DNA from: Lepas anatifera
Lineage: Eukaryota > Arthropoda > Thecostraca > Lepadidae
Direction of reading: 5' to 3'
DNA: 64,000 nt
Assembly (NCBI GenBank): GCA_034440635.1
Contig: JAOTON010000040.1
Span: 558,001-622,000, forward strand
Shown: piece by piece, positions 1 to 64,000 of the stretch
How positions within the stretch are numbered: the stretch's first letter is position 1
Layout: each line of letters opens with the position of its first letter
The notes under the pieces: generated by a model
The model's input: only the letters and a program-made list of their open reading frames with translations
Told to the model about the DNA's origin: nothing
The model's database searches: none
Translations under genes and position numbers: made by a program

Positions 1-1440
1 TTAAAGCTTGAAGTCGCATGTTCATTTGCTGACTTTTTTGTGTGTTTTTTTATGTGGAAGGAAACTGATGGCTTGATGTGCTTGGAACAAGCGCCAGTCT
101 TTGTTATCTGTGAGCTCAAGAAGAGCATTCTATTAAGTACCTGCTTACGGCTGCCTGGAGATTTTACGGGACAGTTCTTCAGCACCATGCTAGGTTTTAG
201 GTACAAGTCCAGTTTTGCACATTCTCTCGTCATTTTGGTAAGCTGGTTGTAGCGGCGTCCCCACGTATTTTTGACTGGGGTTTGGGGGTGGCCATCGTAC
301 TCATGCTAACTAAGAGGGAGAGGAGAAGGCGAAATTTGAACATTTGCCTGTCTTTGGAAACCCTGTTCCATGCGCTTCACCAGCGCTAGAACTGGGGACA
401 TTTATTTTATGTAGTACCAAGCAGGTAACAAGGCGAAAGTGCAGAAAAGTCAAAGTTGGTCGAATAACATGTTTGTAGGGTGGAGCGTCCCCTTGATTGG
501 CCAGCTGGGTACATGTCCCTCGGCTTTTGACACCCACGGCTGCTTGAGTAGACAGTCAGCTAATAATTAATTGCCGAGGGACAGTATCCACGTGTGTTAT
601 TGTTAACGCAATTCCAGTATTGGATGCTAACATCAACTCCTGAGTTTTAGAACGATGTGGCAAATGCTGCGAATGTACCGTGGGAGAAGTTGGTTGGCAT
701 TCCAGGCTATCGAACTTTGACGTCATGCAAGAGATATTGGGTTATATCTCTGTTGGAGTGTCCGGGCACCCCGAATGAAAGGTCGAAGTTGTGTTAAAAC
801 ATCCTTTCACCCTTGTGCTTTTCATTTTAAGGACTTTTAATCGTTTTTTCTTCAATTTTGCAGGCCTTTGGGAAGGCTAAACCACACTTTGTATGGCGCT
901 ATATCTTCTTTTATATTGTGATTATTGACATTGTTTTAGATTAGTGCATTCCCCAATCCGTGAAAAAATCCACGACGCTGCGTCATACCACCGGGCGCAG
1001 GATACACGTACAAACAGGAGGAATATGATGTCAAATTGCACATGGAAGAGAGTTGTCCAATTAATTTGGATATCCTTATGTGGTTAGCAACAATTTTTAA
1101 ACCAAAACCTAAAAAGTGCATACGATTTTTAACCGAGCTCACTGCAGCATCCGCGATGAACGTGCAATGTTTCGTAGATGTTCATATATTAGCACCGGAT
1201 TTATTGGTACCCAGATACATTTTCTTTACACGACAGTGCTCGGCTCTCTCACACATCAGAAATATGTGGTAGAGGCCGGGTCGTTTAATTCTAAGTCTGT
1301 GATGCGAAAGCTCTTTCAAAACTGACCCTGCCCGATAAATACACTCCGCAACATAAACAGTCTCACGCTTCTAAAACTACATCCAGCTGCTGTTCGATCA
1401 CACTTGAGCACGTCCGCTATGCTGCGTGGTCTGGGCCGTT
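1..1440. other. Unassigned sequence
   Basis: I see no recognisable gene, repeat array or transposon terminus here. Open frames are under 90 codons, overlap one another on both strands and carry no known motif. It could be intronic or intergenic. Confidence 0.5.
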
Positions 1441-1444
1441 GATG

Positions 1445-2195
1445 CAGGGACGGATCCAAGGGGTGAGGGTGATGGGGTGATCGCCCCCCTTGGGCCGACC
1501 TTAAGCACTGGAAAGAAACGCCTCCCGCCGCATGTTGCCTTCCAAATGCCACCCGAAGTCAGGTCTAGGGGCCCCTTATAATGTACCCGGGGGAGCCGTG
1601 AAATTAATCTCGAAGGGAGGCCCAAAGAGTTGTTCTCGGGCCCCGGCCTCGGAGGTCCCACGAGCCCCGCGACCAGACCCCTAACACTCGTCTTGGGGGC
1701 CCACTGCTGCCCAAGCCGGGCCCCATATTCTCAGCAGTGTTAGGTCCCCTGTATTCCACCCGGGCCCCTGTGGCTGCAGCCCGACCTCTTGCGGTTCACC
1801 CGGGCCTCCTGTGGCCATCCCGGCACCCTGAAATTATTGTGGGCCCCTTGGTGCCCACTTGAAACCACTGAATCTGCCATAGGGCCCCTCAGAATTATCC
1901 CGGGACCACTGATGCCGAAAACGGGCCCCTACTCTCAGCAGTTGTAGATAATTTTCCTGTATTCCACCCGGGCCCTCTGTGACCCCAGCCGGGCCCCCTG
2001 CGGTTCACCCGGGACTCCTGTGGCCATCCGGGCCTCATGAAATGCTTCCGGGGTCCCTGTGGTTCACTTGCGATCTTTGTGTCCGCGACCGGGCCCCTCA
2101 CGATAATCTCAGACATATTGTGGCTACAGTCGGACCCCTGCTTTGCTTGCGGGACTCCTTTGGTCTCGGCCCCCTGAGGCTACATCTGTCCCTGC
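1445..2195 (-). repeat. Degenerate GC-rich minisatellite (GGGCCC family)
   Basis: This is an imperfect array of roughly 20-60 bp units built on GGGCCCCTGTGG and CACCCGGGCC words. On the minus strand it reads as CACAGGGGCCCGGGTGGA, the same wording as the much more regular array at 49965-51190. The block opens with CAGGGACGGATCC and closes with a ATCTGTCCCTG end, which look like a weak pair of hAT-type inverted termini. The flanking octamers match at only 4 of 8 positions, so I do not claim a target duplication. Overlapping short frames are by-products of the repeat. Confidence 0.65.
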
Positions 2196-2440
2196 TTGGG
2201 AGTAGTAGGTATAACATCTTAAACTCTTAATTCAAGCAGTCCGCAGAATATTGCATGCGATCTAAGATGGTCCCGATCAGTGATCCTAGCCGAAATTTGG
2301 CCAGTCCCTGGATTTGTGCAGATCCAATCAAATGTTGAACATGCCTCAGGGATTTTAGGGCCAGTTCATAGAGTAGTGGGCGTTTGGAATTCTCGGAATT
2401 TTTGCCCCCCCCACCCCTAAACGGTGCTCAACGTTTTTTT
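2196..2440. other. Unassigned spacer
   Basis: This short unique stretch lies between two minisatellite blocks. I see no gene or terminus in it. Confidence 0.4.
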
Positions 2441-2449
2441 TGCTTGCCG

Positions 2450-3830
2450 GCAGGGACGGAGGATTCCAGGGTGCAAGTGGTGCAGTTGCACCACTCGATT
2501 TTTTTCAAGTGGTGCAAAAGTATCTTTTTGCACCCCTCGTTTTGGCTTTGTCCAGGAGGCGCCCCTCCCCTGGCCGGTAAAAGAAAATCAAGCCTAATTA
2601 CCGCCTACCTGAAGAGGTAGGATCCTCTGTGAAAAATTGACATTTTCATATATGAATGGCGCCCTCTTACATCATAGCCACGCCCTGGGCAGCAAAATGC
2701 GCCTCCCCCTTGAGTAAAGGCGCCCCTCTGGATAGCATAGGCGCCCTTGGATAGCGTAGGCACCTCCTGGACAGCCGAGGTGCCTCCGAAGAAGAGAAAC
2801 GGCGCCCCTAGATATCACATGCCCCCTGGTTAGCACAGGCACCTCTGGATAGCACAAGGCGCCCCCCCGCAGAAAAAAGGCGCCCCTGGATAACATAGGC
2901 ACCCTTGGATAAGAAAGACGCCCTCTGGAGAGCAGAGGTGCATCCTGGAGAGAAAAAGACGCCCCCGAAGAGTAACGGCGGCATGGACGGCGGATTCCGC
3001 GGGACAGGGTGTGCAGTTGCACACCTTGAAAAAATGATGGTGTACAAAAGTATATTTTTGCACACTTGGTTTTGACCTCGTCCGGGGAGGCCTCCACGGA
3101 TTTGGGTGGCACCCCCGGATTTGGCCGGCACCCCCGGCCGGTCAACAGATTATCAGACTCATCGCCTATCTGAAGAGGTAGTACCCTATGTGTAAAATAA
3201 AATACATTTTCAAATATAATGGCGCTCCCTGACATCAAAGCTGCGCCCTGGACAGCAAAAGGCGCCCACCCCCTTAAGTAAAGGCGCCCCTCTGGATAGC
3301 AAAGGTGACCCCTAGACAGCAGAGGCGCCCCCGGACAGAAAAAGGCACCCCCAATTGAGGAGTAACGACGCCCCTGGATAGCATAGGCGCCCTCTGGTTA
3401 GTACAGGCACTCCTGTACACCAAGAGGCGCCCCCCCCATAGAGCAAAGGCAACCCTCTGGATATCATAAACTCCCTTGAATAGCAATCGCGCTCCCTGGA
3501 CAGCAGGGGCGCCCTCTGGATGGCATAGGCGCCCCCAAAACAGCAAATACGCCCTTTGATACTAAAGGCGCCCCAGATAGCAGAAGCGCCCCATGGACAG
3601 AAAACACCCTCTGGATAGCATAGGCACCCCTGGACGGCAGAGGCGCCTCCGAAGAAGATTAACGACGCCCCATGGACATCATATGCGCCCCCTGGTTAGT
3701 ACACGCACCCCTAGATAGCAAAAGACACCCCCCCTGGAGAGAAAAGGCGCCCCCTCTAGAAAGAATAAGCACCCATGGATAGGCAAGGCGCCCCCTGGAG
3801 AGCAAAGCAGAACATTTTTTTTAAGGAAAA
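2450..3830. repeat. GGCGCCCC-TGGATAGC minisatellite with higher-order duplication
   Basis: Irregular units of about 20-35 bp are built on the phrase GGCGCCCCTGGATAGCATA. They occur in two higher-order blocks, each opening with a GGACGGmGGATTCC end (near 2453 and 2985). Each block then has a GTGCAGTTGCAC palindrome, a run reading TTTTTGCAC, and an AAGAGGTAG segment before the short repeats resume. The opening words resemble hAT-type termini. The 188-codon minus-strand frame across 2672-3238 is periodic and looks like a by-product. A related inverted fragment lies at 10340-10470. Confidence 0.7.
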
Positions 3831-4071
3831 ATCAGTGGGGGGCGATTTTCTTGTGCTGGCAATTATAGTGTCTTCGGGGGATCAAACCCCCATTTGGAGG
3901 GGGCTTTAATAAAATCTAGACGTGCTAGTATTAAAAAATGTATTCCAATTTTTGTTATTCCATATTCTATAGATTAGAGATGCTGCCCAGGACTGCGAGT
4001 TTTTTTCGACGGAAAAAGGCCAAACCGGGTTTTGAAAAAAGGCCAAAAGGGTCAAATTTTATTTGCACTGA
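3831..4071. other. Unassigned AT-rich spacer
   Basis: AT-rich sequence with a short internally repeated AAAAAGGCCAAA phrase. It is otherwise unrecognised. Confidence 0.35.
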
Positions 4072-4428
4072 TTTTTTTTTAATTTCGTCCAAGTTCTTCC
4101 CAGTACGGCTGTTGGAGTCTGAGTCTCACTGAAGTCCTCAAGGGACTTGTCACGGAGACCCCGACCCCACCACCCGAACGAGCAACGCCCACAATAAAGG
4201 GTTGATTTAGAAGCCAAAGTTTAACCTCCCACAAAGCGCAGGGATGGCCGCCTCGCTCAGGTCACCCTCTCATCAGTCAGTTGCCAGCCGGCCTACGTCG
4301 GGCAAACGATTGAGCGCCGGAGCGTCTCAGGGGAACCGGATCCCAAGCCTGGACATGCACTGCCACTGCATGCTTCTCAGCAGCAGGCCGGAGCCCGACG
4401 CTCTACCAACTGAGCTACCGGGGCGGCC
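4072..4428 (-). mobile_element. tRNA-derived SINE, copy 1
   Basis: Read on the minus strand, the element starts with a tRNA-like head containing an A-box (GGTAGCTCAGTTGGTAGAGC, about 4404-4423). It continues into a roughly 250-bp body and ends in a T-run on the + strand (4072-4080), which is an A-tail on the minus strand. A second, clearly homologous copy lies at 54594-54956 in the same orientation, with the same head, body and tail order. Two dispersed copies with a pol III-type head and A-tail define a SINE. I found no convincing target duplication. The tRNA head lacks a foldable T-arm at the expected distance, so it is not a working tRNA gene. Confidence 0.8.
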
Positions 4429-4785
4429 AAATGGCCAAATAAATACCACAAAAGCCATATTTGAGGCAAAAACGACCCCTACCGATTGTCATAAGCCCAC
4501 AGAAAAAGGACAGAGGACTCTTGTATCACTGCAGTGAACAGTGCACTGTATACAACTAAATGTTGATAATTTGATATTGACTTGACGAGATATTTTTAAA
4601 ACACTGCCCATTTCGTAAGAAGCCAGGAGTGCCCTTCCAATCCCGTGTGGCCACCCAATGATTTTATCCACATAACTAAACAATTTGTTAGCATGATCAA
4701 TTATCTTGGCCGCACCACTCCCCGCTAACATTTGATATTTTCCTGCTTTTCCTCTGAATTGTTTGCTCTTGAACAGTGACGGATT

Positions 4786-5064
4786 GATAGGCAGATCCAA
4801 GATTGTCAATCGGACGGGGGGCACCCTCCCGGGGGCGCCATCCGGAGCAGGGGTCGCCACTTTTAACCGGAAAACCCTATCAGGTGGGCGTAAAATCCTA
4901 TAGGTGAGCACCGATTTTCGCATCTTGAGGGGGAGGGTGGGAAGCGCCATTTCAGGCGAGTGCCATCGACCTTTCAGGGGGTGCCGTGACCATTTCAGGG
5001 GGCGCCGAGGATCGACCGGGGGGCTGAATCTGCCCCTCCCCGTTGCCCCCTGGATCCGCATATG
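4786..5064. mobile_element. hAT-type miniature element (CATAGGCGGATCC family)
   Basis: The termini read GATAGGCAGATCC at the left and GGATCCGCATATG at the right, an imperfect inverted pair. The interior carries the CTATCAGGTGGGCG and CATTTCAGGGGG phrases seen at 11636-11883, 39358-39775 and 45266-45687. Flanking octamers GACGGATT and GGCGGATC match at 6 of 8 positions, consistent with an old 8-bp hAT-type duplication. No transposase is encoded. Confidence 0.7.
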
Positions 5065-5072
5065 GGCGGATC

Positions 5073-6060
5073 TAGAATTTTGGTAAGTGGGGGGAGGGGA
5101 AGCGGAGCCTCAGAGTTCGCACTTTACCATCAACTTTTCACCAAAAGGGCGCCTATGGTATTTGGTTTTCGGTTTCCGTCATTTTTGTGGATCATATTTT
5201 TAACAACGTTCTGTCCCTCCTTCCCCCAGCTATAACAGTTTGTACCAGCCAAGAAAGATGCCCATTTGGCGTGGTATTTGAAACTATGAATTGCTAAACA
5301 GTTCAGTCCACACTTTTTCGGCACCTCTTGAAAAAAAACTGTAACTGCCACTAGGTCATGGGGAAATGCAAGACACTTGGGAAGATGCAACAGCTGAACA
5401 TAAAGCTACATATCTGAGGATTTTTCTATTTGTGAAGAGAGGTTAACTTTATTTTAATATCAAATATGTTAAGCATCATTTTGCCATTCCATGTGGCCAA
5501 GATTCGTAAGATAATGGTGAGAGGACATTGAAAATAATCGCAGCGAGTGTGAACCTGGCCTGTGCGCTGTCCCAGAAAATTATCTCAGCGGAAAAGCGTT
5601 TACATTGTAGGCAATACAAACCGGACTTTAACCCACATTACTAATTGCTCCTAAAAAATAATGTTTGAACCAGATGGCAGACTCAAGGAGATATAAGGAA
5701 AGTTGAAACGTTAAGATAAACACAGAATGAAGTAGGTATGTGGGCATTTTTCATCGAACTTTATCTATATTCTGGCATCAGCATGGAAGAATTGCTCTTG
5801 TGCGTGAAATTTCGAGAGGTGTTAAGAGAATTTTGGTAGCCATGTGATTGAATGCTGAAATAGATCATGGCAGGAATAGGCATGTGTGATTTGTGACATA
5901 AATGGGACCCACTAGAATAAAAAGAAAACAGTTTCAACGTGTCCAAGTACTCTCTTGATAAATTGATAACTTTTTTTCGTTTATTGGCTGTGATTTGCGC
6001 GTTTAATGATCATTTGCAGTGTTCAGATCGAAGTGAAAAGACCATTCAGATTGATAAAAC
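5073..6060. other. Unassigned sequence
   Basis: About 1 kb without a recognisable gene, array or transposon terminus. Minus-strand frames of 61-86 codons carry no motif I recognise. Confidence 0.45.
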
Positions 6061-6119
6061 GAGTATATTTTGTCACTGACCATCCACTTATACCATCAAC
6101 CATCGTCTTCAGGTCAAGT

Positions 6120-8290
6120 TCAGGACGCATCATTTAAGAGAAGAGGTGAGCGTGCACTGTGCTTGCCCAAATCGGGACACAGCCGCCCTCCCGATGGACA
6201 GATCGCGCAGAAACACGTCCTCGTCGCGTTTAATTTCGCGCACGCGTACGACGTAGTGGACCACCACCTGCTACGCGTTCGCCTATTGGAGATGGGGCTG
6301 CCAAATTGCACGATGGCCTGGATTTGGCAGTGGCTCCGGGACCGAAGGGTCAAGGTGGACCTAAATGGCGTGCTTTCCAGTGATCGCATTTTCCGAGCTG
6401 GTCTGCTGGTAAGGAAGTGTCTTATCGCCGGTTTTATTTTTTATGGGTGGCTCAGCTGGTAGACGCAGTTCGTGCGGTTCCCGGATGGTCCCCCTACATG
6501 TACGCCGATGATACAGCGGCTCTCTGCACGGGCAACAACATCCAAGTCGCCAAGGACCGGGCGCAAGCTGCTGCTGGCACCCTCGTGAATTGGGCCCGAC
6601 AGCACAAAATGGTGGTATCAGGAGCCAAGATCCAAGTGCTGGTGATGTCCCAGTGGGCCAGAGATGCCGATCCCTTCAGTTTTGACGTCGATGGGAAGTC
6701 TGTCATTGCTGGAGACACCCTACAGCTACTTGGCGTCACCATCGATCGGCTCCTCCACTTCGGTCCACACTGTAAGAGACTGCGAGAGAAGGTCCACCCC
6801 CCGCATCTCCTACCTACGTCAACTGTCCGGCTGCAACTGGGGGCTGCACGAACAGCACCTCCGAACCAGGGTACTTTAACTACGGGTACAACCAGGTTTC
6901 CTACTAAATATAGTCCTCCCATGATGACGTCACCGCCCTTTCCTACTAAGTTATAGGAGATTCTACTAAGTTTTTGGAAGGATCAGCTGAAACATACCAA
7001 GTTTGGGCGTATTTGGCACCAATCTAGTATAAATCGAAATCAACTTGTTTCACCCATTTGACAGTAACCTTGATCTCAACCGCGAGCAGCGTATTTTACG
7101 TAAATCTAATGAAAAAATTATAACACTTCAAAGAATTTGTTGAAAGGGCATGCATTTATTTGATCAACTCAGGCCTACCTAATAGCCGAGAGAAATAAAT
7201 TTACCTTCGCTCAAGAGATCACCGGTGTTTATTGTCTTCTGCTGCAGGTACCACCAACAGCCAATCAAAGGTCAGAAATCAACAGCCAATCAAAATCGAG
7301 ATTAGTCTTACTGCAAACAGCTGTTAGGGCTGAACATGTCCTTTTTTGGGATAAAAGTTTTTGCAAAACGTCTGATGGTTTCACAAATAAAAATCTTTTA
7401 GCTTTCTGTTCAACCATATAAGTTTTGTTGATACAGTTCTAAAACAGGTTATTTAGAGCTTCGAAAAAGTGCAATTTCTCCAATGCCCTGCATAGTAACT
7501 GTAGTGCCTCTCCAGCCATGATGACGTAATGCTGCCAAACAACTTGAACGGGGTCTGCCTCCGAACCGTCGCTACTGGCTACGTGAGAGGAGCGATGGAG
7601 CAAGCGGCCGCAGCGTGGCTCCACGTCACACCGCCATTTCATGTCGAGCTGCTGGAACGCAAAATGAGAGCGTCGGCGCGTATCATCACAGGATGCACCT
7701 GCCCCACCCCCAGCCGAAGTAAGACTCCCCCGTAGCGGCCAGAAGGGGCGTACTTGCGACCCGACTGCTGGTGAAAGTCCATGCGCTGCCGCCTGAAAAC
7801 CCTCTGTGAAGACGTGCGGAGGCGACAGCGCCCTCTCGACTCTCCTCGGTGACCGGGTGGCGGCAGGTGGGCAGAGAGATGTGGGATTAAGCAGGCATCT
7901 CCCTCCCCATCGAGCCTCTCCTTCCTCGACGTCTTCCATCGTGGGTATCAGGAGAGTGAGTCACATTTCAACTAGACGTGGGCCCGCCTACATCAGGAGC
8001 GCCACCTGTCCGGAGGAAGCGAGTAGCTCTCCTCCACCTCGCTTCCCTGACTAAATGTGGCACATGGGTGTGGACCGACGGGTCAGTGCTCGGAGGGGTC
8101 ACGAGCGGGGGAGCTGGGTCTTCATCGAGTCACCAGACGGAGCCCAGCATGAGCTCAGGCGACCAGCAGGCTCGCTCTGCTCGAGTTTTCAGGCTGAGAT
8201 GGTAGCCCTCCAAACTGCCTGTGTCTTCCTATTGGACCATTCAGTGCACACAGAAGATCCGGTCATCTTCAGCATGGCCCGCCAAGGTGA
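6120..8290 (+). pseudogene. Degraded non-LTR retrotransposon ORF2 (reverse transcriptase and RNase H)
   Basis: The segment encodes a broken reverse transcriptase in several frames. Around 6225-6400 it reads LVAFNFAHAYDVVDHHLL, RT motif A with its aspartate. The QGSVLSP block near 6410-6450 is garbled by frameshifts. The catalytic YMYADDTAAL box (motif C) is present near 6497-6526, followed by thumb-like sequence to about 6860. After a 690-bp insertion the frame resumes at 7558. A partial RNase H domain follows (WTDGSVLGG near 8070, QAEMVALQTA near 8190) and is truncated before its last catalytic residues. The domain order fits a Jockey/I/R1-group LINE with RNase H. At least three frameshifts and the truncation make it dead. 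It is unrelated at sequence level to the intact LINE at 22455-29368. Confidence 0.85.
6868..7557. mobile_element. 690-bp insertion in the LINE remnant, 10-bp target duplication
   Basis: The LINE reading frame is interrupted exactly here. The ten bases CCTCCGAACC occur on both sides (6858-6867 and 7558-7567). Joining across a single copy continues the RT-domain reading, so this is an insertion. The insert has no coding capacity and no clear terminal inverted repeats. A CATGATGACGT word occurs near each end in direct orientation. A 9-10 bp duplication would fit a Mutator-like non-autonomous element or a short retroposon. I cannot assign the family. Confidence 0.75.
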
Positions 8291-8292
8291 TG

Positions 8293-8570
8293 ACGCATTA
8301 TAGAAATAAAATGGCTTTCAATGTCTGTAGATAAGACAGCGAATCGGTAAAAATCGCAAACTTCCTCGCCATCAGCTTAGACACCTGGTCCAAAGAGCAA
8401 AAAAATGGCGTACAGCTCTGAAGTAAAAATGGATCCTTCGTAAGGCAAACTAGAAAACTTCTCAACATCGTCACCAACAAATGTACGACCTGTGCCATTG
8501 TAACTTTCTTTTGCAACCGTCTGTATAGAAACAGACGTGGTTTTCGAACGGTTCCGCACGCAAGTTCATA
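8293..8570 (-). pseudogene. Fragment of an I-type LINE RNase H domain
   Basis: On the minus strand, two overlapping frames together read SIFTSELYAI and then KFAIFTDSLSYLQTL. These are the glutamate and second-aspartate motifs of the RNase H domain in I-group non-LTR elements. They are separated by a frameshift near 8395. The fragment abuts the end of the other LINE remnant in opposite orientation. No RT portion is adjacent, so this is a short dead piece. Confidence 0.7.
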
Positions 8571-8833
8571 AATTACTGGCGCGTCGGTTCAGGATGCAAT
8601 TTTTTGCTTTGTTGGAGTAGGTCTGTGTTCGTGTTAACTGCCGAGATGAGCTATGGTTCAATAACAGCTGCTTCATGTGTTTCTACGAGGCTGCTGTCGA
8701 TACCAGCCTGTGCCAGCCAGGCACAGACTCTCACTCCCGGGTGACGGGTTGCAACACGCGAGCCGCTGCCTATCTGACAGAGGTAGGCGTCGCCAAAAAA
8801 ATGTTTGGTATTTGGGGCGTGTTGGTGACTGAT

Positions 8834-9291
8834 TTTAAGGGAAACGTGGCACCTTGGTAAAATCCTGGAAATTTGTGTAATTAGGCGTACTTTTAGCCAA
8901 AAATAATGAAACCACTCATGATTTCTCTGAAAAAGTACAATAAGCTCAATACTTTGATTTCTGAAATACTCCTCTAGGAAAAGAAATACAAATCTGCCTG
9001 TGGATGATGTTATGATCTGGCAACCATCACCATACTCGAAACACTTCAAGGGCTTCGATTGGCTGATGCTCATCGTGATGTCACCACATGTCGTCACACC
9101 AGCAGCTCACAACAATGGCCGCCTGGCGAGAGGTACGTGAGAGGTACATTTCGGGTAGGTTTTAGTTTTTTTTCTACGGAAATATCGAGTTCCAAGACAA
9201 ATGATACATAGAGCACCTGGTTGTCCGACTTTCTTTATAACTTGGCTATTTCAGTTAAAATCACGTTCTAAAGGTGCCACTTTCCCTTTAA
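8834..9291. mobile_element. Miniature inverted-repeat element (AAGGGAAA-GTGGCACCTT ends)
   Basis: The left end reads TTAAGGGAAACGTGGCACCTT-like and the right end is its inverse, AAGGTGCCACTTTCCCTTTAA-like. The right subterminal part (TGTCCGACTTTCTTTATAACTT then CAGTTAAAATCACGTT) is shared with the element at 53742-54029, and a single end recurs at 63845-63897. The interior is non-coding. I could not settle the target duplication. Confidence 0.7.
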
Positions 9292-9299
9292 TGGCTTAA

Positions 9300-9877
9300 T
9301 ACAAAGCGAGTATCTTACTGCGCATTTGTAGCGGTATTTCATTAATTTCCACTAGCATGCTTATTATTGGTGAAGCTTGGAACGCTGCTACTATTCTGAT
9401 AGCGTGATGATGGACATATCGATAATCTTTTTCGCGGACTAAGGAGCGGCCTCATACACAACACCGCCGTACACGATCTTCGAACGGATAAGTGATCTAT
9501 ATAGCATAAGAAGCTTATAGCGTAGCGTATAACGTCTATATAGGCGCTAAGCGTATAAAGTGTATAGCATGAGAACATTTCTCTAGCCGCACCGTATCTC
9601 ATCCTCATACCTTCAGTATTTTCAGCGTATCGAAACATTTTTTTTTGCGGAAATCCTTCAGGTATGGCACATATGCAAGTTTATCGAGTGTGAGCCCGAT
9701 AAATCTGGTTTCTGCTACAACGTCGCTCGGATTTCCGCGAATTTACAACATCGGGTATTCAGTCTCAATGTCTATTATAGAAGTGCATGCACTTTGTCTT
9801 TGAAGTTGAAAACTTCTGTCCATTCGTGTGATCCATTGCTGCAATATTTCAAGGCCAAGCTGCAGCCGCCTCTGCGC
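9300..9877. other. Unassigned sequence
   Basis: I see nothing recognisable here apart from a short run of related TATAGCGTATAA words near 9500-9560. Confidence 0.35.
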
Positions 9878-9885
9878 AGCTGCTG

Positions 9886-10072
9886 CATGGGCGCCGAAAG
9901 TGGGGGGGGACGCGTCCCCCCAGTCGGCGAAACAGGAGGGGACGTCCCCCCAAAATGTTTCGGTCAATGGTCATTAATGCTGTCAGTTACCGAATATGCT
10001 CAAAATTCGCCTCCCCGGTCAGCACCAGCCCGGGTCTGTCCCCCCTGCGAAAATTCCGTGGCGGCGCCCCTG
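9886..10072. mobile_element. hAT-type miniature element with exact 8-bp target duplication
   Basis: The element is 187 bp. It starts CATGGGCGCCG and ends CGGCGCCCCTG, an 11-bp inverted pair with one mismatch. It is flanked on both sides by AGCTGCTG (9878-9885 and 10073-10080). An 8-bp duplication with CAGGGGCG-type ends is the signature of a hAT superfamily non-autonomous element. It has no coding capacity. Confidence 0.85.
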
Positions 10073-10339
10073 AGCTGCTGTATTAGACGCTGTCACCCAT
10101 ATTGTGAAGTCTTCAACGAAAAGCACATGACGTATGTTTGTGGGAAGTGTCTGCAATATCATTGGTCGTAACTGCATACAGGACTATAAAAATCACAAAA
10201 TCCTGGGCTATGCCACTCTTGCTGATATCAATCCGATACGACTGAGTTTACGCGAAATCTAAAATACCTATTTTTCGGAATATTAGAAATAAACCACCCC
10301 TAGTGGCCTCGCACGCCGAGTCCAAAGAGTTTCTGTAGA

Positions 10340-10470
10340 AAGCACTTGGATAGCAAAGGCGCCTCCCAAGGGATGAGGGCGCCCCCTGGGGAGAATGGCG
10401 CCCCCTCCAGAAAATCTTGCACCACTTCTCGAAAATGGAATCCGCCGTCTCTGCTTGCCGGCATGTTTTT
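10340..10470 (-). repeat. Fragment related to the 2450-3830 minisatellite
   Basis: In inverse orientation this carries the same GGCGCCCCC phrases, a GTGGTGCAAGATTTT segment and a GACGGCGGATTCC end, preceded by GCCGGCAAGCAG. The order matches the opening of the 2450 block. Confidence 0.6.
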
Positions 10471-10599
10471 ATGTGTGTGTACGTTTGTTATGGAAATTAT
10501 ACCTTGCACGGTCGGACCCCAAAAGCTATTACGGGCCCACTTTCGAGGAAGCCGGCCCCCAGTCAGGGTTCATCCCCTTCTTGAAGCTTTTCTGGACTC

Positions 10600-11045
10600 G
10601 CCCCTGAGTTGATGTCAGTTACAAAGTTGAGCACGAACTTCTCTTCGCACGGTTGCCGGAGCATCAGCTGGCAGCGGACGGCTGGAGGCCTTGGCGCAGC
10701 TGCGCTGGCTCGGACGGACCCCCGATGCCGTCCCACACTAACTAGGTCGTTTGCACACTGTTCTGCGTGCGCTGCGAGTTCTGCTCTGACCCACACGACC
10801 TGAGAGGAGACAGCTGACACGTACACGGCGGGACGCCAGAGTAGCAGCTACAGGAGTGTGACGGGGAGGTAGCGGTAAACCTGACGTTTCCCGGAAAGCT
10901 TGGCAGATTCTATTTAATTCCAAAGAGCATCGGTGGAATGTTTGGTTATCTTTTAGATGGCTGCTACGATGACCTTTTTTTCTCTTAGGTCTGCACGCCT
11001 TTTTGTGATTTGTCTTTTATAAGAATATACACATATATACATATG
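10600..11045. other. Unassigned sequence
   Basis: Moderately GC-rich sequence with overlapping 60-90 codon frames on both strands and no motif I can name. An exon or promoter-proximal region is possible but not supported. Confidence 0.3.
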
Positions 11046-11057
11046 ACGTGCGAAGTC

Positions 11058-11229
11058 GGGGGATGAGGTGGCTTAGTGGATAGCACCCTTGTCTTCTAAG
11101 CCACCGGTCGGTTCGCCCGGCGGGCCTCTGAATAAGTCGATCTGATCCCCAAAATCCTTCCAACAGGGTGAGAGTTGGCGACGCCTATGACCCTGGCAGT
11201 TGGTGCTCGTTAAACCCCAACAATTATTA
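11058..11229 (+). mobile_element. tRNA-derived SINE with 12-bp target duplication
   Basis: The head is tRNA-like. The A-box region reads GTGGCTTAGTGGATAGCACC, the anticodon-loop position reads CTTCTAA (anticodon TCT, tRNA-Arg-like), and the B-box region reads GGTCGGTTCGCCC. A body of about 100 bp follows and ends in CAACAATTATTA. The exact 12-mer ACGTGCGAAGTC flanks both sides (11046-11057 and 11230-11241), showing retroposition. The tail resembles the AT-repeat end of a LINE partner rather than a pure A-tail. Confidence 0.88.
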
Positions 11230-11241
11230 ACGTGCGAAGTC

Positions 11242-11564
11242 AGTGCTATTCTTCATCTACTGACCTTGCCTTCGTACATTTCTGCAATTCAAAGACATCA
11301 ACTAGAAACCGTGCTAGAATATGGAGTTCTGGTTTCGTTCGGAATTCGCTGATGGTGTAGACACTCGACAGATCCGTCCATCTGCATTTTGCGGGCAAAT
11401 GTCGTCATTTCTCATTCATATGTCCCCGCAGTATAACTTATCAACCAAGAAATCTAGGTATAAAATCCTGAATGCTGAGATGTCTGGGCACTGGTTTCTA
11501 AGTGCACATTATTCGCACTTCTGTAACCCGATAATTTGCATCGCCGTTGCAGTTATATCAACTT
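11242..11564. other. Unassigned sequence
   Basis: A short unique stretch with no recognisable gene or repeat. Confidence 0.35.
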
Positions 11565-11572
11565 GAGAGCGC

Positions 11573-12059
11573 CATAGACGTATCCAGGGGCGGGGGGAAC
11601 GCAAAGGGGCTCTTGCCCTCGATCGACCCTTGACGCATAGGCAGATCCAGGGGGGCAAGGGGGGCACGTGCCCCCGATCGACCTTCGGCGCCCCCCTGAA
11701 AGGTCGATGGCCCCCCCTGAAAATGTCGCTTCCCACCCCCCCAGGATACGAAAGTCGGCGCCCACCGATAGGATTTGGCGCCCACCTGATAGGTTTTGCC
11801 GGTCATAAGTGGCGCCCCCTGGACCGGATGGCGCCCCCCCGGGAAGGTGCCCCCTCCGATCGGCAATCCTGGATCCGCCTATGCCTTGACGCCCTCTGAA
11901 ATGCCGCTTTCAATCCCCCCCTGAGGATGCGAGTATTGACACCCCGCGGTAGGATTTTGCACTTAATAGGGCTTGCTTTGCAGAAGTGTCGCCTCCTGGT
12001 TCCGGGTAGCGCCCGGAACTATGTGCCCCTCTCGAACGGAAATGCTGGATCCGCCTATG
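11573..12059. mobile_element. Outer hAT-type miniature element (host of a nested copy)
   Basis: The termini are CATAGACGTATCCAGG and GCTGGATCCGCCTATG. They are flanked by GAGAGCGC (11565-11572) and GAGAGAGC (12060-12067), an 8-bp duplication with one mismatch. The interior is of the same family as 4786-5064. It is interrupted by a second family member at 11636-11883; without that insert it would be about 230 bp. Confidence 0.8.
11636..11883. mobile_element. Inner hAT-type miniature element nested in its own family
   Basis: This 248-bp element has termini CATAGGCAGATCCAGG and CCTGGATCCGCCTATG and is flanked by exact octamers CCTTGACG (11628-11635 and 11884-11891). Its duplication is exact and the outer copy's is not, so it is the younger insertion. 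The termini match the word repeated every 50 bp in the satellites at 35-50 kb. Confidence 0.88.
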
Positions 12060-12079
12060 GAGAGAGCCCCGAGAAATGG

Positions 12080-12990
12080 AAGGAAAAAACCATGACTCTG
12101 ATCTCGATTTGAATAAAACAATGGAGTGAGCACTAAGGATTTACTAGAGCGATAAGACTTTTCCGTTGCAAAGTCGCATTTTACGCCTATGCGCAGTAAA
12201 AACAGCACTCCTGCCTCCCGATCATACGAGCTCATTTGCTATGCTATTCGGTGCTTATGGTGGAGGTTGCGTAGACTCCTTCTGAAGACGGCAGGAAACA
12301 CCCATAAATGCTCAACCGCCGCGTATGGACTGCCGTCTGAAGACCACCCCGTGGCAAGACCATGTCCCGCCCAAAGACAGATTCCGCAGCTTCGATAAAC
12401 ATGTCTGGCCTGTATCGGAAATGTGGGCGCCAGAGCCATGGCGCGCCGAACTAGGCCAAGCCGAGCCGCTCGGCGGCCGCCGCGCCCCGTCGAAGCATCG
12501 CCGGCTGTTTATGTTAGACGCTGTCAGGTTGGTGCCGCAGCCGACCGCGCTGCCGTCCCGCTCAGCCCTCGGCAGAGGCGCCTGAAGTGCCTGCTGTGGA
12601 GGTAGAACCTCGGGATGTCGCCGAAACGCTACTGCCCTGACACCCGTGGTGTCTGTTGTGAGGGTGACCTGTTAGTTGTTGGGTTGGGTGTGTTTCCGAC
12701 GCTGACGCTACAGTAGAACGGTAGCTACAGGCGCTGGTGTCGCGTATCCCCGAGGCGATCGGCATGTCCCAGAGACGGGTCGCTGGGAGCGCGCTGCTGA
12801 GGTAACCCTGCCCCGCTGAGGTCACCGGTAGCGCCGCAGACCCTCATCCTAACGGCACTGGGTGCTCATGTATTGCCAGCGAACACCTCGCCTAGCACTA
12901 ATAAGTATGGAACATCACCGTGTTCGCCACGCCCACTCTGCCAACAAACAGATTGCCCGGCAACCACGTAGCTCTGGCATCTGCATCACT
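12080..12990. other. Unassigned GC-rich sequence
   Basis: This stretch is rich in CG dinucleotides (around 12420-12620) with overlapping frames on both strands. I recognise no domain and cannot choose a strand. A degraded retroelement ORF1 or a CpG-rich regulatory stretch are both possible. Confidence 0.3.
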
Positions 12991-12994
12991 CAGC

Positions 12995-14095
12995 ACCAGC
13001 AACCATCTCACCCAGAACTCCCTCCATCCCTCCAACCATCTCACCCAGAACTCCCCTTCACCCCTTCAACCATCTCAGCCAGAACTCCCTCCATACCTCC
13101 AACCATCTCACCCGGCTCTCCATCCCTCCAACCATCTCACCTGGAACTCCCTCCATCCATCCAAACAATCTCACCCAGAACTCCCTCCTCCCTCCAACCA
13201 TCTCACCCAAAACTCCTCCATCCCTCCAACCATCTCACCCAGAACTCCTCAACCCCTTCAACCATCTCACCCAGAACTCCTCCATCCCTCCAACCATCTC
13301 ACCCGGCTCTCCATCCCTCCAACCATCTCACCCGGATCTCCATCCCTCCAGTTATTTCAGCCTGAACTCCCTCCAGCCATCTCACCGGGCACTCCCTCCA
13401 GCCATCTCACCCGGCACTCCCTCCAACCATCCCTCAAACCATCTCACCCAGTATTCCCTCCAACCATCACACCCAGAACTCCCTCCATCCCTCCAACCAT
13501 CTCACCCAGAACTCCCCTTCACCCCTTCAACCATCTCACCCAGAACCCCCTCCATCCTTCCAACCATCTCACCCAGAACTCTTTCAACCCCTTCAACCAT
13601 CTCACCCAGAACTCCCTCCATCCCTCCAACCATCTCACCCGGCTCTCCATCCCTCCAGCCATCTCACCCGGCACTCCCTCCAACCATCCCTCAAACCATC
13701 TCACCCAGTATTCCCTCCAACCATCACACCCAGAACTCCCTCCATCCCTCCAACCATTTCACCCAGAACTCCCCTTCACCCCTTCAACCATCTCACCCAG
13801 AACTCCCTCCATCCCTCCAACCATCTCACCCAGAACTCCTTCATCCCTCCAACCATCTCACCCAGAACTCCCTCCATCCATCCAACCATCTCACCCGGCT
13901 CTCCATCCCTCCAGTTATTTCAGCCTGAACTCCCTCCAACCATCTCATCCTCATCTCACGCGGCACTCTCTCCAACCATCTCACCCGGCACTCCCTCCAT
14001 CCCTCAAACCATCTCACCCGGCCCTCCCTCCAACAATCCCTCAAGCCATCTCACACAGTATTCCCTCCAACCATCACACCCTCGCAACTCTCCAC
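12995..14095. repeat. 33-bp minisatellite (CCATCTCACCCAGAACTCCC unit)
   Basis: There are about 30 imperfect units of roughly 33 bp, based on CCATCTCACCCAGAACTCCC followed by TCCATCCCTCCAA. Some units are shortened (CCCGGCTCTCCATCCC type). A block of about 280 bp around 13300-13540 recurs at 13630-13780. Because 33 is a multiple of three, long frames stay open on both strands, including one of 452 codons on the + strand (12920-14278). More than one frame is open and the proline/serine-rich product mirrors the repeat, so I treat this as non-coding. Confidence 0.85.
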
Positions 14096-14140
14096 CTCAA
14101 CAAACATCTGATCCAGCAACTCCGTTCATACCAGCAACCG

Positions 14141-14312
14141 TTTTTTTTTGGGGGGGGGGGGTGGGGGAGCTTATCGAAAACCATCTTTCCCTGTTGGAAG
14201 GGTTTCTTGGGAACCAAATTGGTCCTTGCATGGAGAACCCGTCGGGCCTCGAACCCGGGTCGGCTACCTGGAAAGTGAGGACGCCAACCACTACACCAGC
14301 ACCACCACCGCG
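14141..14312 (-). mobile_element. tRNA-derived SINE-like element
   Basis: On the minus strand a tRNA-like head reads GCTGGTGTAGTGGTTGGCG (A-box region) and later CCGACCCGGGTTCGAGGCCC (T-arm and B-box). A body of about 80 bp follows and ends in a C-run and then nine A residues (T-run at 14141-14149 on the + strand). The order of head, body and A-tail fits a SINE. The acceptor stem does not pair well, so it is not a working tRNA. It resembles tRNA-Glu in its D-arm wording. Confidence 0.7.
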
Positions 14313-14471
14313 CTCCTCAGCAGCCAACACACCCAGCAAGCTCCTCCATTGCCACCCATCACCTGGAAATACCATAAGCGAGCAACCATAACCATATCAA
14401 TAATAATAATATAGTTCTTGTGTTCGTTTATAGTATTTTCAAGCTTCTCCATACCGACAATCGCCCCGCCC

Positions 14472-14473
14472 GC

Positions 14474-14504
<31 letters not shown>
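14472..14504. repeat. CT dinucleotide microsatellite
   Basis: A run of about 14 CT units followed by a short interrupted CT/TC stretch. Confidence 0.9.
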
Positions 14505-15176
14505 CCCATATCTCCCAGAAGACACCATACCACCTGGTACCCAGACTGCCCCGAAACCGACATCACTGATCCATTATGTTTCACGATTTCACCGCAACCG
14601 CCTCTGATACAGTGACCCGATCTGACAGATATGCGCTCGTTGTGTAAATCAGTCTGCAAAACCACCTCAAGCTAACATTGGCTTCTTCGGTGAAGTTGGC
14701 CGCATACGTCTGGCTTGTCAGCTCATTGTCCTAGCTTCACCAGCCGCTGTATATTGCCCGGGATACATGAGCAGCCTCAGAACGTAGTATACGGGTGTCT
14801 GACACATTTTTGTTAGTACTTCTCAAGATGGAATAATTTGTAGTTCGCCGTATAGCCTCGTCAGTTAGTGCGTCCTTACCCACACCGCCCCCCCTTCCCG
14901 ACTTTGAAGTTCGCCGTATAACCTCGGCAGTTGGTGCATCGTCACCCCCCCTACCCTCCCCGACTTTGTGGTCCGTTTGCTGGTCCGTTCTCTGAAAGGA
15001 CTGCACACTCATACAGGTATTTGCGCACATTGGAGTGAAAGGTTGGATACGGACTCCGTGATACCGGATCAGCAAGGATGCATACATGGCATGAAAGGGT
15101 GGAGACCCTGGGGAGGGAGGGGGTCGGGACCCCTGGATTTGTGGTCTCCCATAGGGTTTGTATTGCCGTGCCGGTG
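14505..15176. other. Unassigned sequence with a short internal duplication
   Basis: A phrase of about 70 bp (GTTCGCCGTATArCCTCGkCAGTTrGTGCrTC, then CCCCCCyTwCCC and CCCGACTTTG) occurs twice, near 14842-14906 and 14909-14968. I see no gene. Confidence 0.4.
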
Positions 15177-15180
15177 TTAA

Positions 15181-15600
15181 CCCTCGCCGCGGCGGGGGGT
15201 GTTTGAACACCCCCTCGGGTTTTCTCCGGCGGCACGAAAAAACGGTAGTGCGAAGAGCCGCCGTACTGGGCACACCTTATCCTTGATCGATTCCGCAACG
15301 TGCCAACAAATTTTAAAGCTGGGTCATCTCTGGTCAGGTCACCAGTGCAGGTCTAGTGACCTCACTTCCAAAAATGTTTAAGGTGGCATAAGTAAGAAAA
15401 GGGCAAAACTATCGAATTGGAACTTATACCAAATAGTGGTCCCACCGAGTACTACAACTTACATTCCGGGATTTTTCATTCAATGACCTAGAGTCAGGTA
15501 CGGATCATGACCTCTCCATCGGAAATGCATAGGGAAACAGGAATTGGGCTGTATTTGTGTAGGTAAAGCTGAGAATACCTTCAAATTCTCCAAGTCGTAG
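15181..15600 (+). mobile_element. 5' part of a piggyBac-like element, truncated
   Basis: It is preceded by TTAA (15177-15180) and starts CCCTCGCCGCGGCGG, like the complete element at 56407-57428. A hairpin-forming GGGGGTGTT/AACACCCCC pair follows, then TTTTCTCCGGCGGCACGAAAAA. AGGTCA-rich sequence with TCCGGGATTTTTC and GACCTCTCC phrases comes next, in the same order as the other copy. No right end is present before the hairpin array starts at 15615. Confidence 0.7.
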
Positions 15601-15614
15601 AATTCTGGGCTCCT

Positions 15615-16432
15615 GTCAGAAGCCGGTGACGAACGAAGTAAGAAACGGCTTCTATTCTGACAGTTTTTCCGGTCTCGTCGTTGTCAGAAGCCGGTGACCA
15701 ACGAAGTGAGAAACGGCTTCTATACTGACAGTTTTTCGTTCTCTGTTGTCCGTCAGAAGCCGGTGACGAACGAAGTGAGAAACGGCTTCTATACTGACAG
15801 TTTTTCGTTCTCTGTTGTCCGTAGTAGTAGTAGTCAGAAGCCGGTGACGAACGAAGTAAGAAACGGCTTCTATTCTGACAGTTTTTCCGGTCTCGTCGTC
15901 AGAAGCCGGTGACGAACGAAGTGAGAAACGGCTTCTATACTGACAGTTTTTCGTCAGAGCCGCATGACGAAATCCATGGAGCGAAGCGCATTGAGATTTC
16001 TCAAGATGCTCTATTCTGGCCGCTTTACCGGTCTCGTCGTGGTCTGTCAGAGCCGCATGACGAAATCCATGGAGCGAAGCGCATTGAGATTTCTCAAGCG
16101 GCTCTATTCTGGCCGCTCAGACGGGTCTCGTCGTGGTCTGTTGTCAGAAGCCGGTGACGAACGAAGTAAGAAACGGCTTCTATTCTGACAGTTTTTCCGG
16201 TCTCGTCGTCGTCGTTGTCAGAAGCCGGTGACGAACGAAGTAAGAAACGGCTTCTATTCTGACAGTTTTTCCGGTCTCGTCGTTGTTTGTTGTCAGAAGC
16301 CGGTGACGAACGAAGTAAGAAACGGCTTCTATTCTGACAGTTTTTCCGGTCTCGTCGTCGTCGTTGTCAGAAGCCGGTGACGAACGAAGTAAGAAACGGC
16401 TTCTATTCTGACAGTTTATCCGGTCTCGTCGT
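15615..16432 (+). repeat. Hairpin-cassette array 1 (nine A units, two B units)
   Basis: A units start at 15615, 15683, 15752, 15833, 15898, 16143, 16217, 16292 and 16366. Each reads GTCAGAAGCCGGTGACGAAC..., has a 20-nt loop, then CGGCTTCTATTCTGACAG and a T-run. GTCAG pairs with CTGAC and AAGCCG with CGGCTT, leaving a 3' CTATT bulge. B units start at 15953 and 16046 and read GTCAGAGCCGCATGACG..., with the arm GCGGCTCTATTCTGG. Both types close with GGTCTCGTCGT. The array is cut at 16432 by a hAT insertion and resumes at 20577. Function is unknown. The short frames through it are periodic and conserved only because the repeat is. Confidence 0.9.
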
Positions 16433-19400
16433 CAGGGGCGCAGCCAGAGCTTTCGTATGGGTGGGGCACACTAACTTTGAGGGGCACCCCGGGAAAAAGG
16501 GCACTTTTAACGTAACCTAAAAAACTTACTATATCTTTGTTTATATAATTTTTTGGGCATCTTTGGTTCAATAAAAATGCAAAGAAATCATTGACGGAGA
16601 AGGAAAACTCGATTAAAACCGAAAAAAGAACAAAATAACACCAAAATGCCATGGAAGTAGCCAAAACACTACTTTTTCGGATAGATTTAAGGGCAGCCAA
16701 CTCATGCAAGTACTTAACATCAGAGAAATCAGCGGAGCATGTGATATCTGTTACAATGTGCAGGTTAAGGCATATTGGAGTCGAAAATTTTTTTGTTATG
16801 CCCACTGGTTTTGTCGTGACGAGTGAGCCCTAGCTGAATGCGGATTAAGTTCCTTGCCTCCCACAATCGCCGTGGGACGAGGAGTAGCATAGTGTCTTTG
16901 GAAGAACACATTTTTGCTGCCGGAAAATTTGGGAGATACCTTTTGAACGCGTTTATTAAGTTCCATATTCGCAAGGCTCGGTCCCAGTTAAGAGTAAATA
17001 AAAGGTGAACAGGCCGGTGGTTTGGATGGGGATGGTGTGACAGGGCTGAAAATTGTGAAAACTATTTCTTCATCTAAATTAATTAGTAGAAATCCTGGTT
17101 TAGGGGACTGTGCTCTGAGCTCAGGGGCACATGCCTTTTTATCATCCCTTCCCAGAATCCACCAGTATAATAAGCAATTTATATAACCAGGGGTGCCTAG
17201 GTATCACAAGCCGTTTTAGAGATTCCACATTCCCCGTTAGCTCCGTTTTACAAGGGGAGTTTCCATTGTGTTCTTATTCCCCGTCTATTCAAGACCAGCT
17301 CTGGGGCCCCTAAGTGTGGATCAGAGGCCTCCAGAGCAACCTCCCCCATCCCCCCAGTTGCACCTCCAAGGAATAGACTAGCTCAGTGACCCCGCCCCAA
17401 GATGATGGGAGTTGGCCTTGTGTTCTTATTATCTATCTATTCAAGATCATCTCAGGGGCCCCTGATGTAGATCAGGGCCACAGAGCAGCTCATCCTTCAC
17501 CCAGGGACTAGACTAGCTCATTGGTCCCAAAGATGAGGTCATCAGACTAGCTCAATGGGCCACAGATAGGCTCATAGGGCCTTGAACCAGTTCAAGAAGT
17601 TCCAGAACAGTTTAAGGCGCCAGATCACCTCAGGGGGCCTCAAACCAACTTAAGGGGCTTTCACAAGCTCAGCGCCCAGACCAGCTCAGGGTACCCTCAG
17701 AACCTAGATCCACTCTTGGGCACCAGATCAGCTCTTGGGGCCCCAGATCAGCTCAGGGGCCTCAAGTCAGGTCAGGGGGCAAGATCAAGTCAGGGGCACT
17801 AATTCAGCTCAGGAATCCCTCATTAGCTCGGGGCCCAAGCAGTTCAAAAGCCCCAGAGCTGCTCAAGGGACACCAGATCGGCCCATAGGGCACCAGATCA
17901 GCCTCGGGGGACAAACAATCAGATCAATGGTCCCCGACCAGCTCGGGGCCCATATCAGCTTGGGAATACCAGATCAAGTCAGGAGGCACTTAATCAGCTC
18001 AGGAGCCCCATACCATCTCAGGGGCCCTCACCAACCCCTGTGGGCCCAGCTCAGCTCAGGGCCTGGGAGCTGCTCAGGAAATCACGTAATCAACCCATGA
18101 GGCCCGGGTCAGCTTAAATGGCACCATATTAGCCATAGGGCACCCGACTAGCTCAGAGGGAATAAGATGGGCTCAGGAGACACACTGATGATTCAGCAGG
18201 TACCAGATCGACTCAGGGGGCATTAGTTAAGTTCAGGAGGCAGTATATCTGCTCAGGGTGCACCAGATCGATCAGCACAGGGGGCATGTTCAAGTCAGGG
18301 GCACTAAATCAGCTCAGGGATCCCTCACCAGCTCCGGGCCCAATCAGTTCAAAAGCCCCAGAGCTGCTCAGGGGACACCAGATGCCCATAGGGCACCAGA
18401 TCAGCTCCGGGGACAAACAATCAGATCAGTGGTCCCCGACCAGCTCGGGAATACCAGATCAAGTCAGGAGGCACTTAATCAGCTCAGGAGCCCCATACCA
18501 TCTCAGGGGCCCTCACCAGCCCCTGTGCGCCCAGCTCAGCTCAGAGCTTTAGAGCTACTCATGAAATCATGTAAGGAGGCCCAGATCAGCTTAAAGGGCA
18601 CCAGATTACTCAGGGGGGGCATCATATGGGCTCAGGAGGCACCAGATCGACTAAGGGGCATTAGTGCAGCTCAGGTGGCACCAGATCGATCCGCTCGGGG
18701 TCCAGATCAGCTCCCAGCCCTCCCCAGACTATGGCAGGAGCCTAAATCAGCTCAGGGAGCAACATAACAGCTCAGGGGACACAAGGTGGGCTCAGGGCCC
18801 ACCAAACCAGCTCAGGGGGACCAGACCATCTAAGGAGACATCAATAATCAGTTGAGGGGGCACCTAATCAGCTGAAGAGGCACCATATTGACTTAGGATA
18901 CAGAATCAACTTGGGGAGGCATGAGATCAGCTCGGGGGCCCGAATCAGCTCAAGGGGCACTAAATCAGCTATCAGGGCACCAAACAAGCTCGGAAGCATT
19001 AGACTAACTCAGAGAGCATTATATAGGTTCAGGAGGCACAATTATTTGCTCAGTGGGGCACTCGATTGACTCAGGGGCACCAGATCAGCTTAGAGGGCAA
19101 GTAATCAGCTCAAGGGGCCAAGACCAGCTGAGAGGCCACGAGATGAGCTCAAGGAGCACCAGATTGGCTTCACCCGTACGATTATTGGCGACGATGAGGC
19201 ATTAGGTAGACACATACTAGGTGCCCATACTCTTCCCGGGTGCTTGGAAAGGCGACAGAATGCCCTAGCTGACCGAGAAAGGTATTAAGTTGTCCAACAA
19301 TAGTTTCAATCGCTACATGCGGTCCAGTTACATCTGGGTTAAACGGCTAGGGCTCTAAATTTCGAGCGGCACGGCCCAAATTGGGTACACCACCTGGCAA

Positions 19401-20576
19401 TCAAAAGGGCACCCCGGCAGTGATGGGGGCATGTGCCTCCTGTGCCTTCCTGGCTGCACCCCTGGACAGTAGATCAACTCCGGGAGGCATTAAATAAGCT
19501 CAGGGGGCCCGTATCAGCTCAAGGGGCAATAAAACAGCTAATAGGGCAGCAGGCAGGCTCGGAGGCATCAGACTAACTTAGAGAGCATTATATAGGTTCA
19601 GAAGGCACAATTATTTATTCAGGGGGGGGCACCAGATTGATTACGAGGGCATCAGATCAGCTCAGAAGGCACATGATCACCTCCAGGGGGCACCAGATGA
19701 GCTCCACCCGTACGATTATTGGCGACAATGAGGCATTATCTGGAAACGGATTACGTGCCTATACTCTTCCCGGGTGCTTGGAAAGGCGACAGAATGCTTT
19801 AGCTGACCAAAAAGGCACTTAATTGTTAAACAATAGTTGAAATCGCTAAATGCGGCCTAGTTCCATCTAGGTTCAACGGCGTAGGGCACTAAATTTCGAG
19901 CGGCACGGCCCAAAGAGGGTACACCACCTGGCAATCAAAAGGGCACCCGGCACCGATGGGGGCACGTGCCCCCTGTGACCCCTGGCTGCGGCCCTGGGCA
20001 GTAGGTAAACTACGGGAGGCATTAAATAAGTTCAGGGGGCCCGGATCAGCTCAAGGGGCACTAAAACAGCTAATAGGGCACCAGGCAAGCTCGGAGGCAT
20101 CATACTAACTCAGAGTTCATTATATAGATTCAGAAGGCACAATTATTTTCTCAGGGGGGGGCACCAGATTGACTACGAGGGCATCAGATCAGCTCAGAGA
20201 GCACATGATCAGCTCCAGGGTTCAAGACCAGCGCTCAGGGGGCACCAGATGAGCTCAAGGGGCACCAGATTGGCTGTGCCCATACGATTATTGGCGACAA
20301 TGAGGCATTATCTGGAAACGGATTACGTGCCTATACTCTTCCCAAGTGCTTGGAAAGGCGACAGAATGCCCTAGCTGACCAAAAAGGCACTTAGTTGTCA
20401 AACAATAGTTGAAATCGCTAAATGCAGTCTAGTTACATCTAGGTTCAACGGCGTAGGGCCCTAAATTTCGAGCGGCACGGCCCAAAAAGGGCACACCACC
20501 TGGCAATCAAAAGGGCACCCCGGCACCGATGGGGGGGCACGTGCCCCCTGTGCCCCCCCCCCTGGCTGCGCCCCTG
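16433..20576. mobile_element. 4.1-kb hAT-type non-autonomous element inside the hairpin array
   Basis: Perfect 15-bp inverted termini, CAGGGGCGCAGCCAG, are flanked by exact octamers CTCGTCGT (16425-16432 and 20577-20584). This shows insertion into a cassette tail. No transposase motif is visible inside. The left 0.9 kb is unique, and most of the rest (about 17330-20300) is CTCAGGGGC-type minisatellite. The right-end sequence occurs three times, ending at 19464, 19996 and 20576. Only the last is flanked by the duplication, so the element seems to have grown by tandem amplification of its own 3' segment. Confidence 0.85.
17330..20300. repeat. CAGATCAGCTCAGGGGC minisatellite with higher-order repeats
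   Basis: Imperfect units of about 20-22 bp are built on AGATCAGCTCAGGGGCACC. A block of roughly 0.5 kb starting near 17785 recurs near 18300. A 0.53-0.58 kb block ending in the element's terminal sequence occurs in three copies from about 18930 to 20576. Frames through it reach 169 codons but follow the repeat. Confidence 0.85.
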
Positions 20577-21290
20577 CTCGTCGTTGTCTGTTGTTGTTGT
20601 CAGAAGCCGGTGACGAACGAAGTAAGAAACGGCTTCTATTCTGACAGTTTTTCCGGTCTCGTCGTTGTTGTCTGTTGTTGTTGTTGTCAGAGCCGTATGA
20701 CGAAATCCATGGAGCGAAGCGCATTGAGATTTCTCAAGCGGCTCTATTTTGGCCGCTCAGACGGGTCTCGTCGTGGTCTGTTGTTGTAGTCAGAGCCGCA
20801 TGACGAAATCCATGGAGCGAAGCGCATTGAGATTTCTCAAGCGGCTCTATTCTGGCCGCTCAGACGGGTCTCGTCGTGGTCTGTTGTTGTCAGAACCACA
20901 TGACGAAATGCATGGAGCGCAGCGTAATAGTATTTCTCAGAGTGGTTCTAATCTGGCCGCTTTACCGGTCTCGTCGTGGTCTGTCAGAGCCGCATGACGA
21001 AATCCATGGAGCGAAGCGCATTGAGATTTCTCAAGCGGCTCTATTCTGGCCGCTCAGACGGGTCTCGTCGTGGTCTGTTGTTGTTGTTGTTGTCAGAGCC
21101 GCATGACGAAATCCATGGAGCGAAGCGCATTGAGATTTCTCAAGCGGCTCTATTCTGGCCGCTCAGACGGGTCTCGTCGTGGTCTGTTGTTGTTGTTGTC
21201 AGAGCCGCATGACGAAATCCATGGAGCGAAGCGCATTGAGATTTCTCAAGCGGCTCTATTCTGGCCGCTCAGACGGGTCTCGTCGTGGTC
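20577..21290 (+). repeat. Hairpin-cassette array 2 (one A unit, six B units)
   Basis: This continues array 1 after the hAT insertion. An A unit starts at 20599 and B units at 20686, 20789, 20889, 20983, 21092 and 21198, separated by variable TTG tracts. The unit at 20889 is a variant. Its stem is AGAACCAC with GTGGTTCT instead of AGAGCCGC with GCGGCTCT, so two paired positions have changed on both sides. The B loop contains a second pairing, GAAATC with GATTTC. The array leads directly into the first alpha unit body. Confidence 0.9.
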
Positions 21291-22407
21291 TGTTGTTGTT
21301 GTTGTTGTTTTTGTTGTTGTTGTTGGCGTCTGTCAGTCCTGAGAATTGATGTCAGAGCTCTGGAATTTTGTAGGGTGATAGTTCTTCTGCTCCAGACACC
21401 CAAACTGAAGCCCCGAGTCGAAATCCAAAATAGTTTTTTAGAAATTTTGGCTCAAACTTTTTCTGTTTTATATTTTTCTAATTTTTTCTTCTTAAGCTAT
21501 GAACTTGAATTTTATGTCCTTTTCAAAAGATAACAAGGGCCAGCTAGGGCAAAAATTGAGCTGATCCGACAATATTTATTGCGTGAAAACGCGTATTTCT
21601 CACGTCAGCAAAAAACCTGCTAAAAGTTGATGGCCGACTTGTGCGCTCGAAATGTCAGAAGGGATGCCTCAGTTAGCTGAAAGGCAGTTACCTAGGAGTA
21701 GCTAGGCCAATTTTGTTGTGCTTAGGCATAGTTTTGAGTGCAAAACGTAAAATTTTGACCTACTTTTTACAGTTCTTCCGGAAGACTGAATTTTGGTTCA
21801 TTTCACTTCAACGTTAATATCTCAAAATCGAATTGACCGATTTGAGTTTTCATTTCAAATAATGAAAGAGCATTGCTTCCACCTGATAATATTTGAAGAT
21901 GGAAATTGTGAATGTGAAATTCTTTGTTTTATAGGCATAAATAGAAATTGAGTAAACAAACTTTTTATTTGCATCTTCCTGGTTCCAAGCTCATGTCACT
22001 CACAAACTCAGAACTGACATGGCTGAATAGGAAAGTTACTTGCCGTCATTTCGCTCACTTATACTACCCACCTATCTCTAAAGGCTTTCGAGTAATTAGT
22101 CAAAAATGTATTACAAGATGCTAAATTTCTCGGACCACCTTTGCTTCCCACCATGGTTTCAAGTCTTTAAAATGGATGGAAGTGGAAGTAATTTGGCATG
22201 AAGCTAGCTTAGCATCCTAGCTCGATGATACAAGTAATTTCAGCCCAAAAGAATGCTTGGTTCGTCTTCTGGAAGCACCTTTATATCGTGCCTTTTCGGG
22301 ACAAGCACAGCACCCGGCGCCAGCGGCCCGGCATATTCGGCGGAGTTGTACCAGCCAGTGACCTCCTGACGGGTCACAGGTGTTCAGCTAGTGGGAGTGT
22401 GTGCAGT

Positions 22408-22454
22408 GTGGCACGGTGGTCTAGTGGTTAGAGGCCCTGTCTGTTGATCAGGTA
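22408..22454 (+). repeat. 5' half of a tRNA-like segment split by the LINE
   Basis: GTGGCACGG then TGGTCTAGTGGTTAGAGGCC (A-box region) and an anticodon-loop-like CTGTTGA (GTT, Asn-like). The T-arm and B-box half lies at 29383-29410 beyond the LINE. An uninterrupted copy is at 30654-30728. The acceptor ends do not pair well, so it is a tRNA-derived element rather than a gene. Confidence 0.7.
22441..22454. repeat. Target-site duplication, left copy
   Basis: CTGTTGATCAGGTA is repeated exactly at 29369-29382 and bounds the LINE. The equivalent site in alpha unit 2 reads CTATTGATCGCGTA, the unfilled target. Confidence 0.92.
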
Positions 22455-22590
22455 TGATGATGATGATGATGATTATTGGTGTTTAAGAGCACTTCAGCTT
22501 CTTTGGCTATATGTGCCCAGCATTGTCAGGTTAGGTCAGTTCAAAATGATCTTGGTTAGCTATGAATTTTCTATGCCGGAGGTGTCGCCG

Positions 22591-25500
22591 CTAAAAAGTG
22601 CTGTGAGGGCTATAAACGATGTCAAACTTTATTTCTTTCAGGTAAGATAAAACGTCTTTGATGTCTACGACGGGATCGTTTCCAAGACACTGCTCTAAAG
22701 AGACCGATGGGAAGAATCGACGCATTTGCCTTTTGAGATTGTCACAGCAGTCTGCCTCGGATAAAACATGCTGGACAGCAAGGCGGTTGCCACAATGTAA
22801 ACACAGGTTAGGAGTAGAGCTATTCAGGTGGTAGGCATGAGTGGCATAACAGTGCCCAATGCGGAGTCTAGAGAGGGCCACCTCCTCTCTTCTGCTTTTT
22901 CTGTTGCTCGACTCCCATCTCTCAATGGAGGTGCGCAGGCGTTTCATAAAGCACTCTGGCTCTGCAGCCCACCTTGACTGCCATTCAGTCTCCTGTAGTG
23001 TTCTGAACGATGCTTTGAGGTCTGAAGCCGGAATCCTAAACTGACGCGAAGGGGGTAGTACGGACGCCTCTTTCGCAACCTTATCGACTTTTTCGTTCCC
23101 TGAAATTCCAATATGGCTCGGTACCCAAAGAAAGCGCACATCAGTCCCTCTGGAGGAGATCGCTGACAGAAGCCTTCTTATAGATGGTATAAGCCAGTTT
23201 TGCTGTGGGTGATGAGATTGGAGTGCTGTCAGTGAGCTAGCAGAGTCCGTTATGATAAGACATCGATCCTCTTGAGAACGCTTGATGTGTCTTAAAACCC
23301 GGAGAATGGCATATAGTTCTGTGGTAAAAACCGAAACAGACCCTGGTAGGCTAAACCCTTGGCTCAGTCCCTCCCCTAAAAAGGCGCTTCCAGCACCGCC
23401 GGTAGACTTCGAGCCGTCGGTGTAGAACCGGGCATGAGCTGCATAGGAGCCGATTTTGCGCAGCGCTAAGGCCAGAAATTCTGAGGGTAGTGTTGCTGCT
23501 TTTTTATGGCGCATCAGATCGAGATCGCATTGTGCAGGGATGAGTCGCCATGGTTCCGTACGTTCTGGTCGCGTTTCAGCAATTACTTCCAGGTCAACGC
23601 CGCTGCCTTCTAACCACAGAGATACACGCAAACAGAGAGCTCGTGAAGATGTCTGTCGCACCATTCTGAGGGGCATAGTCAAATTTTCGTCGAAAATCCA
23701 CCTGTATGTTGGATGGGACGGATCCTGCCTGATTTTGCTAGCGTATGATAATGCCAACCGCTTCCTTCTCAGGTCTAGTGGAGGTTCATTGGCGTCTACT
23801 AGAAGGCTTGCCCTGCGGGACGTGCGAAAAGCGCCCGTCGCCACTCTAACACAGGCGTGGTGTACAGCGTCCAGAGGCTGCTTAACGTTGCTCAAAGCAC
23901 CATCATATACTACTGAGCCATAATCTAGTACGGACCTAATGAGAGCACGGTACAAACGGAGGAGTGTTAACCTATCGGCACCATAAGATGTGCGAGAAAT
24001 CACCTTTAGCACATCCATCCGTTTGAAACATTTATCTCGCAGGAGTGATATGTGGGGGGCGTATGTCAAGCGTTTATCCATCGTCATGCCCAGGAACTTT
24101 GCTTCCGGGACGATTGGGACTCTCCTGCCGTATAAACGGAGACTGATGTCAGTACACGAGCGGCGGCGGCAGAAGTGCATACACACAGTTTTCTCAGTGG
24201 AAAATCTAAAACCGTTCTTCAGGCTCCATTCGGATAACCGGTCTATGCATATTTGGAGCTGTCGCTGTGCTGAAATCGAGGTGGAGGTGCTTAACCACAC
24301 CGCTAAGTCATCTACGAACAGAGATTTCTCGACTGTGGGAGGTAGAATTTCGCAGACGTCATTAATTAAGATACCGAACAGGGTCACGCTTAAAACGCCG
24401 CCCTGGACCACACCACTCTCCTGGTAGAAACTATCAGATAGCGAGTTGCCCACTCTCACTCTGAACTTCCGTCTCTTCATAAAATTGTCAATAAAGAATC
24501 CCATGTGACCCTTGATGCCAGCTTTCCGTGCCTTGTCTAAAACCGCGTAGCGCCAGGCTGTGTCATAGGCCTTTTCGATGTCAAATAGTAAAGCAAACAC
24601 GTGTTGCTTTGAGGCGAATGAACGGCGTATTGATGAATCTAGCGATGTAAGATGGTCGGTAGTGGACCGCCCTGCGCGGAATCCACATTGAGCATTAGAA
24701 AAGAATCCGGTGCTCTCCAGGTACCAAACCAGACGTGCGTTTACCATGCGTTCTAAGAGTTTACATACACATGAGGTCAAGGCAATCGGTCTATAGTGAA
24801 GGGGGTCGCTACCATCCTTGTCGGCTTTTAAAACTGGGATGACAGTGGCATCTCTCCAGGCAGTGGGAAAATCGTGTGTGGTCCAAAGGAAGTTGAAGTA
24901 AGACAATAAAGCAGTAGAAGACCGTTCGCTGAGATTCTTTATCATGTCAATGTGTATACCGTCCGGGCCAGCGGCTGTGCTTCTCGCCCGAGACAGTGCG
25001 GTGTTAAGTTCTGATATGGTAAAAGGGTCATTGTATGATAGTTGTTCATGGGAGCTAAAACTCACTGGGAGACGTTCCCTCCGTTCTTTGTGCCGTAAAA
25101 ACCTTGGGTCTGAACAGGCCAGCCGCCAGCGAGCAGCCCACGCATTGCCAAAGGCGTTCGCTACCTCTGTGGGGTTAGAAATTGTTCCGCCGGAACCTGT
25201 CAGAACCGGCAGGGACATGGCACAGCTACGGCCGGCCAGACGATGTACTCGCCGCCAAATTGTTGTTAATGGTGTTAGCCGATTTATTGTTGTAATATAA
25301 GTTTGCCATGATTTTCGTTTTGCATCTCTAACTGTGCGTCTGGCTAGTGCTTTTGTACGTCGGTATTCTATTAAATTGTGAGTTGTCGGCTGTCTTGTAA
25401 ATAATTTAAAACGGCGTCGACGTTCTCTAATGGTGCGCCTGCACTCCTCCGTCCACCAGGGCACGGGGATGCGCCGTGGGAGCGAGCTAGTCTTAGGTAT

Positions 25501-26379
25501 GAAAGTCTCAGCCGAGTCTAGAATTCGAGCACGCAGCTCCTCCTCGCATATTGTAGCGGTTTCGGCCTCGTCTGGTGTAAAATCGAGGACACAGTCAGAG
25601 GTAAAACCCTGCCAGTCGGCCCGCCGTAAGTTCCACTGCGGCGTTCTCCTGCCCGGATGTGGGGTCTCAGACCAAAGCCAGATCGGGTAGTGATCGCTGT
25701 TGCACGGATGCGAATGAGTTCGCCACTTAAAGCGGTCGGCTATTGAAGCTGAACAGAGAGATAGATCAACTGCCGATGCTGTTCCTGAAGGCAATGAGAT
25801 GTGTGTAGGGTGACCTGTGTTTAAAGTGCATATGTTAAAGCGGTGGATTATTTCCTCCAAGCGCCGGCCTCGCCTATTTGTGCGGGGGCAGCCCCATGTT
25901 GTGTTATAAGCGTTGAAGTCACCTAATATTATATAATTTGCTGGCAACTGTTGTATTAAATTTGTGAGTTCATCGCCAGGAAAGTCCTCACCGGGAGGGA
26001 GATATAGGGATACGATGGTTGCTTTAAATTGTTGTAGGTCGACGGTCGCTGCTACAGCCTGTAGGCTTGTTCTCAAGCGGAACGGATGGGCAGGGACGCT
26101 AAAATGGGCAAGCAGCGCTACTCCTCCATGAGCAATTGTTGTGGAATGAACGTCGTATCGAAATGTTTTATAGTATATTTGCTGGCAATGATGGTCATGT
26201 TTTAGCTTGGTCTCCTGTAAGGCAACTACTACAGGAGTTTTCTGTGCTAACAATGTTTGGAGTTCCGTGTGATTTGCCCTAAAACCTCTCATGTTCCACT
26301 GTAAAATAAACGTCATTAGGTAGAGTACGAGTAGGGTGTGTAAAAACTTTCCTAGATTGAAACCTCGGTCGTCTATCAT
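22591..26379 (-). CDS. LINE ORF2 polyprotein: endonuclease, reverse transcriptase, RNase H
   Basis: The frame is intact and about 1262 codons long from the ATG at 26379-26377. Near the N-terminus ILQWNMRG and VALQETK (Glu about residue 56) mark the AP-type endonuclease that nicks target DNA, followed by GDFNAYNTTWG and SDHYPIWL. The RT domain shows AAGPDGIHIDMI, HYRPIALTS, CGFRAGRSTTDHL, LLFDIEKAYDT (motif A), SGVVQGGVLS and SLFVDDLAVW (catalytic FVDD). RNase H follows with FYTDGSKS, FTTELYAIL, IITDSASSL and WVPSHIGISGNEKVDKVA, so its Asp-Glu-Asp set is present. A C-terminal CLHCGNRL then HVLSEADC resembles the zinc motif of this group. The ATG overlaps the ORF1 stop as ATGA, suggesting termination-reinitiation. 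I chose this ATG over an upstream TTG; the endonuclease itself starts about 22 residues later. Confidence 0.95.
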   Translation of the reverse strand: MIDDRGFNLGKFLHTLLVLYLMTFILQWNMRGFRANHTELQTLLAQKTPVVVALQETKLKHDHHCQQIYYKTFRYDVHSTTIAHGGVALLAHFSVPAHPFRLRTSLQAVAATVDLQQFKATIVSLYLPPGEDFPGDELTNLIQQLPANYIILGDFNAYNTTWGCPRTNRRGRRLEEIIHRFNICTLNTGHPTHISLPSGTASAVDLSLCSASIADRFKWRTHSHPCNSDHYPIWLWSETPHPGRRTPQWNLRRADWQGFTSDCVLDFTPDEAETATICEEELRARILDSAETFIPKTSSLPRRIPVPWWTEECRRTIRERRRRFKLFTRQPTTHNLIEYRRTKALARRTVRDAKRKSWQTYITTINRLTPLTTIWRRVHRLAGRSCAMSLPVLTGSGGTISNPTEVANAFGNAWAARWRLACSDPRFLRHKERRERLPVSFSSHEQLSYNDPFTISELNTALSRARSTAAGPDGIHIDMIKNLSERSSTALLSYFNFLWTTHDFPTAWRDATVIPVLKADKDGSDPLHYRPIALTSCVCKLLERMVNARLVWYLESTGFFSNAQCGFRAGRSTTDHLTSLDSSIRRSFASKQHVFALLFDIEKAYDTAWRYAVLDKARKAGIKGHMGFFIDNFMKRRKFRVRVGNSLSDSFYQESGVVQGGVLSVTLFGILINDVCEILPPTVEKSLFVDDLAVWLSTSTSISAQRQLQICIDRLSEWSLKNGFRFSTEKTVCMHFCRRRSCTDISLRLYGRRVPIVPEAKFLGMTMDKRLTYAPHISLLRDKCFKRMDVLKVISRTSYGADRLTLLRLYRALIRSVLDYGSVVYDGALSNVKQPLDAVHHACVRVATGAFRTSRRASLLVDANEPPLDLRRKRLALSYASKIRQDPSHPTYRWIFDENLTMPLRMVRQTSSRALCLRVSLWLEGSGVDLEVIAETRPERTEPWRLIPAQCDLDLMRHKKAATLPSEFLALALRKIGSYAAHARFYTDGSKSTGGAGSAFLGEGLSQGFSLPGSVSVFTTELYAILRVLRHIKRSQEDRCLIITDSASSLTALQSHHPQQNWLIPSIRRLLSAISSRGTDVRFLWVPSHIGISGNEKVDKVAKEASVLPPSRQFRIPASDLKASFRTLQETEWQSRWAAEPECFMKRLRTSIERWESSNRKSRREEVALSRLRIGHCYATHAYHLNSSTPNLCLHCGNRLAVQHVLSEADCCDNLKRQMRRFFPSVSLEQCLGNDPVVDIKDVLSYLKEIKFDIVYSPHSTF

Positions 26380-27983
26380 GTTTCCCAACTCCTCCCGTCG
26401 AACATCTCTGGTTCTCTCCAGGCAGCGCGGGAGTTCCAGTTCCTTGCCTCACGTGGAGGGTTATTAGGGTTCCTTGGGGGCGAGCGTTTAGCAAACACTG
26501 GCCTCTCTACCATGTATGCATCGCCTGTATACCCCGGCCTCCCGTCATCTTGGGGGATGGGCCTTCGTATGCGCTGTCTGAGGTCTCCCGAGTTCCTTAG
26601 ATCTGCTTGAGCTGGCCCTAAATTCTCCATGGATTGGGCACGCTGAGTTTGATTGAGTTTGATTTGTTGTTTTGGTGTTTTTACAGTGACTCGAGGAATT
26701 GATAGTTCGAGGCCTTTGCTGGAGCGGAAAGAGTGCTCCGGACGCTGTTTTTGTGTTATTTTTATTGTGTCCTCGCTACTTTTGGTATTTGTTGTTGATG
26801 TGAGCTTACGTTTCTTGCTTTGTGTTACAGTACTAGAAGCGACTTCGACTGCCTGTTGTGGGTGGACTCTTTGACGTATTGGTTTGTCACTGGTCGGAGG
26901 GGGCATCAGGGCAGACCCATCCACTTCCTCCGGGGCTTCGCCCTCACCCTCATAGGGGTTTGCCTTTGTGCCTGCGGCCTCCTCAGGGGGAAGCGTAGGA
27001 GTGATGTGTTCCGTCATGGAAGACGGCACGACTGGGCGTTGGGGAGGTGGTGATAGAGTTGGGGAGGCTTCCCGAGCTCTCTTGCCGGAGGTTTCAGTTT
27101 GAGGGGGATCACGGCTGACTGTGCAGCTCTGGGAGGCTGACTCGGCACTGAGCGCTCGGAATTCTGACGGGTCCGTCCCCACTGCAGCGTCTCGGTACTG
27201 TGGTGGTGGTGATGACGTTTGCGTCACTGCGTCGACTTTCTCCCCACAGCCCATATGTTTGCAGCTGGAGTCATCTGGTTGACTGGGTAGGAACTTAGCA
27301 ACCATCGCGAGGAACTGGCGGAGGGAGAGATTCATGAACTGACCGATTTTCGAATCCACGGTAAGTGCAGGACGGGTCTCAGTGATGGTTTCAGCTGGTG
27401 CGACACTGCGCTGGGATCCCACCAGGGCATCTCGGTAAGGAGAGTGGTCGGTAGAAGGCTTTGCCCGGGATGTTACGGGTGTGGCCGCCGGCACTGGTTT
27501 TGGAGGAAGTGGGACTTTTCTTTTCTGGGTCTCCTTAGCCTCAGTCAGTTTAGGGCACAACCTGCTCCACGCCTCGTGGTCGCCTCCACATCCGGCACAC
27601 TTGGGTTTCTCTACCTCGCACGATCTGGAGCTGTGACCTACCTCTGAGCATCTACCGCATCGTTCCCTACCTCTGCAGCTGCCAGCGATATGACCGAATG
27701 ACTGGCACCTGAAACACCTAATGGGGCTAGGAACAAAGGGACGAACCTTAATGGTCATCCAGCCCACTCGCACCTTCTCAGGCAAGGTAGTCCCTGAAAA
27801 CACGAGCATGAACGTGCCGTTGTCCGTCCCCTGGCTTTCCCCTCTCCGCAGCATACGTTTGGCTTCTGACACGCCCTGATCTCTTAGGCCTGACAGGATC
27901 TCCTCCTCAGAGACATCGCGTAGGTCTTTGCAGCTGATCACGCCTCTGCAGCTGTTTTTGGTAGCATGCGGAGAGACCTTCAC
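26376..27983 (-). CDS. LINE ORF1 (Gag-like RNA-binding protein), main open part
   Basis: This 535-codon frame encodes the nucleic-acid-binding protein that coats LINE RNA. The start carries the conserved SRGVI-like segment (SCRGVISCKDLRDVSEEEIL) and the RNA-binding fold region that ends in VRPFVPSPIRCFRC. Three tandem zinc knuckles follow: CFRCQSFGHIAGSC, CGRCSEVGHSSRSC (both C-x2-C-x4-H-x4-C) and a variant CAGCGGDHEAWSRLC. The remainder is a low-complexity Pro/Ser/Thr/Lys-rich tail. The stop overlaps the ORF2 start by ATGA. The protein's natural N-terminus lies upstream in other frames (28019-28351), so the first ATG here is probably internal to the original ORF. Confidence 0.88.
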   Translation of the reverse strand: MKVSPHATKNSCRGVISCKDLRDVSEEEILSGLRDQGVSEAKRMLRRGESQGTDNGTFMLVFSGTTLPEKVRVGWMTIKVRPFVPSPIRCFRCQSFGHIAGSCRGRERCGRCSEVGHSSRSCEVEKPKCAGCGGDHEAWSRLCPKLTEAKETQKRKVPLPPKPVPAATPVTSRAKPSTDHSPYRDALVGSQRSVAPAETITETRPALTVDSKIGQFMNLSLRQFLAMVAKFLPSQPDDSSCKHMGCGEKVDAVTQTSSPPPQYRDAAVGTDPSEFRALSAESASQSCTVSRDPPQTETSGKRAREASPTLSPPPQRPVVPSSMTEHITPTLPPEEAAGTKANPYEGEGEAPEEVDGSALMPPPTSDKPIRQRVHPQQAVEVASSTVTQSKKRKLTSTTNTKSSEDTIKITQKQRPEHSFRSSKGLELSIPRVTVKTPKQQIKLNQTQRAQSMENLGPAQADLRNSGDLRQRIRRPIPQDDGRPGYTGDAYMVERPVFAKRSPPRNPNNPPREARNWNSRAAWREPEMFDGRSWET

Positions 27984-28018
27984 CGGTAGAGACAGAGACC
28001 TGTTGGGTGTCCGGATTT

Positions 28019-28351
28019 CTAGGGAGGAGGTTGAGAGCAGCTTTTAGCATCGGGCTCACTTCCCATTTCAACCTCGACTCGCCCATTCGGGTGTCTGTAA
28101 GTCCGTTTTGGATGGAACTTTCGCAGGGCTTCATGGATCTGAAATGGATTCACCTTAACTGTTCTATCCTCGAAGTCAATGACGAGAGTCAAGGGGGTGG
28201 TCTGCTCTGGTCGAGTTCGTGCGGGGGGTTCAGTTCCCGAGAAATCCATCGCGGCGGCGACGTCGGTGGGTGGACAAGAGGTGGTCGGCGTCAATGCGGG
28301 GGTCGGAGTCCGTGCGGTCGATTCAGTTGGTGTACAAGTAGGAGAGGCCAT
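28019..28351 (-). pseudogene. Frame-shifted 5' part of LINE ORF1
   Basis: A 110-codon frame starts MASPTCTPTE, is Thr/Pro-rich and then gives LVIDFEDRTVKVNPFQIHEA, typical of the start of the folded domain in I/Jockey ORF1 proteins. It ends in a stop at 28019. A third frame (about 28030-27990) appears to carry the linking stretch LLNLLPRNPDTQQVS before the 26376-27983 frame takes over. Two small indels therefore seem to separate it from the main ORF1. Confidence 0.75.
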
Positions 28352-29368
28352 GATGAGTCAGTTTACCTTCGGCCCCCGGGTTGCCAGCTGTCAATAGCTG
28401 GGCCCAGGGGCTGGTACAGTGCCTACGGGGGGCAGGTGCGGCCGTCTCAGAGGGGCGAGAGATACTCACACAACCCCTCCGATCAGAACGCACCCACCCC
28501 TTGACGCCATCAGCCCAGTGGGCCGGCAGGGCCATGAGTCGGGACTAAGCAAAACGTGGCAGCCCTCACGCAGCGGAGACTGCGGTCCACCAGGCGCGCG
28601 CAACAGGCCGGGGTCTCGAAAAACGACGGTTTCCGAAACCCCGGCCCGCGTCACGCCCGGCAAGAACTATCACAGTCCCCACTGCGAAGGGCGCCGCGTC
28701 GCACGCCCGAAACATGATCCCCCTGCCCAGCTGGACCGAGCGACAGTGCCCGTTGACACTGCCGCGTAGCTAGGCCGCCCGCGGCAGCCTACGGACGGCT
28801 TACCCCCGGTTGGATCGACATATCTGGGCCAAAGGGGGCGTGTTGGAGCCCTCGGGACTGACCCGCCCGAGGGGGACCTCAACCCCCCAGGATCCCGTCA
28901 ACCTCGTCGCCGGGGCTCGAGATAGGCCTCGAGTAGGCGCCTTACACCCATAAAAAGGCCGAAGAAGGCAAATAACTGTGGAACCAATAACTGAAGCGTA
29001 AAAAGAGGAAAGGAACTAAACATAATCAACAAAATGAGAAAACAAAAACAAACAGGAGCTACATACTGGGAGGTGCAGGACACAACTGACCCGATCCAAT
29101 ACGGTTACCGACCAGGTAACAAAGGGCCCGTAAGGCAGTCATCAGCACCACCGCAGACCTCATCACCAGGGCCGCCGACGACAGAAGCCGACTCTAACCG
29201 ACCGAGATCGGAAGAGCCGGCGGCCGCCGGAGAGCCAGACATGACGTGTCCGCGGTGATGCGTCGACATGCCTCCAAGGGCTGACTGGGGCCCCGGGCGC
29301 GTCACTCCCCGTTGCTCCATCTTTACTGCCGGACGAATCCGGCAAGTGAAGATCGGTCCCCTGAGGGG
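28352..29368 (-). other. LINE 5' leader
   Basis: GC-rich sequence (notably 28560-28900) between the target duplication and ORF1. No coding motif is seen. I-group LINEs usually carry an internal promoter here, but I cannot point to a specific site. Confidence 0.6.
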
Positions 29369-29382
29369 CTGTTGATCAGGTA
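29369..29382. repeat. Target-site duplication, right copy
   Basis: CTGTTGATCAGGTA, identical to 22441-22454. It is followed by the T-arm half of the tRNA-like segment (GGTCCGGTTCGAATCC). Confidence 0.92.
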
Positions 29383-29550
29383 GGTCCGGTTCGAATCCGG
29401 GGGTGACCACGTACCATTTATTGGTTATTTTAAAGAAAAGAATGATAAAACTGACGAGATGCATTAAGAACGAAATATGGTTTACTTTCAGCACATTGTC
29501 ATGCGGCTCTCCTGCGCCGGTGGGGTGTTAGCCCAGGTCGCAGACCGGAG

Positions 29551-30883
29551 TTGTTGTTGTTGTTGTTGGCGTCTGTCAGTCCTGAGAATTGATGTCAGAG
29601 CTCTGGAATTTTGTAGGATGATAGCCCGTCTGCTCCAGACACCCAAACTGAAGCCCCAAGTTGAAATCCAAAATAGTTTTTGAGAAATTTTGGCTCAAAC
29701 TTTTTCTGTTTTATATTTTTCTAATTTTTACTTCTTAAGCTACGAGCTTGAAATTTATGTCCTTTTCAATCGATAACAAGGGCCAGCTAGGGGGAAAAAT
29801 TGAGTTGATCCGACAATATTTATTGCGCGAAAACGCGGCATTTCTCACGCGCGCAAAAAACCTGCTAAAAGTTGATGGCCGACTTGTGCGCTCGAAATGT
29901 CAGAAGACAGGCCTCAGTTAGCTGAAAGGCAGTTACCTAGGGGTGGCTAGGCAGATTTTGTAGTGCTTAGGCATAGTTTTGAGTGCAAAACGTAAAATTT
30001 TGACCTACTTTTTACAGTTCTTCCGGAAGACTGAATTTTGGTTCATTTCATTTCAACGTTAATATCTCACAATCTAATTGACCGATTTGAGTTTTCATTT
30101 CAAATAATAAAAGAACATTGCTTCCGCCTGATAATATTTGCAGATGGAAATTGTGAATGTGAAATTCTTTGTTTTATTGGCATAAAAAGAAATTGAGTAA
30201 AAAAACTTTTTTATTTGCATCCTCCTGGTTCCAAGCTCATGTCACTCACAAACTCAGAACTGACATGGCTGAATAGGAAAGTTACTTGCGGTCCTTTCGC
30301 TCACTTATACTACCAACCTATCTCTAATGGCTTTCGAGTAATTAGTCCAAAATGTATTACAAGATGCCAAATTTATCGGACCACCTTTGCTTCTCACCAT
30401 GGTTTCAAGCCCTTAAAATGGATGAAAGCGGAAGAAATTTGGCATGAAGCTAGCTTAGGATCCTAGTTCGACGATACAAGTAATTTCAGGCCAAAAGAAT
30501 GCTTGGTTCGTCTTCTAGAAGCACCTTTATATCGTGCCTTTTCGGGACAAGCACAGCACCCGGCGCCAGCGGCCCGGCATATTCGGCGGAGTTGTACCAG
30601 CCAGTGACCTCCTGACGGGTCACATCTGTTCAGCTAGTGGGAGGGTGAGTAGTGTGGCACGGTGGTCTAGTGGTTAGAAGCCCTGTCTATTGATCGCGTA
30701 GGTCCGGTCCGAATCCGGGGGTGACCACGTACTCTTTATTGGTTATTTCAAAGAAAAGAATGATAAACCTGACTTGCAGGCTTATGAAGAGATACATTAA
30801 GAACGAAATATGGTTAGCTTTCAGGACATTGTCATGCGGCTCTCCTGCGCCGGTGGGGCGTTAGCCCAGGTCGCAGACCGGAG
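29551..30883 (+). mobile_element. Alpha unit 2 (uninterrupted)
   Basis: Starting with a TTG tract and GGCGTCTGTCAGTCCTGAG, this repeats alpha unit 1 almost base for base. It serves as the empty-site reference for the LINE insertion. The tRNA-like segment is intact at 30654-30728. The unit ends with box GTCATGCGGCTCT (30831-30843) and hairpin CCTGCGCCGG...CGCAGACCGGAG, and the next B cassette follows with no TTG tract between them (TCAGAGCC from 30884). Confidence 0.75.
30654..30728 (+). repeat. tRNA-like segment in alpha unit 2
   Basis: GTGGCACGG, an A-box region TGGTCTAGTGGTTAG, an anticodon-arm-like stretch, then B-box-like GGTCCGAATCC within TCCGG/CCGGG stem halves. The acceptor stem pairs poorly, so I call it tRNA-derived. 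Confidence 0.65.
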
Positions 30884-31145
30884 TCAGAGCCGCATGACGA
30901 AATCCATGGAGCGAAGCGCATTGAGATTTCTCAAGCGGCTCTATTCTGGCCGCTCAGACGGGTCTCGTCGTGGTCTGTTGTTGTTGTTGTCAGAGCCGCA
31001 TGACGAAATCCATGGAGCGAAGTGCATTGAGATTTCTCAAGCGGCTCTATTCTGGCCGCTCAGACGGGTCTCGTCGTGGTCTGTTGTCAGAAGCCGGTGA
31101 CGAACGAAGTGAGAAACGGCTTCTATACTGACAGTTTTTTGTTCT
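30884..31145 (+). repeat. Hairpin-cassette array 3 (two B units, one A-prime unit)
   Basis: B units at 30884 and about 30989 immediately follow an alpha unit whose end box is B-type. The A-prime unit at 31087 (arm CGGCTTCTATACTGACAG, then a GTTCTCTGTTGTCCGTAGTAG tail) immediately precedes a unit whose end box is A-type (33631). The switch of cassette type falls at the switch of unit type. Confidence 0.9.
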
Positions 31146-33684
31146 CTGTTGTCCGTAGTAGTAGTTGTTGTCTGTTCTGAGGACTGGTTTCAGATACTTG
31201 AAACTTGCAGGGATGAAAGGCAGGAACCAATAAAAAATCCCGACGGCTGCAGATTTTCGAATTTTGCAAAAACGTTTCCAAAATTTTGGATTATATTTTT
31301 CAAAACTTTTATTTTTCTATTTTTCTATTTTTAGTCTACAGCTCTCAAACTTACACTCTTTTACACACAATCAATTACCAGTTGTTGCTCAAAGTTTGAA
31401 GCAAAAATCCAAATTTGTACTTCCAAAATGATTTTTTGAAACTTTTACCTCCAACTTGTAAGGAAATGCATTACCAAAGTTATAAGTTCGAAATATCTGA
31501 AGATATGATGCTAGGTGTTCCAAACTGGATTTTTACAGACAGAATGGACTGTGCATTACTGCATAGACACTAAACTGAACCAAAAGCATAATTTTGAAGG
31601 TCAGTTTTGGCCCTTTTTCCAAAACATTGCAATTATGGCCTAAAACTTTAAAACCATATAACTTTCAAAATTCTGGACATTTTTGAGTGCAGTTTTCTTT
31701 GTTGAGATGGGTATTGTCATTACAACAACATATTCTAAACTCAAATTTCTGAGTTAATGGGAAATATTTTTCTGCAAAAATACAATATTTTTTGTTTTTT
31801 TGGGAATTTATGACTATATATTTCCAAATTTTCTTTTCGAAATTGGTACCAAAAAAAGCCCGGCTCAAGTTCTACAACCGTCTGCCTGACCATACCCGCG
31901 CGTCTCCCATAGGTTTTGAGCTATATGATGACAAAGACTGAATTTGATGCGGTTTTCATAGATTGTCATAGATTCATCACGTGATAAAGTGCCTTTATAC
32001 TCAACTGAGATATATGGCTCTCTCTATACTTGTAGTATGGGAAATTATGAGCTCTGCCGTTTTTGTTTCATGACGCTCAGACGACTAGTCCGCCACTGAG
32101 GGGCAAAATACTTCGGTCCCGTTTTTTTCGCAGGAGTCGTGACGTCATTCTGCCCTTCTTGCATGGACCTTCTGTGCTGCGGCAGTGGGCTGCAGGCGGT
32201 AAATGCGTGCAAGAAAGGCATAACATTTTTATCCGAGTGCATACAGCGGGTGGCTAGCCGGTCGGGGCGGACGGGAACCTAACTAGAAGGCAGTGGGTGC
32301 CGAGGCGTGTTTAGAGATCCGAGGAAGTGAGCAGTGATGCCCTCAGGTATCTAGGGAACGGTAGCAGGGTCCAGAGGCGTGCTGGGATAGCTCATGGGAA
32401 ACTTTTCGGACGGGGGAGCAGTGAGGATGGGGGCTGGTACGGGACTGGAGCCTTCCCCGCCATTGCCTCGGAACAGCTTCTGTGTTTGTATTAACCATAG
32501 ATATTCTGACATTGGGGGGGAAACTTCAGCCCCTAGCTCCGCCCATTGTATCTACCACCATTTGAATAGCCACCATGGATGTATATAAGCATATGAAAGA
32601 TTGAAGATTTCGTTGCACTCCGTACCAAATTACCGAACAATATCAATGAGAGGCAATCGACCATGCAGATTTCGAATGTGGTATTCAGGTCAACAAAAGG
32701 TCACTGCGCATGCGCACTGGAACTAATGGTAACAGAGGCTATCTCGGCAACCTACGGGTCGATTTTCTTGAAATTTTGTGAACAGAAGAATATCACGAAA
32801 TGTAAGTCAAAATTGTCATTGAAGCTGCACTGCTCTGCGCATGCGCAGCAGAAATTATGAAAATAAGCCTGAAAGGCGAGGGTATTTCAGAGGAGGACCT
32901 GAACAGAGGGAAAGCCAGCGTGCTTAAAGTTAGAATGAATGTTTTGTCACCCTTGGTAACAACAAAGTTCAGTGCGCATGTGCATTAGAACTTATGGTCA
33001 TGGAGGCTATCTCGGGAGCCAATAGACCGATTTCGCTCAAATTTTTGCGAGTAAAAGCAGAGTAGCATCTGCTAATCCTAATTGATGGCATTATGACGCT
33101 GCACTATTATGCGCATGTGCAGTAGAAATTCTAAGGAATAATAGGCTCTAAGGGATCATTTAGACCAGGAGACAAACAAACGGCATATTAACATGCTTCA
33201 GTCAACTATAACGGTATCTTTGCTCTCATTCACTGCATACGTTACTGTGCATGCGGACTGGGAGTAGGGTAACCGAAGCTAACTCGTTAACAAATTGGCT
33301 GAATTGGGTGAAAATCTGCAGGTATAGGTGAAATACGGTCGGCAAACCCATCATATTTTATCATGTATATCCTTTCTTCTGGTCATGCCCAGTCTTTACT
33401 TAACAAAACAACCATTATACGTGTGGTTATCTATGTGATGACATGAACAGAGGGCAAACGTGACGCAGTGTGCAGAGACATGCTAATGTAGCAAAACAAG
33501 GGCTTACACAGGGGATTGAATGGAGCCATAACGAGAACACAAAACCTAAAACTCCAACATTGCGTTGTTGTAAGTATCAAACTGCTGAAAACACTCGCCT
33601 GTCAATCGAACTGTTTGGCTAACGTACATTGTCACCGGCTTCTCCTGCGCCGGAGCGGCACCTGCCGAGGCCGCAGGCCGAGGT
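31146..33684 (+). mobile_element. Gamma unit 1 of the head-to-tail array
   Basis: It opens TGTTCTGAGGACTGGTTTCAGA (TCTGA/TCAGA hairpin) and has an AT-rich body to about 32600. Then come roughly three tandem copies of a 273-280 bp block (GAACAGAGGG-like words near 32896, 33168 and 33443; several GCGCATGCGC words). It ends with box GTCACCGGCTTCT (33631-33643) and a hairpin to 33684. There is no coding sequence. A near-identical copy lies at 41556-44099. Sub-terminal inverted boxes, terminal hairpin and internal tandem repeats resemble Helentron-associated elements. Confidence 0.7.
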
Positions 33685-34734
33685 AGTTGTTGTCTGTTGT
33701 TGTCTGTTCTGAGCGCTGGTATCAGAGACCTAAAACTTTTGTGGATAGAAGGCACTTCCAAATGAATAAGCACGACGGTTGTCAATTTTCAAAATTTTCA
33801 AAATTTTGCCTGGAATTTTGCATTATGTGAGTTTTAACTTTTATTTTTCTATTTTTTGCTAATTCATCTAGACTCTTCAAACTTGCACCCTTTTACATCA
33901 GGGAAATTTGTAGTTCACACAAAAAGTTGGAAAGAAAAAGCTTTAAATTTAGGCCTCTAAATTAGCTTTTAAACTTTGCACCCTAAATTTGGCATAAAAC
34001 TCATGGTCTAAACTACAGGCTCGAAATATCTAAAGCTACAGCAGTTCAGGTTCTGAGTCAAATATCAACTGAAAGTTTGGTTTGTGCAGTACTGCACAAA
34101 CACAGAAACAAAACAAAAACGGAAATTTAAGGGTCCTTTCTGGCCCATTCCGTGAAGGTCTGCATTTCCCAAAATATCATTTAAACCCTTATATCTTCCG
34201 ATGTAATTGATAAAAATTAGTTCCCATTTCAGATAATAAAAGAGAATAGCCTCCTTTATTATATATTTAGAGATAACAACTTTCAGACTGAAACTTTTTA
34301 TTTTATAGGCAAAAATAAAATATAAGTTTTTAAAATTTTTATTCTCAGCCCCCTGGTTTCCAGACCATGATAGCTACGGTATTGAACTTAACACGGCTGG
34401 ATAGAAAACTTCGTTGCCGTCATTTTTCTCACTCATACCCCCACTTATCTCTTACGGCTTCCGCGCTAACAGCCGTAAAATACATTTCGAAGTGGTAATT
34501 TTATCGGTTCATTTTTGCTTCACACCAGGATTTCGAATGGTTAATATAGATGGAAGTGGATAAAATTCGGCAAAAAGCTAGTTCAAAGACATATCTTGCC
34601 ATCGCAGCAGGTTGCATATCATAGCAACAACAGTGTACCTTTAATTAAATGTAATACACAATGCTAGTATGTTTCCCGCTCGAAACCTCACCCCGCCGTT
34701 CGGCCGTAGCGTCGCTGCGGCCGGCGCACTTGTA

Positions 34735-35190
34735 GCTGCTATGCGAGACAGATACCATAGCTATCTACGCATGCTATAGACCAGCGCGAATGCCCGGTGG
34801 TGGCAGGGTAGTCTGTCTCGTTTCGGCTCCTCTACTCGTGCGGCGGGCGCGTTGTCTACTAGATATTCATATCAGTCGGACGGCCGGGTGGCGGCCGTGC
34901 GGTAAGGGCCTGCGCGCTGCGGCGACTTGCGACGAATGAAAAACAAAATGGTGGTCAGGAACTGGTTTGCTTGTTTGGTTTGTTGTGTTTTGTTTCTTTA
35001 TGTGTGTCCAAATTTTACTGTGTATGTGTGTGATAGGTCCGGTAAAAGTGATGTGTTTTATGAGAGAGATAAGAGAGGCCCCACCACTTAAGCCTTCGGG
35101 CTTTTGCGTCAATCTATTTGTTATAACTGTCATATTGTTTCCGTCCAATAAAAGTTTAGCATCTGTCTATCTATCTACCCACTAGTTAAT
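34735..35190 (+). mobile_element. 3' end of a non-LTR retrotransposon, copy 1
   Basis: Non-coding sequence with a perfect AAGCC-TTCG-GGCTT hairpin (about 35089-35102), then CAATAAAAGTTTAGCATC and TCTATCTATCTA. A UUCG-type stem-loop just before a short microsatellite tail is typical of CR1/L2-like LINE 3' ends. A copy at 48725-49180 is nearly identical and is followed by the same flank, so both derive from one insertion that was duplicated. The upstream coding part is missing. Confidence 0.6.
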
Positions 35191-35334
35191 GCATCCTCTA
35201 ACCATAGGTAGCACTGGCCAAAGGATCCACCGTTGCACACCATTTCTTTCCCAGCCGAATAAACCTCTTTGTGGTAATACCATGACACGTGACTCCTTGC
35301 ACTCCCTGCTTAAATAAACTTAATAAGCAGTGGC

Positions 35335-37765
35335 GGATCCAGGCCATTAGTATGGGGGGTGGGGCTAAGGAGCTCGAGCATAGGCGGATCCAAGACATAA
35401 GTACCGGGGTGGGGCTAGTGAGCTCGAGCATAGGCGGATCCAGGACATCAGTTCGAGGGTGGGGTTAAGGAGCTCGAGCATAGGCGGACCCAGGACATCA
35501 GTACGAGGGTGGGCTAAATAGATCGAGCATAGGCGAATCCAGGACATCAGCACGGAGGTGGGGCTAAGGAGCTCGAGCATAGGCGGATCCAGGACATCAG
35601 TACAGGGGTGGGGCTAAGGAGTTCGAGCATAGGCGGAACCAGGACATCAGTACGGGGATGGGCCTAAGGAGCTCGATCATAGGCGGATCCAGGACATCAG
35701 TTCGGGGGTGGGGCTAAGGAGCTCGAGCATAGGCGGATCCAGGACATCAGTACGGGGGTGGTGTTAAGGAGCTCGAGCATAAGCGGATTCAGCTCATCAG
35801 TACGGGGGTGGGGCTCGGGAGCTCGAGCATAGGTGGATCCAGGACATCAGCAGGGGGTGGGGGCTAAGGAGTTCAAGCATAGGCGGATCCAGGGCAGTAC
35901 AGAGGTGGGGCTACGGAGTTCGAGCATAGGCGGATCCAGGACATCAGTAAGGGGTGGGGTAAGGAGCTCGAACATAGGCGAATCCAGGACATCAGTAGGG
36001 GGTAGGGGCTAAGGAGTTCGGGTATAGGCGGATCCAGGACATCAGTACGGAGGTGGGGCAAAGAAGTTCGAGCATAGGCGGATCCAGGACATCAGTACGG
36101 GGGTGGGGCTAAGGAGCTCGAGCATAGGCGGATCCAGGACATCAGTGCGGGGTGGGGCTAAGGAGCTCGAGTAAAGGCGGATCCAGGACATCAATACGGG
36201 GGTGGGGCTAAGGGGCTGGAGCATAGGCGGATCCAGGACATAAGTATGGGTGTGGGGCTAAGGAGCTCGAGCAGAGGCGGATCCAGGACATCAGTACGGG
36301 GCTGGGGCTAAGGAGCTGGAGCATAGGCGGATCCAGGACATAAGTATGGGTGTGGGGCTAAGGAGCTCGAGCAGAGGCGGATCCAGGACATCAGTACGGG
36401 GGTGGGGCTAAGGGCTCGAGTATAGGCGGATCAAGGACATCAGCACGGGGGTAGGGGCTAAAGAGTTCGAGCATAGGCGGATCCAGGATATCAGTACGAG
36501 TGTGGGGCTAAGGAGTTCGAGCATAAGCGGATTCAGGACATCAGTACGGGGGTGGGGCTCGGGAGCTCGGGCATAGGCGAATCCAGGACATCAGTAGAGG
36601 GTCGGGGCTGAGCATAGGCGGTTCCAGGGCAATACAGAGGTGGGGCTAAGGAGCTCGAGCAGAGGCGGATCCAGGACATCAGTACGGAGGTGGGGCTAAG
36701 GGGCTCGAGTATAGGCAGATCAAGGACATCAGTACGGGGGTGGGGCTAAAGAGCTCGAGCATAAGCGGATCCAGGACATCAGCACGGGGGTGGGGCTAAG
36801 GAGATCGAGCATAGGCGGATCCAGGACATCTGTACGGGGGTGGGGCTAAGGAGCTGGAGCATAGGCGGATCCAGGACATAAGTATGGGTGTGGGGCTAAG
36901 GAGCTCGAATAGAGGTGGATCCAGGACATCAGTACGGGGGTGGGGCTAAGGGGCTCGAGTATAGGCGGATCAAGGACATCAGTACGGGGGTGGGGCTAAG
37001 GAGCTCGAGCATAAGCGGATCCAGGACATCAGCACGGGGGTAGGGGCTAAAGAGTTCGAGCATAGGCGGATCCAGGATATCAGTACGAGGGTGGGGCTAA
37101 GGAGCTCGAGCATAAGCGGAGCCAGGATATCAGTACGGGGGTAGAGGCCAAGGAGTTTGAGCATAGGCGGATCCAGCATATCGGTACGGGGATTGGGCTA
37201 AGGAGATCCAGCATAGGCGGATCCAGGACATCTGTACGGAGGTGAGGCTAAGGAGCTCGAGCATAGGCGGATCCAGGACATCAGTATGGGTGTCGGGCTA
37301 AGGAGCTCGAGCAGAGGCGGATCCAGGACATCAGTACGGGACTGGGGTAAGAGGCTCGAGTATAGGCGGATCAAAGACATCAGTACGGAGGTGGGGCTAA
37401 GGAGCTCGAGCATAAGCGGATCCAGGGCATCAAGGGGCTAAAGAGTTAAAACAGGTAGGGGCTAAAGAGTTAAAACATAAGCGGATCCAGGACATCAGTA
37501 CGGGGGTGGGGCTAAGGAGCTCGAGCATAAGCGGATTCAGGACATCAGTACGTGGGTGGGGCTCGGGAGCTCGAGCATAGGCGGATCCAGGACATCAGTA
37601 GGGGTAGGGGCTAAGGATTTCAAGCATAGGCGGATCCAGGGCAGTATAGAGGTGGGGCTACGGAGTTCGAGCATAGGCAGATCCAGGACATATGTAAGGG
37701 GGTGGGGTAAGGAGCTCGAGCATAGGCGGATCCAGGACATCAGTTCGGTGGTGGGGCTGAGGTCT
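35335..37765 (+). repeat. 50-bp satellite, block 1
   Basis: About 48 units of AGGCGGATCCAGGACATCAG + TACGGGGGTGGGGCTAAGGA + GCTCGAGCAT. The block opens with CAGTGGCGGATCCAGG, a classic hAT-type terminus, and each unit carries the CATAGGCGGATCCAGG terminus of the miniature elements at 4.8, 11.6, 39.4 and 45.3 kb. Short frames on both strands follow the repeat. Confidence 0.92.
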
Positions 37766-39357
37766 CGAGCTGGGGACATAACTCGGTAACAAATAGGCTG
37801 AATTGGGTGAAAATCTGCAGGTATAGGTGAAATACCGTCGGAAAACCCATCATATTTTATATCGTATCTCCTTTCTTCTCGTCATGCCCAGTCTTTGTTT
37901 AACAAAACAAACATTATGCGTGTGTTTATTTCTTTGATGATATGAACAGAGGGAAGGCGTGGTGCAGTATGCAGAGACATGCTAATTTAGGAAAACATGG
38001 GCCTAGACAGGGGATTAAATGGAGCCATAATGAGAACACAAAACCTAAAACTCCAACATTGCGTTGTTATAAGTATCAAACTGCTGAAAAAACTCGCCTG
38101 TCAATCGAAATGTTTGGCTAACGTACATTGTCACCGGCTTCTCCTGCGCCAGAGCGGCACCTGCCGAGGCCGCAGGCTGAGGTTGTTGTTGTTGTTGTTG
38201 TTCTGTTCTGAGCGCTGGTATCAGAGACCTTAAACTTTTGTGGATAGAAGGCACTTCCAAATGAATAAGCACCACGGTTGTCAATTTTTAAAATTTTCAA
38301 AATTTTTCCCAGAATTTTGCATTATGTGATTTTTGACTTTTATTTTTCTATTTTTTTGCTAATTCATCTACAGTCTTCAAACTTGCACCCTTTTACATCA
38401 GGGAAATTTGTAGATCACACAAAAAGTTGGAAAGAAAAAGCTTTAAATTTAGGGCTCTAAATTAGCTTTTAAACTTTGCACCCTAAATTTGGCATAAAAT
38501 TCATGGTCTAAACTACAGGCTCGAAATATCTGAAGCTACAGCAGTTCAGGTTCTGAGTCAAATATCAACTTAAAGGCCGGTTTGTGCAGTACTGCACGAA
38601 CACAGAAACAAAACAAAAACGGAAATTTAAGGGTCCTTTTTGGCCCATTCCGTGAAGGTCTCCATTTCCCAAAATATCATTCAAACCCTTATATCTTCCG
38701 ATCTAATTGATAAAAATTAGTTCCCATTTCAGATAATAAAAGAGAATAGCCTCCTTTATTATATATTTAGAGATAAAAACTTTTAGACGGAAACTTTTTA
38801 TTTTATAGGCAAAAATAAAATATAAGTTTTTAAAATTTTTATTCTCAGCCCCCTGGTTTCTAGACCATGATAGCTACGGTATTGAACTTAACACGGCTGG
38901 ATAGAAAACTTCGTTGCCGTCATTTTTCTCACTCATACCCCCCACTTATCTCTTACGGCTTCCGCGCTATAAGCCGTAAAATACATTTCAAAGTGGTAAT
39001 TTTATCAGTTCATTTTTGCTTCACACCGGGGTTTAGGGTGGTTAGAGTCATTGAGGGAAATGAGATTTTGCATGCAGCTAGGTAAGAGATATATGTCGAC
39101 ATTCCATCTGCATAGATATCAATGAAACACCAAGTTACCTTTACAAACATGCCGTTTCTCCACGCAACGTTGTAGCAAATCACCACGCGTCACCCCTGCG
39201 TCCACGCCGCGGCAACGCCGGCGATCGGCGCGGCCGTTTCTGTTTATTTATGGTCTGGTAAAAAAGTACCCAATACTACCCATAATGCATCACAAGTAGT
39301 TAGAGTACCGTAAAAGTCCGAGTTTACAATAAGAGTATTATGTTTCTGTTTTTGGAC

Positions 39358-39775
39358 CATGGGTGGATCCAGGGAAAAAGTAGGCTACGTGCCCCCCCAT
39401 TCTCCCCCCATCCCCCTCCCCCAACCCCCAATCGACCATCGGCGCCGTCTGAAATTCTAAAGACACGCCTCTCAAGGTCGATGACGCTCCCTGAAATGTC
39501 GCTTCCCATACGCGGATCCAGGATTGCCTATCGGGGGCGAGGTGAAAGGGGGAACTTAATGGTGGGCGCTATCTACACCAGGGACGCCACTTTTGGCCGG
39601 AAAACCTATCAAGTAGGCGCTAAAACCTATCAGTAGACCCCGATTCCTGCATCTCGGGGAAAACGACATTTCAGGGGGTGCCATCGAACTTTCAAGGGGT
39701 TTCCGGGACAATTTCAGGGGGCGCTAAGATTCTATGGGGGGCACCTGTCCCCTTTCCCTATTGGATCCGCCTATG
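39358..39775. mobile_element. hAT-type miniature element, copy in beta unit 2
   Basis: Termini CATGGGTGGATCCAGG and TTGGATCCGCCTATG. Internal phrases GGCCGGAAAACCTATCA and CATTTCAGGGGG are shared with 4786-5064. A second internal CGGATCCAGGATTGCC end near 39512 suggests a partial nested copy. No target duplication is visible. Confidence 0.7.
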
Positions 39776-39809
39776 TCGTTTCGGGGGGGCACGGAGGTGG
39801 GGTCGTTAC

Positions 39810-41070
39810 GGGTGAGGGGGTAAGGAGCTCGAGCATAAGCGGATCCAGGACATCAGCTTGGGGGTAGGGGCTAAAGAGTTCGAGCATAGGCACACCCAGG
39901 ACATCAGTACGAGGGTGGGGCTAGGGAGTTAGAGCATAGGCGGATCCAGGACATCGGTACGAGGGTCGGGCTAGGGAGTTAGAGCATAGGCGGATCCAGG
40001 ACATCGGTACGAGGGTCGGGCTAGGGAGTTAGAGCATAGGCGGATCCACGACATTAGTACGGGGATGGGTCTAAGCAGCTGAGCATTAGCGGATTCAGGA
40101 CATCAGTACGGGGTGAGACTCGGGAGTTCCAGCATAGGCGGATCCAGGACATCAGTAGGGGGTAGGGGCTACGGAGTTCGAGCCTAGGCGGATCCAGGGT
40201 ATTAGTACGGGGATGGGGCTAAGGAGATCGAGCATAGGCGGATCTAGGACATCTGTACGGGGGTGGAGAAAAGGAGCTCGAGCATAGGCTGATCCAGGAC
40301 ATCAGTATGGGTGTGGGGCTAAGGAGCTCGAGCAGAGGCGGATCTAGGACATCAGTACGGCGGTGGGGCTAAAGGGCTTGAGTATAGGCGGATCAAGGAC
40401 ATCAGTACGGGGATGAGGCTAAGGAGCTCGAGCATAAGCGGATCCAGGACATCAGCACGTGGGTAGGGGCTAAAGAGTTCGAATATAGGCGGATCCAGGA
40501 CATCAGTACGGGGGTGGGGCTAAGAAGCTCGAGCATAAGCGGATTCAGCTGATCAGTACGGGGGTGGGGCTTGGGAGCTCGAGCATAGGCGGATCTAGGA
40601 CATCAGTACGGGGGTGGGGCTCGGGCGTTCCAGCATAGACGGATCCAGGACATTAGTAGGGTGGTAGGGGCTAAAGAGTTCGAGTGTAGGCGAATCCAGG
40701 GCAGGACGGAGGTGGGGCTACGGAGTTCGAGCATAGGCAGATCCAGGACATCAGTTCGGGGGTGGGGCTAAGGAGCTCGAGCATAGGCGGATCCAGGACA
40801 TCAGCATGGGGGTAGGGGCTAAAGAGTTCGAGCATAGGCAGACCCAGGACATCAGTACGAGGGTGGGGCTAGGGAGTTAGAGCATAGGCGGATCCAGGAC
40901 ATCGGTACGAGGGTCGGGCTAGGGAGTTAGAGCATAGGCGGATCCAGGGCAGTATAGAGGTGGGGCTACGGAGTTCGAGCATAGGCAGATCCAGGACATA
41001 TGTAAGGGGGTGGGGTAAGGAGCTCCAGCATAGGCGGATCCAGGACATCAGTTCGGTGGTGGGGCTGAGG
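39810..41070 (+). repeat. 50-bp satellite, block 2
   Basis: About 25 units of the same AGGCGGATCCAGGACATCAG family, with local three-unit duplications (for example 39915-40040). Confidence 0.92.
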
Positions 41071-41496
41071 TCTCGAGCTGGGGCATAACTCGGTAACAAA
41101 TAGGCTGAATTGGGTGAAAATCTGCAAGTATAGGTGAAATACCGTCGGAAAACCCATCATATTTTATATTAAATCTCCTTTCTTCTCGTCATGCCCAGTC
41201 TTTGCTTAACAAAACAAACATTATGCGTGTGTTTATTTATTTCATGACATGAACAGAGGGCAAGCGTGGTGCAGTATGCAGAGACATGCTAATTTAGGAA
41301 AACATGGGCCTAGACAGGGGATTGAATGGAGCCATAATGAGAACACAAGACCTAAAGTCCCAACATTGCGTTGTTATAAGTATCAAAGTGCTGAAAAAAA
41401 CTCGCCTGTCAATCGAACTGTTTGGCTAACGTACATTGTCACCGGCTTCTCCTGCGCCAGAGCGGCACCTGCCGAGGCCGCAGGCCGAGGTTGTTG

Positions 41497-41555
41497 TCAG
41501 AAGCCGGTGACGAACGAAGTGAGAAACGGCTTCTATACTGACAGTTTTTTGTTCT
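41497..41555 (+). repeat. Single A-prime hairpin cassette
   Basis: GTCAGAAGCCGGTGACGAAC..., arm CGGCTTCTATACTGACAG, and the same tail as the 31087 unit. It lies between the end of beta unit 2 and the start of gamma unit 2. Confidence 0.9.
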
Positions 41556-44099
41556 CTGTTGTCCGTAGTAGTAGTTGTTGTCTGTTCTGAGGACTGGTTT
41601 CAGATACTTGAAACTTGCAGGGATGAAAGGCAGGAACCAATAAAAATCCCGACGGCTGCAGATTTTCGAATTTTGCAAAAACGTTTCCAAAATTTTGGAT
41701 TATATTTTTCAAAACTTTTATTTTTCTATTTTTCTATTTTTAGTCTACAGCTCTCAAACTTACACTCTTTTACACACAATCAATTACCAGTTGTTGCTCA
41801 AAGTTTGAAGCAAACAATCCAAATTTGTACTTCCAAAATGATTTTTTGAAACTTTTACCTCCAACTTGTAAGGAAATGCATTACCAAAGTTATAAGTTAG
41901 AAATATCTGAAGATATGATGCTAGGTGTTCCAAACTGGATTTTTACAGACAGAATGGACTGTGCATTACTGCATAGACACTAAACTGAACCAAAAGCATA
42001 ATTTTGAAGGTCAGTTTTGGCCCTTTTTCCAAAACATTGCAATTATGGCCTAAAACTTTAAAACCATATAACTTTCAAAATTCTGGACATTTTTGAGTGC
42101 AGTTTTCTTTGTTGAGATGGGTATTGTCATTACAACAACATATTCTAAACTCAAATTTCTGAGTTAATGGGAAATATTTTTCTGCAAAAAATACAATATT
42201 TTTTTGTTTTTTTGGGAATTTATGACTATATATTTCCAAATTTTCTTTTCGAAATTGGTACCAAAAAAAGCCCGGCTCAAGTTCTACAACCGTCTGCCTG
42301 ACCATACCCGCGCGTCTCCCATAGGTTTTGAGCTATATGATGACAAAGACTGAATTTGATGCGGTTTTCATAGATTGTCATAGATTCATCACGTGATAAA
42401 GTGCCTTTATACTCAACTGAGATATATGGCTCTCTCTATACTTGTAGTATGGGAAATTATGAGCTCTGCCGTTTTTGTTTCATGACGCTCAGACGACTAG
42501 TCCGCCACTGAGGGGCAAAATACTTCGGTCCCGTTTTTTTCGCAGGAGTCGTGACGTCATTCTGCCCTTCTTGCATGGACCTTCTGTGCTGCGGCAGTGG
42601 GCTGCAGGCGGTAAATGCGTGCAAGAAAGGCATAACATTTTTATCCGAGTGCATACAGCGGGTGGCTAGCCGGTCGGGGCGGACGGGAACCTAACTAGAA
42701 GGCAGAGGGTGCCGAGGCGTGTTTAGAGATCCGAGGAAGTGAGCAGTGATGCCCTCAGGTATCTAGGGAACGGTAGCAGGGTCCAGAGGCGTGCTGGGAT
42801 AGCTCATGGGAAACTTTTCGGACGGGGGAGCAGTGAGGATGGGGGCTGGTACGGGACTGGAGCCTTCCCCGCCATTGCCTCGGAACAGCTTCTGTGTTTG
42901 TATTAACCATAGATATTCTGACATTGGGGGGAGGGAACTTCAGCCCCTAGCTCCGCCCATTGTATCTACCACCATTTGAATAGCCACCATGGATGTATAT
43001 AAGCATATGAAAGATTGAAGATTTCGTTGCACTCCGTACCAAATTACCGAACAATATCAATGAGAGGCAATCGACCATGCAGATTTCGAATGTGGTATTC
43101 AGGTCAACAAAAGGTCACTGCGCATGCGCACTGGAACTAATGGTAACAGAGGCTATCTCGGCAACCTACGGGTCGATTTTCTTGAAATTTTGTGAACAGA
43201 AGAATATCACGAAATGTAAGTCAAAATTGTCATTGAAGCTGCACTGCTCTGCGCATGCGCAGCAGAAATTATGAAAATAAGCCTGAAAGGCGAGGGTATT
43301 TCAGAGGAGGACCTGAACAGAGGGAAAGCCAGCGTGCTTAAAGTTAGAATGAATGTTTTGTCACCCTTGGTAACAACAAAGTTCAGTGCGCATGTGCATT
43401 AGAACTTATGGTCATGGAGGCTATCTCGGGAGCCAATAGACCGATTTCGCTCAAATTTTTGCGAGTAAAAGCAGAGTAGCATCTGCTAATCCTAATTGAT
43501 GGCATTATGACGCTGCACTATTATGCGCATGTGCAGTAGAAATTCTAAGGAATAATAGGCTCTAAGGGATCATTTAGACCAGGAGACAAACAAACGGCAT
43601 ATTAACATGCTTCAGTCAACTATAACGGTATCTTTGCTCTCATTCACTGCATACGTTACTGTGCATGCGGACTGGGAGTAGGGTAACCGAAGCTAACTCG
43701 TTAACAAATTGGCTGAATTGGGTGAAAATCTGCAGGTATAGGTGAAATACGGTCGGCAAACCCATCATATTTTATCATGTATATCCTTTCTTCTGGTCAT
43801 GCCCAGTCTTTACTTAACAAAACAACCATTATACGTGTGGTTATCTATGTGATGACATGAACAGAGGGCAAACGTGACGCAGTGTGCAGAGACATGCTAA
43901 TGTAGCAAAACAAGGGCTTACACAGGGGATTGAATGGAGCCATAACGAGAACACAAAACCTAAAACTCCAACATTGCGTTGTTGTAAGTATCAAACTGCT
44001 GAAAACACTCGCCTGTCAATCGAACTGTTTGGCTAACGTACATTGTCACCGGCTTCTCCTGCGCCGGAGCGGCACTCCGCCGAGGCCGCAGGCCGAGGT
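41556..44099 (+). mobile_element. Gamma unit 2, near-identical to gamma unit 1
   Basis: It aligns by eye with 31146-33684 at an offset of 10410-10414 bp with only scattered single-base changes and small indels. It has the same internal tandem blocks and ends with box GTCACCGGCTTCT (44045-44057). The similarity indicates a recent duplication of about 2.6 kb. No coding sequence. Confidence 0.75.
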
Positions 44100-45265
44100 T
44101 GTTGTTGTTGTCTGTTCTGAGCGCTGGTATCAGAGACCTAAAACTTTTGTGGATAGAAGGCACTGCCAAATGAATAAGCACCACGGTTGTCAATTTTCAA
44201 AATTTTCAAAATTTTGCCCAGAATTTTGCATTATGTGATTTTTAACTTTTATTTTTCTATTTTTTGCTAATTCATCTAGACTCTTCAAACTTGCACCCTT
44301 TTACATCAAAGAAATTTGTAGTTCACACAAAAAGTTGGAAAGAAAAACTTTAAATTTAGGGCTCTAAATTAGCTTTTAAACTTTGCACCCTAAATTTGGC
44401 ATAAAACTCATGGTCTAAACTACAGGCTCGAAATATCTAAAGCTACGGCAGTTCAGGTTCTGAGTCAAATATCAACTTAAAGGCCGGTTTGTGCAGTACT
44501 GCACAAACACAGAAAAAAACAAAAACGGAAATTTAAGGGTCCTTTTTGGCCCATTCCGTGAAGGTCTGCATTTCCCAAAATATCATTCAAACGCTTATAT
44601 CTTCCGATCTAATTGATAAAAATTAGTTCCCATTTCAGATAATAAGAGAGAATAGCCTCCTTTATTATATATTTAGAGATAAAAACTTTCAGACTAAAAC
44701 TTTTTATTTTATAGGCAAAAATAAAATATAAGTTTTTAAAATTTTTATTCTCAGCCCCCTGGTTTCCATACCATGATAGCTACGGTATTGAACTTAACAC
44801 GGCTGGATAGAAAACTTCGTTGCCGTCATTTTTCTCACTCATACCCCCCACTTATCTCTTACGGCTTTCGCGCTATAAGCCGTAAAAGTACATTTCAAAG
44901 TGGTAATTTTATCAGTTTATTTTTGCTTCACACCGGGGTTTAGGGTGGTTAGAGTCATTGGAGGGAAATGAAATTTTGCATACATCTAGGTAAGAGACAT
45001 ATGTCGACATTCCATCTGCATAGATATCAATGAAACACCAAGTTACCTTTACAAACATGCCGTTTCTCCACGCAACGTTGTAGCAAATCACCACGCGTCA
45101 CCCCTGCGTCCACGCCGCGGCAACGCCGGCGATCGGCGCGGCCGTTTCTGTTTATTTATGGTCTGGTAAAAAAGTACCCATTACTACCCATAATGCATCA
45201 CATGTAATTAGAGTACCGTAAAAGTCCGAGTTTACAATAAGAGTATTATGTTTCTGTTTTTGGAC

Positions 45266-45687
45266 CATGGGTGGATCCAGGGAATAAGTAGGCTAGGTGC
45301 CCCCCCTCACCCTTCTTCCCCCATCCCCCTCCCGCAACCCCCAATCGACCATCGGCGCCCTCTGAAATTGTAAAGACACGCCTCTCAAGGTCGATGACGC
45401 TCCCTGAAATGTCGCTTCCCATACGCAGATCCAGGATTGCCTATCGGGAGCGAGGTGGAAGGGGAAATTTCCTGGTGGGCGCTATCTACACCAGGGACGC
45501 CACTTTTGGCCGGAAAACCTATCAAGTAGGCGCTAAAACCTATCAGTAGACCCCGATTCCTGCATCTCGGGGAAAACGACATTTCAGGGGGTGCCATCGA
45601 ACTTTCAAGGGGTTTCCGGGACAATTTCAGGGGGCGCTAAGATTCTATGGGGGCACCTGTCCCCTTTCCCCTTTGGATCCGCCTATG
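45266..45687. mobile_element. hAT-type miniature element, copy in beta unit 3
   Basis: A duplicate of 39358-39775 with the same termini and flanks. Confidence 0.7.
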
Positions 45688-45719
45688 TCGTTTCGGGGGG
45701 GCACGGAGGTGGGGTCGTT

Positions 45720-48205
45720 ACGGGTGTGGGGGGTAAGGAGCTCGAGCATAAGCGGATCCAGGACATCAGCATGGGGGTAGGGGCTAAAGAGTTCGAGCAT
45801 AGGCAGACCCAGGACATCAGTACGAGGGTGGGGCTAGGGAGTTAGAGCATAGGCGGATCCAGGACATCGGTACGAGGGTCGGGCTAGGGAGTTAGAACAT
45901 AGGCGGATCCAGGACATCGGTACGAGGGTCGGGCTAGGGAGTTAGAGCATAGGCGGATCCAGGACATTAGTACGGGGATGGGTCTAAGCAGCTGAGCATT
46001 AGCGGATTCAGGACATCAGTACGGGGTGAGACTCGGGAGTTCCAGCATAGGCGGATCCAGGACATCAGTAGGGGGTAGGGGCTACGGAGTTCGAGCATAG
46101 GCGGATCCAGGATATTAGTACGGGGATGGTGCTAAGGAGATCGAGCATAGGCGGATCTAGGACATCTGTACGGGGGTGGAGATAAGGAGCTCGAGCATAG
46201 GCTGATCCAGGACATCAGTATGGGTGTGGAGCTAAGGAGCTCGAGCAGAGGCGGATCTAGGACATCAGTACGGCGGTGGGGCTAAAGGGCTTGAGTATAG
46301 GCGGATCAAGGACATCAGTACGGGGGTGAGGCTAAGGAGCTCGAGCATAAGCGGATCCAGGACATCAGAACGTGGGTAGGGGCTAAAGAGTTCGAGCATA
46401 GGTGGATCCAGGACATCAGTACGGGGGTGGGGCTAAGAAGCTCGAGCATGAGCGGATTCAGCTGATCAGTACGGGGGTGGGGCTCGAGAGCTCGAGCATA
46501 GGCGGATCTAGGACATCAGTACGGTGGTGGGGCTCGGGCGTTCCAGCATAGGCGGATCCAGGACATCAGTTCGGGGGTGGGGCTAAGGAGCTCGAGCATA
46601 AGCGGATCCAGGACATAAGTTTAGGGGTGTGGCTCCGGAGCTCGAGTAAAGGCGGATCCAGGACATCAATGGGGGGGGTGGTAGGGGCTACGGAGTTCGA
46701 GCATAGGCGGATCCAGGACATCAGTAAGAAGGTGGGGCAAGGAGCTCGAGCATAGGCGGATCCAGGACATCAGTAGGGGGTAGGGGCTAAGGAGTTCGAG
46801 CATAGGCGGATCCAGGACATCAGTACGGAGGTGGGGCTAAAAGTTCGAGCATAGGCAGATCGCGGACATCAGTACGGGGGTGGGGCTAAGGAGCTCCAGC
46901 AAAGGCGGATCCAGGCCTGATTACGGGGGGTGGGGCTAAGGAGTTCGAGCATAGGCGGATCTAGGACATCATTACGGTGCTGGGGCTCGGGCGTTCCAGC
47001 ATAGGCGGATCCAGGACAATAGTAGGGTGGTAGGGGCTAAAGAGTTCGAGTATAGGCGAATCCAGGGCAGTACGGAGGTGGGGCTACGGAGTTCGAGCAT
47101 AGGCAGATCCAGGACATTGTTCGGGGGTGGGGCTAAGGAGCCCGAGCATAGGCGGACTCAGGACATCAATGCAGGGGTGTGGCTCCGGATCTCGAGTAAA
47201 GGCGGATCCAGGACATCAGTACGGAGGTGGGGCTAAGGAGATCGAGCATAGGTGGATCCAGGACATCTGTACGGGGGTGGGGCTAAAGAGCTGGAGCATA
47301 GGCGGATCCAGGACATCAGTATGGGTGTGGGGCTAAGGAACTCGAGCAGAGGCGGATCCAGGGCATCAGTACGGGGGTGGGGCTAAGGGGTTCGAGTATA
47401 GGCGGATAAAGGACATCAGTACAGAGGTGGGGCTAAGGAGCTCAAGCATAAGCGGATCCAGGACATCAGCACAGGGGTAGGGGCTAAAGAGTTCGAGCAT
47501 AGGCGGATCCAGGACATCAGTACGGGGGTGGGGCTAAGGAGCTCGAGCATAAGCGGAGCCAGGATATCAGTACGGGGGTAGAGGTTAAGGAGTTTCAGCA
47601 TAGGCGGATCCAGCATATCGGTACGGGGATTGGGCTAAGGAGATCCAGCATAGGCGGATCCAGGACATCTGTACGGAGGTGGGGCTAAGGAGCTCGAGCA
47701 TAGGCGGATCCAGGACATCAGTATGGGTGTGGGGCTAAGGAGCTCGAGCAGAGGCGGATCCAGGACGTCAGTACGGGGCTGGGGTAAGAGGCTCGAGTAT
47801 AGGCGGATGAAAGACATCAGTACGGGGGGTGGGGCTAAGGAGCATGAGCATAAGCCGATCCAGGACATCAAGGGGCTAAACAGTTAAAACAGGTAGGGGC
47901 TAAAGAGTTAAAACATAAGCGGATCCAGGACATCAGTACGGGGGTGGGGCTAAGGAGCTCGAGCATAAGCGGGTTCAGGACATCAGTACGTGGGTGGGGC
48001 TCGGGAGCTCAAGCATAGGCGGATCCAGGACATCAGTAGGGGTAGGGGCTAAGGAGTTCAAGCATAGGCGGATCCAGGGCAGTGTAGAGGTGGGGCTACG
48101 GAGTTCGAGCATAGGCAGATCCAGGACATATGTAAGGGGGTGGGGGAAGGAGGTCGAGCATAGGCGGATCCAGGACATCAGTTCGGTGGTGGGGCTGAGG
48201 TCTCG
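45720..48205 (+). repeat. 50-bp satellite, block 3
   Basis: About 49 units of the AGGCGGATCC family. The first and last segments match those of block 2 and block 1 respectively, showing exchange between blocks. Confidence 0.92.
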
Positions 48206-48724
48206 AGCTGGGGCATAACTCGGTAACAAATAGGCTGAATCGGGTGAAAATCTGCAGGTATAGGTGAAATACCGTCGGAAAACCCATCATATTTTATTGT
48301 ATCTCCTTTCTTCTCGTCATGCCCAGTCTTTGCTTAACAAAACAAATATTATGCGTGTGTTTATTTCTTTGATGATATGAACAGAGGGCAAGCGTGGTGC
48401 AGTATGCAGAGACATGCTAATTTAGGAAAACATGGGCCTAGACAGGGGATTGAATGGAGCCATAATGAGAACACAAAACCTAAAACTCCAACATTACGTT
48501 GTTATAAGTATCAAACTGCTGAAAAAAACTCGCCTGTCAATCGAACTGTTTGGCTAACGTACATTGTCACCGGCTTCTCCTGCGCCAGAGCGGCACCTGC
48601 CGAGGCCGCAGGCCGAGGTTGTTGTTGTTGTTGTTGTCTGTTCTGAGCGCTGGTATCAGAGACCTAAAACTTTTGTGGATAGAAGGCGCTTCCAAATGAA
48701 TAAGCACCACGGTTGTAAATTTTA

Positions 48725-49180
48725 GCTGCTATGCGAGACAGATACCATAGCCATCTACGCATGCTATAGACCAGCGTGAATGCCCGGTGGTGGCAGGGTA
48801 GTCTGTCTCGTTTCAGCTCCTCTACTCGTGCGGCGGGCGCGTTGTCTATTAGATATTCATATCAGTCGGACGGCCGGGTGGCGGCCGTGCGGTAGGGTCC
48901 CGCTCGCTCCGGCGACTTGCGACGAATAAAAAACAAAATGGTGGTCAGGAACTGGTTTGCTTGTTTGGTTAGTTGTGTTTTGTTTCTTTATGTGTGTCCA
49001 AATCTTACTGTGTATGTGTGTGATAGGTCCGGTAAAAGTGATGTGTTTTATGAGAGAGATAAGAGAGGCCCCACCACTTAAGCCTTCGGGCTTTTGCGTC
49101 AATCTATTTGTTATACCTGTCATATTGTGTCCGTCCAATAAAAGTTTATCATCTGTCTATCTATCTACCCACTAGTTAAT
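48725..49180 (+). mobile_element. 3' end of a non-LTR retrotransposon, copy 2
   Basis: Nearly identical to 34735-35190, including the AAGCC-TTCG-GGCTT hairpin and the TCTATCTATCTA tail. The shared right flank into the satellite shows it came by duplication. Confidence 0.6.
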
Positions 49181-49319
49181 GCATCCTCTAACCATAGGTA
49201 GCACTGGCCAAAGGATCCACCGTTGCACACCATTTCTTTCCCAGCCGAATAAACCTCTTTGTGGTGATACCATGACACGTGACTCCTTGCACTCCCTGCT
49301 TAAATAAACTTAATAAGCA

Positions 49320-49775
49320 GTGGCGGATCCAGGCCATTAGTATGGGGGTGGGGCTAAGGAGCTCGAGCATAGGCGGATCCAAGACATCAGTACCGGGGTG
49401 GGGCTAGTGAGCTCGAGCATAGGCGAATCCAGGACATCAGCACGGAGGTGGGGCTAAGGAGCCTCGAGCATAGGTGGATCCAGGACATCAGTACGGGGTG
49501 GGGTAAGGAGCTCGAGCATAGGCAGATCCAGGACATCAGTACGGGGTGGGGCTAGGGAGCTCGAGCATAGGCGGATCCAGGACAGTACGAAGGTGGGGCT
49601 ACGGAGTTCGAGCATAGGTGGATCCAGGACATCAGTAAGGGGGTGGGGCTGAGGAGCTCGAGCATAGGCGGATCCAGGACATTAGTACGGGGATGGGCCT
49701 CAGGAGTTGGAGCATTAGCGGATCCAGGATATCAGTTCGGTGGTGGGGCTAAGGAGCTTGAGCATAGGCAGATCA
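49320..49775 (+). repeat. 50-bp satellite, block 4
   Basis: About nine units of the AGGCGGATCC family, opening with the same CAGTGGCGGATCCAGG terminus as block 1. Confidence 0.9.
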
Positions 49776-49964
49776 AGGATTACTAATAAAGGAGGCACCG
49801 TCCGCAGGGCAAGGGGTGTAATCCGGAGCATACAGCGCAACTTTTGACACGTAAAATCCTTCCGATGGGCGCCAATTTTTGCATCTTAGGGGAAAGGGTG
49901 GAAAGTGACATTTCAGGGGTGCCATCGAATGTTTGAGGGGCGCCGTGGCCATTTCAGGCGGTGC

Positions 49965-51190
49965 TGAGGCCCGGTTGCAGATCACAGGGGGCCCGGTTGG
50001 AGTCACAGGGGACCGGGTGGATCATAGGGGGCCGGGTGGATAACATATGGCCCGGTTGCAGTCACAGGGGACCGGGTGGATCGCAGAGGGCCCGGTTGCA
50101 GTCACAGGGGCCCCGGTGGATCACAGATGGTCCGGTCCCAGTCACAGGGGGCCCGGGTGTATCACAGGGGCCCGGGTGGATGATAGGGGACCGGTTATAA
50201 TCACAGGGAGCCCGGGTGGATTACAGGTGGGCCGGGTGGATCACAGAGGGCTCAGTTGCAGTCACAGGGGCCCAGGTTGGATCACAGATGGTCCGGTTGC
50301 AGTCACAGGGAGCCCGGGTGGATTACAGGGGGCCCGGTTACAGTCACAGGGGGCCCAGTTGCAGTCACAGAGGGCCCGAGTGGATCACAGGCGGCCCGGA
50401 TGGATCGCAGGGGCCCGTTTGCAGTCACAGGGGGCCGGATAGATCACAGGGGACCCGGTTGCAGTCACAGGGGGCCCGGGTGGATGACAGGAGGCCCGGT
50501 TGCAGTCACAGGGGGCCCGGGTGGATCACAGGGGGCCCGGCTGGATCACAGGGGCCCGGTTGCAGTCACAGGGGGCCGGATAGATCACATGGGACCCGGC
50601 TGCAGTCACAGGGGGCCCGAGTGGATTAAGGGGGCCCGGTTGCAGTCACAGGGGGCCCGGGTGGATCATAGTGGGCCCGGGTGGATCACAAAGGGTCCGG
50701 CTGCAGTCACAGGGGGCCCGAGTGGATTAAGGGGGCCCGGTTGCAGTCACAGGGGGCCCGGGTGGATCATAGTGGGCCCGGGTGGATCACAAAGGGTCCG
50801 GTTGCAGTCACAGGGGACCCGGCTGCAGTCACAGGGGGCCCGGGTGGATTACAGGGGGCCCGGTTGCAGTCCACAGGGGGCCCGGGTGGATCACAGAGGG
50901 CCCGGTTGGATGACAGGAGGCCCGAGACTGCCGAAATTAGAGACCCGGTTGCAGTCAAAGTGGGCCTGAAAATATCGTTAGGGGCCTGGTTGGGGACACC
51001 GAGGTTAAGGGTGGCCCACAGGGGACCTGCAAGCATGCCAGGGAGCCTGGCCTCAGCCAAAGCTAGCCCAAATAGACCACTGGGGCCTGCAATCGTGGCA
51101 GGGGCCCGGCTGTGTCCGCAGGGGCCCGCAACTTGGGATTGGGGGGGCTCGTCGGGTCATTGGGGGCTTCTCCGAGCATTGGGGGCTCGA
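49965..51190 (+). repeat. 21-bp GC-rich satellite
   Basis: Some 55 units alternate GGGGGCCCGGTTGCAGTCAC-A and GGGGGCCCGGGTGGATCACA-G. The 21-bp period keeps frames open (up to 237 codons at 50256-50969, Gly/Pro/Arg-rich). Several overlapping frames on the same strand are open at once, so I do not call a gene. The array decays after about 50930. It is related, in inverse orientation, to 1445-2195. Confidence 0.9.
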
Positions 51191-52020
51191 GCCCACCCAA
51201 ATATATGGAAACTTGCGCCCCTGAGAAGAAGACATGAACAGAGGAGAGCCAACATGTTTAAATTTAGTATGAAAGTTTTTTCACCCTTGCTTACTACAAA
51301 GGTTAGTGCGCATGCGCATTAGAACTTATGGTCAGGGAGGCTATCTCGGAAGCCAATAGACCGATTGGGCTTAAACTTTGCGAGTAATAGCAGAATACTA
51401 CCTGCTAATCCAAATTCACGGCTGAATGACACGGCATTGTTCTGCGTATGCGCAGTAGGAATTCTAAGGAATATTAGGCTATAAGGGGTAGTTTAGACCA
51501 AGAGACAAACACACGACATACCAACATGCTTCAGTCAATTATAACGGTATCTTCGCTCTCATTCACTGCAGACTTTACAGCGCATGCGGACTGGGACTTA
51601 GGGTAACCGAAGCTAACTCGGCAACAAATAGGCTGAATTGTGCGAAGTTCTCCGGGTATAGGTGAAATATGGTCGGCAAACCCATAATATTTTATATTGT
51701 ATGTCCTTTCTTCTGGGCATACCCAGTCCTTACTTAACAAACCAAACTTTATACGTGTGTTTATTTATGTGATGACATGAACAGAGGGCAAACGTGGCGC
51801 AGTGTGCAGAGACATGTTAGTTTAGGAAAAAGGGCTTACACATGGGATTGAATGGAGTCATAATGAGAACACAAGACCTCAAGTCCTAACATCGCGTTAG
51901 TATATGTATCATACTGCTGAAAACACTCGTCTGTCAATCGAACTGTTTGCCTAACGTATGTACATTGTCACCGGCTTCTCCTGCGCCGGAGCGGCACCTG
52001 CCGAGGCCGCAGGCCGAGGT

Positions 52021-52477
52021 CTAGGTTCATATTGAAATTTCTGACCTGTTACCTCTGAGAGGTCATCTCGGCTGCTTAAAAAGATTTTCAGACTTGGGTC
52101 AATAACTTTGCAGGTAACGATGATAAAGCTATTATTTTGATACCATTACGTTTAAACTGTTATTGGGAGTCGATTGCTGTGTATATTGACAATACTAGAT
52201 CAGATAGTGACCTTGACCTGACCTCAGGCCAAAAAGTAGATCTTTTGTGTTTTGATCTTGTGTAGTCATATTATACACCATTCGATTCGCCGTAACGAGA
52301 AGAAGCGATTGATGCCTAAACAGGATTTTAACTCAACTCCGTCAGACGCTAGAGGCCCGAAACTCTTCTCTAATATGCCACCTTCTTTGACCTGTCATGA
52401 CCTCAACATGGACCTAAGCCAAAAAGTGGTCTATGTAGTTTCTTCATGAATTTGTATGAGCTATCCCCATAGAAGGT
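52021..52477. other. Unassigned sequence
   Basis: Unique AT-rich sequence with a few TGACCTGACCTC words. No gene recognised. Confidence 0.35.
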
Positions 52478-53123
52478 ATGTATGTACATTAGGGTGTCCC
52501 AAAATTAGCAAAGTTTTAAAAGTTGGTGTTTACCTTTCTTTTTCCCGTTGAGTGTGACCTGAAACGAAATTGTGCAAAAATCAGGTATTTAAATTAATAT
52601 TTGACCCCAGCGCAAATCGCTTGAAGTTTTACCCATAGCTCCCTATGGAGACTGCAACGCTTGAACACGAACTATTTCGGTATTTCCATCGTAATGCAGG
52701 ACTACAGCGTAGTGTGTCTTATATTTTCTTCTCTTTTTGGCTATGTTTTGTAAGAACTATCTTTTATCTATTGTTTACATGGCATTCCGACTTATTTCCA
52801 CTACAATTAGGTACTTCACGTTCTTTGTTTTACATAGAACTATATTGTGTTATAAGGTACACAACCCTGATCCGAATATCTGGTTGTTTTTCCTTGTATG
52901 GTCAGGCAAAACACTGTTTTTAAAACATTATTATTGATCCCCAGACTAGAAAGACACAGTTTCAAGACACATACACGCTATTCAATATGGAACAAAAGTT
53001 CATTGCTACATATAAACATCCTTCTGGAGGGTACCTGGCCAGAGGTGTATGCCAGAACTAATTTCCTAGTGTCGGGAAACGGCTGGTGGCAATGCTCTAC
53101 AACTTGCAGTAGGTGCTGTTGGC

Positions 53124-53501
53124 CAGTGGGGGTTGGGGGGGAATACATTCCCCCAAAACAGAAAATCTAGGGGCAATACTATGTTTGCACCCCTCCCCAA
53201 AGCTGTCGACCTCGTTTTTGCCCGGACTCATTTTTAGTCTACAAGCAAGGTTTTGGTGCTTGAACTCTCAACTTTAAACCCAGCCACCCAACTTCAGAGC
53301 AAAAATTGAGCCCTGGATAGCAAAACAAGCATCTTGTGGCTACAGCTTTGACCCGGCGACGTTTTTTATTCTGCTTATCGACTCTTCAGCTTACCCCCAC
53401 AGCTTACCGCTTAGTTAAATTGTGGTATGCTATCACCGCGTGACGTTTTTTTCTCATCGACTTTGGCTTGTCCCCAAACCTGCCGGCTAAATCCGCCACT
53501 G
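53124..53501. mobile_element. hAT-type miniature element in the left arm
   Basis: The ends are CAGTGGGGGTTGG and CTAAATCCGCCACTG, inverted. Flanks CTGTTGGC (53116-53123) and CTGTCGGC (53502-53509) match at 7 of 8 positions. The right-arm counterpart is 54270-55009, enlarged by the SINE, with GCCGACAG and GCCAGCAG flanks. Confidence 0.82.
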
Positions 53502-53509
53502 CTGTCGGC

Positions 53510-53738
53510 TCTCCTCATTCTTAGTAAGGCAACCGATATAGTAATTTATCAGCCTAGCCCCTCTCTCTGCTGGGTTGTTCGCCAACTGCAGGTTTCGTAT
53601 GAAGGCCTCCAGCCTATCGTAACCTGGGATACCGTCCCATGGCGGGCACTCAGCCAGAAATGACGTGTCAACCGACAGGCTTTCAAACATGGGATGGGAC
53701 TGCGTGCCCACAAACTTATCCAGCGTCAGATCCTTCAT
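53510..53738 (-). pseudogene. Unknown ORF fragment, left arm
   Basis: About 75 codons starting MKDLTLDKFVG next to the central element and ending ...LTKNEESRQ where the hAT-type insertion begins. The text LANNPAERGARLINYYIG is compact and soluble-looking, with no membrane segment or known catalytic motif. The sense continues on the far side of the insertion (right-arm equivalent near 55018-55080: HLLQVVEHCHKPFPDTRKS). I recall LANN-AER and LLQVVE-like tails in uncharacterised, repetitive invertebrate proteins that look transposon-encoded, but I cannot name a family. The start may be internal, because the central element replaces whatever lay upstream. Confidence 0.55.
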
Positions 53739-53741
53739 GCC

Positions 53742-54029
53742 CTAAAGGGAATGTGGCACCTTCATAACGTGATTTTAACTGTAATAGCCAAGTTGTAAAG
53801 CAAGTCGGAAAACCCGGTACTGCCACCCGGCGTTGGACGCTGTTGTATCAAAGGAAATCACCTGGACATTGTCCTTGAGGGGTACATTTTCGGTAGTTTT
53901 TAGCTTTTCTCAACGGACATTTTGAGTTTCAGGACAAATAATATATTGAGTACCGGGTTTTCCGACTTGCTTTACAACTTAGCTATCTCAGTTAAAATCA
54001 TGTTATGAAGGTGGCACATTCCCTTTAAG
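53742..54029. mobile_element. Miniature element at the palindrome centre
   Basis: Ends CTAAAGGGAATGTGGCACC and GGTGGCACATTCCCTTTAAG are inverted copies. Subterminal TTTACAACTTaGCTAT and CAGTTAAAATCA-type sequence is shared with 8834-9291. The inverted ends cover about 80 bp each side and leave a unique middle of about 130 bp. Arm sequence GCATGAAGGATC abuts both sides. Confidence 0.8.
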
Positions 54030-54035
54030 GCATGA

Positions 54036-54269
54036 AGGATCTGTCGCTGGATAAGTTTGTGGGCGCGCAGTCCCATCCCATGTTTGAAAAGCCTGTCGGT
54101 TGACACGTCATTTCTGGCTGAGTGCCCGCCATGGGACGGTATCCCAGGTTACGATAGGCTGGAGGCCTTCATACGAAACCTGCAGTTGGCGAACAACCCA
54201 GCAGAGAGAGGGGCTAGGCTGATAAATTACTATATCGGCTGCCTTACTAAGAATGAGGAGAGCCGACAG
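54036..54269 (+). pseudogene. Unknown ORF fragment, right arm (frameshifted)
   Basis: The inverse copy of the left-arm ORF. One extra A near 54089 breaks the frame after VGAQSHPMFE; the frame that follows carries the same LANNPAERGARLINYYIG text to the hAT-type insertion at 54270. The left arm lacks this indel, so it arose after the duplication. Confidence 0.6.
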
Positions 54270-54593
54270 CAGTGGCGGATTTAGCCGGCAGGTTTGGGGA
54301 TAAGCCAAAGTCGATGAGGAAAAAACGTCACGCGGTGATAGCATACCACAATTTAACCAAACGGTAAGCTGTGGGGGTAAGCTGAAGGGTCGATAGCAGA
54401 ATAAAAAACATTGCCGGGTCAAAGTTGTAGCCACAAGATGCTTGTTTTGCTATCCAGGGCTCAATTTTTGCACTGAAGTTGGGTGGCTGTGTTTAAAGTT
54501 GAGAGTTCAAGCACCAAAACCTTGCTTGTAAACTAAAAATGAGTCCGGGCAAAAACGAGGCCGACAGCTTTGGGGAGGGGGTGCAACCATAGT

Positions 54594-54956
54594 ATTTTTT
54601 TTAATAAATTTTGTTCAAGTTGTTCCTAGTACGACTGGTGGAGTCGGAGTCTCACTAAAGTCATCAAGGGACTTGTCACGGAGACCCCGATCCCACCACC
54701 CGAACGAGCAACTCCCTCAATGGAGGGTTAATTTAGAAGCCAAAGTTTAACGTCCCACAAAGCACAGGGACGGCCGCCCCGCTCAGGTCACCCTCTCACC
54801 AGTCAGTTGCCAGCCGACCTGTACGTCGGGTAAACTATTGAGCGCCGGAGCGTCTCAGGGGAACCGATCCCAAGCCTGGGCATGCCCTGCCACTGCATGC
54901 TTCTGAGCAGCGGGCCGGAGCCCAACGCTCTACCAACTGAGCTACCGGGGCGGCAA
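54594..54956 (-). mobile_element. tRNA-derived SINE, copy 2, inside the right-arm hAT-type element
   Basis: Same head, body and tail as 4072-4428. The left arm of the palindrome preserves the empty site (rc reading CATAGTATTGCCCC). The junctions here read CATAGTA-TTTTTT and GGCGGCAAC-TTGCCCC. No target duplication is evident. Confidence 0.85.
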
Positions 54957-55655
54957 CTTGCCCCTAGATTTTCTGTTTTGGGGGAATGTATTTCCCCCAA
55001 CCACCACTCGCCAGCAGCACCTACTGCAAGTTGTAGAGCATTGCCACAAGCCGTTTCCCGACACTAGGAAATCAGTTCTGGCGTACACCTCTGGCCAGGG
55101 GCCTTCCAGAAGGATATTTATATGTAGCAATAGACTTTTGTTCCATATTGAATAACGTGTATATGTCTTGAAACTGTGTCTTTCTAGTCTAAGGATCAAT
55201 GATAATATTTATAAAACAGTGTTTTGCCTGACCATATAAGGAAAACAACCAGTTATTCGGATCAGGGTTGTGTACCTTATAACACAATATGGTTCTATGT
55301 AAAACGAAGAACGTGAAGTTCCTAATTGTAGTGGAAATAAGTCGGAATGCCATGTAAATAATAGATAAAAGATAATTCTTACAAAACATAGCCAAAAAGA
55401 GAAGAAAATATAAGACACACTAAGCTGTAGTCCCGCATTACGATGGAAATACCGAAATACTTCGTGTTCAAGCGTTGCAGTCTCCATAGGGAGCTATGGG
55501 TAAAACTTCAAGTGATTTGCGCTGGGGTCAAATATTAATTCAAATGCCTGATTTTTTGCACAATTTCGTTTCAGGTCACACTCAATGGGAAAAAGAAAGG
55601 TAAACACCAACTTTTAAAACTTTGTTAATTTTGGGACACCCTAATGTACATACAT

Positions 55656-56402
55656 TAATTGTTTGGAATGTTTCGAGTGGTAACTTTTTTAATTTTCGTC
55701 TTTACCGTTTCTTGAGGCGGGAAATTACACTTTTGTTGACATATGCCTTGTCTGCAAAACAATGCTAGCTGGTGGCAGCTTAAAATGACACCGAGTCGAA
55801 AACATGCCCGGTGGTTCACTGTGACTTGTGGTGAAGGGGTGGGTGCAGTAGTTGCTGCATGGCCCCACTTACCAAACGACGGCCCATTCTCCTAAATTGT
55901 GCACTGATACTCGCTCTTTAACCAAAGTACTATGTTGGACGTATATCGGCAATCCAGCTGAAATGCTGACCATAAAGTCGGCCCCGCCTCGGATCCCCAG
56001 CTCCCACGCCCTTTGGTAGATAGCGTGGGTTTTGCTAGTCGAGAAGCCGGGCTCTTTGTGCCTCACACTTTTCATGCTTCCTAGGCCAATAATGGCCATG
56101 CATATATTCAATTGTGCAGTCAGCGTTTTCAAGTAGGTATGAAAAGCTGACGTACCGACTCACCGGGGGACGATGTATAGTCTTGTCGTTATCTCATCTC
56201 AATATCACATTTGCGTTGAGTAATGCTTCGAATTGCTTAAGTGATGGTTGAAACGCCTGGCACCGGAAGGCACCTCCAAGGGATCCAATATCGTCTTTGG
56301 CCACGTTGAGAGAAGAAAGTACTCATAAGTGCCATAATCAGCTGGGGTATCGTATCAGTCGTTGGAGTGAATACAAACTACAAAGCGGAAGGCTTGGCAG
56401 TC
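55656..56402. other. Unassigned sequence
   Basis: An 87-codon minus-strand frame at 55869-56132 has no motif I recognise and no clear splice signals. Otherwise unremarkable. Confidence 0.35.
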
Positions 56403-56406
56403 TTAA

Positions 56407-57428
56407 CCCTCGCCCCACCGGGGGGCCATCGATGGCCCCCCTAAGGTTTTTCCGGGATAGCAGAAAAACGACGAGGCACAGCACCGTGGTTGAGGACTCT
56501 ACCTCTCACTGCATCATTTTCCCATCATCCCTGAAATTTTTACCCCGGGTCACCCAAGGTCAGGTCACCAGACGAGGTCAACCAAGGTCACCTCACTTCA
56601 CCTTTAGAGCTCTGTAAGAGCTACATTTCAAAGTCGATCAATTTGAAACTTCCTACATTTTATGCCCCTCCAGGGTCTACAAGGTGTATATCCGGGATTT
56701 TTCGATTTCGTGCCCTGAGGTCAGGTCACGAGGCGACCTCTCCCATTGGAAAAGCATGGGGAAAAGCTATTTCATGATATAAAAGCCACAAAAATGATTG
56801 CAAATACTCAGACTGCTCAGAACAACGTTTTTGGACACCCTTTCACGGATCCCAGGGGTCATATTTGCCCTTTGACTTTTCCAAGGTCATCCAAGGTCAC
56901 CAGAGGTCAAAAACAGTATTTTGACACTAACTTTTGACCTAATTGAGCTAGAGCGGTGAAACAAACACCATCGTGTTTGTCTTGTCACTGGCTTTCATTT
57001 GATATACGGCAAGGTCACTTTTTGACCTTTCGTGACCTCAGGTCATATTAGGTCACGAGGTGACCTCTGGCGGTCAAACCACTGGCGGGAGGTCTTTACG
57101 TTCCACATAGCGGAAAAAGTACTGGCAATTTGCTATCAAATATACTTTACCAGGCCTCAATACCTCTAATGACATAAGAGTTATGCCCAATTTGCTTAAT
57201 CATTGCATATTTGAGTGAAAATAGCCGATCTTGACCTAATTTGACCTCTGGAGGTCAAACCATTGACCTGAGCACTAAAACATGCGAAGTAATTTCTTAC
57301 TGAATTCACGCGAGCTTTCTATTGCACTTTGCAGATTTGCGCTAACGCCCATATTTTCGGAGTTAGAGGGGGCCATCGATGGCCCCCGGTGGGGCGAAGG
57401 TGGCGCCGGACCCCCGGTGGGGCGCGGG
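56407..57428. mobile_element. piggyBac-like non-autonomous element
   Basis: The 1022-bp element is bounded by TTAA on both sides (56403-56406 and 57429-57432). It starts CCCTCGCCCCACCGGGGG and ends with the inverse CCCCCGGTGGGGCGCGGG. TTAA target sites with CCC/GGG ends are the piggyBac signature. The right end has an additional internal copy of the GGTGGGGCG motif beside a GGCCATCGATGGCC palindrome, matching the asymmetric internal repeats of that superfamily. The interior is rich in AGGTCA words and has no transposase. Confidence 0.82.
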
Positions 57429-57432
57429 TTAA

Positions 57433-57825
57433 CATCCGTAACTTGTTGCAATGTTTTTGTTACTACCCATTTATTCAATATACGAAAACTGAACAGCCCT
57501 GAATCTTATACCAGATACACGCACCGTCAACTGGCCAGAACTGTGTTAGTTCAAAGATCAAAATCTTGGCCAGATTTAGCCGGTTGGGGTGAGCTCTCAA
57601 ACGCAGATTGCGCTGCTAGAATGCACTCTCCTCTAATTATGAGGCGCCGAGAGATTCTCTACATCTGCCGTCTGTTGATGACAGACATGCTGTTGATTCT
57701 TGCAGTGTGACACAAGATGATTTCATGCAATACAAATATGTTGCGAACAATATGCGTTTACGTGGCACCGCCGAACCGACTGCCGTATCGCACTGTATTA
57801 AACATCTGAGAACCTGGATGACGTG
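57433..57825. other. Probable intron sequence
   Basis: Non-repetitive sequence between the piggyBac-like element and the minisatellite upstream of the exon. If the exon is real and on the + strand, this lies in its upstream intron. No exon recognised. Confidence 0.35.
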
Positions 57826-58385
57826 TCGCTGACTTCTGAGTTGGTTGGTTCTGTGAATTGTGAGTTGATTGTGACCCATGTCTGTACTCTGACTCGTGAG
57901 TTGGTTTTGACCCGTGGCTGTCTCTGACTTGTGAGTTGGTTGTGACCCGTGTCTGTCTCTGACCAATGACTTGGTTCTGACCCTGGGTTCTCTGACTTGT
58001 GAGTTGGTTGTGACCCGTGTCTGTCTCTGACCAATGAGTTGGTTCTGACCCGGGGTTCTCTGACTTGTGAGTTGAATCTGACTCATGGTTGTCTCTGACC
58101 TGTGAGTTGCCTTGTGACTTGTGAGCTGGCTGTGACGTGTGTCTGTCTCTTACTTGTGAGTTGACTTGTGACTTGTGAGCTGGCTGTAACGTGTGTCTGT
58201 TTCTGACTTGCGAGTTGGCTTGCGTCTTATGAGTTGGCTGTAACGTGTGTCTGTCTCCGACTTGTGAGTTGACTTGTGACTTGTGAGCTGGCTGTAGCGT
58301 GTGTCTTTCTGTGACTTGTAAGTTGACTTGTGACTTGTGAGCTGGCTGTAGCGTGTGTCTTTCTCTGACTTGTGAGTTGACTGTA
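57826..58385 (+). repeat. Intronic minisatellite reaching the splice acceptor
   Basis: Units of about 33-35 bp (TCTCTGACTTGTGAGTTGGT...) in the first half and about 54 bp in the second half are built on CTGACTTGTGAGTTG. The last unit runs directly into the polypyrimidine tract of the exon at 58409. Each unit contains a branch-point-like CTGAC and a donor-like TTGTGAGT. Frames through it are repeat by-products. Confidence 0.85.
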
Positions 58386-58408
58386 ACCTGTCTCCCCGCC
58401 GTTTGCAG

Positions 58409-58491
58409 GCCGAACGTGTGCGGTCCACGTCACCGGCCCCACTGCTGTCCCGGTTGGCAGGAGAAGCCAGGCACCGACCTCTGTATCCAGC
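58409..58491 (+). CDS. Single exon of a fibrillin-like extracellular protein
   Basis: The exon is 83 bp, preceded by TCTCCCCGCCGTTTGCAG and followed by GTGAGTACC, so both splice sites are near-consensus. In the open frame it encodes PNVCGPRHRPHCCPGW followed by nine residues ending DLCIQ. The NVCG-x6-CCPGW-x8-C pattern is that of the short cysteine-rich segment at the N-terminus of fibrillins, just before the first EGF-like repeats, which acts in microfibril assembly outside the cell. From memory, the matching human FBN1 exon is also 83 bp and also starts at the third base of a codon, as here. Related segments occur in LTBP- and VWDE-type proteins. I did not find the next EGF-coding exon in the remaining 5.5 kb or the upstream exon, so the gene's introns are long. 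Confidence 0.75.
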
Positions 58492-60998
58492 GTGAGTACC
58501 GTCTCGTTACACCGACTCAGCTGCCTGCTGCCTCTCAGAGCCGGCCGCGGCCCAGGCTACGCCAAGGCCTTCCCGATCTCCAACGTTGTTCCATTCATAT
58601 TCCAGGTCAAAGTCTGGTAACGACGACGCGGAAGTTCTTAGCGTAGTTTTATCAACACCAGCATGACAACTCCAATTATAGCTGCAGTCAGGTACGAAAA
58701 CGTTGAAACGTACTTTTTATGGGCGGGCATTATCCTGTGGGTATTGTAGCTCAACCAAACCGGGTAATTGGTCCATCAATTTGAGTTATGCATTGCTCAG
58801 CATTAATTGTTGCTTTCTGAGCATGGATTGGCTGTGAAGGCCGTAACAGCGGCTCATAGTGTGCATCTTGTGCTCGTTTTTCAGCAAGCTATGTTAGATA
58901 TGGACCAAAAACGATTGACACTCGCTCTAACCGCGCGGATGCAGAGTACGAAGCGGCGGGGATTATCACAACTTGCGTCGGAAAATGTTACCCTGTCTGT
59001 ACTCTGCCTAAAGCTCTGGTCAGAAAATTTATTTTAATAAGTGATTGCTCGTTTCAACAGCATCTATGTAGAGATGAAACGGTAGACGACAAAATCGTAT
59101 TTTCTCTCAGTGATCTTATGTAAAAATTGGGCTTCTATTGATATTTTTCTAAAAGTGCAATTGTACTTTCTCACCAATTGGTAATTCAAGGAATTATAAA
59201 AACGGCAAACGACCGTCTTTTCTTGAAAATTCAGAATTCGCTTTCCTTTGTTTGGAGAAAATCTTACCACTTTTCCTACGAACAGAATAATATTTTATTT
59301 TCAATGTCTCCTTTTTGAACCATCTACACTCTAAAAGATGTGAGTCTATTCTGGGTTCGGGTCTGGAGCTGGCTGCAGCGCGCCGGGCATAGTCAACGTG
59401 AGGCGGATTCGCACGTAAATTAACCGTCTCCACGGTCCTGCAGACTACCTCAAAACATTGCTCCATCAGGGTTGCTGTTTGTCAGACCATGCCGCACAGT
59501 AAGGCAAACTTTTTACCATAAACCACTACCTCCCAGTCAGTTGAGCATCCAGATTATGTGATTTCATAGGACAGAGTACCAAGGTAGGGTACTCATCTTA
59601 CGTCCGCGAGGTACATACCTGGAGGAGCGATGCCTTTTTGCAGGGTGGGTGGTGGGTGCCGTTTTGCCTTTAATCATGGTATGGCCCTCCAAAGCTCTTT
59701 CAACTATGAGCGTCATTGCACCGAATTATTGAAAGGAAACTAAGAAAATATGATTCTTGCTTACACGCAGGGCCTGCCGTAAGCTCAGGGGTCGTCGTGA
59801 ACAGATAAAAACAGATGCAAGGATCGTGCGAATGTAAAGGCATTCCTCATGACACACATTGTTTTAGTGTGCGGATGAGCTCAGAGGGAACGGCCGTAGG
59901 CTCAGAGGAAATAAACCATCAGATCGAAGCTAAAATTGTTTTTCGTTACATAAAGTTTTAGAGTGAACCTCAGTTCAGCCAAAGATGGCTCCGCTTAAGT
60001 TGACCTATAAGCAAGCTTTCACTAGTAGCATTTGGAGAATAACCGAGTTGATTTTGGGCTCAACCCGAATTGAAGACGTTGGAAAGGAGCGGGGGACGGG
60101 TCGGGTCAGTCGCCTGCAACTGCAGGATGACCCGCTTCGCGGCCCGTTCGTCCCAGCGGCGGCGCTGAATAGTGGGCTGACGCGGCGGCTATCTATCTCC
60201 GGCTGCAGCGGCTGTCGCGGCCAGCTTTGGCCGTTCGTGCAACTCACCATCGTCCGATGCGGCACCACTACATACTGCCCTGACAGTGATGCCAAACACA
60301 CGTCTGCGCTCCACGCATCGCCTGTGGTACGCCATTCAGGCGTGGCACGTCCAAACAGCCCTGCTAAAACAACTGAGATTCGTACTGGGATGGCTGCTTC
60401 ATGGTTCACTTGTCTGGGAGTGGAATGAATACCTTGAGCAGTAACTGGGATCTTTGTGGTTAAGTTTGTCACCACAGTATAAACTTAGCTGTCCGATAAC
60501 ATGGACCATAGTTACAGTCGGCCCTCTTCAGCGGTGTCCTTTCTTGGTCACTCTATACACTAAAGTCCGTTCTTGCTCAGCGTCGCAACGCCCACCATTG
60601 AAACTTCAGCCGTGACAAACACGCCAAAAACGTCGGGCCTTATTACCACATCATCATTCCCTCTTCACTTTTGCAGCGCGGCAACTTCAGACGTGCGGGA
60701 GCGAGCCAAACCGTCACTTATATTCAATTCGCAGTGTCAGGCATGCCAAACACGACGAGCGACTGAAACACAAAAGGAGCGCACCGAATTAGTAACATAC
60801 TCTAGGATACTAAGTAAACTCTTCATGTCGTAGACACGGAATGAGATGCTGATGCGATTGAGCCCTATCATGCTCGCATCCATTCAGACGACGGAGTTGA
60901 GATGGGATGCACCCCGGCGGCATTCCAGCCGCCTCCGAGCAGGGCGGACGCCGGCGCCGGTGTTATGAATCCAAACATTTGTCCGGGGGCAGCGACGC
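58492..60998. other. Unassigned, probably intronic sequence
   Basis: About 2.5 kb downstream of the exon. Frames of 147 codons (+, 59985-60428) and 156 codons (-, 60005-60475) overlap and neither shows a domain I know. I looked for an EGF-like exon with a C-x3-C pattern and saw none. Confidence 0.35.
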
Positions 60999-61006
60999 GT
61001 GCAGAA

Positions 61007-63063
61007 TAGGGCTGATAATCCCGGGATCGGGATCCCGGGATCCCGGGATTGTGTTAATCCCGAATCCCGGGATTACTTATTTCTGAATCCCGGGATCCCG
61101 ATATTTTCCAACAATAAAAGTAACGTGGAAAGCGTCGTTGATAGTAATAAAAACATTATAGAATCCAACAACATGCTACAGCGTTGTTTTATGCTTAATA
61201 TTTTACCTACCTGAAATGTTCAAACACAAGCAAAAGCCAGGCTCTCCCTTCTGCATGTAGGTAGATTATACCTGGCATCGCTTACAGTTCACACTGTGTC
61301 AGTTTGTCTGTTCGAGCTCGAGTCTGAAAAGTAAACAATTTTTTTAACGACCTAAACGAGACATGCATCGCGATCGAAAAGAACCAGACGCATGGCTTTA
61401 ATATATTACAATTGACCCTGGGGTGTCCAACTGACCCTTGATGGGGTCAAATGTAACATTTGAGGAAGTATTTCAAAGCCAAGTTATGTAGCTATGTACT
61501 AGCCAAGCAAAGACCAATCAATGTTTTTATTTTGGTATAGTGCTACATCTGCCAGATAGCCAAAATGTCAAGGCTGCTGAAAAGGCTGATGAAAAGTTTT
61601 CTGGCACAAAGCATTGCCCTTCCTGAAGCAGAAAAGTAAGAATCGTGACAGTTGACCCCGGTCTCCCTATCAACTTTACAGAAAAGTAATGCAACGATCT
61701 CACTCTAAATTTCACATATGCTACCAACACAATGATAATAAATGGGCTAGCACTTCACACCAGTAACCAGTCTGTCGCGCTTTGACTACACTGTGCCCGC
61801 CTAATCCACGAACGAGCTCTGAGCGCTGACAACCGACCATGTCTGAAATGAGAGCATCATGAAGTGCCACGGTACTGGCTGGCGAGGGCTTCTGGTCGGA
61901 TAGAAAACGATGTTTGATTGGTTTTAGGCTATTTCCTGCATTATGGTTAGTTAAATTAATGCTGAGGCCACTTAGCCGGGATTTCCAGCAACTACTTGCT
62001 TTGTTACGTTTTTTCACGATGGGTAGATGGCTACTGATGGTAGTTTTTAATACAATTTTTCTGGATTGTCGGTTTGGGACAAGCAATACAACAAACTTAT
62101 TATTAACGGGTGGTATTCTGTTTTTTATCGTTAGGTCAGTTTTTATTAAGTTTTGAGCAAGACTTGTCTTTTTACTGGGGCCAATTTCCCGGCATTGGGG
62201 TGGGGGGGCATTTCGGCCGACGGGGGGCAATTGGCCCCCAGTTAACATGTTAAAAATGACCTGGGACAGATGCATGCTTCCGAAGTAGTTGTAGATGCAG
62301 AAGCGATGGACGTTGATGATCCTCAGCCAGCACAGTCGCTTCAATCGATGCTTCAACAGGCTCTAGTGCTAAGACAAGTGCTAAGACAACAGTTCCAGAG
62401 CCAGATCACAGTTCAAGCGCGTCCAGGCTAAGTTCTCCAATCCTTCGCTTATGACCAAGGCCATTAGGAAAGAGTTGGAAAACCTGCCTGCCTCTGGAAG
62501 AACGGTTATGATAGCTCTGTCCTACAGCTGGCTCAAGGACATAGTCCCTACGAGTGTTGACTCGGAACGTGTGTTTTCAACTGACGGGAATATCGTCACT
62601 AAAGAACGGTCGAGTCTCGGCGACGAAGCCGTTGATGCCCTTTGCTTCATCAAGTGGTACTATCGTGGCAGGTGACTTGTGTGACCAGGATACAATAGGC
62701 CGGGTCACAATAGGTAATACCTCTATTGTAATATGACTAGAAATATAACCAAGAGATATATATTGTCAATATCATTCATATGTCTTTATTTGTTTGGGGA
62801 GCAGAGCATTTTATTCTGCTTAATGTCCATATGAATTTTTATGTACTTTCCGCATGGTGTAAATAGTATGCTATGGGTTATATTTAACGGGAAATATTTA
62901 CTATGCTGTTAAGAATACGCCACATACGTTATCTAAAGCAGACAAGTGTTTTCGACATGTTTATTGAAAAATTGCCCAGCCCGGGATCCCGGGATATCCC
63001 GGGATTGAGGGTCGATGAATCCCGGGATCCCGGGATTGCAAAATATCCGGGATTATAGCCCTA
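61007..63063 (+). mobile_element. hAT element with degraded transposase
   Basis: Ends TAGGGCTGATAATCCCGGGAT and, inverted, TAGGGCTATAATCCCGGAT are flanked by exact octamers GTGCAGAA (60999-61006 and 63064-63071). Next to each end are clusters of ATCCCGGGAT palindromes (61014-61100 and 62980-63050). The only transposase part left is the C-terminal dimerisation domain at 62451-62675. The 61400-62240 middle appears unrelated and may itself be an insertion. Confidence 0.88.
62451..62675 (+). pseudogene. hAT transposase C-terminal dimerisation domain
   Basis: The frame reads IRKELENLPASG, then YSWLKDIVPTSVDSERVFST, then GNIVTKERSSLGDEAVDALCFIKWYYR and a stop. PTSV-SERVFS-GNIV-K-R--L--E-VD-L-F is the hallmark of the hAT dimerisation region, needed for transposase multimers. 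The RNase H-like catalytic core (DDE residues) is not recognisable upstream, so this is a remnant. It lies in the same orientation as the element is drawn. Confidence 0.88.
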
Positions 63064-63071
63064 GTGCAGAA

Positions 63072-64000
63072 GTGGCTGCAATCGAACACCCCGGCCGCCA
63101 CATACCTCACTTCTGATAGTGGCGCACCGGCTTAAGTTACCACCAAGGCGCAGATGAGATTTATACGTGGGCTTAAATCCCGCAGTGTTCAATATTTCAT
63201 TTATCAGCATTCTTTGGACTTCTTTTGGTGTTGTTGAGTACGTTATGGGTTAGATGTGTAAATGCATATTGGAACCGCTCGCGCATTGGATTGAACTAGA
63301 CTGGATTCGCCAGACAATTCGGGAATATTGATGGTCCTGATATGAAGCTGGATTTCAATATCCGTCAATTTGGTCCTATTTTTAGGTATGAATTGGATTT
63401 TGATGTGAAATCGCTTGCTAACCAGATCATGGTTTACAAACGGACTGGCCTAGATTTGTCGGAGAAACCTCAGATATAAACTGAGCTGGATGATAATTTT
63501 CATGGTCATGGTGTTCTGTATCGTTCAAGGGAATTGGACACTTCCATGGAACTTGAACTGAGCTATAAGTGTTCAGAGCATAAGGAAGAGCTCTTTGTTA
63601 CACAGCTCATTTTTCTCAGAACTCACTTTTTATAGAGCAGCAAGGAGTCATATGAGTGTACGATTTTAAGCGCAGGGATATCTACCATGGGTATAATGGC
63701 TGGCACCGGTGGTTCCTGGTGGGGGAGATGGCTCGCTGGAGCCGATGGGGGCGAAACCCGCTCTAGATTCACGCTGTTTCTCAAATGGTGAGTTCTGGAA
63801 CGGGTGAAAAATCCGGCGCATGGGTTTCTCAGCATGCTGTTATCACATGGCTATCTCAGTTCAAATCCGATTATCAAGGTGCTACATTCCCTTAAAGTGC
63901 GCTGTAAAATGAGCTTAAAATTAGCATGGATTTAGCCTTCAGATTTTGTGGCACTGGAAAATGAGCTACAGACTATTCATAGTTTTGATTCTCGCCAGTC
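63072..64000. other. Unassigned sequence with one miniature-element end
   Basis: Mostly unrecognised. At 63845-63897 the phrase GGCTATCTCAGTTCAAATC then AAGGTGCTACATTCCCTTAA matches one end of the 8834-9291 and 53742-54029 family; the partner end is not in the window. Confidence 0.45.

What the first reader, a model, noticed from the sequence alone, without database searches (positions are those of the whole stretch)
15615..31145. Two hairpin-cassette families whose stems are the exact inverse of the matching unit-end box
A cassettes carry AGAAGCCGGTGAC and beta/gamma units end in its inverse GTCACCGGCTTCT. B cassettes carry AGAGCCGCATGAC and alpha units end in its inverse GTCATGCGGCTCT. Both matches are 13 of 13, at equivalent positions after GTC and before CTCCTGCGCC. 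A and B share the GTCAG opening, the CTATT bulge and the GGTCTCGTCGT close. Cassette type also switches (30884-31145) exactly where unit type switches. This looks like a recognition pair that co-evolved in two lineages.
Basis: partly seen in the sequence, partly recalled or inferred. Interest (0 to 1): 0.86.

Follow-up and report, generated by a model that had tools for sequence, protein, structure and literature searches.

The report
Self-stacking rolling-circle jumping genes
The hairpin cassettes and the matching unit-end boxes are the two ends of the same jumping genes in at least three type-matched families, likely of the rolling-circle kind, whose copies likely pile up by inserting into one another's short TTG repeats.

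Summary
In the window 12 of 12 A cassettes carry AGAAGCCGGTGAC and 6 of 6 beta/gamma boxes its exact inverse; 8 of 10 B-like cassettes carry AGAGCCGCATGAC, 2 of 2 alpha boxes its inverse. A third family, B', has AGAACCACATGAC and box GTCATGTGGTTCT (94 boxes genome-wide). The cassette directly before a body is of the matching type at 53 of 53 distinct sampled junctions; 14 of 14 lone B elements sampled pair B with B. The cassettes are not separate things: they are the 5' ends of the units. Anatomy (5' TC, 13-nt subterminal inverted repeat, local hairpin, microsatellite, 3' box, 3' stem-loop) is that of Helitron2/HINE-type elements already in print, so the pair is a known kind of feature. What differs: insertion at G^T, not TT, and a (TTG)n linker that likely serves as landing site for further copies. 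Multiple 5' ends through self-insertion were already proposed for Fusarium Helitrons. The mirror order that pure nesting predicts was not supported (p = 0.22), and no autonomous partner with these ends was found.

The parts
15616..16433 (+). Pile of 11 cassettes (5' ends): A1 A2 A2 A1 A2 B B A1 A1 A1 A1, each starting TCAG after a G
20600..21333 (+). Rest of the pile, beyond an inserted DNA transposon: A1 B B B' B B B, the last B joined through a (TTG)n linker to alpha body 1
20890..20983 (+). B' cassette (AGAACCACATGAC, own hairpin partner GTGGTTCT)
   Evidence: family confirmed
21334..29550 (+). Alpha body 1, interrupted by a non-LTR retrotransposon on the minus strand
29498..29550 (+). Alpha 3' end: 13-nt B box then stem-loop
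29551..30883 (+). Alpha body 2 without cassette: linker tail (TTG)6 then body, box 30831-30843
30884..31174 (+). Cassettes B, B, A2; the A2 cassette leads into beta body 1
31175..33683 (+). Beta body 1; A-type box 33631-33643 and 3' stem-loop
33684..38182 (+). Gamma body 1 without cassette, linker tail at its start; box 38130-38142
38183..41490 (+). Gamma body 2 without cassette; box 41438-41450
41497..44098 (+). Complete A2-beta element (cassette 41497, box 44045-44057)
44099..48618 (+). Gamma body 3 without cassette; box 48566-48578
48619..52019 (+). Gamma body 4 without cassette; box 51967-51979; right edge of the island (next base T)

Best explanation
The cassettes and boxes are the 5' and 3' ends of three type-matched transposon families (A, B and B') with Helitron2/HINE-like anatomy, which likely move by rolling-circle replication and likely pile up because new copies insert at G^T inside the (TTG)n linker between another copy's 5' end and its body. 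Shown: 13/13 inverse words at both ends in three families; the first 8 nt of the 5' word also have an exact local partner (hairpin predicted); elements start TC 2 nt before the word and end 40 nt after the box, past a conserved stem-loop; insertion mostly at G^T; cassette-body type match; bodies without a cassette start with a linker tail. Inferred: a Rep/helicase supplied by an unidentified partner nicks at the 5' TC and stops at the 3' box and stem-loop; the 5' word alternates between local hairpin and end-to-end pairing, or both words bind the same protein, so both must change together. An insertion in the linker would leave the old cassette on the left and the old body on the right; later moves from an outer cassette to an inner box, plus recombination between repeats, would give unequal numbers of cassettes and bodies.
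For: Words; B' boxes; a B' element with both ends C34:681312-700282, interrupted by other repeats. Junction types: A1-gamma 20/20, A2-beta 6/6, B-alpha 25/25, B'-alpha 2/2. Lone B elements: 14 of 14 B/B, 12 with exact words, two with one change. All 66 bodies that follow a box without a cassette start with a TTG-rich tail; where the tail is diagnostic it is the body's own type: TAGTAG in 11 of 11 beta and 0 of 55 others, GGCGTCT in 11 of 23 alpha and 0 of 43 others (rows). Junctions: G before TCAG in 67 of 70 nested sites and in 18 of 24 distinct host sites (3 T, 3 A; my tally from the rows); T after the 3' end in 57 of 58. Empty site for one insertion event: C34:695468-696847 against window about 9461..GGTG^TTG.. 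uninterrupted. Typed nests with both halves seen: C34:679.8-701.6k B[B alpha0][B' alpha']alpha; C49:649.5-651k A1[B alpha]gamma (middle not fetched); C14:163.6-165.1k B[B alpha0]alpha. Folding: 5' hairpins z -2.4, -3.3, -2.7; matched 13-bp duplex -15.3 to -17.9 against -4.6 to -11.0 kcal/mol for mismatched types. 3' stem-loop 94.7% of cells paired, slid versions 17-46%. Multiple 5' ends by self-insertion already proposed for Fusarium.
Against: Mirror order expected from pure nesting not seen: 22 of 50 strict matches against 19.8 in shuffles, p = 0.22; maximal non-crossing matches 52 against 50.4, p = 0.13. Local counts do not balance: window 22 cassettes, 8 bodies; C1230 5 cassettes, 15 bodies. 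C36:332k has A1 B alpha followed by a second alpha with no second B. Three of the 66 cassette-less bodies carry extra sequence before the tail, two of them with remnants of a cassette (L113, L153; L065 without). No Rep/helicase gene with these ends in 14 pieces of up to 3.6 kb. Insertion at G^T, not TT. 3' ends alone do not fold better than shuffles (z -0.2 to -1.1), and covariation in them is modest.
Confidence: 0.78

Rival explanations
1. The piles arise mainly by tandem duplication: unequal crossing-over or rolling-circle read-through multiplies cassettes and bodies, and nesting plays a small part.
For: Unequal counts; C1230 has 15 boxes at about 1,325-bp steps after only 5 cassettes; order test not significant; adjacent cassettes are often the same type (A1-A1 44, B-B 17).
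Against: Cassette types mix within piles; linker prefixes and tails vary in length from junction to junction and are cut at G^T as in lone insertions; three typed nests with both halves.
Confidence: 0.3
2. Cassettes are independent small mobile or structural repeats that recognise the units' ends in trans.
For: Many cassettes stand in arrays without adjacent bodies.
Against: Each of the 14 lone elements has one cassette as its own 5' end; cassettes directly before a body match it 53 of 53; exact A and B cassettes (3,635 and 2,488) are close in number to the generic boxes (5,317).
Confidence: 0.05
3. Ordinary MITE or foldback DNA transposon moved by a DDE transposase.
For: Short inverted repeats near both ends.
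Against: The repeats are asymmetric (2 nt from the 5' end, 40 nt from the 3' end), and the one insertion event with an empty site shows no duplication.
Confidence: 0.06
4. The end match reflects only youth: all copies descend from a few masters and no pairing or shared recognition is needed.
For: Point variants are not paired: box variant ACGGCTT (18 copies) and cassette variant AAGCCGT (11 copies) share no contig except C49, where they lie 183 kb apart.
Against: Three families differ at 2-5 of 13 positions and the inverse holds at both ends each time, so the masters themselves changed in step.
Confidence: 0.2

Closest known systems
HINE / DINE-1 (non-autonomous Helentrons; PMC4067079, passages read)
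   Same: 11-15 bp subterminal inverted repeats at both ends, inverted repeat partly nested in the 5' one, microsatellite, 3' subterminal repeat followed by a palindrome, no target-site modification
   Different: Published preference is TT; here G^T. Here the microsatellite seems to take repeated self-insertions
Cg_HINE of Crassostrea gigas (PMC7492417, passages read)
   Same: 5' subTIR with complementary IR, microsatellite in the left flank, 3' subTIR and palindrome; families differ in subTIR and IR together
   Different: Central satellite-like repeats and TT insertion; no piles of 5' ends described in the passages read
Helitron2 / FoHeli of Fusarium oxysporum (PMC5148889, passages read)
   Same: Asymmetric inverted repeats, hairpins, FoHeli1 starts TCAG; copies with several 5' termini and one 3' terminus explained by self-insertion
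   Different: Insertion after TNAT, ends ATTTT; no (TTG)n landing linker in the passages read
Canonical Helitron (as described in the passages of PMC4067079 and PMC5148889)
   Same: 5' TC, 3' stem-loop close to the end, no target duplication
   Different: 3' CTRR and A^T insertion absent; subterminal inverted repeats present

Membership tests
HINE/Helentron | Subterminal inverted repeats of 11 bp or more at both ends | tested here: met
   13/13 in A, B, B'
HINE/Helentron | 5' repeat 2-4 nt from the 5' end; 3' repeat about 38-60 nt from the 3' end | tested here: met
   2 nt (TC) and 40 nt
HINE/Helentron | Inverted repeat partly nested in the 5' repeat, 3' palindrome | tested here: met
   8-nt exact local partner predicted to fold; 12-pair 3' stem-loop ending 6 nt from the 3' end (published distance 8-35)
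HINE/Helentron | Microsatellite | tested here: met
   TTG-rich linker in A1, A2, B, B' elements; absent in the alpha0 subfamily
HINE/Helentron | Insertion at TT / T-rich sites | tested here: not met
   Left base G in 18 of 24 distinct host sites (3 T, 3 A; tally from rows), right base T in 57 of 58
HINE/Helentron | No target-site duplication | tested here: met
   Empty site for one insertion event only
HINE/Helentron | Autonomous partner encoding Rep/helicase/endonuclease with the same ends | tested here: inconclusive
   57 Helitron_like_N matches in the genome; none of 14 pieces looked at carries these ends as its own, and no whole element was covered
[quoted passage not shown]
Helitron2 (wider group) | Rep/helicase in the Helitron2 clade | not tested
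   no linked protein found
Canonical Helitron | 3' CTRR end and A^T target | tested here: not met
   3' ends GAGG/GGAG/GGGG, G^T target
TIR DNA transposon / MITE | Target-site duplication | tested here: not met
   one insertion event

The most novel reading that the evidence does not exclude
A rolling-circle element family has turned its own (TTG)n linker into a landing strip, so copies stack into each other and build modular transposons with ten or more interchangeable 5' ends per pile, while a family-specific 13-nt end-to-end pairing, competing with a local hairpin, decides which 5' end may pair with which 3' end.
Probability: 0.25. Interest if true: 0.65.

Novelty: new variant of a known kind. 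Interest (0 to 1): 0.4.

Why it matters
How Helitron2/Helentron ends are recognised is open. Three families in one genome whose two ends changed together, thousands of copies, and naturally mixed 5' and 3' ends in one island make it testable whether end choice follows the 13-nt word. The likely self-landing linker also suggests one route from a dispersed element to satellite-like arrays.

Tried and rejected
Mirror-order test on 12 stacks: not significant, reported as such. The stack strings were assembled by me after I had seen them; one body in the C34 stack was not typed and was entered as gamma. A possible fourth family (box ACGGCTT) was dropped: 18 boxes and 11 cassettes look like scattered point variants. 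Search for an autonomous partner: 14 pieces, none; L031 has a B cassette next to a Rep gene but in the opposite orientation. tRNA and Rfam scans of the window: nothing. Papers: searches; the word GTCACCGGCTTCT occurs in three sequence-visualisation papers (listing only). That self-landing in a (TTG)n linker is not in print rests on these searches alone. From the 18 boxes, seven were dropped from the lone-element count: C35:620k and C54:80k (no cassette in the fetched piece), C43:257k and C49:964k (another box upstream), C49:642k (several cassettes), C49:650k and C34:681k (nested). A-type lone elements were not sampled. In the host-site tally, three rows that lie in linkers or after a box were left out and copies of one insertion were counted once. 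In the last recount matches under 45 bits were left out.
Full report
What is there. The window is part of a 1.04-Gb genome (G000, contig C39:558001-622000).

Parts of one element. In 14 lone copies a single B cassette lies about 1.3-1.5 kb before a B box, with other sequence on both sides. The elements begin TCAG and end 40 nt after the box in GGAG, GGGG or GAGG. Seven of the 14 are copies of one insertion in a host repeat whose reading frame continues across the insertion point (..GGC TGT G^TT GCG..), and an uninterrupted relative of that host lies in the window near 9461. So cassette = 5' end, box = 3' end, and no target duplication in this one event. Over the junctions sampled the base before TCAG is G in 67 of 70 nested sites; among 24 distinct host sites (my tally from the rows) it is G in 18, T in 3, A in 3; the base after the 3' end is T in 57 of 58.

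Type coupling. The cassette directly before a body is A1 before gamma 20/20, A2 before beta 6/6, B before alpha 25/25, B' before alpha-like 2/2 (distinct sequences, some of them copies of one insertion). B' is a true family: a cassette at C34:681312 and a box at C34:700262 bracket an alpha-like body interrupted by other repeats, and the box has 94 exact copies. A, B and B' differ at 2-5 of 13 positions and each time the inverse follows at the other end. Within the cassette the local hairpin partner is exact for the first 8 nt only; in B and B' it covers part of the rest with mismatches. The exact 13/13 partner is the box at the other end. Predicted 13-bp pairing is -15.3 to -17.9 kcal/mol for matched and -4.6 to -11.0 for mismatched types; the local hairpins are -7.4 (A), -16.5 (B) and -10.4 (B'). 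This fits either end-to-end pairing or a shared protein site; it does not prove either.

3' end. Eleven distinct 3' ends, chosen from 39 distinct ones, share a two-helix stem-loop directly after the box (94.7% of cells paired; slid versions 17-46%; two pairs with changes on both sides, reached by 59 of 500 shuffles, i.e. modest). Single 3' ends do not fold better than shuffles.

Why cassettes pile up on the left and bodies on the right. Between cassette and body lies a type-specific linker rich in TTG (beta also TAG). Cassettes without a body end in a prefix of such a linker. All 66 bodies that follow a box directly start with a TTG-rich tail; TAGTAG occurs in 11 of 11 beta and 0 of 55 others, GGCGTCT in 11 of 23 alpha and 0 of 43 others; three of the 66 carry extra sequence, two with remnants of a cassette (rows). 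The cuts are at G^T as in host DNA. Three places show both halves around inserted elements: C34:679.8-701.6k, C49:649.5-651k (ends seen, middle not fetched), C14:163.6-165.1k. Three islands with unrelated sequence on both outer sides have matching outer types: window A1/A, C40 A1/A, C46 B/B. The alpha0 subfamily, which has no TTG linker, was not seen split among the copies examined.

What does not fit. Pure nesting predicts balanced, mirror-ordered types. Over 12 stacks strict agreement was 22 of 50 against 19.8 after shuffling (p = 0.22), maximal non-crossing matches 52 against 50.4 (p = 0.13). Counts are unequal in both directions (window 22 cassettes, 8 bodies; C1230 5 and 15), and C36:332k has a second alpha with no B for it. 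Extra steps are needed: moves from an outer 5' end to an inner 3' end, as proposed for Fusarium, and recombination between repeats.

Place among known things. The anatomy is that of HINE/DINE-1, Cg_HINE and Helitron2/FoHeli elements; passages of these papers were read, not the whole texts. TT insertion, reported for Helentrons and Cg_HINE, was tested and not met, and no partner protein was found, so I call it Helitron2/HINE-like and do not file it as a Helentron. The pair of words is therefore a known kind of feature in new families; the likely landing linker and the G^T target are the variant parts.

Noticed in passing
window 16434-20577: Another DNA transposon sits inside an A1 linker: 15-bp inverted ends CAGGGGCGCAGCCAG / CTGGCTGCGCCCCTG and an 8-bp repeat CTCGTCGT on both sides (read); hAT-like by recollection.
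   Followed up: partly
window about 22453-29362 (-): Non-LTR retrotransposon with endonuclease, reverse transcriptase and RNase H domains inserted in the tRNA-like part of alpha body 1, between two copies of about CTGTTGATCAGGTA (read).
   Followed up: partly
window 22410-22465, 29371-29411 and 30655-30733: tRNA-like segment (box A- and box B-like stretches, by recollection) near the 3' part of alpha bodies; ARAGORN calls no tRNA.
   Followed up: no
G000 C1230:41769-60419 (-): Fifteen boxes of alpha-like bodies head to tail at about 1,325-bp steps with B and B' types mixed, almost a satellite, after only five cassettes.
   Followed up: partly
L031 1-62 (-): A B cassette in opposite orientation upstream of a Helitron_like_N gene.
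   Followed up: partly
L125-L128 (upstream of Helitron_like_N matches on C435, C1203, C1835, C1390): Rep-bearing family whose upstream regions are about 95-99% identical over long stretches, so likely recently active; none of the A, B or B' ends in the 2.9 kb looked at.
   Followed up: partly
window 13107-13967 (-): Repeats with TGGTTGGAGGGATGGAGAGCCGGGTGAG, giving near matches to the B word.
   Followed up: no
G000 C5, C34 (two), C36, C42, C46, C54: Seven copies of one alpha0 insertion in the same host repeat: the element was likely carried along when its host, which reads like a reverse-transcriptase gene, multiplied.
   Followed up: partly
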